From: Terriglobia bacterium
GTDB lineage: Bacteria; Acidobacteriota; Terriglobia; Terriglobales; Acidobacteriaceae
DNA: 40,447 nucleotides
Direction of reading: 5' to 3'
Assembly: GCA_020073015.1 (NCBI GenBank)
Contig: JAIQFZ010000027.1
Location: 1-40,447 of the forward strand
In this document: positions 1 to 40,447 of the stretch, piece after piece
Position numbering within the stretch: the stretch's first letter is position 1
How the letters are laid out: the number at the start of each line of letters is the position of its first letter
The notes under the pieces: model-generated
What the model was told of the DNA's origin: nothing
The model's database searches: none
The model's input: the letters and a program-made list of their open reading frames with translations, nothing else
Position numbers and translations under genes: made by a program

Positions 1-108
1 CGCGCTTGGGATTCCAACACCGTCCGTTGCTCCGGACTCAACGTAATGGCAGGGGCTATGCGCATCCGCAACTATCTCCTTCATCATAAGACGCGCGCGG
101 ATCGATAA
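1..108 (+). CDS. possible 3' end of an unidentified gene
   Basis: The first frame is open from the window edge to a TAA at 106-108 (35 codons). I do not recognise the peptide, and frame 3 is also open over much of the same stretch, so this may not be coding. It matters mainly because it does not continue the ATPase frame that follows. Confidence 0.15.
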   Translation, partial: RAWDSNTVRCSGLNVMAGAMRIRNYLLHHKTRADR

Positions 109-175
109 AGGTTGTTAGTTGTGACGCACTACACTAGAAGAGCTCGAAAGAGAAAGGCAGGAACTGGAGCTCCAG

Positions 176-1480
176 GTGTTGAACCTCACCGATCAGGCGA
201 CTGCACTCAACACGATCGAAGCCAACTTCGAACTGTTCAAGGGCGAGGTCGAATCCTTCAACAAGGGAATCGCCGACTTGGTAGTCAAGGCGGGGCTGGA
301 GGCTGCCCTTGATTCGTTTTCGATAAGCTGTCCAGACGTTATGCCTCTGATTACTTCCCGACGGAACCAAATCACCTCTGCCGTTGCCGCTGTTCGCGGC
401 GAAACCGGCGGACAAACTGAACAGCGGACCCTGGCCGGGGTCGTACAAGAGATCAAGTCGATCAAGGAGCGGTCAAAGCTCACGGAGGCCAAGAAGAAAG
501 AATATGAGAAGTTCCAACGCGACAAGCAAAAGCTAGAGGAGTCGATCGCTGCCGTCGCCCGTGAGATCAAAGAAATAGAGACAGTAGTGGCGCCAAAAAT
601 CAAGTCGGATCAGGAAGTGCGCCTGGAGAGATATCTTGACTCCCTTGAGCTCTTGAAAGAGGAGCGCGAGATTCTGGAAAAGCTCTATGAGCCGCTTAAA
701 CAAGTGCTCGCAAAGTCAAATGAGACCGCAAGGAAGCTAATGTTTATTTCGCGGACAGCTTTCGACGTCATCAGGCACGCGAGCCGTGGAATCGACCTGT
801 TCGACCGACGCAAGAGCGCCTTTCCTGACCAAGAGAGTCTAGAGGCAGCGCTGTCGAAATTCTTCGACTCCTGCCAGCAAAGCGATTTCGAACGGGAAAC
901 TACCGAACTGGCCGTCAGCGAACTCCTCGACTCTTTCAAGCCGTCACAAATACGCGAACAACTACGGAAAGAGCATACGCCAAAGGATTTTGCTGACTGG
1001 TTTTTTGATGTGGAGGCGTTTTCTACTACTTATGCGATTAAGTTTGACAACAAGGATCTGAAATTCCTGTCCCCAGGGGAAAAGGGAATCGTCTTATTGC
1101 TGCTGTATCTTGAAGCGGAGGAAGGGGACAACCGTCCGCTCATCATCGATCAGCCGGATGATAACTTGGACAACCTGTCGGTGTATCCAAACCTTATCGA
1201 ATATTTCCGAGCCCGGAAGAAGACACGGCAGATCATCATCATCACGCATAACCCGAATCTCGTTGTTAATACAGACTCCGAGCAGGTCATAGTGGCCTCC
1301 TTTGATGGTACTCACTCGCCAAAGCTAGAATATCGCAGCGGTGCTCTTGAGGACACAAACCCCGCCGGAGCCGTTCGCGGCATCAGAGAGGATGTATGCA
1401 GAATTCTCGAAGGAGGGACAAAAGCTTTTCAGCTACGCGAAGCACGGTACGCACTTCCAAGGCACAGTTTACAACAATAG
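176..1480 (+). CDS. C-terminal half of an SMC/TrlF-like AAA ATPase, probably truncated
   Basis: The 434-residue product has a charged, coiled-coil-rich first half and ends in an ABC/SMC-type ATPase lobe. It shows the signature motif LSPGEKG near residue 298, a Walker B-like strand LIIDQPDDNLDN near 322-333 and an H-loop IIIITHNPNL near 352-361. The tail (VCRILEGGTKAFQLREARY) resembles the C-terminus of TrlF-type ATPases. No Walker A is present, although a functional ATPase of this class needs one in its N-terminal lobe. The frame stays open upstream to a TGA at 122-124 and the extra codons 125-175 look coding (Glu-rich), but hold no start, so GTG 176 is the first possible one. Inference: a 5'-truncated remnant of a larger, possibly defence-related gene. 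ATPase family placement is firm; the TrlF assignment is tentative. Confidence 0.65.
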   Translation: MLNLTDQATALNTIEANFELFKGEVESFNKGIADLVVKAGLEAALDSFSISCPDVMPLITSRRNQITSAVAAVRGETGGQTEQRTLAGVVQEIKSIKERSKLTEAKKKEYEKFQRDKQKLEESIAAVAREIKEIETVVAPKIKSDQEVRLERYLDSLELLKEEREILEKLYEPLKQVLAKSNETARKLMFISRTAFDVIRHASRGIDLFDRRKSAFPDQESLEAALSKFFDSCQQSDFERETTELAVSELLDSFKPSQIREQLRKEHTPKDFADWFFDVEAFSTTYAIKFDNKDLKFLSPGEKGIVLLLLYLEAEEGDNRPLIIDQPDDNLDNLSVYPNLIEYFRARKKTRQIIIITHNPNLVVNTDSEQVIVASFDGTHSPKLEYRSGALEDTNPAGAVRGIREDVCRILEGGTKAFQLREARYALPRHSLQQ

Positions 1481-1519
1481 CGGCGGGTGGGCCGAGTGCT
1501 CCACGGCAGAAACCAGCAA

Positions 1520-1765
1520 CTAGGTACTGCCCGCCACTTTCCCCTTCAGCATCCGCACCACCCGATCGAAATCCTCCAGCGTCCCATACTCGATCGTGAT
1601 CTTCCCCTTCCCCTTCCGGTCCCGGATCCGCACCTTCATCCCGAGGATGGTCTCCAGCGACGCGGGGCGTTCCCTACCCTTTGCGCTCTTCGAAACCTGG
1701 GATTCCACGTCGCAGTCCCCGTTAAAGTCTTCGACGGACGTTCGGGTTCTACGAAACACTGCCAC
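1520..1765 (-). pseudogene. parB remnant: duplicated 3' end of parB
   Basis: The last ~50 codons read SLETILGMKVRIRDRKGKGK and onward to a stop, nearly identical to the C-terminal dimerisation domain of the ParB encoded at 3010-4131. By eye there are about five mismatches over ~130 bp. Upstream of this the frame carries only ESQVSKSAKG, which resembles ESQVSKVAQM of ParB about 65 residues before the C-terminus, as if the middle had been deleted. The N-terminal nuclease and helix-turn-helix parts are absent, so it cannot act as ParB. An isolated ParB dimerisation domain could in principle interfere with ParB, but expression is doubtful. Confidence 0.7.
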
Positions 1766-1767
1766 AA

Positions 1768-1801
1768 AAACAAAAGCCCCGCCTCGCGGCGGGACTTTTG
1801 A
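1768..1801 (-). terminator. rho-independent terminator of the secreted-protein gene
   Basis: Read on the minus strand, a GC-rich stem (GTCCCGCC / GGCGGGGC) with a short loop is followed by CTTTTGTTTTTG. It lies about 85 nt beyond the stop of the secreted-protein gene at 1884. The hairpin is nearly the same as the one after parB (2940-2968), so it was probably duplicated with the parB 3' end. Confidence 0.75.
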
Positions 1802-1883
1802 TCTTCACCAGCAACCAGCAGCTAGATCTTACGCCTCAACGTCTTCACCGTCCGATCGGCTACTGCTGGCAGCCAGCATGAGG

Positions 1884-2684
1884 CTAGAACGCCTTATAGG
1901 TCATGTTGAACGTCTTAGTGCCATTCTTCGGGAAGGTTGCAACGTACCAAAGGAAGCCGGATCCATCGCCGTGGAAAGCAGCGGATCCCGCCCAAAGCGC
2001 GGCCGGGTTGCAAGGATCCGGACCGATGCCATTGGAGTTTAGAATGACCGACTCGACGAGAGTCGCAGTCGTATTGGAGGTTAGCGCCAAGCCATAGCTG
2101 AAAGCATCCTGCCCGGTGTACTGCCGGAAGCTGCTCAGCTGGTCATCGTCCGTATAGCCGCCATTCGCGTCGATGTCCACATATCGAATCACATATGCAC
2201 TCCGGGCTATGCCCGAAGTGTTCTTGACCGCCATGGCAACCTTCGCGGATCCAGGAGACATCGCGGTCGCGTTCACCTTCGTGATGGTCTGCGTAATCTG
2301 CCAGATTCCATCACTGGTGGCTCGGGACAGCTTGACGGCAGTGGCCGTCGAGCTCAGCAGTGTGGGAGGGAGCCAGTTGGCGCTGTCATTCGTGGCATAG
2401 TCGTAATAAGCGACGGGAGTTGCAGGGGTAAAGTCACAGATGGCATAGCCTTCGGATGGCCAAGTTCCGGCGATGTGGTCGTTACCCGCTGGATTCGAGA
2501 ATTGAGTGATGTTTCCGTTCGCGGTCACGCAGAATTGCGTGGCGTTCAGCCCGGCGCCGGAACTGAAAGTGTATGCGCAAGTAGTGTCCGCGGAGATCGC
2601 GGCTTTTCCTCGATTGCCCGCCTGCGCTACTAAAAAGGACGAAAGGGTCACGACAACGACAACTAGCACGATTTTCTTCAACAC
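1884..2684 (-). CDS. secreted protein of unknown function
   Basis: The 266-residue product begins with a clear Sec signal peptide (MLKKIVLVVVVVTLSSFLVAQAG) and has a mature part rich in Ser, Thr, Asn and aromatic residues, with several Cys (TCAYTF, FCVTANG, ICDFTP, DPCNP) that could form disulfides. GTG 2684 is chosen because a strong AGGAGG lies five bases upstream (2690-2695) and the signal peptide starts there; the frame is open further upstream but those residues look non-coding. I do not recognise the family; a beta-sandwich exported protein is plausible. The gene lies between two copies of the parB 3' end, with a near-identical terminator following each copy's side, so it may have arrived by insertion. 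Confidence 0.75.
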   Translation of the reverse strand: MLKKIVLVVVVVTLSSFLVAQAGNRGKAAISADTTCAYTFSSGAGLNATQFCVTANGNITQFSNPAGNDHIAGTWPSEGYAICDFTPATPVAYYDYATNDSANWLPPTLLSSTATAVKLSRATSDGIWQITQTITKVNATAMSPGSAKVAMAVKNTSGIARSAYVIRYVDIDANGGYTDDDQLSSFRQYTGQDAFSYGLALTSNTTATLVESVILNSNGIGPDPCNPAALWAGSAAFHGDGSGFLWYVATFPKNGTKTFNMTYKAF

Positions 2685-2707
2685 ATTTTCCTCCTGTTGT
2701 TTTTTGA

Positions 2708-2736
2708 AACATGCCCGACATGAGACCCGGCATGTT
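2708..2736 (-). promoter_or_regulatory. perfect 8-bp inverted repeat in the leader of the secreted-protein gene
   Basis: AACATGCC and GGCATGTT are separated by 13 bases, about 25 nt upstream of the GTG start at 2684. It could be an operator or an mRNA leader hairpin; nothing else in the sequence decides between these. Confidence 0.35.
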
Positions 2737-2939
2737 GACGTACCTGGGACGAGCGTTTCGCGTGGCTGCTCATGCCACACTAATTGCATCTTGACTGACT
2801 AATGGGGAACTTCTTGCTTAGCCTCCGGGGAAAAGGCCAATAACGTGGCAAGAATCATGTTGCAGTTCCGCAGCGCTGTCAAGCAAAAAACTATTCCGAC
2901 CTCAAATTCAACCGGCTCGGTACCACCGCCCACTGCCCC

Positions 2940-2968
2940 AAACAAAAAGCCCCGCCTGGCGGCGGGAC
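2940..2968 (-). terminator. rho-independent terminator of parB
   Basis: On the minus strand GTCCCGCC-GCCA-GGCGGGGC is followed by TTTTTGTTT, about 45 nt beyond the parB stop. The rest of 2685-3009 shows no gene. Confidence 0.8.
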
Positions 2969-3009
2969 CTCATGATTCGCACTAGCAGCTCACAACCGGA
3001 AACCCGCAG

Positions 3010-4131
3010 CTAGGCGCTCCCCGGTACCTTCCCCTTCAGCATCCGCACCACCCGATCGAAATCCTCGATGGTCCCATACTCGATCGTGATCTTCCCCTTG
3101 CCCTTCCGGTCCCGGATCCGCACCTTCATTCCGAGGATGGTCTCCAGCGACCGCTGCGCCGCCCGCACATTCGGATCGACCCACCGCGCCCCGCCCTGCT
3201 TCGGCTCGTCCGGCCTGCCCACCGGAACGTTGATGTCGGTCACCAGATCTTCCAGGGCCATTACCGACAGCTTCTGCTTGATCGCCATCTGCGCCACTTT
3301 CGACACCTGGCTCTCGTCATGCAACCCGAGCAACGCCCGCGCATGGCTGTACGTCAGGTCTCCCCGCCGCAGCGCCGTTTCCACGTCGATGGGTAGCTTC
3401 AGCAGACGCATGTAATTCGAAACCGTCTCGCGCGACGCCCCCACCCGTTTCCCAATCTCTTCCTGCGTCAGTTTGAATTGCGTGCTCAGGTTGGCGAAGG
3501 CCTCGGCTTGCTCCAGGCAGTGCAGGTCTTCGCGCTGCAGGTTCTCGACCAGCGTCATTTCCGCCGCCTGCTGTTCCGAAACCCGCTTCACGATTACCGG
3601 GATCGTTGTCTTGCCCGCCATCTTCGACGCGCGCAAACGCCGCTCGCCCAGGATCAGGATGAACCGCCCCTCTTTTCCCGGACGCACCACGATCGGCTGC
3701 AACACTCCCTGCACCCGGATCGACTCCGCCAGTTCCTCGAGCAGCTCCGGTTCGAACTCCTCGCGCGTTTGGTACGGATTGTGTTCGATCTGATCCAGCG
3801 CCAGCCGAAACACCTGCTCCCCATCCGCAGTCCGCGCCGCCGCCACCGCCTGCAAATCCACAAGCGCAGTTCCGTCGCCGCCATCAAGTGAAGGGACAGA
3901 AGATGGAGAGACGGGCGCCCCCGCCCGGCCATCGCCGGAACCCTCAACCACCGAGGCTGCCCCACTCATGCGCGCATTTTGCGAATGGGTGGGATCCACC
4001 ACCACCCGAGGGCCAGGCAGCAAAGACTCCAGCCCCCGCCCCAAAGCCCGCCGCTTCTCCGCCAATTTCTCAGCCATCTTCTCCACCCCCGATTTCTCCA
4101 CCTTCTCCGCCGCATTCGAAGTACTCTGCAT
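3010..4131 (-). CDS. parB: chromosome partitioning protein ParB
   Basis: ParB binds parS sites, loads as a CTP-dependent clamp and works with the ParA ATPase to segregate the replication origin. The protein (373 residues from this start) has the N-terminal ParA-contact motif RRALGRGLESLLP, the nuclease-like core with IRVQGVLQPIVVRP and the CTP-site motif GERRLRASKMAG, the helix-turn-helix EEIGKRVGASRETVSNYMRL, and a C-terminal dimerisation domain ending LKGKVPGSA. ATG 4131 is preferred over 4185 or 4155 because a GGGGGAG precedes it at good spacing. A region rich in Gly, Ser and Ala between the N-terminus and the core is longer than usual. It lies downstream of parA, separated by 236 bp, and three parS sites lie just beyond parA. 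Confidence 0.93.
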   Translation of the reverse strand: MQSTSNAAEKVEKSGVEKMAEKLAEKRRALGRGLESLLPGPRVVVDPTHSQNARMSGAASVVEGSGDGRAGAPVSPSSVPSLDGGDGTALVDLQAVAAARTADGEQVFRLALDQIEHNPYQTREEFEPELLEELAESIRVQGVLQPIVVRPGKEGRFILILGERRLRASKMAGKTTIPVIVKRVSEQQAAEMTLVENLQREDLHCLEQAEAFANLSTQFKLTQEEIGKRVGASRETVSNYMRLLKLPIDVETALRRGDLTYSHARALLGLHDESQVSKVAQMAIKQKLSVMALEDLVTDINVPVGRPDEPKQGGARWVDPNVRAAQRSLETILGMKVRIRDRKGKGKITIEYGTIEDFDRVVRMLKGKVPGSA

Positions 4132-4186
4132 TCCGTCTCCCCCGTCGTAGTTCATCGTTCTTATTTCATTCTCAGTACGAGTCATC

Positions 4187-4249
4187 CTGAGCGCGGCAGA
4201 ACAGTTCGCGAATGCGAACAGTTCTGCGGAGTCGAAGGACCCCTACCGC
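4187..4249. repeat. dispersed palindromic repeat, family A
   Basis: Has the edges CATCCTGAGCG and GGAGTCGAAGGACCCCTA around an inner inverted repeat (GCAGAACAGTTCGC / GCGAACAGTTCTGC, one mismatch). Relatives occur at 15084-15155, 16005-16077, 16392-16470 and 19168-19241. Here it occupies the parA-parB gap. Confidence 0.7.
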
Positions 4250-4335
4250 CATCCCGTCTCTCGCCGCGCAAAGTCTTCAATCACCCCTGCCCGCTGTGCT
4301 GTTCCTGAGACCTAGGGCCTGAGATCCTGCATTAC

Positions 4336-4367
4336 ATCGATATACATAAATATTTATGTCTGTCGAT
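4336..4367. promoter_or_regulatory. 32-bp interrupted palindrome between parA and parB
   Basis: An AT-rich island abuts the parA stop codon. The core ACATAAATATTTATGT (4344-4359) is a perfect 16-bp palindrome, flanked after three bases on each side by ATCGA and TCGAT. No T-run follows, so it is not an ordinary terminator. It may be a protein-binding site controlling parB or a site of DNA bending. Confidence 0.45.
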
Positions 4368-5183
4368 CTAAGCCGCTTCCCCCGAATCCGGCGCCCCCGG
4401 CGCAGCAGCAGTCGCAACCCCCGCCTGCCGGTCCAGAATCTCCTTCGCCAGCCGGATGTAGCTCTCCGCCCCGCGCGACCGCACGTCATACACCAGCGCC
4501 GGCTTCCCATGGCTTGGAGCTTCCGCCAGCCGGATGTTGCGCGGGATCGTGGTCGTGCACATCTTGTCACCGAAATACTTCTTCAGTTCCTCCGCCACCT
4601 GCTGCGCCAGATTCGTGCGGTCATCAAACATGGTCAGCACCACGCCGTCAACCCCCAGCACAGGATTCAACCCCACCTTGATCCGCTCCACTGTGTCGAG
4701 TAGCTCCGACACGCCTTCGAGCGCAAAGTACTCCGCCTGCATCGGGATGAGCACTCCATCCGCAGCCACCAGCGCGTTCAGCGTGAGCAGGTCCAGGGCC
4801 GGCGGGCAGTCCAGCACGATGAACTGAAACCGCTCGCGCAACGGTGCAATCGCATCTCGCAGCCGAAACTCGCGCCGCTCCGCCTCGACCAGCTCCAGGT
4901 TGGCGCCGATCAGGTTCTTGTGCGATGGGATTAGCCACAGCTGCTCCAGCTCCGTGAGCTGAAGCGCCTCCTCGGCGGAGGCCACACCCATGAGCACGTC
5001 ATACGTGCTGATGCGCTCGGGATCCTTGACCAGGCCGAGGCCGCTGGTGGTGTTCGATTGCGGATCGCAATCGACGATCAGTGTGTTGACCTCGGCCGCT
5101 GCGAGGGAAGCGGCCAGGTTGATGGCGGTCGTGGTCTTGCCGACGCCACCCTTCTGGTTGGCAACCGCGATGACACGTCCCAT
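4368..5183 (-). CDS. parA: chromosome partitioning ATPase ParA
   Basis: ParA-type deviant Walker ATPase that moves ParB-parS complexes over the nucleoid. The 271-residue protein opens MGRVIAVANQKGGVGKTTTA, containing the deviant Walker A KGGVGKTT, followed by the Walker A' strand LIVDCDPQSNTTSGLG and Walker B FIVLDCPPALDLL. Length and motifs fit chromosomal (Soj-like, no N-terminal DNA-binding domain) ParA. The open frame extends 51 codons further upstream, but those codons run through parS sites and are rejected; ATG 5183 starts the conserved domain. Downstream on the same strand is parB; upstream are the parS sites and rsmG, the usual neighbour in many bacteria. Confidence 0.95.
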   Translation of the reverse strand: MGRVIAVANQKGGVGKTTTAINLAASLAAAEVNTLIVDCDPQSNTTSGLGLVKDPERISTYDVLMGVASAEEALQLTELEQLWLIPSHKNLIGANLELVEAERREFRLRDAIAPLRERFQFIVLDCPPALDLLTLNALVAADGVLIPMQAEYFALEGVSELLDTVERIKVGLNPVLGVDGVVLTMFDDRTNLAQQVAEELKKYFGDKMCTTTIPRNIRLAEAPSHGKPALVYDVRSRGAESYIRLAKEILDRQAGVATAAAPGAPDSGEAA

Positions 5184-5269
5184 ATTTTTTCCTGGAAGAT
5201 GTTTGCGCGTCAGAATAGTTCGAATGAGACTGTGAAAGCAACGCCCTATTTTGGTGCAGGCGAATCGAA

Positions 5270-5285
5270 TGTTCCACGTGGAACA
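5270..5285. promoter_or_regulatory. parS site 1
   Basis: TGTTCCACGTGGAACA is a perfect 16-bp palindrome matching the known chromosomal parS consensus (TGTTYCACGTGRAACA). ParB from the adjacent gene is the expected binder. Confidence 0.92.
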
Positions 5286-5312
5286 CTCCGCACATTTCGC
5301 GCAGGTTGAAAG

Positions 5313-5328
5313 TGTTCCACGTGGAACA
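5313..5328. promoter_or_regulatory. parS site 2
   Basis: Same 16-bp palindrome as site 1, with the symmetry extending to 20 bp (AGTGTTCCAC / GTGGAACACT, 5311-5330). It starts 43 bp after site 1. Confidence 0.92.
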
Positions 5329-5365
5329 CTACGCACGGCTGAGGGATATGCGCAGATATGAGAAA

Positions 5366-5381
5366 TGTTCCACGTGGAACA
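5366..5381. promoter_or_regulatory. parS site 3
   Basis: Third exact copy, starting 53 bp after site 2. The 320-bp gene-free stretch 5184-5503 holds these three sites and presumably the parA promoter; no convincing DnaA-box cluster was seen. Confidence 0.92.
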
Positions 5382-5503
5382 CTTTGGCTTCGCTTGGTTC
5401 CGCGCACGATTTTATGAAAGTTGTTCCACTCAGTACCGATTAATAGTTCCAATACTGGCCGCGATTTTCCACTTATGGCGGTTGTGGCTGGCAGTCTATC
5501 CCA

Positions 5504-6235
5504 CTATTGTTGATGTACCCCGATCGCCAATACCCTTGAGCGTGACTGCGGGACACTTATTGGTTGGTGCCAATCTATAGTGGGGGCCAGGTTGGGGAGG
5601 TTGGGAAGCTGGCTGGCACCTATAAGAAGAGCCAGACGGGCCGCTGGGGCCAGGAACCTGATGGCCAGGGGGAGGACGACATCGAAGCGCTCTACGGCTC
5701 GCAGAGTGACGACGTCGGCTTGGGGTGGGTTCTGGCTGACTAGCGTTTCAGCGCGTTCGGTGATTACATTGACGTCCGTCAATGTAAGAGATCGGGCTAC
5801 TTCGCGGAGGAAGGCGGCTTTCTTGTGATTGGATTCGATCAGGGTGAGGTGGATGTTCGGGGACCAGATCTTGACCGGGAGGGCTGGGAATCCGGCTCCG
5901 GAGCCCAGGTCCAATACTCGGGGACGCGGTGGAATCCCACTCATCGCAACTTGCGCGATGAGTGGGGCACCCGCTTCGGTGGATGGGGACAAACCCGGCG
6001 CGGACAGGAGTGTCCGCGCCACACGGTCCGCTGGGAACAGGTGGCGGGCGAGGAAGAAGCTTTCGCCGAAGTGGCGGGTCACGATTTCTTCGGGATCACG
6101 AACGGCGGTTAAGTTGATGCGGGCGTTCCAGCGGAGTAATAGATCGATGTATATCGATATTTGTTCGAGCGCGAGTGCAAGGAGCGGCTGATCGAGGAAG
6201 GGTACGAGCAGGGCGGCGATGCGGGCGGTGTCCAT
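5504..6235 (-). CDS. rsmG: 16S rRNA (guanine527-N7)-methyltransferase RsmG, with in-frame repeat insertion
   Basis: RsmG (GidB) uses S-adenosylmethionine to methylate G527 of 16S rRNA. The 243-residue product shows the family N-terminus (LLLRWNARINLTAVRDPEEI, HFGESFFLARHLFP), the SAM-binding glycine motif VLDLGSGAGFPALPVKI (about 107-123) and the following LIESNHKKAAFLREV. Between HLFP and the SAM motif, residues about 71-104 are an extra segment, RTLLSAPGLSPSTEAGAPLI and beyond, that RsmG proteins normally lack. It is encoded by a dispersed repeat also found at 33606, 35934 and 32990. The frame is kept, so the protein is probably functional with a longer loop. parA lies downstream. Confidence 0.9.
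   Translation of the reverse strand: MDTARIAALLVPFLDQPLLALALEQISIYIDLLLRWNARINLTAVRDPEEIVTRHFGESFFLARHLFPADRVARTLLSAPGLSPSTEAGAPLIAQVAMSGIPPRPRVLDLGSGAGFPALPVKIWSPNIHLTLIESNHKKAAFLREVARSLTLTDVNVITERAETLVSQNPPQADVVTLRAVERFDVVLPLAIRFLAPAARLALLIGASQLPNLPNLAPTIDWHQPISVPQSRSRVLAIGVHQQ
5924..6025. repeat. dispersed repeat inserted inside rsmG (family B)
   Basis: Contains GACAGGAGTGTCCGCGCCAC, the same core as at 33606-33632 and 35934-35957, plus an inverted repeat around CATCGCAACTTGCGCGATGA. It adds about 34 codons in frame. Confidence 0.75.
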
Positions 6236-6337
6236 GGGCGAGGTGGGGAGATTGTAAATCTCCCGGCAGGCCCGCAGCGGTGCATCGCCGACATTTGCCG
6301 TCCCTCAACAAATAATTCCAAAAAAAGATACCGGGTC

Positions 6338-6364
6338 TGTCGATCTGATTGCCCGTCGTTCGAC
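6338..6364 (+). promoter_or_regulatory. predicted ECF42-type promoter of first DGPF gene
   Basis: TGTCGA (6338-6343), a 17-base spacer, then CGAC (6361-6364). The same element with the same spacing stands before the second DGPF gene. As I recall, published ECF42 promoters have TGTCGA at -35 and CGA/TC at -10. The start would lie near 6371, giving a leader of about 70 nt. Confidence 0.72.
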
Positions 6365-6444
6365 GTCTAATTAGAGCCTGGGTTTGGGCGGTCGAGATCG
6401 GCCGGGGCCCAGCTCATAACACGAAACAACATGGAGACATGAAG

Positions 6445-6870
6445 ATGAGATGCATGGTGATCGTCAAGGCCAACAAGGATTCGGAGGCGGGCGTTCTCCC
6501 GAGCAAGGAGATCCTGACCGAGATGGGGAAGTTCAACGAAGAGCTGGTGAAGGCCGGCGTCATGCTGGCGGCGGAGGGGCTGCACGCGAGTTCGAAAGGG
6601 GTGCGCGTCAAGTTCTCTGGCGCAACCCGGACCGTGATCGACGGGCCGTTCACCGAGACGAAGGAGCTGATCGCCGGCTTCTGGCTGTGGCAGGTGAGGT
6701 CCATGGCCGAGGCGGTCGAGTGGCTCAAGCGTGCCCCGTTCGGCGGGGGAGTCGAGGTCGAGATTCGCCAGGTCTTCGAGGCGGAGGATTTTGGCGCCGA
6801 GCTTACGCCCGAGCTCAAGGCGCAGGAGGAGCGGCTGCGTACGGAGGTCGGGAAGCGAAAGGTCTTGTGA
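6445..6870 (+). CDS. YCII/DGPF-domain protein 1
   Basis: A 141-residue soluble protein of the YCII-related (DGPF) family, a small ferredoxin-like alpha+beta fold whose biochemical role is largely unknown. The hallmark DGPFTETKELIAGFWLWQV lies near residues 69-87, followed by EIRQVFEAEDFG. ATG 6445 is chosen because GGAG (6433-6436) is eight bases upstream, as in the paralogue; ATG 6439 is an alternative. The gene sits behind a TGTCGA-N17-CGAC promoter and is followed by a paralogue and an ECF42-type sigma factor. Genomic linkage of DGPF genes with ECF42 sigma factors is established, so regulation by that sigma factor is likely. Confidence 0.88.
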   Translation: MRCMVIVKANKDSEAGVLPSKEILTEMGKFNEELVKAGVMLAAEGLHASSKGVRVKFSGATRTVIDGPFTETKELIAGFWLWQVRSMAEAVEWLKRAPFGGGVEVEIRQVFEAEDFGAELTPELKAQEERLRTEVGKRKVL

Positions 6871-6947
6871 CGTCGCGACACCACTAAAAGGTTGCGACCT
6901 CCATCCTGACTACGGCGCTGAAGGGTGTGCGTGAGAACTTGTCTTTC

Positions 6948-7024
6948 GCCCCGCTGGGGCTTGTCGCGTTCCCGCTTTCCCACGGCTTGCGCCGTGGGCT
7001 GTATTCTTACGCCGCTTCGCGGCT
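6948..7024. repeat. dispersed palindromic cluster between the DGPF genes
   Basis: Three consecutive short hairpins: GCCCC/GGGGC (6948-6960), CCCACGGC/GCCGTGGG (6979-6998) and GCCGC/GCGGC (7011-7024). There is no gene in 6871-7182 apart from this cluster and the second promoter. Confidence 0.55.
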
Positions 7025-7074
7025 GGGAGCGTTACGTTTTGTTTCTACCGTTTCGCCGAAATTTTAGTTTTCAG

Positions 7075-7101
7075 TGTCGATTTTTCGGGACTTCGTTCGA
7101 C
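7075..7101 (+). promoter_or_regulatory. predicted ECF42-type promoter of second DGPF gene
   Basis: TGTCGA (7075-7080), 17 bases, CGAC (7098-7101). Bases after the -10 (TAGAGCC, CGGTCGAG, AGCCCAGCTCA) also match the leader of the first DGPF gene, so promoter and leader were duplicated with the gene. Confidence 0.72.
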
Positions 7102-7182
7102 GTGGAAATAGAGCCCAGGTTCAGACGGTCGAGGCCGTCCGGGAGCCCAGCTCACAATTCAAAACCAAAAGGAGATATGACG

Positions 7183-7584
7183 ATGAAATTCATGATGTTG
7201 GTCAAGCACGCCGAGAACTCTGGTCCTCCGCCCAAGGAACTCATGGACGCCATTGCGATACTCAGCGAAGAGGCGGTCAAGGACCACACGATGCTGGGGA
7301 GCGGCGGCCTCGCCCCAACTGCTCAAAGCACCCGCGTCCGGGTTTCGAAGGGGCAGCTGACCGTAACCGATGGGCCTTTCACCGAGGCCAAGGAGGTGGT
7401 CGGCGGCTATGCGCAGTTTGAGCTGCAATCGAAGGAGGAGGCGATCAAAGGAGCGGTGCGCTTCATGGAACTTCACAGGAAACACTGGCCGGGATGGGAG
7501 GGCGAGACCGAAATTCGCCAGATATTCGGGCCGGAGGACTTCGAACAATTCTGCAAGCAGCAGTTGCAGACAGCGACCAAGTAG
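7183..7584 (+). CDS. YCII/DGPF-domain protein 2
   Basis: A 133-residue paralogue of the preceding protein. It opens MKFMMLVKHAENSG, carries the family motif VTDGPFTEAKEVVGGYAQFEL and ends with EIRQIFGPEDFEQF. ATG 7183 lies eight bases after AGGAG; ATG 7177, two codons earlier, is also possible. The two DGPF proteins share fold and motif but differ much in the middle, so the duplication is old. It has its own copy of the TGTCGA-N17-CGAC promoter and is followed, after a repeat, by the sigma factor gene. Confidence 0.9.
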   Translation: MKFMMLVKHAENSGPPPKELMDAIAILSEEAVKDHTMLGSGGLAPTAQSTRVRVSKGQLTVTDGPFTEAKEVVGGYAQFELQSKEEAIKGAVRFMELHRKHWPGWEGETEIRQIFGPEDFEQFCKQQLQTATK

Positions 7585-7597
7585 ACGCACGATTCAC

Positions 7598-7716
7598 CAG
7601 GCTGCGGAAAAGTCGAATCGGTGACCTCAGCGGCTAAAAGCCGCCCATGGAAGCAGGGGCCTTATCGCAGCGCTAAAGCGCTGCGCCACCCCAAACCAGA
7701 CTTTTTCTGCAGCCTG
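7598..7716. repeat. MITE-like inverted repeat element (family E)
   Basis: Ends are near-perfect inverted repeats: CAGGCTGCGGAAAAGTC (7598-7614) and GACTTTTTCTGCAGCCTG (7699-7716). Inside are small hairpins (GCGGCTAAAAGCCGC, CAGCGCTAAAGCGCTG). A partial relative lies at 9152-9202. No coding capacity. Confidence 0.65.
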
Positions 7717-7776
7717 TCACCGCGCCAATCGCCTCGCCTTGCGCTCACGGATCGAAGCATGATGTGATCGGTAGTC

Positions 7777-9060
7777 GTGACGGCTACCGATACACATCGC
7801 GCGATCGACGCAGTTTGGAGGATCGAGTCCCCGCGGCTCATCGCCGGACTGATGCGGATGGTACGCGACGTTGGTCTGGCCGAGGATCTTGCCCAAGATG
7901 CTCTGGTCGCCGCGCTCGAGCGGTGGCCGCAGTCGGGCGTCCCGGATAACCCGGGCGCCTGGCTCATGGCTGCCGCCAAGCATCGGGCCATCGATCACTT
8001 CCGCCGGAACACGCGGCTCGAGCGCAAGCACGAGGAACTGGGCCGCGAGTTCGAAGCCAAGGAGATGGCTGTGCCGGATTTTGACACCGCCCTCGACGAT
8101 GAGGTTGGCGACGACCTCCTGCGCCTGGTGTTCATCTCCTGTCATCCGGTCCTCTCGACCGAGGCGCGGGTGGCGCTCACGCTCCGCTTGCTGGGAGGTC
8201 TGACGACCGAGGAAATCGCGCGCGCATTCCTTGCCCCGGAGCCGACCATCGCGCAGCGCATCGTCCGGGCGAAGCGGACTCTCGCCGAAAAGCGCGTCCC
8301 CTTTGAGGTTCCGCGCGGCGCTGAGCTTGCCGCGCGCCTGGCGTCGGTGCTCGAGGTCATCTACCTCATCTTCAATGAGGGCTACGCGGCGACCGCCGGG
8401 GACGACTGGATGCGGCCTGCGCTTTGTGAGGATGCCCTGCGTCTGGGGCGCATCCTGTCCGGGCTCGCTCCGCGGGAGCCCGAGGTCCACGGCTTGGTCG
8501 CGCTGATGGAAATACAGGCGTCGCGCTCGCGGGCGCGCGTGGGCCCGTCGGGAGAGCCGATCCTGCTCAACGATCAAAACCGCGCGCACTGGGATCAACT
8601 CCTCATCCGTCGTGGGGTGGCCGCGCTCGAGCGTGCCGAAGCGCTGGACAGTGTGCTGGGGCCTTACACGTTGCAGGCCGCGATCGCCGCCTGTCATGCC
8701 CGAGCGCGTACCCCGGCGGAGACGGACTGGGCGCACATCGTGACGCTCTACGAGGCGCTCGCCCAACTCGTGCCATCACCGGTTGTAGAACTGAATCGGG
8801 CGGTGGCGGTTGCGATGGCGTTCGGTCCGGCAGCGGGCCTCGAACTCGTCGAGGGTCTGGCGTCGGAGCCGGCGCTTCAGAACTACCACCTTTTGCCGAG
8901 CGTGCGCGGCGACTTCCTGGTCAAGCTCGGCCGCTTCGAGGAGGCTCGCGCGGAATTCGAGCGCGCGGCCGCCCTGACGCGCAACGCCCGTGAGCGCGAG
9001 TTACTGCTCGATCGCGCCCGTGCGCACGCACGCGGCTCGACGCCGGCTGAGCCCCAGTGA
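7777..9060 (+). CDS. ECF42-type RNA polymerase sigma factor with TPR-like C-terminal extension
   Basis: The 427-residue product has sigma-70 region 2 at about residues 15-80 (LAEDLAQDALVAALERWP, NPGAWLMAAAKHRAIDHFRR) and region 4 at about 125-175 (LTLRLLGGLTTEEIARAF, with helix-turn-helix EPTIAQRIVRAKRTLAE). A long helical C-terminal domain follows (LYLIFNEGY-like region, VELNRAVAVAMAFGPAAGLE, GRFEEARAEFERAAALTRN), the COG4941/DUF6596 TPR-like extension typical of ECF42. This group usually lacks an anti-sigma factor gene, and the C-terminal extension is thought to matter for activity. None is seen here. Start is GTG 7777, the first in frame. Two DGPF genes with matching promoters lie just upstream. 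No TGTCGA element was seen in front of the sigma gene itself. Confidence 0.92.
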   Translation: MTATDTHRAIDAVWRIESPRLIAGLMRMVRDVGLAEDLAQDALVAALERWPQSGVPDNPGAWLMAAAKHRAIDHFRRNTRLERKHEELGREFEAKEMAVPDFDTALDDEVGDDLLRLVFISCHPVLSTEARVALTLRLLGGLTTEEIARAFLAPEPTIAQRIVRAKRTLAEKRVPFEVPRGAELAARLASVLEVIYLIFNEGYAATAGDDWMRPALCEDALRLGRILSGLAPREPEVHGLVALMEIQASRSRARVGPSGEPILLNDQNRAHWDQLLIRRGVAALERAEALDSVLGPYTLQAAIAACHARARTPAETDWAHIVTLYEALAQLVPSPVVELNRAVAVAMAFGPAAGLELVEGLASEPALQNYHLLPSVRGDFLVKLGRFEEARAEFERAAALTRNARERELLLDRARAHARGSTPAEPQ

Positions 9061-9151
9061 CCAAGGCTGCGCGTGCCGCCGATGCGCCGCTGCACTCTAC
9101 CTCCGTTCCAACCGGCTCGGCCTAAAGGCGCGTTGTTCACAGACCACTTGC

Positions 9152-9202
9152 GGCATCGCTGAAGCGATGCCCTGATACTAATCGGGCGGCTTTCCGCAGC
9201 CT
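9152..9202. repeat. partial family E repeat
   Basis: Hairpin GGCATCGCT/AGCGATGCC (9152-9171) followed by TTTCCGCAGCCT (9191-9202), matching one end of the element at 7598-7716. Confidence 0.5.
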
Positions 9203-9228
9203 ACTGGCGTCGTGTCCCGTAAATTCGC

Positions 9229-9251
9229 GCCGGCGAGGGCGCCGGCGCTAC
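9229..9251. repeat. dispersed repeat, family D
   Basis: The core CGGCGAGGGCGCCGGCGCTA recurs inside mutS2 at about 18149-18170 and, diverged, at about 11803-11823. Confidence 0.6.
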
Positions 9252-9265
9252 ATTTCAATTCCTGC

Positions 9266-9430
9266 TCAGGCGGGCGTTGCTGCTCCGAGGGCTGCGGTGG
9301 CTAGCGTGCCGCCTAAGCCCATCGTCTCGACTGCGGACGAGGGGACGATGACCATGGAGCCGCGTTCTTTAATGGCCTCGCCCTTACACAACCGTTCACG
9401 GTCCAGTGGACGGGCCCTAGTGTAGGGCCG
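9266..9430 (-). pseudogene. possible C-terminal remnant of an SPFH/slipin-like protein
   Basis: Minus-strand frame ending at the TGA 9268-9266 reads GEAIKERGSMVIVPSSAVET and continues MGLGGTLATAALG. The VPSSAVETMGLGG pattern resembles the tail of SPFH/band-7 proteins. There is no start or SPFH domain upstream, so only a fragment remains. Identification is from memory and weak. Confidence 0.3.
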
Positions 9431-9447
9431 CTAGGAAGACCCGCAAT

Positions 9448-9722
9448 TCACAAGGCGGCGGTCGCGTTGTCGAAAGCCTTTTTCGCCGCCAGTTCTTCTG
9501 CGTTCTTGTTCCTCCCCAGTCGAGCACTTCGAGATGGACGCCATATTCCACGATTACGAACTGCACTTTATGTGGTGAGGGATCGCGCCAGGATACGGAG
9601 TTGCGTTGGCGGACGAGCTTTACTTCCGGACCCGCGGTCTTGTCTATATCCTGGTCGTCCAGCTTCCATAGGCTGGCTTCGTTGGGCCCTCCAAAGGAAA
9701 TCAGGAAAACGTTCCGTCCGTC
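9448..9722 (-). pseudogene. decayed gene fragment, possibly alpha/beta-hydrolase N-terminus
   Basis: A minus-strand frame reads NVFLISFGGPNEASLWKLDD and later SWRDPSPHKVQFVIVEYGVH, LEVLDWGG; the second part resembles the start of acidobacterial alpha/beta-hydrolases. After LEVLDWGG a frame change gives NKNAEELAAKKAFDNATAAL and a stop at 9450-9448. A TAG lies in frame just upstream of the fragment, next to a repeat at 9744-9786. No catalytic residues remain, so it is not functional. The region 9061-9796 holds only such fragments and repeats. Confidence 0.35.
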
Positions 9723-9743
9723 CCCGGGTCGCCCCTATGCTGT

Positions 9744-9786
9744 GGAGCTTTGCTCCGCTGGACAGCCGAGGGCGGCTGTCCCTACG
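9744..9786. repeat. dispersed repeat, family C
   Basis: GGAGCTTTGCTCCGCTGGAC followed by AGCCGAGGGCGGCTGTCCCT, two adjoining hairpins. Close copies occur at 11718-11762 and 29983-30025. Confidence 0.75.
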
Positions 9787-9796
9787 CGAACTTCAT

Positions 9797-11617
9797 TTAC
9801 TGCGTTTTTTTGTAGACCGAGCTGGAGCCGGCCTGGTTGAGGGAGAATTCGGTGACTTGTCCTTCCTGGTTGTGTTTGAAGTCCAGCGTCAAGCCGTTTT
9901 CTCCCTTGACTGCGAAGGTGGCGCCGCGCAATGGCTCGAGTTCCCAGACCTTCTGGTTCGGCAGAGTGACGGTGAGGATGTTGTCGGCCCGCACGGCAAC
10001 GACAAACTTAAAATCGGCGACCTGATAGACGCCCGCGAGCGGCTCCAAGAAGCTGCGCTCGCGCATGCGGCGATCGGGCATGCGGGTGAAGACGATGTCC
10101 TTCACGTTGGGCTCGAGCGACGAGGTCAGGCTGGAGATGTTGCCTTCCCAGTCGGTGAGAAACATGATCTCGGTTTCCTGCAGCAAATCGAGCGGGTCGT
10201 GGGGAACACGCCAGACATCGTAGTGCCAGTGCTGCGCGGTGGATTGCAGGGTGTGGTAGCTGATTTTGAGGTCGCGATCGTTGGCCGCTCGAGTTATAGC
10301 GACGGTGCCGTACGCGGGATTGGAATACTCGCCGACGTACTCATCAATCGAGTGAGAAAACTGGGTGTTGTCGCGGCGGGGCACGTAGTTCTTTTCGCGG
10401 GCCTCGTCGTCGGACTTCTTGAAGGCGAGATAACGGTCATGCTGGCGCTTGTTCCAGTCGACCGGCTCGAGGCCGAGCATGCGGTCATTGATGTTGTAGG
10501 CGAGCACTTCGCGCAGGCTGCTGCCCTCCATGTTGAGCAGGACGACGCTGCCGATGTTGTCGTCGGGCAGAAAGGAGATCAGGAGCGAGAAGCCGTCGAG
10601 GTTTCCGCCGTGCTGCACGAACTTGTGGCCGCGGTAGGTGGTGACGAACAGGCCCATCCCGTAATGGGCGTAACCGATCTCGGGATCGAGATCGGAGCTG
10701 CGCATGACCATCTGCGGACTAATCATCTGGCGGATATTCGCCTCGGAAATGATTTGATGGTCGTCGTGCTTGCCGCGATTGAGGTACATGAGCAGGTACT
10801 GAGTCATGTCCGTGAGGTTGGAGACGATGGCGCCGGCGGGACCGAGCGCCGGATCTCCGGGATAGATGGGCGCCTCGTGCGCGACTTCCTTGTCGTCTTT
10901 GCGGTAGGGATGGGCGACGTCGGTGGCGGACTTGAAGGACTCACCGAAGTTGAAGCCGGAACTGCGCATGCCGAGTGGCTGGAAAATGCGGGCTGTCACG
11001 GCGTCTTCCCAAGTGCTGCCGGCTAGTTTGCCAGCAAGGTAGCCGGCCGTCATGAACATCAGATTGTTGTATTGGAATTCGCGGCGCAGATCGCGGTTGG
11101 GTTCCAGGTAGCGCAGCCGCGCGTACATTTCTTCGCGCGTGAGGCCGGAGCGATACCAGGTGGCATCGTGGCGCGGCAGGCCGGTGCGGTGGGTCACGAG
11201 GTCGCGCGGCGTGACGCGGGCGGTGAGCACGTCGTCGTAGAGCCGGAAGTCGGGCAGGTACTCGCGCACCGGCTTGTCCCAATCGAGCTTGCCTTCGCTG
11301 GCGAGGGTGCCGAGCGTGGCCACGGTGAACGACTTGGTGATCGAGGCGATCGGGAACAGGGTTTGGTCGGTCACCGGCAAGTTGTTCTTCACGTCGCGCA
11401 GGCCGTAGCTCTTGCTCACGACCACCTTGCCGTCTTTCACGATGGCGATGGCTGCGCCCGGAACCTTCCACTCCTGCATGACGCGCTGGACGTAAACGTC
11501 GAAATCGTCGAGCAGGCCGGCAGCGGGCTTGGCAGGTGCCTTCTTCTCAGCAGCCGCGAGCGAAGAGGCCAAGCAAAGGATAAGCAGGAGAAAGCGAGTA
11601 AGGAACCATTTGCGCAT
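9797..11617 (-). CDS. exported serine hydrolase of the beta-lactamase (class C) family
   Basis: The 606-residue protein starts with a signal peptide (MRKWFLTRFLLLILCLASSL, then AAA). The catalytic domain carries the SxxK motif SITK near residue 93 (PIASITKSFTVATLG), the YxN motif YNN near 184 (EFQYNNLMFMTAGYLAGKL) and the third motif HGG (FVQHGGNLDGFS) near 340. After about residue 430 a DUF3471-like lipocalin-type domain follows (YVGEYSNPAYGTVAI, LAGVYQVADFKF). Such proteins can be D-aminopeptidases, esterases, PBP-like or lactamases; the sequence does not decide which. It acts in the periplasm. It is transcribed alone: a strong terminator stands upstream (11678-11705) and repeats flank it. 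Confidence 0.88.
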   Translation of the reverse strand: MRKWFLTRFLLLILCLASSLAAAEKKAPAKPAAGLLDDFDVYVQRVMQEWKVPGAAIAIVKDGKVVVSKSYGLRDVKNNLPVTDQTLFPIASITKSFTVATLGTLASEGKLDWDKPVREYLPDFRLYDDVLTARVTPRDLVTHRTGLPRHDATWYRSGLTREEMYARLRYLEPNRDLRREFQYNNLMFMTAGYLAGKLAGSTWEDAVTARIFQPLGMRSSGFNFGESFKSATDVAHPYRKDDKEVAHEAPIYPGDPALGPAGAIVSNLTDMTQYLLMYLNRGKHDDHQIISEANIRQMISPQMVMRSSDLDPEIGYAHYGMGLFVTTYRGHKFVQHGGNLDGFSLLISFLPDDNIGSVVLLNMEGSSLREVLAYNINDRMLGLEPVDWNKRQHDRYLAFKKSDDEAREKNYVPRRDNTQFSHSIDEYVGEYSNPAYGTVAITRAANDRDLKISYHTLQSTAQHWHYDVWRVPHDPLDLLQETEIMFLTDWEGNISSLTSSLEPNVKDIVFTRMPDRRMRERSFLEPLAGVYQVADFKFVVAVRADNILTVTLPNQKVWELEPLRGATFAVKGENGLTLDFKHNQEGQVTEFSLNQAGSSSVYKKTQ

Positions 11618-11677
11618 TATCGGCCTCCGCAGAAGCCCGCCATTTTCCCACGCGGGATCGGGAGAAGCAAACGGGAG

Positions 11678-11705
11678 AAAAAAGGGGCGCGATCGCTCGC
11701 GCCCC
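11678..11705 (-). terminator. rho-independent terminator downstream of rpoD
   Basis: On the minus strand GGGGCGCGA-GCGA-TCGCGCCCC is followed by six T. It lies about 120 nt past the rpoD stop, beyond a repeat cluster. Confidence 0.75.
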
Positions 11706-11717
11706 TGATGCTATTCT

Positions 11718-11823
11718 GCGGAGCTTTGCTCCGCTGGACAGCCGGGGGCGGCTGTCCCTACGTGGCAGATGCCAACTGCGAGGGCAAGATGCCCTCGCGA
11801 CAGCCGGCGGGACGCCGGCGCTA
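11718..11823. repeat. tandem family C and family D repeats after rpoD
   Basis: A family C copy (GGAGCTTTGCTCCGCTGGAC and GGCGGCTGTCCCTACG) is followed by a hairpin GCGAGGGCAAGATGCCCTCGC and a family D-like GGCGGGACGCCGGCGCTACA. It fills the space between the rpoD stop and its terminator. Confidence 0.7.
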
Positions 11824-11827
11824 CAGC

Positions 11828-13522
11828 TTAGTCTCTTACGCCGTCCATGAACGCTCGCAGTTTTCTGGAGCGCGAGGGGTGGCGCAGCTTGCGCAGCGCT
11901 TTCGCTTCGATCTGGCGGATGCGTTCTCTCGTCACTGCGAACGACTGGCCTACTTCTTCTAACGTGTGCTCGCTGCCGTCTTCGAGGCCGAAGCGCATCT
12001 TGATTACTTTTTCCTCGCGCGGGGTCAGCGTGCGCAACACCTGGCCGGTTTGATCTTTCAGGTTGACGTTGATGACGGCCTCGGCGGGAGAGACGACCGC
12101 GCGGTCCTCGATGAAGTCGCCCAGGTGCGAATCTTCCTCTTCGCCGATGGGCGTTTCGAGGGAGATGGGCTCCTGCGCGATCTTCAGAACCTTGCGGACT
12201 TTCGCCACCGGAATGTCCATCCGCTTGGCGATTTCCTCCGACGTCGGTTCGCGTCCGAGTTCCTGCACCAGCTGACGCGACGTGCGGATCAGCTTGTTGA
12301 TCGTTTCGATCATGTGCACGGGGATACGAATCGTACGCGCCTGATCAGCAATTGCACGAGTAATCGCCTGCCGAATCCACCACGTGGCATAAGTTGAAAA
12401 CTTATAGCCGCGGCGGTATTCGAACTTGTCCACGGCTTTCATCAGGCCGATGTTGCCTTCCTGAATCAGGTCGAGGAACTGGAGGCCGCGATTGGTGTAC
12501 TTCTTGGCAATCGAGACGACCAGGCGCAGGTTGGCTTCGATGAGCTCGCGCTTGGCCTGCTCGGCGTCCATGTCGCCCTGGATGATCTCGCGCTGGGTGC
12601 GCTTGAGGTCCTGGAACAAAACGCCGGCTTCGACTTCGAGCTTCTCGAGTTCGCCGCGGACGGCACGCGACTGCTTCTTGTATTCCTTGCGCTGCTCTTC
12701 GCTGCGCGTGGCCTCGGCCCGCTTCTCCAGGTTCTGGATCTGGCGGTCGAGCGAACGCATGCCGTCGACGGTGCGGTTGACGCGGTCGATGAGGCGTTTG
12801 CGTTCGTTGTTGGTGAAGCCGAGTTTGCGCACCGCGAGCGACACGCGCACGACGGCGCGGGCCAGGTTGATGCGGTAGCGGCGATGGTCGCGGGGACGCT
12901 TCTTCAGGTTGACCGCGGCCAGCTTTTCCACGAGCGGTGGAACTTTCTTGTAGGCCTTGTCGAGCGCGTAGATCTTGCTGAGAAAGTCCTTCAGACGTTT
13001 GTCGACGATCTCGTCGGTGATTTCCTCTTCGTCGAAGGTGACCAGCTCCTTGATGGAGCGGACGCCTTTTTCGAGGTCCTCACCCAGGGCGAGGAGTTCG
13101 CGGATCACGATCGGCGAGCGCGAAAGCGCCTTCAGAACGCGGTTTTGGCCGCGCTCGATGCGCTTGGCGATTTCGACTTCGCCTTCGCGCGTGAGCAGGG
13201 GCACGGTTCCCATCTCGCGCAAATACATGCGGACGGGGTCATTGGTTTTTTCCAGGGCGCCGGGGGTTAAGTCGAGTTCGACGTCCTCGGAGCCTTCCTC
13301 TACTTCTTCGAATTTTTTTTCCAGATCGGTCGAAGGCATCTTCGAGCTTTCGAGTACATCGATGCCTTGCGTGCCGATCGTGGTCAGCAGATCGTCGAGG
13401 TCTTCAGGAGAGTGCACATCGTGCGGGATGAGGTCATTGACCTGGTCATAGGTGAGGTATCCCTTCTCTTTTCCTGCGTCGATCAGCTTTTTAATATCCT
13501 CGTACTTGTCGTCAAGTGCCAA
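11828..13522 (-). CDS. rpoD: primary RNA polymerase sigma factor RpoD (sigma-70)
   Basis: The 564-residue housekeeping sigma factor directs core RNA polymerase to most promoters. Region 1.1 occupies the first ~80 residues, region 1.2 is at [20 protein letters not shown], and a non-conserved region with coiled-coil character follows. Region 2 has [20 protein letters not shown] and [20 protein letters not shown] with [19 protein letters not shown]. Region 3 includes [14 protein letters not shown]. Region 4 has [15 protein letters not shown] and the helix-turn-helix [20 protein letters not shown], ending in [19 protein letters not shown]. It lies downstream of dnaG on the same strand, a common arrangement. 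The 215-nt gap between them has only a weak palindrome (TTGTGCAAGCGCACAA, 13593-13608). Confidence 0.97.
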
Positions 13523-13737
13523 GACAGATTATCCTCGGGACGGCCGCCGGTTCGCGGACGCCAACTATTCAGCGGTAGGGGTTGTTACGGAGTTGTGCAA
13601 GCGCACAAACCATACAATTGTAGCAGGTTAGGCTTGATTCCCGCCAGTCTCGCAGGTCTAATTGTTTCGCCGCCGTCTGGACGTTCCCTTCCGCTTGCTT
13701 ACTTAGATGTTGGCGCGGGCTGATTCGTTCCAGGGTC

Positions 13738-15720
13738 TCAGGACGCCTGGTCGGCTTTTTCGTCCAGTCCCGGGTCCATCAGAGCCCGCTTCAGACGCAC
13801 TTTTTCTTGCAGGAGCGCCTGCCGTTCGTCCATCGAGAGGCCGGGGCGTAGGAGCTGGCGTTGGCTGACCTCCAGCCGCCGGCGCAGATGGATGCGGCGC
13901 AACGCCCGTACCGCGCCTTCCAGCGTCTCGGGGGTGAGTTCCTCTTCTTCGTGCATCAGGATGGACGCGAGCAGGCGACGGTCATCCTCGGTCTTTGGCA
14001 GTTCCATCGCATCGGGCGTTTCGGGTCCCGCCTCCAGCAGGGCTTCGATCAGGGATTGGGAGGCCAGTCCTTCATGGAGGTGCTCCGACTGCAGCGCATA
14101 CTGCGCCTGGCGCGCGGGGTCGAATCCTTCTTCGGCGCCATCGCGGGCAGAGAGGTGTCCTTCTCCTGATTGCATCTGGGTGGCGGAGGCGAGTGCCCGG
14201 ATCAGGATGCGCTCCGCGCCGGTGACCTGGGCCTCTGCGGGAGCCTTGAGCTGCGCTGTCGAACGGGTGACGGCTGCATGCTTGAGTTCCTGACGGAGCA
14301 TGGACGAGTCGATGCCCAGTTTCTGCGAAATTTCCATGGCCAGTTCGTCGCGGACAATCCGGCTGGGTACGCGCTGGATATGCGGAAGCAGGTGATTCAG
14401 CGCTTTCACCTTGCCCTCGGGGCTGCGAACCGGGAACTGTGCGCGGGCGCGGTCGATCAAGTAGTCGAAATACTTTTGCGAATGCTTCAGGGCGTCGGCG
14501 TAGGCATCTTTGCCCTTGCGGCGGATGAAGAGGTCGGGATCGAAGCCGGTCTCGAGCGTCACCACGCGAATGTTGAATTCCTCTTCGACGAGGAGGCCTA
14601 GGGTGCGCTCGGTGGCGCGGGCGCCGGCGGTGTCGGGATCGAAGTTGACGATGACGTTCTTGGAGAAGCGGCCGAGCAACTTGGCCTGCAGTTCGGTGAA
14701 GGCCGTGCCGGAACTGGCGATCACGTTGTGAAAACCAGCGGCGTAAACGGAAATGCAGTCCATCTGGCCTTCGACCAGGATGGCGTAATCGAGTTTGCGA
14801 ATGGCTTCTTTGGCGTGGTCGAGATTGAAGAGCACGCGTGACTTGGAGTAGATGGGCGTTTCGGGAGAGTTCAGATATTTGGGGCCAGATTTTTCGTCGG
14901 TCGAAAGCGTGCGTCCGGTGAAGGCGATGACTTTGCCCTGGTCGTTGGCGATGGGGAACAGGACGCGGTTGCGGAATTTGGAGTAGATGGTCGGAGAAGC
15001 AGCTTCTGGCTTCTGGCTACTAGCTTCTGGCGAGAGGCTCTCGGCTGCAGACTTTAGGCTCTCCGCATTCGCCTCCCCAGGCTTGTCATGCTGAGCGGAG
15101 CGAAGGACCTGCTGTTCCTGAGGGCTGACGGCTGAGGGCTGACGGCTGTCTTCCTTCCACGAGAACAGACCGCTCTCGCGGAGAAGTTCTTCGTCGAACT
15201 CGCGGCGCAGGGCATCGCGCAGCAGGAAGCCGGAGTCGGGGGCGTAGCCGATGCGGAAGCGGGCGATGGTCTCCTGATCGAGGCCGCGGCTTTTGAGATA
15301 CTCGCGGGCGTTGGCGCCTTCGGGACGCTTCAGGCACTCCTGAAAGAATGTGACGGCGCGCTCATGGACGTCGAGCAGAGCCATGCGGAGCTTCGCTTCG
15401 CGCGCTTCCTGGGGGCTGGAGAAGCTGACCTTCGGCATGGGCACGCCCAGCTTCTGCGCGATCAGGCGGACGGCTTCGGGGAAGGTGATGTTCTCGACTT
15501 TCTGCACGAAGCTGAAGACGTCTCCGGAGGCGCCGCAGCCGAAGCAGTGATAGAACTGGCGCGTGGCGTGGACGGAGAACGACGGCGTCTTTTCGTTGTG
15601 GAAGGGACAGAGGCCCGAGAAGTTCTGCGCGCCCGCCTTCTTCAGCTTGACGTAATCGCCCACGATGCGGACGATGTCGGCCTGCTGTTTGAGGGCTTCT
15701 TTGAAATTGTCAGAGGTCAT
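13738..15720 (-). CDS. dnaG: DNA primase DnaG, with in-frame repeat insertion
   Basis: DnaG makes RNA primers at the replication fork. The 660-residue protein has the CHC2 zinc finger (C38, H41, C59, C62 in GLCPFHNEKTPSFS and FYHCFGCGASGDVFSF), the primase core (FRNRVLFPIANDQGKVIAFTGR, the Toprim ILVEGQMDCISVYAAGF and VNFDPDTAGARATERT) and a C-terminal helicase-binding region. Residues about 191-245, between the zinc/N-terminal core and the FRNRVLFPI strand, are an extra Ser/Glu/Ala-rich segment (RQPSAVSPQEQQVLRSAQHD and more). It is encoded by two adjacent dispersed repeats and is absent from typical DnaG. The reading frame is intact and all catalytic motifs are present, so a working enzyme with a loop is likely. 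Confidence 0.95.
   Translation of the reverse strand: MTSDNFKEALKQQADIVRIVGDYVKLKKAGAQNFSGLCPFHNEKTPSFSVHATRQFYHCFGCGASGDVFSFVQKVENITFPEAVRLIAQKLGVPMPKVSFSSPQEAREAKLRMALLDVHERAVTFFQECLKRPEGANAREYLKSRGLDQETIARFRIGYAPDSGFLLRDALRREFDEELLRESGLFSWKEDSRQPSAVSPQEQQVLRSAQHDKPGEANAESLKSAAESLSPEASSQKPEAASPTIYSKFRNRVLFPIANDQGKVIAFTGRTLSTDEKSGPKYLNSPETPIYSKSRVLFNLDHAKEAIRKLDYAILVEGQMDCISVYAAGFHNVIASSGTAFTELQAKLLGRFSKNVIVNFDPDTAGARATERTLGLLVEEEFNIRVVTLETGFDPDLFIRRKGKDAYADALKHSQKYFDYLIDRARAQFPVRSPEGKVKALNHLLPHIQRVPSRIVRDELAMEISQKLGIDSSMLRQELKHAAVTRSTAQLKAPAEAQVTGAERILIRALASATQMQSGEGHLSARDGAEEGFDPARQAQYALQSEHLHEGLASQSLIEALLEAGPETPDAMELPKTEDDRRLLASILMHEEEELTPETLEGAVRALRRIHLRRRLEVSQRQLLRPGLSMDERQALLQEKVRLKRALMDPGLDEKADQAS
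14986..15150. repeat. two dispersed repeats inserted inside dnaG (families F and A)
   Basis: Family F: iterated CTTCTGGCTTCTGGCTACTA-like units (about 14998-15030), related to 38655-38745. Family A: TGTCATGCTGAGCGGAGCGA and AGGGCTGACGGCTGAGGG (about 15084-15150). Together they add about 55 codons without breaking the frame. Confidence 0.75.
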
Positions 15721-15973
15721 GGGCGGCGCACACTACTCCACTTCATTGTGAGGCTTGGGGGCGTTGAGGGGAATATAGCAGGGACGGGATTGCTGTGGGA
15801 AAGGTGTGGAATACAGAGGTATTGCGTTGAGGTCCGAGGAAAAGTGGGCTCTTCTAGTGCGCAATTCGGGAATGGAGTAGAGGTCCCTCGACTCGCCGTC
15901 GCGTTCGCTCCGGCTCCCTCGGGATCACAGGATTTGAACGGGAACTCGCGGGGATGCTGTGTTTATTTGGTGT

Positions 15974-16390
15974 TTATTTCACTTCTTCGCGGGCCTCTCG
16001 TTTTTTGTCATGCTGAGCGGAGCGGGACGATTCGCGGAGCGAATCGTTCGGCGGAGTCGAAGCACCCCTACTCGCTCGTGAGTCTTTCATCCAGGGGTAC
16101 CAGTCGCGCGCCAGATCCAGCCAGTGCGGATTGACGGCTTCGATTAGCACGATCTTCTTTGATCTCCGCCAGCCTTTCAGTTGCTTTTCGCGGGCAATAG
16201 CTTTGTGAACGTCGTCGAGCGATTCCCAGTAGAGGAGACGTTCGACCTGGTACTTGTCAGTGAACCCCTCGATTTTGTGAAACTTGTGCTGGAAGGCCCG
16301 CTTGTGGAGGTTGCTGGTGATGCCAATGTAGAGGGTTCCCAAGAGGCTGCCCATGATGTAGACGCAGTATGTCTTTCGCTCGCTGTGCAT
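15974..16390 (-). CDS. GIY-YIG nuclease-domain protein with repeat-derived tail
   Basis: The first ~95 residues form a single GIY-YIG domain: the paired motif YCVYIMG and TLYIGITSNLHKRAFQHK (with the catalytic Arg in LHKR), then GFTDKYQVERLLYWES and AIAREKQLKGWRRSKKIVLI, which contains the expected Glu (AREKQLK). Small UvrC N-terminal-like proteins of this type are common and their substrates are usually unknown. From about residue 105 (SRASRGASTPPNDSLRESSR to the end) the protein is encoded by a dispersed family A repeat, so the natural C-terminus was probably replaced when the repeat arrived. Another family A copy stands immediately upstream of the ATG. Confidence 0.85.
   Translation of the reverse strand: MHSERKTYCVYIMGSLLGTLYIGITSNLHKRAFQHKFHKIEGFTDKYQVERLLYWESLDDVHKAIAREKQLKGWRRSKKIVLIEAVNPHWLDLARDWYPWMKDSRASRGASTPPNDSLRESSRSAQHDKKREAREEVK
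16005..16077. repeat. family A repeat overlapping the GIY-YIG gene 3' end
   Basis: GTCATGCTGAGCGGAGCG, an inner palindrome GATTCGCGGAGCGAATC, then GGCGGAGTCGAAGCACCCCT. It supplies the last ~30 codons of the gene. Confidence 0.75.
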
Positions 16391-16391
16391 A

Positions 16392-16470
16392 GGAGGGAGT
16401 AGGGGTCCTTCGACTCCGGTGCCCGTTCACTTCGTGAACGGGCACCTACGCTCAGGAAGACAAGGGTAGG
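16392..16470. repeat. family A repeat upstream of the GIY-YIG gene
   Basis: GGGAGTAGGGGTCCTTCGAC, then the palindrome GCCCGTTCAC-TTC-GTGAACGGGC, then ACGCTCAGGAAGACAAGG. It is inverted relative to the copy at 16005-16077, so the gene is bracketed by opposed copies. Confidence 0.75.
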
Positions 16471-16536
16471 AGGATCGTGATGAAAGAAGCAGTGATTGCG
16501 GTCACGTCCCCCGTGTTCGATTTTCTGGAACGAACT

Positions 16537-19128
16537 CTACACCCTTAATTCCACCACCGTCGCTCCGCCGCCACCTTCGTTCTGTGGGGGCTCGCTTACT
16601 GTGGCTACGTGGGGGTGCTTCTGCAGGTATTGGCGGAGGGCTTTGCGGAGGATGCCCATGCCGCTGCCGTGGACGATGCGGACTTTGGGCATGCCGGCTA
16701 AGAACGCACGGTCGACGAACTTCTCGACTTCGCTGGTGGCTTCGTCGACGGTGCGTCCGATGACGTTGATTTCGGTGGGCATGGCTAGGTCGCTGAGGTC
16801 GCTTTGGAGCGAGACGCTGATGCCGCGGGCGCGGGCGGCCTTCACGGGGGAGTCCGCAATGTGCGCTATGACCTCGGCGATGTCTTCGCGGGCGATGCGC
16901 ATTTTCATAGAACCGATTTCGACTTCGAAGTGCTGGTCGTCGATTTTCTTTTTGACTATGGCGGCGCGGCCCATCGATTTGAGTTTTACAGTGTCGCCTT
17001 CGGCTACGTGTTTCACTAGCGCGGGCTGGGCGTTGGGGTCATCGCGATCGGCGCCGGTGGCGTGCGCTACTACCGCGGAATCGAATTGCTCGCGGAATTC
17101 TCGGCGGAGTTTGGCGATGCGGCGTTCGGCGTCTTTGGAGAGCTTTTGTGCGGCGGCTCGGTCCTGGACGGCGTTGACGGCTTCGCGGGCGTGATATTCG
17201 AAGTCGCGGAAGAGCGCTTCCAGTTTCTTTTCCATCTCACGAACTTTGTTTTGTTGCTCTTTGCGGCCCTCGGTGGCGAGTTGCGATTTTTCGCGCCCCA
17301 GTTCCTGCTCGCGAGCCTGCATACGGGCGCGCTCTTTTTCCAGGTCGCGGAGATCGGCGTGGAGGCGGTCGAGGAAGCGGGCTACGTCTTGCGTCTGCGA
17401 TCCCAGGCGGGAGCGGGCGGAGGTGATGATGGCGGGATTCAGGCCGAGGCGCTGCGCGATGTTGATTCCGGCGGAGGCTCCCGGGACGCCGATTTTCAGC
17501 TCGTAGGTGGGCTGCAGCGTGGCTTCGTCGAAGCCTACGGCGGCGTTGATTACGCCGGTCGTGTTCGCTCCGTAGACCTTGAGCGACGTGTGATGCGTGG
17601 AAATCACGGTCATGCACCCGAGCTTGCGGAAATGTTCGGCGATGGCTACAGCCAGAGCAGCGCCTTCTTCGGGATCCGTGGCAGACCCTAGTTCATCGAG
17701 CAGCACCAGCGAATTCGCAGTGGCGGTGCGGGAGATGAAATCGATGTTGGTGACGTGGGCGGAGAAGGTGGAGAGATTCTGCTCGATGGATTGATAGTCG
17801 CCGATGTCGGCCAGGATGGCGTCGAACACCGGCAGGTCGGCGCGGTCGGCGGGGACGGGGATGCCGGATTGTGCCATCAGGGCGAGCAGGCCGAGCGTTT
17901 TCAGGGTAACGGTTTTGCCGCCGGTGTTGGGGCCGGTGATGACGAGTTGGCGGCGGGCGCCTTCCAGTTCGACGGTGACCGGGACAATGTGCGCGTTTTT
18001 CAGTTTCAGGTTGCGTTCGAGCAGCGGGTGGCGGGCTCGGTGGAGGACCAGCCGGGCTTCGCCCGGCTCGGACGGCCGAAGGCGGCCGTCCCCACGTGGG
18101 TCTTGCGCTGGTTCGGGTTGGGGACGGCGGGGCGCCGTCCCGACTGCCGGCGAGGGCGCCGGCGCTACGGTGGTACCTGCGGGCTCGGACGGGCGAGGAC
18201 GCCCGTTGCTCCACAAACTAACCGCTACGCAGTTGTAGTCTTCGGCGAAGCGGGCTTTGGCGAATTGGAGTTCCAGTTCGGCGAGGATGTCGGCGGCGGC
18301 CAGGATCGCTTCGGCGTTCTCTCCGATGGTGCGGGTCATCTCCAGGAGGATGCGGTGGATTTCAGATTGCTCTTCGTCTAACAGGCGGACGAGTTCGTTG
18401 TTCTGCTCGATGGTTTCGAGGGGCTCGACGAAGACGGTTTGGCCGCTGGAGCTTGCGCCATGGACTACGCCTTGGACGCGGCGCTTCTGCTCGACTTTGA
18501 CGGGGATGACGAAGCGCTCGCCGCGTATGCTAATCAACTCATCTTGCACGGTGCCGCCTTCGGCGAGACGGCGGAGATAGCCGCGCAGCGATTCCTGGAT
18601 CAGGCGCCGTTGTCTTTCGATCTCGCGGCGGATGCGGCTGAGTTCGGACGAGGCGCGATCGTCGAGCGTGCCGTCGGGCAGGATCTTGTTGCGAAACGTG
18701 CGCAGAAATGCGGTGAAATCCTGAATGCCGGTGGAGAGTGCGTTGACGGCGGTCCACTCGCTGCGCATCGCAGTGGGAGGCTGGCGGACGATTTCGCGCC
18801 ATTCGGCGGCGCGGTCGGCGATGAGGACGATGTCGCGGATCTCGCTGGTTTCGAGAGCGGCTCCGGCGATACGGGATTTTTCGATCAGCTTGGCGACTTC
18901 GGGCAGACCAGTGAATTCAAAGCGTCCACCCACGCGGCGGAACGCGCGGATTTCCGTGGTGAGCTGCTGCTGCGTTTCAATCCAGGCGCGATCGAGGGAG
19001 GGCGTGAGTTCTGCGATGCGATGCTGGCCGAGAGGCGAAGACGCGTAGCCCTGCAACAATTCGCGCAGCGGATCGAACTCGAGCAGTCGGGCGCTGGTGT
19101 GTATCCCCGGGTTGGGTACGAACGACAT
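16537..19128 (-). CDS. mutS2: MutS2-family endonuclease/ribosome-rescue ATPase with in-frame repeat insertion
   Basis: MutS2 proteins suppress homologous recombination, and in some bacteria act on stalled ribosomes. The product (863 residues from ATG 19128) has the MutS core and clamp regions, Walker A GPNTGGKTVTLKTLG near residue 400, Walker B LVLLDELGSATDPEEG, a long coiled coil (KERARMQAREQELGREKSQL) and a C-terminal Smr nuclease domain (INVIGRTVDEATSEVEKFVD, VRIVHGSGMGILRKALRQYL). Residues about 304-358 (PRPSEPAGTTVAPAPSPAVG and on), just before ARHPLLERNL, are a Pro-rich insertion encoded by dispersed repeats. ATG 19128 is chosen because MSFVPNPGIHTSARLLEFDP begins the family homology; the frame is open to 19731 but that part contains a repeat. 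Confidence 0.93.
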   Translation of the reverse strand: MSFVPNPGIHTSARLLEFDPLRELLQGYASSPLGQHRIAELTPSLDRAWIETQQQLTTEIRAFRRVGGRFEFTGLPEVAKLIEKSRIAGAALETSEIRDIVLIADRAAEWREIVRQPPTAMRSEWTAVNALSTGIQDFTAFLRTFRNKILPDGTLDDRASSELSRIRREIERQRRLIQESLRGYLRRLAEGGTVQDELISIRGERFVIPVKVEQKRRVQGVVHGASSSGQTVFVEPLETIEQNNELVRLLDEEQSEIHRILLEMTRTIGENAEAILAAADILAELELQFAKARFAEDYNCVAVSLWSNGRPRPSEPAGTTVAPAPSPAVGTAPRRPQPEPAQDPRGDGRLRPSEPGEARLVLHRARHPLLERNLKLKNAHIVPVTVELEGARRQLVITGPNTGGKTVTLKTLGLLALMAQSGIPVPADRADLPVFDAILADIGDYQSIEQNLSTFSAHVTNIDFISRTATANSLVLLDELGSATDPEEGAALAVAIAEHFRKLGCMTVISTHHTSLKVYGANTTGVINAAVGFDEATLQPTYELKIGVPGASAGINIAQRLGLNPAIITSARSRLGSQTQDVARFLDRLHADLRDLEKERARMQAREQELGREKSQLATEGRKEQQNKVREMEKKLEALFRDFEYHAREAVNAVQDRAAAQKLSKDAERRIAKLRREFREQFDSAVVAHATGADRDDPNAQPALVKHVAEGDTVKLKSMGRAAIVKKKIDDQHFEVEIGSMKMRIAREDIAEVIAHIADSPVKAARARGISVSLQSDLSDLAMPTEINVIGRTVDEATSEVEKFVDRAFLAGMPKVRIVHGSGMGILRKALRQYLQKHPHVATVSEPPQNEGGGGATVVELRV
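18053..18215. repeat. dispersed repeat cluster inserted inside mutS2
   Basis: Successive hairpin-forming units: GCCGGGCTTCGCCCGGC, CGGCCGAAGGCGGCCG, GGACGGCGGGGCGCCGTCC, CCGGCGAGGGCGCCGGCGCT and GGGCGAGGACGCCC. Together they add ~50 codons in frame. One unit is family D. Confidence 0.75.
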
Positions 19129-19167
19129 GCGAATTGATGGTACAACGGAATAAGGATTGAGTTTCGA

Positions 19168-19241
19168 GGAGGGAGTAGGGGTGCTTCGACTCCGCAGCGT
19201 GATTCGCTTCGCGCATCGCTCTGCTCCGCTCAGCAGGACAA
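19168..19241. repeat. family A repeat upstream of mutS2
   Basis: AGGGAGTAGGGGTGCTTCGA at one edge, GCTCCGCTCAGCAGGACA at the other, with a short inverted segment GATTCGCTTCGCGCATC between. Confidence 0.65.
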
Positions 19242-19362
19242 TCGTAGAAAGGCCTGCGGTGGGACTACGGATTCTCCCGCTATGGACCATCCCGGGGACC
19301 GGCACTCTGGTTACTTGCCAGCGGTCTAGTTTCGCGGTGCAATTGCACCTGCGGAGCGAACT

Positions 19363-19743
19363 ATGGGACGTGCTTTCGGCTTTATCGGTACGATCGTCAC
19401 GATGGCGATCGGGATGTACATCTATTCTGTGCAGATTAAAACGCTGTCGCCATCCACCGGAGGCGGCAATTCTGAAGAAGTGGCCACCATCGCGGGCGTG
19501 AAGAATGATCTGATCGGGATCGCCAACGCCGAGCGCGGCTATCTTGCGTCCCAGGGGAAGTATGCTTCGCTCGATGAACTGATTTCGGGCAACTACCTCA
19601 CCATCAAGAGTGAGCGTCCGCCTTACGTTTACGATGTTGAGATTACTGACAGCAGCTTTCGTGCGATGGCTACTCGCACTACGAAAGGTGCTCCCGCGCA
19701 GCTCTGGATTACCGAGAACATGCAAGTCCAAGCGTCGGATTGA
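19363..19743 (+). CDS. pilin-like single-pass membrane protein of unknown function
   Basis: A 126-residue protein. Residues 5-25 (FGFIGTIVTMAIGMYIYSVQI) form one membrane segment; the exported part contains IANAERGYLASQGKYASLDE, a pattern seen in type IV pilin/pseudopilin-like proteins, where an N-terminal helix precedes a conserved AERxYxxxxGxYxSLxEL stretch. A canonical prepilin peptidase site (G-FTLxE) is missing, so it is probably not a classic pilin. It stands alone on the plus strand between mutS2 and dtd, both on the minus strand. Confidence 0.7.
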   Translation: MGRAFGFIGTIVTMAIGMYIYSVQIKTLSPSTGGGNSEEVATIAGVKNDLIGIANAERGYLASQGKYASLDELISGNYLTIKSERPPYVYDVEITDSSFRAMATRTTKGAPAQLWITENMQVQASD

Positions 19744-19836
19744 GCTGCCGCCGGCCGTCTGAGCACTAGGCGGTGATCGACTAAATTCAGTCTTGAGTCG
19801 GCATCTCCCGATTTATTGGGGACGCCGAGATCCCCT

Positions 19837-20286
19837 TCAGAAAGTCTTTGCCGAGTCGAGCAGGATGGTGACCGGGCCCTCGTTCACCAGTTCGACCTGC
19901 ATCATCTCCTGGAATCGTCCGGTTTCGCAGGGCAGGCCAGCGGCGCGGATTTTCTCCACAAAATATTCGTAGAGTTCGCGTGCCGATTGGGGCGGAGCCG
20001 CGGCATCGAAAGATGGACGCTTGCCGCGGCGGACGTCGCCATAGAGAGTGAATTGCGAGACCGCGAGCACGGCGCCGCCGATGTCGACGACGGACAGGTT
20101 CATTTTCCCACCGGAATCCTCGAAAATACGCAGGCCGATGGTTTTGTCGGCCAGGTAGTCGGCGTCGGCGCGCGTATCGCCGGTTCCGACTCCGACCAGC
20201 ACTAGCAGGCCCGGGCCGATCTCGCCCGTGATCTCACCGTTGACGGTCACCTTGGCTCGGCTCACGCGCTGCACCACGGCGCGCAT
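19837..20286 (-). CDS. dtd: D-aminoacyl-tRNA deacylase
   Basis: DTD hydrolyses D-amino acids (and glycine) mischarged on tRNA. The 149-residue protein begins [20 protein letters not shown], has [15 protein letters not shown], the active-site strand [22 protein letters not shown] (SQFTLY motif) and the second motif [14 protein letters not shown] (the GP of the cis Gly-Pro pair is present as NEGPVT). Length is standard. Its ATG shares one base with the TAA of the SnoaL-like gene (TAATG), so the two are probably co-translated. Confidence 0.95.
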
Positions 20287-20729
20287 TAGCGGCTGGCCTC
20301 GCCGAGCAGCGTTTCGTGGCCCGCGAGAGCCTGCCAGCGTCCGTCGCGGTAGGTGAAGATGTCGGTGAAGCGGACCCGGGCCACGATCTTGCCGGAAGGA
20401 TCGAGGACTTCGTTCAGACCGCGTACGAATGCAAAGCTGCCTTCGACGTGCGCGCGCATTGCGGTGAGGTGATTTGAGCCGGGCTTGCGCTGTGGGATGT
20501 GCGCGAGCATTTGGCTGCGCGTGTGCAGCGAGCCGTTGACCTCGGCGTCTTCGAATTCTTCGGCCACCATGCACGCGACGGTGTCCGCGTCGTGGCGGCC
20601 GAGTGCCCGGGCCCAGTTTTGTTCGAGCTCGAGGAGAGCAGCTTCGGTCTGGGGTTGATCCTTGGGGCAATCGGCCGCTAGAACAGGGAGCGCGAGCAGC
20701 AGTAGGATCGGCGCGATCAGAATTTTCAC
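20286..20729 (-). CDS. secreted SnoaL-like/DUF4440 protein
   Basis: A 147-residue product starting at GTG 20729 with a signal peptide ([20 protein letters not shown]). The mature part, [20 protein letters not shown] through [20 protein letters not shown], is a SnoaL/DUF4440 cone-fold domain of the NTF2-like superfamily; specific substrate is unknown. The frame is open to 20804, but the signal peptide fixes the start at 20729. It overlaps dtd at TAATG. A dispersed repeat lies just upstream (20811-20855). Confidence 0.82.
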
Positions 20730-20810
20730 ATTCAGATGGTCACATGACTTGCGCGCGCGGGCAAGTTGCGGAAAGAGCCATGATGTGCACGGAGGAAAAG
20801 GCAAAGCCCT

Positions 20811-20855
20811 CTACCACAGAAGGCACAGGGGGACACGGAGGAAAGCCGGTGTTCT
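20811..20855. repeat. CCACAGAGG-type dispersed repeat
   Basis: CTACCACAGAAGGCACAGGG followed by GGACACGGAGG, a variant of the widespread ACCACAGAGGACACAGAGG repeat. It lies between divergent genes. Confidence 0.6.
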
Positions 20856-20930
20856 CGCGATTGACCCCGATCGTCCGGGGCTCTTACAATCCGAGGTTTC
20901 CACTGGGACTTCACTTCTGGGGTTCATACC

Positions 20931-22229
20931 ATGCGATCGATCAAAATGTTTGTGCTCAACTTCGCCTGGGCCGCGGTGACGCTTGTTTCGTCCCTTGCTT
21001 CCGCGCAGTCCACCAGCGCCGCGCATCACGACGTGGTCATCCGGAACGCCACCGTGATGACCGTTACGCACGGCAACATCAAGAATGGGTCGATTTATAT
21101 CAAGGATGGCAAGATCGCGGCGGTCGGCGAACATGTCAATGCGCCCGCAGGTGCGGCCGTGATGGACGCAGGCGGCAAGTACCTTACGCCGGGGATTGTC
21201 GATTCGCACTCGCACATCGCGCTGGACAGCGACATCAACGAAGCGACCAGCCCCATCACTCCGCACATGATGATGAAAGATGCCTTCGACTATCAGGACA
21301 AAGCGATCTATCGCGCGCTGGCGGGCGGCGTGACCACTTCGCTGTTGCTGCATGGGTCGGCGAACATGATTGGCGGGCAGGCGATCGTCATCAAGCACAA
21401 GTATGGCGCCGGGCGTGACGAGATGCTGTTTCCCAACGCGCCCCCTTCGATCAAGTTCGCCAGTGGCGAGAATCCGAAGCGAGTTTATGGCGGCCGCGAA
21501 CAACTGCCTTCCACGCGCATGGGCAATTTTGAGGTGCAGCGGGAAGCGCTGGTCCAGGCGCAGGATTACATGCATGAGTGGGACAACTACAACGAAAAGG
21601 TGAAGCGCGGCGACAAAGACGCGACCGCGCCCAAGCACGATTTGAAACTGGAGGCGCTGGCCGATGTGCTGCGCGGCAAGCTGATGGTGCAGATTCACTG
21701 CTATCGCGCGGACGAAATACTGACCGAGATCGCGATGGCCAAGGAATTTGGCTACAAGATTCGCGGCTTCCATCACGCGCTCGAAGCCTACAAGGTGGCC
21801 GACCAGATCGCCGCAGCGAATATCGGCATCGCCACCTTCGCGGACTGGTGGGGCTACAAGCAGGAGGCCTGGGACGCGATTCCGTGGAATGCCGTGATTG
21901 CGATGCGCAAAGGCGTGCGGGTGGCGATCAAGAGCGATTCTGAGGACTACACGCGGCGTTTGAATCAGGAAGCAGCGAAGACAATGCGCTATGGGGGTGC
22001 GACGGAAGAGGAAGCTCTGAAGATGATTACGCTCAATGCCGCGTGGATCGTGGGCGTGGACGACCGCGTGGGCTCGATTGACGTGGGGAAAGACGCGGAT
22101 CTGGTGATCTGGGACGGCTACCCGCTGTCGAGCTACGGCGTGCCGGAGAAGGTGCTGATCGACGGCGAAGTGTACTTCGACCGGTCGCAGGCGGGACTGG
22201 GGACGACCCACTACAGGGAGGGAGAATGA
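20931..22229 (+). CDS. secreted amidohydrolase (imidazolonepropionase-like)
   Basis: The 432-residue protein has a signal peptide (MRSIKMFVLNFAWAAVTLVS, cleaved near SLASA-QS) and the amidohydrolase superfamily fold: an N-terminal composite sheet (DVVIRNATVMTVTHGNIKNG), the metal-binding DSHSH at 91-95, further candidates MVQIHCYRADE and GFHHALEAYK, and the C-terminal GSIDVGKDADLVIWDGYPL. Related secreted proteins are peptidases or prolidase-like enzymes of unknown substrate. It overlaps the next gene by four bases (ATGA), whose product is a paralogue, suggesting the pair works together in the periplasm. Confidence 0.88.
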   Translation: MRSIKMFVLNFAWAAVTLVSSLASAQSTSAAHHDVVIRNATVMTVTHGNIKNGSIYIKDGKIAAVGEHVNAPAGAAVMDAGGKYLTPGIVDSHSHIALDSDINEATSPITPHMMMKDAFDYQDKAIYRALAGGVTTSLLLHGSANMIGGQAIVIKHKYGAGRDEMLFPNAPPSIKFASGENPKRVYGGREQLPSTRMGNFEVQREALVQAQDYMHEWDNYNEKVKRGDKDATAPKHDLKLEALADVLRGKLMVQIHCYRADEILTEIAMAKEFGYKIRGFHHALEAYKVADQIAAANIGIATFADWWGYKQEAWDAIPWNAVIAMRKGVRVAIKSDSEDYTRRLNQEAAKTMRYGGATEEEALKMITLNAAWIVGVDDRVGSIDVGKDADLVIWDGYPLSSYGVPEKVLIDGEVYFDRSQAGLGTTHYREGE

Positions 22230-23599
22230 GAACGCCATCAGCCCCTTCGCCATTCAGCTCAGGGCAGGCTAAGAGCAGCCATCAGCCGTCAGCGAAATGC
22301 AGATTCCTCGCTTTGCTCGGAATGACAATTCTGATTGGGGCCATGACGATCGCCGCGCAGGACAAACCAGTGGTCCTCAAGAGCGGGAAACTCCTGACGA
22401 TCACCCATGGCGTAATCGAAAACGGTGTGCTGGTCATGCAGGGGGGAAAGATCGTGGCGGTGGGTGCGGCGGGGTCGGTGAGTGTTCCGGCCGGCGCGCA
22501 GGTCATCGATGCCGCCGGCATGACGATTTATCCGGGACTGATCGATTCGGAAACCCAGCTTGGGTTGACGGAAATCTCGGCCGAGGCCATGACCAACGAT
22601 CTGGTCGAGATGAGCGATGAGATCATGCCGCACATGCACACGGCCGAGGCGTTTCATGCCGAATCGGCGCTGATTCCGGTGGCGCGCATGAATGGAATCA
22701 CGAATGCCGTGGTGGCTCCGGAGAGCAGCGACACGCTGCCCGGTCAGGATTCGTTCATCCAACTGGCCGGAGCCTCGGCCACGGAAATGCTGCTGATTCG
22801 CGACAACGCGATGCCGCTGAACTTCACCGGCGACGAACGCCGGAACAAGGGCGGCTTTGAGAAGCGCAAGTTTCCCTCGACTCGCATGGGGCTGGCCGCA
22901 CAACTGCGACAGACCTTTCTGGATGCGCAGGACTACAAAGCGAAGTGGGCGGAGTACGATCGCAAGAAGGCCGACGCTGTCCGCGACAAGAAATCGGAGC
23001 CGGCGCCTCCGAAGCACGATCTGAAACTGGAAGCGCTGCTGCCGTATCTGGAGGGCAAGAAAACGATCGTGCTGGCGGCCGAAGGTCCCAGCGATCTGGA
23101 GACAGCGGTCAGTCTCGCCAATGAATTCAAACTGAAGTTCGTACTCAATCACATCAGCCACTCGCAGGCCGTGCTTGATTACGTCGCCGGTCTGAAGGTG
23201 CCGGTCATTGTCGGGCCCATCTACGAGGCTCCGAAAGAGGAAGAGCGCTACGACACGGTGTTCAAGTTACCGGCTGAACTCTACAAACGCGGTGTGAAGA
23301 TTGCGTTTGCATCGTACTCGGCTCACAACGTGCGCAACTTGCCCGACCAGGCGGGATACGCAACCGCATTCGGGCTCCCCTATGACGAGGCGCTCAAGGC
23401 GATCACGATCAATCCGGCGGAAATCTGGGGGGTGGCCGACAAACTCGGTTCACTCGAAGTCGGCAAAGCTGCCAACGTCGTGGTTGCCCAGGGCGATCCG
23501 CTCGATGTGAAGACGGACGTGAAGCACGTTTTCATCGAAGGACGCGAGGTGCCCATGACCGACCGGCAGACCCGGCTGAGGGATGAGTACTCGAAATGA
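22226..23599 (+). CDS. secreted amidohydrolase paralogue lacking the HxH metal motif
   Basis: A 457-residue paralogue of the preceding protein, sharing TITHGVIENGVLVMQGGKIV, the FPSTRMGLAAQLRQTFLDAQ stretch (FPNAP/PSTRMGNF in the partner) and the tail LGSLEVGKAANVVVAQGDPL. At the position of DSHSH it has DSETQ (107-111), so both histidines of the first metal motif are gone. Later His (VLNHISHSQ) remain. It could be an inactive partner or use a different metal centre. Residues 10-34 are encoded by dispersed repeats (22250-22331), and the hydrophobic export segment FLALLGMTILIGAMTIAAQ is partly repeat-derived; ATG 22226 overlaps the upstream stop (ATGA), but a later Met (34 or 40) may have been the original start. 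Confidence 0.85.
   Translation: MRTPSAPSPFSSGQAKSSHQPSAKCRFLALLGMTILIGAMTIAAQDKPVVLKSGKLLTITHGVIENGVLVMQGGKIVAVGAAGSVSVPAGAQVIDAAGMTIYPGLIDSETQLGLTEISAEAMTNDLVEMSDEIMPHMHTAEAFHAESALIPVARMNGITNAVVAPESSDTLPGQDSFIQLAGASATEMLLIRDNAMPLNFTGDERRNKGGFEKRKFPSTRMGLAAQLRQTFLDAQDYKAKWAEYDRKKADAVRDKKSEPAPPKHDLKLEALLPYLEGKKTIVLAAEGPSDLETAVSLANEFKLKFVLNHISHSQAVLDYVAGLKVPVIVGPIYEAPKEEERYDTVFKLPAELYKRGVKIAFASYSAHNVRNLPDQAGYATAFGLPYDEALKAITINPAEIWGVADKLGSLEVGKAANVVVAQGDPLDVKTDVKHVFIEGREVPMTDRQTRLRDEYSK
22256..22331. repeat. dispersed repeats in the 5' end of the second amidohydrolase gene
   Basis: CAGCTCAGGGCAGGCTAAGA, CAGCCATCAGCCGTCAGC and CAGATTCCTCGCTTTGCTCG-GAATGACA. The last unit is a familiar acidobacterial-type repeat and encodes CRFLALLGMT of the export signal. 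Confidence 0.6.
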
Positions 23600-23677
23600 G
23601 TTCTCAGTTCTCGGTTCTCAGTTCTCAGTGAATCATCCCGAAGCGACTCACTGGGGACTGAGAACTGGGAACTGCCT
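23600..23677. repeat. GTTCTCAG inverted repeat (family G)
   Basis: Iterated GTTCTCAGTTCTCGG on the left and CTGAGAACTGGGAACTG on the right, forming a large imperfect hairpin just past the amidohydrolase stop. Shorter copies lie at 36478-36500 and 40204-40232. The rest of 23678-23816 is the acpP leader. Confidence 0.7.
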
Positions 23678-23816
23678 TTGCATACTTTCCCGTTCCCTTT
23701 TAGACTACTGGTTTCGACTTCATTCGAAAGAGGAAGCAATTTGCAGCAGTAATTTTCAGTAAACGCCGGTCTCGGAAGTCGGGCCGCGATTCCCAGAGGT
23801 TAGAAACGAGGAGAAC

Positions 23817-24062
23817 ATGGCAGCCGTTGATGAAAAAGTGAAACAGATCATTGTTGAGCAGTTGGGTGTGGACGAGGGCGAAGTCACCCCGAGCGCTTCA
23901 TTCGTGGACGACCTGGGAGCGGACTCCCTGGATACGGTTGAGCTGGTCATGGCCTTTGAAGAGGCCTTCGACATCGAAATTCCGGACGAGGACGCGGAGA
24001 AGATCCGCACCGTGCAGGATGCCGTGGACTACATCGGCAAGCACGCGAAAGCAGGCAAGTAG
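23817..24062 (+). CDS. acpP: acyl carrier protein
   Basis: The 81-residue acidic carrier of fatty-acid synthesis. The phosphopantetheine attachment site is Ser37 in [17 protein letters not shown]; helix 3 is [26 protein letters not shown] precedes the ATG closely. fabF follows two bases after the stop. Confidence 0.97.
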
Positions 24063-24064
24063 CT

Positions 24065-25300
24065 TTGGCACGACGGGTTGTCATTACCGGACTCGGGCTG
24101 ATCTGTGCGGTCGGCAATACCACCGCCAGCGTGTGGCAAGCGTTGTTGGCGGGCAAAAGCGGGGTCGACCGGATTACCGGGTTCGACGCTTCCGCGTTTG
24201 CCTGCCAGATTGCGGCCGAGGTCAAGAACTTCGACCCCCTGCAGTTCATCGAGAAAAAAGAAGTAAAAAAGATGGGGCGCTTCATCCACTTCGCGATGGC
24301 GGCGTCGGAGGAAGCGCTGAAGATGTCGGAGCTCCAGATCACGCCGGAGAACGCCGAACAGGTGGGCGTGCACATCGGCTCGGGGATCGGCGGATTCGAC
24401 ATCATCGAGCGCGAACATAAGGCGCTGCTCGAAGGCGGCCCGCGCAAGATTTCACCCTTTTTCATTCCGGCCGCGATCGTGAACCTGGCGGCCGGCCAGG
24501 TTTCCATGAAGTACGGCGCGAAGGGCCCGAATGAAGCCACCGCTACGGCCTGCACCACCAGCGCACACTCGATCGGAGATTCGTTTCGGATTATTCAGCA
24601 CCGCGACGCCGATGTGATGATTGCCGGAGGCGCGGAAGCCGCCATTACTCCGATGGGGGTGGGCGGGTTCGCAGCCATGCGCGCGCTTTCCACGCGCAAC
24701 GACGATCCCGCGCGGGCCTGCCGACCGTGGGACAAGGATCGCGACGGCTTCGTCATGGGCGAGGGGGCGGGCATCCTGATCCTGGAGGAACTCGAACACG
24801 CGCAACGGCGTGGTGCGCCGATCCTGGCGGAGATCGTTGGCTACGGCATGAGTTCGGACGCCTACCACATGACGCAGCCCGCTCCCGAGCATGAAGGCGG
24901 CTTCCGCGTAATGCGCAACGCGCTGCGCGATGCCGGCCTGGATCCTGGGGTGGTCGGTTACGTCAACGCACACGGGACATCGACGCCCATCGGCGATACG
25001 CTGGAGGCGCACGCCATCCGCAACCTGTTCGGCAAGAAGATTCCGGTCAGTTCAACCAAGTCGATGACCGGGCATCTGCTGGGCGGGGCAGGCGGACTGG
25101 AAGCGGGCGTGACCGTGCTGGCGCTGCGCGATCAGGTATTGCCGCCGACTATCAACCTGGAGAACCAGGATCCGGATACCGATGGCATGGACTTTGTCCC
25201 CAATCAAGCGCGCAAGGCGCAGTTCGAATACGCCATGTCGAATTCGTTCGGTTTCGGCGGGACGAATGGGGCGCTACTGTTCAAGAAATGGGCGGAGTAG
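24065..25300 (+). CDS. fabF: beta-ketoacyl-ACP synthase II
   Basis: FabF condenses malonyl-ACP with acyl-ACP in chain elongation. The 411-residue protein begins at TTG 24065 (RRVVITGLGLICAVGNT), two bases after the acpP stop, so translation is probably coupled. The active-site Cys163 is in TACTTSAHSIGDSF and the two catalytic His are in VNAHGTSTPIGD and KSMTGHLLGGAGG, giving the full Cys-His-His triad. C-terminal NSFGFGGTNGALLF is standard. acpP-fabF is a typical pair. Confidence 0.97.
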   Translation: MARRVVITGLGLICAVGNTTASVWQALLAGKSGVDRITGFDASAFACQIAAEVKNFDPLQFIEKKEVKKMGRFIHFAMAASEEALKMSELQITPENAEQVGVHIGSGIGGFDIIEREHKALLEGGPRKISPFFIPAAIVNLAAGQVSMKYGAKGPNEATATACTTSAHSIGDSFRIIQHRDADVMIAGGAEAAITPMGVGGFAAMRALSTRNDDPARACRPWDKDRDGFVMGEGAGILILEELEHAQRRGAPILAEIVGYGMSSDAYHMTQPAPEHEGGFRVMRNALRDAGLDPGVVGYVNAHGTSTPIGDTLEAHAIRNLFGKKIPVSSTKSMTGHLLGGAGGLEAGVTVLALRDQVLPPTINLENQDPDTDGMDFVPNQARKAQFEYAMSNSFGFGGTNGALLFKKWAE

Positions 25301-25392
25301 AGTCGACTAAAAACACAAGGTCCCTCCACTCCGGTCGGGATGACAAGATTCTGGTTTTGAAGTTGGAAACGCGGCTGGAACACCGCGGCACA

Positions 25393-25974
25393 CTACTCCC
25401 GCTTCATGCTGTCGATCAGCGCATAGAGCTGGCTGCGATCGACGACTTCCACAAAAGGCTTTCCCGCACGCTTGTTGCTGACCACGAAGATCGTGGGCGT
25501 GTGTTGGAGGTTGATGCTCTTTCCCAGTTCCCTGTCGGCGAGCACCAACGCGGCCAGCCTGCCGGCTGGGTCCACCACGAAGGGCAGGTCGACCTTGTGC
25601 TCGGCGGCGAACTTTTCGGCAAAGCCGTGCAGGTTGTCGGGTGTGATTTCCAGTTGATGTTCGAAGACGGAGTCCCGGAAGGCGTTGCCCAGGATTTTCG
25701 AATGCGTGTCGAAGTAGCGAGCCAGAACCGCAGCCTCGAACGACCAGTTGTGCATGGGCAGCGGGAAGTCGTGGCGGACAACGGGAATCTTGTAGGTCTG
25801 GCCGGCCTGGGCCACCAGCGGCGCTGCCCGGCGGCAATCGGGGCATTGCAAGTCCTCAAAGACCACTAGGGCGACCTGCGCGCCTTTGGGCGGACGAAGG
25901 ACCTCCGGCACATCCTCGGCGACGGCGGTCAGGCTGACGAGCATCAGGAGCGGCAAGAGTTGGCGAATCTTCAT
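25393..25974 (-). CDS. periplasmic DsbA-like thioredoxin-fold protein
   Basis: A 193-residue exported protein: signal peptide MKIRQLLPLLMLVSLTAVAE, then a thioredoxin-fold strand VALVVFEDLQCPDCRRAAPL with the redox motif CPDC near residues 44-47, an inserted helical domain (NWSFEAAVLARYFDTHSKIL) and the cis-Pro strand LQHTPTIFVVSNKRAG. These features fit the DsbA/DSBA-like disulfide oxidoreductase family (cf. BdbD). No DsbB/VKOR gene is adjacent. Read from the minus strand; upstream is the end of the TonB-type gene with a ~95-bp gap. Confidence 0.88.
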   Translation of the reverse strand: MKIRQLLPLLMLVSLTAVAEDVPEVLRPPKGAQVALVVFEDLQCPDCRRAAPLVAQAGQTYKIPVVRHDFPLPMHNWSFEAAVLARYFDTHSKILGNAFRDSVFEHQLEITPDNLHGFAEKFAAEHKVDLPFVVDPAGRLAALVLADRELGKSINLQHTPTIFVVSNKRAGKPFVEVVDRSQLYALIDSMKRE

Positions 25975-26068
25975 GGTGTAGTTAGATGCAACTTGTGATC
26001 GTTCATTCTACGGTAGCGAATGGGGACCATTCGCGCACAGGACCCGGTTATTTCAATCCGACCGCAGT

Positions 26069-27220
26069 TTACTTCAAGTCTGTTACTTCCATGTTGTAGA
26101 AGTAATAAAAGCGCAGGCCGAGGTTGCAGTTCTCCTCACGGATTGGCACCGAGCAGCGGGCGACGAATTCGCGCGGCAGTGGAGGGAACGGATTGGAGGC
26201 CGTGATGCTGGCCCACGCGGCACGGTCCAACGCGACATCGCCCGAGGGAGCCTCAACCAGCATGCCCCCGACTTTTCCGTTGGGCAGAATGTAGAAGTCA
26301 ATCAGGACCTTGCCCTGCTTGTAAAGAGGAGCCTGTACCGACTCCGGCATCACGCTGATCCAGTTGTTGTACACGATGGGTTTAATGCGGGCCAGATACC
26401 AGCCAAAATCAACCCCCATCGTATCGGTGAGAATTTCCGCCTGATCAAGAGCCTTCGCGCCATGGCGGCCCTGGTTCAAGCCGTAATCCCCGCCCTCGCC
26501 GCCGCCGTAGCGGCCTCGATTGGCAGCGGTGCCTTGGGCGGCTTGCTCGATTGCCCGGCCAGCCGTCATCGGCGTTTTGAAACTCGGCGTCTGGCGGCCT
26601 CCCTGCGGAGGCGCCTGCAATTGGGCGATCTGATTCTGCGCCGGCGCGGCGAATCCCGAATTGTTGTTCTGTTGCGGACTCTCCTGCGGCGCGGGCGGCT
26701 GTTGCTGCGCCATCTGGTCCGGTGCGGCCTGCTGCTGGGCGGGTTCGCCGGGGCGCCCGGGACGCGAACTCTGCAGAATCTTCCTCAGCTCCTCGCGGTC
26801 GATCTGCGGGGCCTTGCTGGTGGCGATGCGGTCCTTATCGGAAATGACCTTGGCGTCCGGGCGGCGCGTCAGCTTCTGCTCATCGGGCGGAAGCTCGAGG
26901 AAGGTGGCGTCTTTCTCGCGGGCCACATCGGTCGGGATGGCGAGAACCAGCGTCTGGTGCGGCAACAGCCCCATCAGCTTTTCGCCGTTCCAGAGCAGAA
27001 TGACGACAAACAGGTGCAGAATGACGGAAAGCCAGACCGCCTCTCGCTTGCGCGCGCGGGAGAGATCGTCCTGTAGCTGGATCAGAAGATGCGGAACGGC
27101 GTCGGGATTGAAACCGCGGTAGGCAGTTTCCCAGTGCTGCGCCTCAAACAGGTCGCGCTGTTCGGCGGGGTGCGCAACCGGTGTGATCGGATCGCGGGGC
27201 GGGATTTGGGTCACTGACAT
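26069..27220 (-). CDS. TonB-family energy-transducer-like protein
   Basis: The product (383 residues from ATG 27220) has an unusually long cytoplasmic N-terminus of about 60 residues, one membrane segment (VWLSVILHLFVVILLW), a long Pro/Gln/Asn-rich periplasmic linker (PAQQQAAPDQMAQQQPPAPQ and beyond) and a TonB C-terminal domain (VLIDFYILPNGKVGGMLVEA, DRAAWASITASNPFPPLP). It probably spans the periplasm to contact an outer-membrane protein. No exbB/exbD lie nearby. It is the last gene of the minus-strand run that begins with fabZ. ATG 27220 is preferred over 27256 on start-context grounds. Confidence 0.82.
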   Translation of the reverse strand: MSVTQIPPRDPITPVAHPAEQRDLFEAQHWETAYRGFNPDAVPHLLIQLQDDLSRARKREAVWLSVILHLFVVILLWNGEKLMGLLPHQTLVLAIPTDVAREKDATFLELPPDEQKLTRRPDAKVISDKDRIATSKAPQIDREELRKILQSSRPGRPGEPAQQQAAPDQMAQQQPPAPQESPQQNNNSGFAAPAQNQIAQLQAPPQGGRQTPSFKTPMTAGRAIEQAAQGTAANRGRYGGGEGGDYGLNQGRHGAKALDQAEILTDTMGVDFGWYLARIKPIVYNNWISVMPESVQAPLYKQGKVLIDFYILPNGKVGGMLVEAPSGDVALDRAAWASITASNPFPPLPREFVARCSVPIREENCNLGLRFYYFYNMEVTDLK

Positions 27221-27413
27221 CTGACTGCGACTATAAACCGTTAGAGACGCGGCCAAGTCCCTGAGTTGCGTAAAGTTACGTAAAAAACGCGGGAGTTGCG
27301 GCCGTCGTTACTCTAATTGTCGCATTTTTTGAGCCTTTGGGGTGAGTACTGGAGTAATCGACTGTGCCCCGGGCCGGCTGAGGGACGGGCGTCTCGGTCG
27401 GCTCACGCAGCCA

Positions 27414-28409
27414 CTAGGCAACGCCAATGCGGCCTGCGTGGCTTTTGATTTCGGAGACAATGGCGAGGGCCAGTTCCAGAGCCCGGCGCCCATCTTCCAG
27501 AGACACCACCGGGCGGGACCGATCGCGCACGGCTTGCAGGAACGCCTTGATCTCGGCCAGCAGTGGCTCCTCGGCCGTGATGGGCGGCTTGGACATCTGA
27601 ATCTGCGGATTGACGCTGGGCTGGGCGCTCGCCCCGGCGGCGCCGACTGAAAACACCAGCACATCCTGCCGTCCGTAGTCGAGGGAAATGTACTGGCGCG
27701 GCTGGAAGAAACGCAGCTTGCGCACGCGCTCGGTTGAGACGCGGCTGGCAGTGAAGTTTGCCACGCAGCCGGATTCAAACTCCAGGCGCACGTTGGCAAT
27801 GTCCACCTTGCCAGAGAGAATCGGGAGACCCACGGCGCGAATTTCCCGCACGCGCGAATTGACGAAGGTCAGCACGATGTCCAGATCATGAATCATCAGG
27901 TCGAGCACGACGTCGACATCGAGCGCGCGCGGCGTGAATTCGCTCAGCCGGTGCACCTCAAAAAACATGGGCTTGGTGATCAGCGGCAGCGTCGCCCGCA
28001 CCGCCGGATTGAAGCGCTCCAGGTGTCCCACCTGCACTACACGGTTATGCTTTGCCGAAAGACTCCCAATCTCGCCCGCCTCGGCGATGGTGGACACCAG
28101 CGGTTTTTCGATCAGTACATCGACCCCAGCTTCCATCAGGGTACGTGCCACCGCCAGATGTTTCACGGTCGGCACAGCCACGGACGCGGCCTGCACTTCG
28201 CTGTGGGTGGTCAGCATCTGCTCGATCGAGCCAAACGATTTGCAGCCAAACTCGCGGGCGACCGCATCGGCTCGGGCCGTATCAGGGTCCACCACGCCGA
28301 CCAGTCGCACGCTGCCGGCCTGCTGCAATTGCTGATAGACGCGAGCATGGTTGCGCCCGAAAGCGCCCACGCCTACCACTGCGACATTGAGAGGAAGTTG
28401 CGAATTCAC
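27414..28409 (-). CDS. Gfo/Idh/MocA-family oxidoreductase, GnnA candidate
   Basis: An NAD(P)-dependent sugar oxidoreductase: Rossmann motif VAVVGVGAFGRNHARVYQQL at the N-terminus, the family EKPL (DVLIEKPLVSTIAEAG), the catalytic-region VGHLERFNPAVRA, and MIHDLDIVLTFVNS (conserved HDxD). The C-terminal part is the usual alpha/beta substrate domain. GTG 28409 starts the Rossmann strand at the expected distance; the frame is open to 28472. It lies in the lpx cluster. In Acidithiobacillus the Gfo/Idh enzyme GnnA, next to lpxA, makes the 3-keto sugar for 3-amino lipid A. That role is an inference here, because no GnnB-like aminotransferase is in the window. Confidence 0.88.
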   Translation of the reverse strand: MNSQLPLNVAVVGVGAFGRNHARVYQQLQQAGSVRLVGVVDPDTARADAVAREFGCKSFGSIEQMLTTHSEVQAASVAVPTVKHLAVARTLMEAGVDVLIEKPLVSTIAEAGEIGSLSAKHNRVVQVGHLERFNPAVRATLPLITKPMFFEVHRLSEFTPRALDVDVVLDLMIHDLDIVLTFVNSRVREIRAVGLPILSGKVDIANVRLEFESGCVANFTASRVSTERVRKLRFFQPRQYISLDYGRQDVLVFSVGAAGASAQPSVNPQIQMSKPPITAEEPLLAEIKAFLQAVRDRSRPVVSLEDGRRALELALAIVSEIKSHAGRIGVA

Positions 28410-28525
28410 AGTGAGCCCGGCTCGCCGCCCGGACGAAGGCGATATTCTGTCAGTTCCGTCTCTGAATGGCAAACGGGAACGAACGTTGCGATCAAAGCGG
28501 CCCTGCTCGTCGCTGATTCCAGTCC

Positions 28526-28990
28526 TTACTTCTTCTTCAAGAGCGCGATCTGTCCGGCGTGATACAGCTCGTGTTGCACGACGCCGTGGAGCATGTAGTA
28601 GTAATTGTAGTGCGCGCCTTGTTTCCCGGGGACTTGTTCGGTGAGGCGAGTGTCGGGAAACTCAGATACCGCCTGGACGAGCTCGTCGTGCACGCGCCGC
28701 ACGTGCTCCGTGGTTTTACGCCAGGCGGATTCGCTGGTGTCCCGGGCGGACGGAAAGTTCTGGTCGCCGGTGAGAGTTACGGCCTCGCCGCCCATGCGCC
28801 GGCGCACGGCACCGTCCCACGCCGCAATGTGCAGCACAAGTTCCCAGATGGTATGGGCATGCGGGATGGGGCGCGCAGCGGCTTGTGCCGCGGTGACGCC
28901 GTCGAGAATCTCAAGCAGCGAGTCGCCATGCCAGGCGTCTCCGCTGAACGCGCGGCGGAGTTGATCGGCGATGCGGGCGGTTTCCGTCAT
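28526..28990 (-). CDS. DinB-family four-helix protein
   Basis: A 154-residue DinB/YfiT-like protein, a metal-binding four-helix bundle related to bacillithiol/mycothiol transferases but of unspecified function. The three metal-ligand His are visible: HIAAWDGAVRRRM (first), and QHELYHAGQIALLKK (second and third). It sits between lpxI and the Gfo/Idh gene on the same strand with short gaps and is probably co-transcribed, though no lipid A role is known for such proteins. Confidence 0.88.
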   Translation of the reverse strand: MTETARIADQLRRAFSGDAWHGDSLLEILDGVTAAQAAARPIPHAHTIWELVLHIAAWDGAVRRRMGGEAVTLTGDQNFPSARDTSESAWRKTTEHVRRVHDELVQAVSEFPDTRLTEQVPGKQGAHYNYYYMLHGVVQHELYHAGQIALLKKK

Positions 28991-29044
28991 AGGGCCTCCT
29001 CAGAACTGTTGCTACAAAAGGCGAATTTTCCGCTTCAATCTCGC

Positions 29045-29878
29045 TTATCCCGACTGGATCGAGATTTGCGTCTGATTTGCGGCCTCCAGGATCGCATCTC
29101 CATCCAGCAGCAGGCAGCGCCCGGCATCGATCGCCAGACAACTCGCGCCCGCGCGCTGCATGGTCTCGATGGTCTTCAGGCCGATCACCGGGACATCAAA
29201 GCGCATGTCCTGATTGGGCTTGGCGATCTTCACGACAGTGAGCGCGCGGCTGAGAGTCGAGGCGTCGCCTTCGAGCGAACGCATCAATTGCCCGGCGCGT
29301 TCGATGGTGGCGTCCGTGCCCTCCATTGCCTCCACCGCTACACAGGCCGATTCCGCGATCACGACCGTCTGGCCGATGTCGTACTGTGCGAGGTGTCGCG
29401 CCACGGCGCGCCCGTACTCGATGTTCTTGCGCTCTGGTTCGCTGGGCGCACGCTGAGTCAGCACGCCGGTCTTGGCCAGCAGCGGTTCGAGCAGAGCAGT
29501 CGAATTTTCCAGCAGGATGCCTTCGTCGGCCAGGACCTTGGCGACGGCACCGAGTAGCGAGTCCGTGTTGCGCGTGCCCAGCGCAAGCAGCACCTTGGCC
29601 AGTCGCCAGTCGGGCTTGATGCTGGAAAAAATCTGCTTGTGCCTGACTTGCCCGGCCATGACGGCGCGGGTGACGCCCTCGGCCTTGAAAGTATCGATGA
29701 GCTTGGACAACTCGCCGAGAGAAAGCCAGTAAACGGAGGCGGCTCCTTTCGACGTGATCTCAGGGGACGTCTCTTCCTTGATGGCGGCGACCACGACGTC
29801 GTACCCCTGCGCCCGCGCAGCGTCGAGCACGAGGAAGGGAAACTTGCCATTACCGGCGATGAGACCAAGACGTGTCAT
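29045..29878 (-). CDS. lpxI: UDP-2,3-diacylglucosamine pyrophosphatase LpxI
   Basis: LpxI cleaves UDP-2,3-diacylglucosamine to lipid X and UMP, replacing LpxH in many bacteria. The 277-residue protein starts MTRLGLIAGNGKFPFLVLDA and carries KAEGVTRAVMAGQVRHKQIF, DSLLGAVAKVLADEGILLEN and the C-terminal MRFDVPVIGLKTIETMQRAG with ASCLAIDAGRCLLLD, all typical. ATG 29878 marks the homology start; the longer open frame (to 29971) runs into repeat DNA. Its neighbour upstream is lpxA, separated by a family C repeat cluster. Confidence 0.95.
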   Translation of the reverse strand: MTRLGLIAGNGKFPFLVLDAARAQGYDVVVAAIKEETSPEITSKGAASVYWLSLGELSKLIDTFKAEGVTRAVMAGQVRHKQIFSSIKPDWRLAKVLLALGTRNTDSLLGAVAKVLADEGILLENSTALLEPLLAKTGVLTQRAPSEPERKNIEYGRAVARHLAQYDIGQTVVIAESACVAVEAMEGTDATIERAGQLMRSLEGDASTLSRALTVVKIAKPNQDMRFDVPVIGLKTIETMQRAGASCLAIDAGRCLLLDGDAILEAANQTQISIQSG

Positions 29879-29892
29879 AGGCAAGAACCGCG

Positions 29893-30028
29893 TAGGGACA
29901 GCCGCCCTCCTTCGACTTCGCTCAGGACCTGTCCAGCCGCGCGGAGCGTGGCAGCCAGCGCACCCTACCAACGATACCGCTGCGGAGCTTCGCTCCGCCG
30001 GACAGCCGAGGGCGGCTGTCCCTACGTG
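29893..30028. repeat. family C repeat cluster between lpxI and lpxA
   Basis: Two or more copies in opposite orientation: CGTAGGGACAGCCGCCCTCC near 29893, and GGAGCTTCGCTCCGCCGGAC with AGCCGAGGGCGGCTGTCCCT near 29983-30025. It fills the space between two co-directional genes of one pathway. Confidence 0.75.
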
Positions 30029-30030
30029 AG

Positions 30031-30807
30031 CTACTTAATCACCCCGCGCTCCGACGACTCGATGAATTGAATCAGCATGTCCACATCTTCTCCGCGATCC
30101 GTTTCCGCCTTTAACTTCTCCATTGCCTGCGACGTGTTCAGCTTCGACGCCAGCAACACCCGGTAGGCATGATGAATCTTCCTGATTCGTTCCTTGGTGA
30201 ATCCCCGCCGCTCCAAACCCACGGCATTCAAGCCATAGGCGCGCGTTCCGCGCTCGGCCGACGTCTTCGAAAACGGCAGCACATCGCGCGTGATGGTTGT
30301 GCCGCCGCCAATAAAAGCGTACTTCCCAATCCGCACGAAGTGGTGCACCGGGCAGAGCGCACCGACGGTCGCCCAATCCCCGACGATCACGTGTCCGCCC
30401 AGCGTGGCGGCGTTCGCCATGATGATGTGACTCCCGACTTGGCAGTCGTGCGCGATGTGGGTATAGGCCATGATCAGGTTGTGGTCCCCGATCCTGGTCA
30501 GCCCACCGCCTTTGACCGTGCCGCGGTTGATGGTGACGAACTCGCGAACCTGGTTGTGATTGCCAATCTCCAGGCGCGTGGGCTCGCCCTGGTAGGAAAT
30601 ATCCTGCGGCGCCAGCCCGATCGAAGTGAAAGGAAAGAACCCGTTGTTGGTGCCGATTTTCGCGGGACCTTCAATCGTGACGTGCGAAACCAGGTGGCAA
30701 TCCTCGCCCAGTTCGACCTCCGCCCCAATCACGCAATACGGCCCAATCTTGCAAGACGGGTGAACCTTGGCTTTCGGATCGACAATCGCGGTGGGATGAA
30801 TGGACAT
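30031..30807 (-). CDS. lpxA: acyl-ACP--UDP-N-acetylglucosamine O-acyltransferase LpxA
   Basis: LpxA catalyses the first acylation of lipid A synthesis. The 258-residue protein is a left-handed beta-helix of hexapeptide repeats (IHPTAIVDPKAKVHPSCKIG, IGPYCVIGAEVELGEDC) with the catalytic His120 in AYTHIAHDCQVGSH, the chain-length region AFIGGGTTITRDVLPFSKTS, and the helical C-terminal domain. ATG 30807 begins the first hexad (MSIHPTAIVD); the longer frame to 30930 is an AT-rich repeat and is rejected. It is preceded by fabZ. The protein may use 3-amino sugars if the local oxidoreductase is GnnA-like. Confidence 0.96.
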   Translation of the reverse strand: MSIHPTAIVDPKAKVHPSCKIGPYCVIGAEVELGEDCHLVSHVTIEGPAKIGTNNGFFPFTSIGLAPQDISYQGEPTRLEIGNHNQVREFVTINRGTVKGGGLTRIGDHNLIMAYTHIAHDCQVGSHIIMANAATLGGHVIVGDWATVGALCPVHHFVRIGKYAFIGGGTTITRDVLPFSKTSAERGTRAYGLNAVGLERRGFTKERIRKIHHAYRVLLASKLNTSQAMEKLKAETDRGEDVDMLIQFIESSERGVIK

Positions 30808-30808
30808 C

Positions 30809-30903
30809 GTGAAATTTGTAATTTGGTAATTTGTGATTTGTAAATTGCGTTGGCGAGTCTCAATCGCCAAATCACAAATTACGAATCGGAAATTACAAAT
30901 TCT
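30809..30903. repeat. AT-rich inverted repeat between fabZ and lpxA (family H)
   Basis: GAAATTTGTAATTTGGTAAT with TTGTGATTTG on one side and CAAATCACAAATTACGAATC with GGAAATTACAAATTC on the other: long, imperfect arms around GTTGGCGAG. Strikingly AT-rich in a GC-rich genome. Its right arm encodes the last codons of fabZ. Confidence 0.75.
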
Positions 30904-31411
30904 CTTCCTCGGCCGCTCCCGAGCCGACATTCCGTGGCACCAGCCGGCAGGTCACGGTCGCCTCGGCCGCCACTTTTCCATCCACGTACGCTTTGCCCTC
31001 GAGCCGTGCTGCGGTGATGCGCCACGCTCGCACCTCGACCTCGATGCGCAGCTGATCTCCGGGGACCACGGGGCGGCGGAAGCGCGCCTTCTCGATCCCG
31101 GTAAATACCATCAGCATCTCGTCGCGATTCGGAACCTCAGTCAGCAGCAGGAGCCCGCCTGCCTGCGCGATCGCTTCCACGATCAGCACTCCCGGCATAA
31201 TGGGCTTGCCGGGGAAGTGTCCCTGAAAAAAGGGCTCGGTGATGGTCACATTCTTCAGGGCAACAATGCGCTTCATGCGCACCAGTTCCAGGACGCGGTC
31301 GATCAGCAAAAAAGGGTAGCGGTGCGGCAGAATCTTGAAGATATCGCCGATATCCATGGCGGGGTTCACCGCCGTTGACGGGTCAGGCGTGGTTTGGGCC
31401 GTATCAGTCAT
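30893..31411 (-). CDS. fabZ: 3-hydroxyacyl-ACP dehydratase FabZ
   Basis: FabZ dehydrates 3-hydroxyacyl-ACP in fatty-acid elongation. The 172-residue protein has the family start IFKILPHRYPFLLIDRVLEL (Pro29-His30), the active-site GHFPGKPIMPGVLIVEAIAQ with His65 and Glu79, and FTGIEKARFRRPVVPGDQLR. An N-terminal extension of about 20 residues precedes the hot-dog domain. The last residues (EEENL) are encoded by an AT-rich repeat arm. fabZ next to lpxA is the usual diderm order. The divergent M20 peptidase gene starts close by on the other strand. Confidence 0.95.
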   Translation of the reverse strand: MTDTAQTTPDPSTAVNPAMDIGDIFKILPHRYPFLLIDRVLELVRMKRIVALKNVTITEPFFQGHFPGKPIMPGVLIVEAIAQAGGLLLLTEVPNRDEMLMVFTGIEKARFRRPVVPGDQLRIEVEVRAWRITAARLEGKAYVDGKVAAEATVTCRLVPRNVGSGAAEEENL

Positions 31412-31465
31412 GCCGTTTTCTCAAGAGGCGAAGATTATACTGTAGCGCACGTCGCAGGATCGACC

Positions 31466-32644
31466 ATGGCAATTCCCAAGAGAATACTCGTAAAGTCCAC
31501 CCCCGAGGCGCAACGGCGTCTCTCCTATTTCACCGAGCGCCGTGACCAGGTGGTTTCCACCATTCGCGAACTGGTCGAAATCGAATCCCCCAGCGATAAC
31601 AAGACCGCGGTCGACCGTCTGAGCGAGGTGGTCGCCGCGAAATTTGCTGCCCTCGGCGGGGCGGTAAAGATTCATCCGGCGGCAGATTTCGGGAATCACC
31701 TTCAGGTCGACTTTGCAGGCAAATCGGACGCCAAGCCGGTCCTGCTGTTGGGCCACTACGACACGGTCTATCCGCTCGGCACGTTGGCCACCATGCCTTG
31801 CCGGATTGCGGATGACAAGCTGACCGGCCCCGGCGTGCTCGACATGAAGTCTGGCATTGCCCTGATGGTCTATTCGATCGCGGCGCTGAAAGACTGGCAT
31901 GGCGAACTGCCGCGTCCGGTTACCGTGCTGCTGGTATCGGACGAGGAAGTGGGCAGCGACTCATCCCGCGCCCTCACCGAAGCGCTCGCGAGAAAAGTTG
32001 CCGCGGTGCTGGTTCTCGAGCCGTCGTATGGGTTTGAGGGCGCGGTGAAAACGGCTCGCAAGGGTGTGGGAGAGTATCAGGTCAAGATTACCGGCAAGGC
32101 GTCGCATGCGGGACTGGATTTCCAGAAAGGCGCGAACGCAATCGTCGAGCTCGCCCGGCAGATCGAGAAAGTCACCGGCTTCACCGACCTGAAAAAGGGG
32201 TTGACGGTGAACGTCGGGATCGTCAGCGGCGGCTCGCGAACGAACGTTGTTCCGGCCGAAGCCACGGCCCAGGTCGATGTCCGCATCGCGCGCCTGAAAG
32301 ACGCCGCCGGCATCGATAAGAAGATGCGCGCCCTGCGCCCCTTCAACCGCAAGTGCAAGCTGGAGGTCACGGGCGGAATCAACCGTCCACCGATGGAGCG
32401 GACGGCGGGGGTCGCCGAACTTTACGTGAAGGCAGTCGCCATCGCCCGCGATCTGGGATGGAAGCTCGGCGAAGCCGCAGTCGGCGGCGGCTCCGACGGC
32501 AACTTCACCGCCGGCCTCGGGATTCCGACTCTGGACGGCCTCGGCGCCGTAGGTGATGGCGCGCACGCAGCCCATGAGCACATCCTGATCTCCGAATTGC
32601 CACGGCGGGCTGCGCTGGTCACAGGCCTGATCGAAGCTGTATGA
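31466..32644 (+). CDS. M20-family metallopeptidase (carboxypeptidase G2-like)
   Basis: A 392-residue M20/M28-type zinc peptidase. The metal ligands are visible in order: HYDTVYPLG, GVLDMKSGIALMVYS (bridging Asp), the general-base Glu pair SDEEVGSDSSR, then LEPSYGFEGAVKTARKGVGE, and GVGAH-type HAAHEH near the end. The lid/dimerisation domain contains GKASHAGLDFQKGANAIVEL. Carboxypeptidase G2-like members hydrolyse C-terminal Glu or related amides; the substrate here is not determined. No signal peptide, so probably cytoplasmic. ATG 31466 (MAIPKRILVKS) is chosen, with AGGA just upstream; the frame to 31394 overlaps the divergent fabZ start region. Confidence 0.88.
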   Translation: MAIPKRILVKSTPEAQRRLSYFTERRDQVVSTIRELVEIESPSDNKTAVDRLSEVVAAKFAALGGAVKIHPAADFGNHLQVDFAGKSDAKPVLLLGHYDTVYPLGTLATMPCRIADDKLTGPGVLDMKSGIALMVYSIAALKDWHGELPRPVTVLLVSDEEVGSDSSRALTEALARKVAAVLVLEPSYGFEGAVKTARKGVGEYQVKITGKASHAGLDFQKGANAIVELARQIEKVTGFTDLKKGLTVNVGIVSGGSRTNVVPAEATAQVDVRIARLKDAAGIDKKMRALRPFNRKCKLEVTGGINRPPMERTAGVAELYVKAVAIARDLGWKLGEAAVGGGSDGNFTAGLGIPTLDGLGAVGDGAHAAHEHILISELPRRAALVTGLIEAV

Positions 32645-32808
32645 AATGCGGGGCTTGGCTGGATTCTTCGGGAACGCGGTGGGAAGGCGTGAGTTTGGGT
32701 GCGGTGCCAGCGGCGCCTTTTGACTCAGGGTCGGTGGTAACCTAGAATCAATGGTGGGGTCGTCGGACTCGTGCACCTTAGAGCATCGGGCAGCCCCGGG
32801 AGGTAGTT

Positions 32809-32979
32809 ATGTTTGGCGGAAAAATTGGCCCGATGGAATTGCTGGTGATTCTGGCGATCGCGCTTCTGATCTTTGGGCCTAGCAAGCTGGCCGATCTGGG
32901 CAAGGGCCTGGGCGAAGGGATCAAGAACTTCAAGGCCTCAATGAAAGACGGCGAAGAGGGCGGCGAGAAGAAGTCGTAA
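32809..32979 (+). CDS. tatA: twin-arginine translocation protein TatA/TatE
   Basis: A short 56-residue gene that a length cutoff would miss. One membrane segment ([19 protein letters not shown]), the conserved FGP hinge, an amphipathic helix ([20 protein letters not shown]) and a short charged tail (EEGGEKKS). GGGAGG stands at ideal spacing before ATG 32809. TatA forms the pore for folded Tat substrates. No tatB/tatC here. Confidence 0.93.
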
Positions 32980-32989
32980 GTGATTGTGT

Positions 32990-33012
32990 GGGGCGGACAC
33001 TCCTGTCCGCCA
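32990..33012. repeat. family B repeat after tatA
   Basis: GGGCGGACACTCCTGTCCGC, the reverse of the family B core. Confidence 0.7.
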
Positions 33013-33017
33013 TGCTT

Positions 33018-33575
33018 TCACCGCAACCCTTGCTCGCGCAGCATCTGATACACCAGCGCTACCGGCAAGCCCACCACGTTGCTGTAGTCCCCTTCAATCC
33101 GAGGAATCCAGCGCGAGGCGATGCCTTGAATCGCGTACGCTCCAGCTTTGTCCATCGGCTCGCCGCTGGCCACGTAGTCCGCGATTTCCCTCTCGGAGAT
33201 TTCTGACATCGTCACCACCGTGATTTCACTGGCCACCGAGCACCGGCCACTGGTCAGTAAGCAGACGCCGGTAATCACCTGATGCTCCCGTCCCGAAAGC
33301 ATCCGCAACATGCGCGCAGCATCGGCCGCGTCCGTGGGCTTGCCCAGGATCTGGCCGTCGATTACGACGACCGTGTCCGCGCCCAGCACGACGTCTTTGG
33401 GCCGCTGCTCCGCGATTGCCAGCGCCTTCTCGCGCGCCAGCCGTTCGGCACATTCTCTAGCGTCTTCTCCCGGCAGCGGGTCTTCGGGAGTGTGGGCGGG
33501 CTGCACTTCGAAGGGGATCCGAGCGCTGCGCAACAATTCCTGGCGTCGCGGCGAGGCGGAGGCGAGGATGAGCAT
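33018..33575 (-). CDS. maf: Maf-like nucleotide pyrophosphatase
   Basis: Maf proteins hydrolyse non-canonical or dTTP/UTP nucleotides to monophosphates. The 185-residue product starts [20 protein letters not shown] (the SxSPRR motif), has [19 protein letters not shown] (catalytic Asp region), [12 protein letters not shown] and the end [38 protein letters not shown] 33575 is the homology start; upstream in the same frame the sequence is repeat DNA. Confidence 0.93.
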
Positions 33576-33605
33576 TTGGCTATTGTAAGGGGCAGACTTC
33601 AAAAG

Positions 33606-33632
33606 CCGCAGACAGGAGTGTCCGCGCCACAC
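33606..33632. repeat. family B repeat upstream of maf
   Basis: GCAGACAGGAGTGTCCGCGC followed by CACAC, the same core as inside rsmG. Confidence 0.75.
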
Positions 33633-34093
33633 TACTCCAGCGCTTCGGGCTCGATCGAGATATTCTTCTCGCCCTTGGCGCGGCCTTCCCAGTATTTCTT
33701 GACCCAGGCTTCGTAGCTCTTGCCGGCGGCGGTATCGCGTCCGGTGAAGGCAATGCCGGAGATTTCGGAGTAAGGAATCGAGGGGCGCTCGTTGCCGGTC
33801 GCGAGCATCAGGCGGATCACGGAGTCGCTGAGCGTCTTGCCAATGCGGCGGTCGAAGAGATAACCGGTGACCTGCGAGCCGCCTTTGCAGGTGACCGTCA
33901 CGTCGCCGCGATAGTCGAATGCCTTCTCGATCACCGCACGAATGTCGGCTTCCGTGGCGAGCTGCGGAATCCATCCCTGCAAATTCTCACGCTCAAAGCC
34001 GGGAACGACCTCTAATTCGTCGTTGACGTGAGGTTGTGCGACTTGCACGCTATGGGGCAATGCGGGATCGTGCCCATGTTCGCGACCGCTCAT
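33632..34093 (-). CDS. unknown protein coupled to hpnH
   Basis: A 153-residue soluble protein of unknown function. Its ATG (34093-34091) overlaps the hpnH stop in an ATGA, so it is translationally coupled to hpnH. The sequence has a charged N-terminus with several His, then [40 protein letters not shown] and [20 protein letters not shown]; the last two read as beta strands of a small barrel (PRC-, WYL- or Sm-like folds are possible) and the tail is [15 protein letters not shown]. No metal-binding cysteine motif. A role linked to hopanoid synthesis is inferred only from the overlap. Confidence 0.75.
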
Positions 34094-35241
34094 GCGTGTG
34101 TTTCTTCTACCGTCGAAGCGTTTTCAGCAGACGGAGCGGTAATCTGGGCATCGTTAATTTGCACCAGCGGATTGTAGGAGTACACCGGACGCACGGGGCG
34201 ATCGAGGTCCGAAAGCGCGTCTTTATCCGGATAGAGCGAGAAGGTCGCCTTCACGGTGTCGATGAATCCGCCGAGTGAGCCGAACGTGTCATCCACCGAG
34301 GTGGGCTCGTAGCCGCAATGCACCATGCAGTTGGCGCACTGCGGATTGCCCGACTGAGTGCCGTAAGCATCCCAGTCGGTGCCTTCCATCAGTTCTTTGT
34401 AGGATTCTGCGTAGCCATCCTGCAGCAGGTAGCATGGCTTCTGCCAGCCGAACAGGTTGTAGGTCGGCATGCCCCAGGGCGTGCAGTTGTAGTTGCGCTT
34501 GCCCATCAGGTATTCGAGGAAGAGGGGCGACTGGTTGAAACGCCACTTCTTTTTGCGATTCGAAAGCATGGCGCGGAACAGGCGGCGCGTGCGGGCGCGT
34601 CCCAGGAAGTGCTTCTGGTCGGGCGCCTTGTCGTAGGAGTAGCCGGGCGAGAGCATCATGCTCTCGACACCCAGGTCCATCATCTCGTCGAAAAAGGCGC
34701 GTACACTCTTCGGATCGGCGCCGTCAAAGAGCGTCGTGTTGGTGGTGACGCGGAAACCGCGCTTGACCGCTTCCCGGATCCCGTCGATGGCAATGTCGTA
34801 GCCACCTTCGCGGCAGACGGAAAAATCGTGGTGCTCTTTTTGTCCGTCCACGTGGACGGAGAAGCTGAGATATTTGCTCGGCTTGAACAGGTGCAGCTTC
34901 TCTTTGAGCAGGAGCGCGTTGGTGCAGAGGTAGATGTATTTTTTCCGCGCGACCAGGCCTTCTACGATCTCCGCGATCTGCGGGTGCATCATGGGCTCGC
35001 CGCCGGGGATCGAGACCACCGGGGCGCCGCACTCATCCACCGCCTTGAAGCAATCTTCGGGTGAGAGGTCCTTCTTCAAAATGTGGGCGGGGTACTGGAT
35101 CTTGCCGCATCCGGCACAGGCCAGGTTGCAGCGGAACAGCGGCTCGAGCATGAGCACGAGCGGGTAGCGCTTGCGCCCGGCCAGTTTCTGGCGCAGGACG
35201 TAGCTGGCTACCGTCCACATTTGGGACACAGGAACAGCCAT
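34090..35241 (-). CDS. hpnH: adenosyl-hopene transferase HpnH (radical SAM)
   Basis: HpnH adds the 5'-deoxyadenosyl group to diploptene, the first step to C35 hopanoids. The 383-residue protein has the radical-SAM cluster motif CxxxCxxC in [16 protein letters not shown], the glycine/SAM strand [20 protein letters not shown], and Cys-rich C-terminal part ([37 protein letters not shown]). ATG 35241 is chosen over GTG 35244 because GGAGG is four bases upstream. The downstream gene overlaps by ATGA. No squalene-hopene cyclase (shc) gene is in this window. Confidence 0.93.
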
Positions 35242-35436
35242 CACCCCTCCGGGAAGAAAGTTCTTCTATGATACCGGATTCAACGCCGAACCGCGAAGCT
35301 GAACGCTGAACAGCAGAGTCACTATTCTTGCCCGCCCAGGGCTTTGAGATCACAAATTGTGACCTCAAAACGGGACGCGCCGGAAGCCGCTGCCAACCGC
35401 GCTCTCAGCGGGCACGGCCCGTGCGATACTGGCAGC

Positions 35437-35820
35437 ATGACAGTCGCTGATCCTACGCCGCGGTTGGCGAATGATCCTCGGTCGGTCAAGGTTTATCTGA
35501 CGACCGGGGCAGGGATGGAAATTGAGTGGAAAGACGGGCACCGGTCCGTCTATACGTTCAAATTCTTGCGGGATGCCTGTCCGTGTGCGCTATGTGAGGA
35601 CGAGCGCGGCAAGGCGGGACGGAAGCCGGGCGAGGCGGAAAAACTGGCCCCCGGAGCGCTGCCGATGTTCAAGCCAGCGGCGAAAGCATTGGCGGCGGAG
35701 CCGGTAGGCAAGTATGCGCTGAAATTCTCATGGAACGATAATCACGATTTGGGACTTTATTCGTGGGCGTATTTGCGGGAAGTGTGCCCGTGCGCGGAGT
35801 GTGCGGGAGGGCAGAAGTAA
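35437..35820 (+). CDS. DUF971 protein (GBBH-like N-terminal domain)
   Basis: A 127-residue protein of the DUF971 family, the domain also found at the N-terminus of gamma-butyrobetaine hydroxylase. Motifs: GMEIEWKDGHRSVYTFKFLR, two zinc-like CPCxxC sites (DACPCALCEDE and EVCPCAECAGG) and LKFSWNDNHDLGLYSWAYLR. The domain is often linked to Fe-S cluster handling (e.g. fused to or near Mrp/ApbC), but function is not settled. ATG 35437 is used; the frame is open further upstream without homology. Confidence 0.87.
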   Translation: MTVADPTPRLANDPRSVKVYLTTGAGMEIEWKDGHRSVYTFKFLRDACPCALCEDERGKAGRKPGEAEKLAPGALPMFKPAAKALAAEPVGKYALKFSWNDNHDLGLYSWAYLREVCPCAECAGGQK

Positions 35821-35933
35821 GAAGTCAGATTGCAGAAGTAGATTCCTTGATGGCAGCCGCGCGGCCCGCGCTGAAAAAGCCCGAACCACTACAGAGCTAC
35901 GCGAAGCATTCCATTGCTACGCGGCAGTTACGC

Positions 35934-35957
35934 AGACAGGAGTGTCCGCGCCACACA
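35934..35957. repeat. family B repeat
   Basis: CAGACAGGAGTGTCCGCGCC followed by ACAC, between the convergent DUF971 and PilZ genes. Confidence 0.75.
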
Positions 35958-35959
35958 CA

Positions 35960-36376
35960 CTACTCGGCGGTGATGGCGTCGAGATATCTGCCGAGTCGCT
36001 GTTCGGCGTCGGCTTCGAATTCCTGGAACATGATTCCGTTTCCGAACTGGGGGTGGCGCGTGACGACCGTTCCGCGAATGACCGCGGGGTAACCGTCGAG
36101 CCAGAGAGTCGCTCGTATCCGGATGCTGACCGCCAGAGGAATGAGGATCTGGACGTAACACCCGCTGCGGCTCAGGTCGGTGGTTTCCAGCCGCATCGGG
36201 ATGTCGTTGCCTTCCTGGCGAACTTCGATCTGAACTTGGACGGTATAACGAGGATACTGTCGCCGGTCCGGGCGCGCTGGAAGCGAAGCCGATGGCTGCT
36301 GTTGTGGGACATGCATGGCGACTCGGGCCGGGCGCGCGCGCTGGGCGGCGCCAAGCCCCGGATGAATTATCGGCAA
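35960..36376 (-). CDS. PilZ-domain protein
   Basis: A 138-residue protein (118 if ATG 36316 is used) with one PilZ domain: the RxxxR-type motif RRQYPRYTVQVQIEV, the DxSxxG motif TTDLSRSGCYVQI, and DGYPAVIRGTVVTRHPQFGN. PilZ domains bind cyclic di-GMP, and both motifs are intact, so binding is likely. Nothing adjacent tells what it regulates. Confidence 0.85.
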   Translation of the reverse strand: MPIIHPGLGAAQRARPARVAMHVPQQQPSASLPARPDRRQYPRYTVQVQIEVRQEGNDIPMRLETTDLSRSGCYVQILIPLAVSIRIRATLWLDGYPAVIRGTVVTRHPQFGNGIMFQEFEADAEQRLGRYLDAITAE

Positions 36377-36477
36377 CTTGGCACCAAAAGATTAGGACGG
36401 GCGTCACGGAGGAGCGTTTGGAGGGCGGGGTTGGGGACGTGGAAGTAACGGGGCATCGGCGAAGGTCGAGACCCAGT

Positions 36478-36500
36478 TCCCGGTTCTCAGTTCTCAGCGG
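36478..36500. repeat. family G repeat
   Basis: CCCGGTTCTCAGTTCTCAGC, as at 23600 and 40204. It lies 5' of the PilZ gene. Confidence 0.6.
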
Positions 36501-36624
36501 AGAACGGTTTGCGTCCATTCTTCGCCGGCAAACCTGAACTGAGCACCTCAAGCGGGTCGGTCCGGTGTCCGCTCAAGTCTCCCAGCACCAGCGATGTGCC
36601 CAGGGATCCAGTGGTGGGCCACGC

Positions 36625-37654
36625 TTACCACAAGGCAACCACTGGTTCTTCCTTGAATACCGGCGGGGGGCCACCCTTGTTGGAGAGTCGGATCGCACTC
36701 AAGAAGGGCTTGGCTTGCGGATCGTACGTCACGGTGATGCTTCCGCCTTTCCCCGGCGACCCATCCCAGCCGCTCCGTCCATCGGAGCCGTTGCTCCCGC
36801 TGTTCCCGCTGGGCGTTCCCATGCCTCCGGAGCCTCCTCGGCCGCCCCTTCCGCCCTTTCCCCCCTGACCCTCCGGGACCTCCGTCAGCCTTCACCGTCA
36901 GCGAACCTCCCTGGGGATCCACCAGGTACAGCTTCTGATGGCCTGCTGCAGATACACCCACTTGGAGGAGCGGATGGCTCCCTGCTCTGAGCGCCACCCG
37001 GACCTGCACTGGCGGCGCGTCTCCTCCAGGTCCTCCATCTTGGCCATCCGAGCCATTGCCCCCGTTCGAGCCGTCTCCACCCGCGGATGGATTATTCGGA
37101 TCGGTGGAGCCGGAGCTGCCGCTCGAGCCGTCCAATCCATCGCTGCCACTCATACCGCTGGAGCCGCTCCTGCCGGAGAAATTCGAGATGAAGTTGTAGT
37201 CGTACCGCAGGGGAATGTCGAGCTCTGCGCGGATGTCCGGATGGCTGGGCACGGTGATGGTGACCTGCCCCACCTTCCCGTCGCTGATCCTGGGATCACG
37301 GGGAAGGGACACAATACCCTTCTGGTTGGCGGTCACGACACTTGCCGTCACCTTGAGGTCCTTCCACAGAACCTTTCCCCCGCCTTTCCCTTCCGTCTGT
37401 AATACCTTGCCGTCCGGCTCGGTTACCATCACCACCAGCGGCGACTTTTCTCCCGGCGCGATTCCCGGGCCTTTAGGCAGGCGGACCTCCATCGACGTGA
37501 TGGGGATCTTGTCCAGGTAGACCTTCCACCCCAGCCGGACCTTCACAGGCGTGCACCCACTCAGCGCAAGCAGGAAGGCCAACCCCAAGTAGGCCGCCCA
37601 GTTCGCGGATCGAGCAGGCTGCTGAGAGGGTCGATCTCGCGTCTCCAGGCTCAT
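36625..37654 (-). pseudogene. collagen-like Gly-rich lipoprotein, split by a frameshift
   Basis: Starts MSLETRDRPSQQPARSANWA, with a lipoprotein signal (LGLAFLLALSGC, Cys34). A beta-rich domain follows (VYLDKIPITSMEVRLPKGPG, VTITVPSHPDIRAELDIPLR), then collagen-like Gly-Xaa-Yaa tracts (SGRSGSSGMSGSDGLDGSSG and GGNGSDGQDGGPGGDAPP). The frame then loses sense near 36845-36880 in a G-run (GGGGGGAAAGGG): the continuation GSGGMGTPSGNSGSNGSDGR to KPFLSAIRLSNKGGPPPVFK lies in the -1 frame and ends at 36625. A homopolymer sequencing error, a real mutation or slippage could explain this. Restored, the protein is about 340 residues and outer-membrane anchored. Confidence 0.72.
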
Positions 37655-37838
37655 TCTAATGAAACCTCCTCCGTGCGAGATGCTCTGATGAATCGAACAC
37701 GAAATCGACCGGCATGTTGTGCGCTACGTTCCATTGGCGGGTAAAGTTTTGTGAAGGTTGCCAGGTTGTTTGTCACGGACGATTCACGGGCAATTCGGGA
37801 ATTACGTAGTTTATAGTGGACCGACCGAGTGGGCGATT

Positions 37839-37872
37839 GATGGTTGACGTAATGGCGTTTCCATCAACCATC
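37839..37872. promoter_or_regulatory. 9-bp inverted repeat upstream of rpe
   Basis: GATGGTTGA and TCAACCATC with a 16-base loop. It is the only notable feature in the 320-bp gene-free stretch 37655-37974 between divergent genes; function unknown. Confidence 0.35.
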
Positions 37873-37974
37873 GGAGCACAACCTGGAGTGGGTCGCCGCC
37901 CCGGGGAGAGACCCCACACGTGCTAGAATTTCCACAGATCTCTCAAGGCTCGACCCAGGTTCCCGGACACTGTT

Positions 37975-38649
37975 TTGATCGAACTGGCGCCCTCGATACT
38001 TTCGGCCGATTTCGCGCATCTGGCTCAGCAGGTGGAAGGCGCAATTGCGGGCGGCGGCAGTGTGGTCCATGTCGACATCATGGACGGGCATTTTGTGCCC
38101 AATCTGACGATCGGGCCGGTGGTAGTGAAATCGCTGCGCAAGGCAACCCGGGTTCCCCTGGATTGCCATCTCATGATTGAGAATCCGGACCAGTACATCC
38201 CGGATTTTGCAGAGGCGGGGGCGGACTGGATTTCGGTGCACCAGGAAGCTTGCCGGCATCTGAACCGTACGGTGCATCTGATTAAGAGCCAGGAGTGCCT
38301 GGCGGGCGTGGTGCTCAATCCGGCCACTCCGGTGGAGACGCTGAGTGAAGTGCTGGACATTGTGGACTATGTGCTCGTCATGAGCGTGAATCCCGGGTTT
38401 GGGGCGCAGAAGTTTATTCCGGCGACGCTGCACAAGATGAGGAAGCTGGCGGAGATTCGGGCGGCGCGGGGATATTCGTACCGGATCGAGGTGGATGGCG
38501 GCGTCGGGCTGGATACGGTCGGCGATATTGTGCGCGCCGGGGCAGAGATTCTGGTAGCGGGGAATGCGGTGTTTGGGAAAGGCGATCCGAAGGTGAATGC
38601 GGCTGCGCTGCTGGAGGCGGCTCGGAGCGCTAGTTTGCAGAGGGTGTGA
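37975..38649 (+). CDS. rpe: ribulose-phosphate 3-epimerase
   Basis: Rpe interconverts ribulose-5-P and xylulose-5-P in the pentose phosphate pathway. The 224-residue TIM barrel starts IELAPSILSADFAHLAQQVE, has HVDIMDGHFVPNLTIGP (metal ligands His and Asp), LDCHLMIENPDQYIPDF, VMSVNPGFGAQKFIP and EVDGGVGLDTVGDIVRAGAE. The start is TTG 37975; no better start is near. bamD follows after a repeat. Confidence 0.95.
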   Translation: MIELAPSILSADFAHLAQQVEGAIAGGGSVVHVDIMDGHFVPNLTIGPVVVKSLRKATRVPLDCHLMIENPDQYIPDFAEAGADWISVHQEACRHLNRTVHLIKSQECLAGVVLNPATPVETLSEVLDIVDYVLVMSVNPGFGAQKFIPATLHKMRKLAEIRAARGYSYRIEVDGGVGLDTVGDIVRAGAEILVAGNAVFGKGDPKVNAAALLEAARSASLQRV

Positions 38650-38654
38650 GAGGA

Positions 38655-38748
38655 GCTTCTAGCTACTGGCTACTAGCTTCTAGCAACCGAGCGGCGGTTT
38701 TGTTTGCCAGCAGCTAGCAGCTAGCAGCTAGAAGCTAGAAGCTGGGGT
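38655..38748. repeat. iterated AGCTAGAAGC repeat (family F)
   Basis: CTTCTAGCTACTGGCTACTA on the left and CAGCTAGCAGCTAGCAGCTA with GAAGCTAGAAGCTGG on the right, forming an imperfect hairpin in the rpe-bamD gap. The same family is inserted in dnaG. Confidence 0.7.
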
Positions 38749-38765
38749 CGGGAGTTGAGGTTCTT

Positions 38766-40199
38766 ATGCGTCGTAATTTGATTCTTGGGTTCTTGGTCTT
38801 CGTGCTGGCGTTTGCTTTGGGTTGCACGAACAAGAAAGTCAGCAATCCGCTAGCGAATGTGGGATCGAAACAGCCGGACAAGGTGCTGTTCGACCGCTCG
38901 ATGGATGCGATGAAACACAATCGCTTCGATGTGGCGCGGATGACGCTGCAGACGCTGATCAACACCTATCCGGATTCGGAGTACATCGCGCGCGCCAAGC
39001 TGGCGGTGGCCGACTCCTGGTATGCCGAGGGTGGATCGACGGCCATGCAGCAGGCCGAAATCGAGTACAAGGATTTCCGGACCTTCTTCCCGAATATGCC
39101 GGAGGCGGCCGAGGCGCAGCTGAAGGTGGCCAACATCCACTATCAGGAGATGGAGAAACCCGACCGCGACTACACCCATGCCATGCGGGCGGAGGAAGAA
39201 TACCGGGCGCTGATCCAGGAGTATCCGGACAGCAAGCTGGTGCCGCAGGCCAAGCAACGGCTGCGGGAAGTGCAGGAAGTGCTGGCGCAACGCGAGTTCA
39301 ATATCGGGCGCTTCTACTATATGAGGGAGTCGTATCCCGCGGCGATGGCGCGGTTGCGGACGCTGGTGGACCGGTATCCGCTGTACAGTGGAGCCGATCA
39401 GGCGCTGTACCTGCTGGGGCAGGCGTATGAAGGGGAGATTGAGCTGGTGCGGCGGAACCCGCGGGCGAGTGAACTGGTGAAATCTGAGCTGATCGCCAGG
39501 AACACGAAGAAAGCGGCGGAGGCGTATTCGAAGATCATCACGCGGTATCCGGCCATGGACCGGGCGCTCGATGCCAAGGCGCGGCTGGAGGCGCTGCATC
39601 AAACGGTGCCTCGGCCGACGCGAGCGGCGCTGGAACTGAATAAGAAGGAAATGGCCAGCCGGCAACAAGCGGGCATCATGTCGAGCATGCTGGCGAACTT
39701 CCAGAAACATCCTGACGTGGCCCGGGCCCCGCGTGTGGGCGAGCCGACGATGGTGGATCCGGAGCCGGTGACCCCTATGGGAGTAGTGAAAGAGTTGTCC
39801 GCGTCGGCGAGCGGCGGGGAAAGTCCAGACAACAAGCTGAAAGTGGAGACGTTGAAGGGACCTGTGCCGCCCAGCCAGGAGGTACCGCGGTCGGATGCGC
39901 AGGCTCCAGATGCGGGGACTGCGCCACCGCAGGAACAGCCTCCAGCCGTCGGCCAGGATCAGCAGCCTGCCGCGGCGGGTGAATTGAAGCCCAATGTGGT
40001 GGATCCGAACGAGTTGAAGCCGAACGTGCCGGCAGATCCGAATGCGCTTCCGCCTCCCCAGCAGACCAATGAGATTGGAGCGGGGACTTCGTCGTCGGTA
40101 TCCAGTTCTTCCTCCAGTTCCAGCAAGGACGATCTGGTGGACATCTCTTCGAGCAAGAAGAGGAAGAAGAAGGGGCTGGGGAAACTGAACCCGTTCTGA
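38766..40199 (+). CDS. bamD: outer membrane assembly lipoprotein BamD, with long disordered tail
   Basis: BamD is the TPR lipoprotein of the BAM complex that inserts beta-barrel proteins. The 477-residue product has a lipobox (LVFVLAFALGC, Cys20), then tandem TPR-like repeats (LFDRSMDAMKHNRFDVARMT, AEIEYKDFRTFFPNMPEAAE, NIGRFYYMRESYPAAMARLR, KKAAEAYSKIITRYPAMDRA). From about residue 290 it continues ~190 residues as a Pro/Gln/Ser-rich tail, with a nine-Ser run region (SSSVSSSSSSSSKDD) and a basic end SSKKRKKKGLGKLNPF. E. coli BamD is about half this length, so the tail is an extra; its role is unknown. Confidence 0.9.
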   Translation: MRRNLILGFLVFVLAFALGCTNKKVSNPLANVGSKQPDKVLFDRSMDAMKHNRFDVARMTLQTLINTYPDSEYIARAKLAVADSWYAEGGSTAMQQAEIEYKDFRTFFPNMPEAAEAQLKVANIHYQEMEKPDRDYTHAMRAEEEYRALIQEYPDSKLVPQAKQRLREVQEVLAQREFNIGRFYYMRESYPAAMARLRTLVDRYPLYSGADQALYLLGQAYEGEIELVRRNPRASELVKSELIARNTKKAAEAYSKIITRYPAMDRALDAKARLEALHQTVPRPTRAALELNKKEMASRQQAGIMSSMLANFQKHPDVARAPRVGEPTMVDPEPVTPMGVVKELSASASGGESPDNKLKVETLKGPVPPSQEVPRSDAQAPDAGTAPPQEQPPAVGQDQQPAAAGELKPNVVDPNELKPNVPADPNALPPPQQTNEIGAGTSSSVSSSSSSSSKDDLVDISSSKKRKKKGLGKLNPF

Positions 40200-40203
40200 G
40201 AGA

Positions 40204-40232
40204 GTTCTCAGTTCCCGGTTCTCAGTTCTCAG
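40204..40232. repeat. family G repeat after bamD
   Basis: AGTTCTCAGTTCCCGGTTCT followed by CAGTTCTCAG. The remaining stretch to 40418 holds no visible gene. Confidence 0.65.
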
Positions 40233-40418
40233 GAAGATCGGCAGGTCCAGCGCGTTGAGTCGAGGGAAAGAGTGCTGGGCAGCTGGCTTCGTCTCCAATC
40301 GTACATGCACCTTAGTACTCGACACGGTCGTAACCGGGCATTGGCTTACGAATCGTTGACTTGAGTTACAGGACAAGGTACTTTCGCGTTATCTCTCCTT
40401 TTGGCGAAGGACGCACGC

Positions 40419-40447
40419 TTGGCGCGGAAAATACTGCTGGCCGATGA
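40419..40447 (+). CDS. response regulator receiver protein (start only)
   Basis: TTG 40419 opens MARKILLADD at the window edge, the first strand and acidic pair of a CheY-like receiver domain. AAGGA lies just upstream. Too short to say more; the rest lies outside the window. Confidence 0.5.

Follow-up and report, generated by a model that had tools for sequence, protein, structure and literature searches.

The window, by which we mean the whole 40,447-nucleotide stretch of the Terriglobia bacterium contig JAIQFZ010000027.1 that was analysed, carries rsmG, dnaG and mutS2 on its minus strand, each with an in-frame segment built of repeats. The 16S rRNA methyltransferase G gene rsmG (ORF 5504-6235) was identified by its Pfam GidB domain (2.9e-38) and its translation. 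Orthologue alignment places an insert of ~33 codons at 5930-6028 (minus strand; residues ~70-102), flanked by ESFFLA and VLDLGSGAGFP. It contains an R1 REP hairpin, GTGG-CGCGGACA-CTCC-TGTCCGCG (5999-6022, minus strand), read as the peptide VARTLLSA, and a second hairpin element, E6 (CCCACTCATCGC...GCGATGAGTGGG; 5929-5966, strand unassigned), which belongs to a repeat family and has a 13-bp stem and one mismatch. In the structure 1xdz, residues 63 to 74 stand where this RsmG spans 63 to 107.

The primase gene dnaG (13738-15720, minus strand; Pfam DNAG_N, zinc ribbon and Toprim) has an insert of ~52 codons at 14992-15147 (minus strand; residues ~192-243), flanked by GLFSWKE and IYSKFRNR and delimited by orthologue alignment and the solved primase 4e2k, in which residues 86 to 89 stand where DnaG here spans 191 to 244. 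The insert consists of an E4 element (TGTCATGCTGAGCGGAGCGAAGGA; 15084-15107, plus strand), whose minus-strand reading is VLRSAQHDK, between two heptamer arrays of unassigned strand. One array is built of AGCTTCT/GGCTACT units (14998-15031) and the other of TCAGCCG/TCAGCCC units (15117-15147), giving the peptide SRQPSAVSPQ. The heptamer-E4 composite recurs in Tgt (G000:C235:19331-19396). A hairpin search found no GTRG-tagged hairpin in this insert, and the E4 element and heptamer arrays lack the tag that marks the GTAG superfamily. The AlphaFold model, with pLDDT <50 over residues 192-240, predicts a disordered loop.

The longest ORF of mutS2 (16537-19731, minus strand; Pfam MutS_V and Smr) extends beyond the probable gene start at ~19128, which is based on the gene caller and on where the match to relatives begins. 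Its insert of ~53 codons (18055-18213, minus strand; residues ~507-559; orthologue alignment) is flanked by DYNCVAV and RLVLHRARHP and holds three minus-strand tagged hairpins: a GTGG-tagged one of R4 type with 5 mismatches (18189-18214; peptide WSNGRPRPS), the R3 REP hairpin GTAG-C-GCCGGCG-CCCT-CGCCGGC (18146-18168; VAPAPSPA) and the R4 REP hairpin GTGG-GGACGGCCG-CCTT-CGGCCGTCC (18070-18095; RGDGRLRPS). The RsmG insert has one such hairpin. Outside the three genes, R1 copies occur at 33607-33632, 35931-35956 and, inverted, 32985-33010, R2 copies at 9735-9786, 11711-11762 and 29975-30026, and a 23-mer identical to the mutS2 R3 hairpin at 9229-9251. An earlier note on this DNA had proposed that each of the three genes holds an in-frame segment of 30-55 codons made of repeats that also occur between genes in the window. 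The three inserts are confirmed, with coordinates agreeing to ~6 bases. The frames are open and the flanks are conserved in orthologue alignments, and the open frames through conserved genes support its suggestion that the repeats may be compatible with translation.

The core repeats (R1-R4 and E7) are GTAG/GTGG-tagged REP hairpins, a class linked to RAYT transposases. Hairpins with these tags number 65 in 840 kb of the genome, versus 1 in Markov-3 simulated sequence, and 12 other tetranucleotide tags were found on 1-8 hairpins each. Membership of the Rickettsia palindromic elements (RPE) is ruled out by the tag, with 1 CGTC-tagged hairpin in the same 840 kb. The R1 core has 142 copies in the genome and is present in 22/23 congeners and in 14 genera of the family; the reversed pattern occurs 0 times in this genome and 6 times across all 101 genomes. 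R3 and R4 are small families (5 and 8 copies), and at least half of each lies inside genes. Among 21 neighbour pairs within 150 nt, 16 are in the '+-' arrangement and none in '-+'. Inverted dimers, a mark of the GTAG superfamily, thus predominate among neighbours, yet only 42/153 copies lie in such pairs. R1a and R4 are free of stops in 6/6 frames, R1b, R2, R3, E7 and E8 in 5/6 and E4 in 4/6. E4 and the heptamer repeats are neither RPE nor tagged REPs. A de novo k-mer repeat scan used a threshold of 6 copies, 12 being too strict.

Association with a RAYT gene, another mark of the GTAG superfamily, was found as well. Four of the five Y1_Tnp ORFs tested exceed the NCBI cut-off of NF047646 (REP-associated tyrosine transposase, RAYT). 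In L085, inverted R3-type hairpins stand on both sides of the transposase domain, and L087 is surrounded by tagged hairpins of its own. L088 adjoins an inverted R1 pair (near a contig end; Pfam match 21.4 against a cut-off of 23 bits), and the E7-type hairpins on both sides of L081 are weak, with 4-5 mismatches. None of the Y1_Tnp ORFs examined was seen alongside the R2 family. The RAYT would be the mover of the hairpins. It does not obviously explain E4 and the heptamers, because both are without a clean tagged hairpin.

The repeat-in-gene pattern is genome-wide and extends across this genus of soil acidobacteria. In a strict set of 81 pieces (1.49 Mb, ~27% of the genome), 35 of 216 copies were placed within 27 called genes, a count biased upward by the three window genes, which were known beforehand and supply 5 of the 35, and including two window copies in rsmG, which the gene caller missed and we added by hand. 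A further 167 copies are intergenic, which agrees with the high-copy, dispersed and chiefly intergenic occurrence that characterises GTAG-superfamily REPs. At a coding density of 81.7%, ~176 copies would be expected inside genes versus the 35 observed; the repeats strongly avoid genes, yet some insertions survive there. Within the strict set, the copies in L189 and L196 and part of those in L267 are unproven, and one of the genes, L273, is the actual Y1_Tnp ORF; the RmlB match (VDRSIHGPD) is false, being a native motif. A looser set gave 28/158 copies in genes (840 kb), where matches in GlyS (GLMPSGSKD) and PurL (MLSESQE) are likewise false matches to native motifs and the L191 and L186 matches, with 6 and 4 mismatches respectively, are open to doubt. 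A non-random reading phase, which the earlier note had offered for testing, was not found: the R1 copies inside genes are distributed 6, 3, 4, 4, 1 and 0 by frame and orientation (n=18, chi-square p=0.16). No orientation preference was detectable among the same 18 copies (13 vs 5, p=0.096).

We aligned 17 genes with their relatives: 16 of the 27, chosen for being recognisable, and MutS, included via a 6-mismatch match in the looser set only. L189, DapA-like, D-Ala ligase, L272, L280, RpiA, BshB1, L267, L196, RmlB and L273 were left unaligned. All 17 differ between relatives at the repeat, and in 11 a relative has a short site. These are DnaG, RsmG, MutS2 and Tgt (orthologue alignments), CarB and LarC (3/4 relatives each), LeuC-like (2/4), GT2, MutL and PurL (1/4 each), and ClpB, in which the native short site is found in 11/22 rows. 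No empty site was found among four relatives in the other 6/17 (TrmFO, ValS, MutS, HyuB, AnmK and MoeA, the G010 MoeA being incomplete). The comparison with close relatives suggested in the earlier note mapped the insert boundaries but did not find those relatives insert-free: they carry inserts too, at sites that vary there as well, which corrects the first reading. An assembly artefact is ruled out, as separately assembled relatives have like inserts at the same sites.

Repeats in the orthologues of the three window genes concentrate in the linkers and hardly occur elsewhere. With the own genome excluded, repeat-family or heptamer matches number 33 in 5,943 nt of dnaG linker and 0 in the remaining 96,948 nt, 15 in 2,961 nt and 1 in 18,795 nt for rsmG, and 13 in 1,998 nt and 1 in 56,937 nt for mutS2. 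Together this is 61 matches in 10.9 kb versus 2 in 172.7 kb, tallied as families per linker, such that the related motifs R2 and R4 may both score one stretch; heptamer arrays make up 22 of the 61. After duplicates and rows lacking anchors were dropped, 54/72 DnaG, 27/29 RsmG and 24/48 MutS2 rows were used, and a repeat was recognised in 25/54, 11/27 and 8/24 linkers, the remainder being diverged, short or without anything known. A rival reading takes the linkers for low-constraint, hypervariable loops lengthened by replication slippage, whose resemblance to dispersed repeats is coincidental. In its favour, over half of the distinct linkers have no recognised repeat. Linkers also differ in length among species, the shortest having 7 residues and the longest 90 (7-13 for DnaG in distant relatives such as Granulicella), and the DnaG heptamer arrays are slippage-prone. 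However, the linkers hold almost exact copies of families 23-26 nt in length whose members lie mostly between genes, and the linker-versus-rest counts rule out slippage alone for the REP families. We regard slippage as a most improbable general account.

The content of a shared site varies. Depending on the congener, the type present at the RsmG site is R1, E4, heptamer or R3, and these contents require 7 changes by parsimony on a genus tree that is poorly resolved, with the labels of G009, G004 and G015 based on peptide likeness without a DNA match. In ClpB, an ADKSVR-type peptide is present in 5/22 rows. Both observations speak against a history in which each site received one insertion in an ancestor, which was then inherited or exchanged by recombination among relatives and has since mostly decayed, with few new insertions. 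Yet many congeners read the DnaG E4 in one shared frame (VLRSAQDDK), the MoeA and TrmFO segments appear ancestral, and like RsmG labels tend in part to group on the tree (7 changes vs 9.7 in shuffles; equally low in 8/200). Since the labels are somewhat clustered, descent plays a part at the RsmG site. As an explanation overall, ancestral insertion seems rather unlikely, though it probably holds for some of the sites.

The inserts could instead be domesticated, their peptides modulating proteins such as DnaG, MutS, MutL and MutS2 under selection. Several replication/repair genes carry repeats, and the same speculation has been made for other species (PMC3733652). Against this, metabolic and tRNA genes are affected too, insert sequence and length are unconserved among congeners, the DnaG insert is predicted to be disordered and no phase bias is detectable. 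We therefore consider domestication very unlikely.

With high probability, the inserts are mobile REP hairpins, together with short repeats allied to them, that landed in the surface linkers of housekeeping genes and were retained since the frame survived. One of the genome's own RAYTs, with hairpins of this kind on either side, would carry a GTAG/GTGG-tagged hairpin to another location, either singly or paired in inverted orientation (REPIN). Gene-breaking insertions would be purged, as the depletion within genes suggests. An insertion in a flexible linker with a net length that is a multiple of three would be tolerated because the hairpins are stop-free in most or all six frames. It would then be translated as a disordered loop; the inserts are probably harmless, fast-changing loops, and near-neutrality would be the reason that they survive. 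The copy may decay through point mutation, and other REPs, the E4 element or heptamer arrays may join beside it. Partial deletion and refilling would then give different repeat peptides at one position among congeners. More tentatively, and with somewhat more doubt than confidence, fixed linkers (DnaG, RsmG, MutS2, Tgt and others) may be reusable landing pads on which unrelated mobile repeats are loaded and turned over, perhaps with an insertion preference beyond survivor bias. The RAYT/REP load may thus write new disordered peptides into up to ~100 proteins, a figure scaled up from the 27 called genes, a few of which are false, in the 27% of the genome that was searched.

The 24 congeneric genomes form a replicated series in which mobile DNA turning into bacterial protein sequence is observable. 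Such a series could separate insertion bias from selection, and it asks how much extra loop essential enzymes bear. Annotators should be warned that VLRSAQDDK-like peptides in this group's proteins are probably repeat-derived.

REPIN/RAYT systems of Pseudomonas and E. coli comprise tagged hairpins, inverted doublets and a RAYT flanked by its own hairpins, and all of these are found here too. REPs are mostly intergenic there (PMC3733652), whereas here 35/216 copies lie in called genes. The likeness to Rickettsia palindromic elements drawn in the earlier note stands in that RPE-1, RPE-4 and RPE-6 are also in-frame palindromic repeats in probably functional genes. It does not extend to class: RPE-4 and RPE-6 have a CGTC tag, and CGTC repeats are without a dedicated transposase (PMC3733652), in contrast to the GTAG/GTGG tag and RAYT found here. 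Enterobacterial RU elements found intragenically are likewise small mobile sequences that give genes new peptides, but RU units are 103-168 bp, MITE-like and from another phylum (PMC2759123).

A close parallel is the in-frame intragenic GTAG- and CGTC-tagged REPs reported in 2013 from Opitutus terrae, Thauera, Xanthomonas and others, for which the authors propose flexible linkers or loops (PMC3733652). Shared with these are GTRG-tagged hairpins with stems mostly of 6-9 bp, inverted dimers, RAYT linkage, and single or clustered in-frame copies in genes, replication/repair genes among them. The available text of that paper mentions no Acidobacteria as hosts of copies inside genes, and it notes one shared site, in recB of two Xanthomonas species. 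Here, in contrast, the same sites carry different repeat families by species within one genus, and non-REP repeats are involved. Our literature search, covering top-ranking matches with subscription journals largely outside its coverage, returned no description of intragenic REPs in Acidobacteria, in keeping with the earlier note's impression that the pattern was undescribed for this group. Intragenic REPs as a kind are already known; what is new is the group of bacteria that carries them and the way in which fixed sites are refilled with varied repeats.

Pfam identifies RsmG, DnaG, and MutS2 in the window, which is contig C181 of a genome assembled into 245 contigs (5.5 Mb); the closest named relatives of its DnaG are in Acidobacteriales and Candidatus Sulfotelmatobacter genomes. 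Each of the three proteins carries an extra in-frame linker, within a few bases of the positions proposed in an earlier note (5924-6025, 14986-15150, and 18053-18215, respectively). The inserts contain near-exact copies of repeats that recur elsewhere in the genome and, as that note also claimed, in the window. Relative to solved homologues, RsmG has ~33 additional residues and DnaG ~50, between residues 191 and 244. AlphaFold (28 aligned sequences) gives DnaG residues 192-240 a pLDDT below 50; this stretch is preceded by a strand at 186-188 and followed by one at 245-247, and the insert flanks have ten-residue means of 88 and 80. The MutS2 ORF begins at a TTG upstream of its probable start (~19128), thus the protein probably lacks the repeats located at 19167-19258.

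Hairpins with an exact 8 bp stem and a 3-5 nt loop, preceded at a distance of 0-1 nt by GTAG or GTGG, number 65 in 840,447 bases vs. one in simulated Markov-3 sequence; for each of twelve other tetranucleotide tags the count was 1-8. The families are R1 (GTRG-N-GCGGACACTCYTGTCCGC), R2, R3, R4, and E7. Neighbor pairs within 150 nt (n = 21) are arranged as 16 "+-", three "++", two "--", and no "-+", and in eight R1 pairs the two hairpins are 26-50 nt apart. The genome has eight Y1_Tnp matches, seven above the cut-off, and four of the five ORFs tested passed the NCBI model for REP-associated tyrosine transposases (RAYTs); the ORF at L086, also among the five, matched nothing. Inverted R3-type hairpins lie on both sides of the L085 transposase domain, L087 has tagged hairpins of its own, E7-like hairpins (4-5 mismatches) flank L081 on both sides, and an R1 inverted pair adjoins the sub-threshold match at L088. 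The tagged hairpin families are REPs accompanied by their RAYTs. Two repeats, E4 (TGTCATSCTGAGCGRAGCGAAGGA) and heptamer arrays, fall outside the REP class and form one composite in both DnaG and Tgt. The Tgt gene (L282:18777-19988, contig C235) holds this composite plus an R4-like piece.

Repeats inside genes were surveyed in 81 pieces (the window and 80 stretches; 1,489,740 bases, 27% of the genome) with 1,234 genes called by our own script (coding density 81.7%). Under strict limits 216 copies were found: 167 intergenic, 14 at gene edges, and 35 inside 27 genes. Repeats are strongly depleted in genes, yet present (binomial p ~8e-97, the copies not being fully independent). Of the 72 R1 copies, 18 lie within genes, vs. 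3/71 for E4, E7, and E8 together (Fisher p = 0.0006). NCBIfam models named the repeat-bearing genes, with MutL, MutS, ValS, AnmK, CarB, D-Ala ligase, LarC, TrmFO, PurL, BshB1, ClpB, Tgt, and RpiA above cut-off and MoeA, GT2, HyuB-like, LeuC/aconitase-like, and DapA-like genes under it. Whole in-frame inverted R1-type hairpin pairs, resembling REPINs, occur within MoeA (L214:759-830) and the GT2 glycosyltransferase (L211:1380-1455). The R1a and R4 consensus sequences are stop-free in all six frames, R1b, R2, R3, E7, and E8 in five, and E4 in four. A non-random reading phase, which the earlier note raised, did not emerge; R1 frame use in genes is not detectably different from even (n = 18).

The three window proteins were searched for in 100 relatives, 23 of them congeners. 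At the RsmG site congeners have R1 (VARTLLSA), E4 (CHPERSEGP), heptamer (STGYWVLGTG, SSKLVAQSSKLEAQ), or R3 (RAPSPA) peptides, and some have no known repeat. On a DnaG-core tree (22 rows, 16 labeled by RsmG-site content) these contents require 7 parsimony changes vs. 9.7 when shuffled, as low in 8/200 shuffles, so that both descent and change are evident. Linkers range over 12-90 residues in RsmG, 7-75 in DnaG, and 13-62 in MutS2, and a DNA scan recognized a known repeat in 11/27, 25/54, and 8/24 distinct linkers, respectively. Twelve more genes were aligned to G001, G008, G010, and G015, and ClpB (22 rows) and Tgt (20 rows) to the genus; all 17 aligned genes vary at the repeat. The site is short in G008, G010, and G015 for CarB and LarC (histidine-rich there instead), in G008 and G010 for the LeuC-like protein (G010 has another repeat-like segment ~20 residues further on), and in G015 for GT2, MutL, and PurL. 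ClpB is short (DGKAGH-like) in 11 of 22 rows and ADKSVR-type in five; in G012, Tgt has a short linker. For TrmFO, ValS, MutS, HyuB, AnmK, and MoeA, none of the relatives aligned showed an empty site.

The R1 core is present in 22/23 congeners, 14/37 other genomes of the family (37 genera), 0/14 of the sister family, and 1/26 others of the class (one site). The window's genome has 142 copies, the highest of 101 genomes; the reversed pattern occurs there zero times and six times across all 101. Copy number within the genus runs from 0 (G022) to 142, some of these genomes being incomplete, and offers a natural series for REP expansion. Elsewhere in the window, three copies of TGTTCCACGTGGAAC (5270-5389), resembling parS sites, lie between rsmG and an ORF (4371-5183) that would be parA by gene order, and a ParB/Noc homolog lies at 3013-4155; the window may thus lie near the replication origin. 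A 153 nt direct repeat (92% identical; 1509-1661 and 2999-3151) lies near the contig's left end.

The most likely course for the hairpins is that RAYTs would move them, selection would eliminate insertions that break genes, and insertions keeping frame in linkers would persist as disordered loops, decay, and then refill. The inserts would be translated and probably neutral. Observed directly are the anatomy of the inserts, the class of the hairpins, their linkage to RAYTs, their location, and the variation at shared sites. The scheme does not obviously extend to the movement of E4 and the heptamers.

PMC3733652 (2013) describes GTAG and CGTC repeats inside genes, repair genes among them, mostly in Opitutus terrae and Rickettsia conorii. 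It also notes that GTGG variants and inverted dimers occur and that the repeats are associated with RAYTs, and proposes flexible linkers or loops for intragenic repeats; the kind of phenomenon is thus already known. Our literature search found no description of such intragenic REPs in Acidobacteria, in line with the earlier note, which was aware of none for this group. Variable repeat-like linkers in MutL and MutS (L193 and L197) and in the window's MutS2 may echo the repair-gene bias noted in PMC3733652. New here are the host group, how many core genes are affected, the occurrence throughout the genus of different families at fixed sites, and the role of non-REP repeats.
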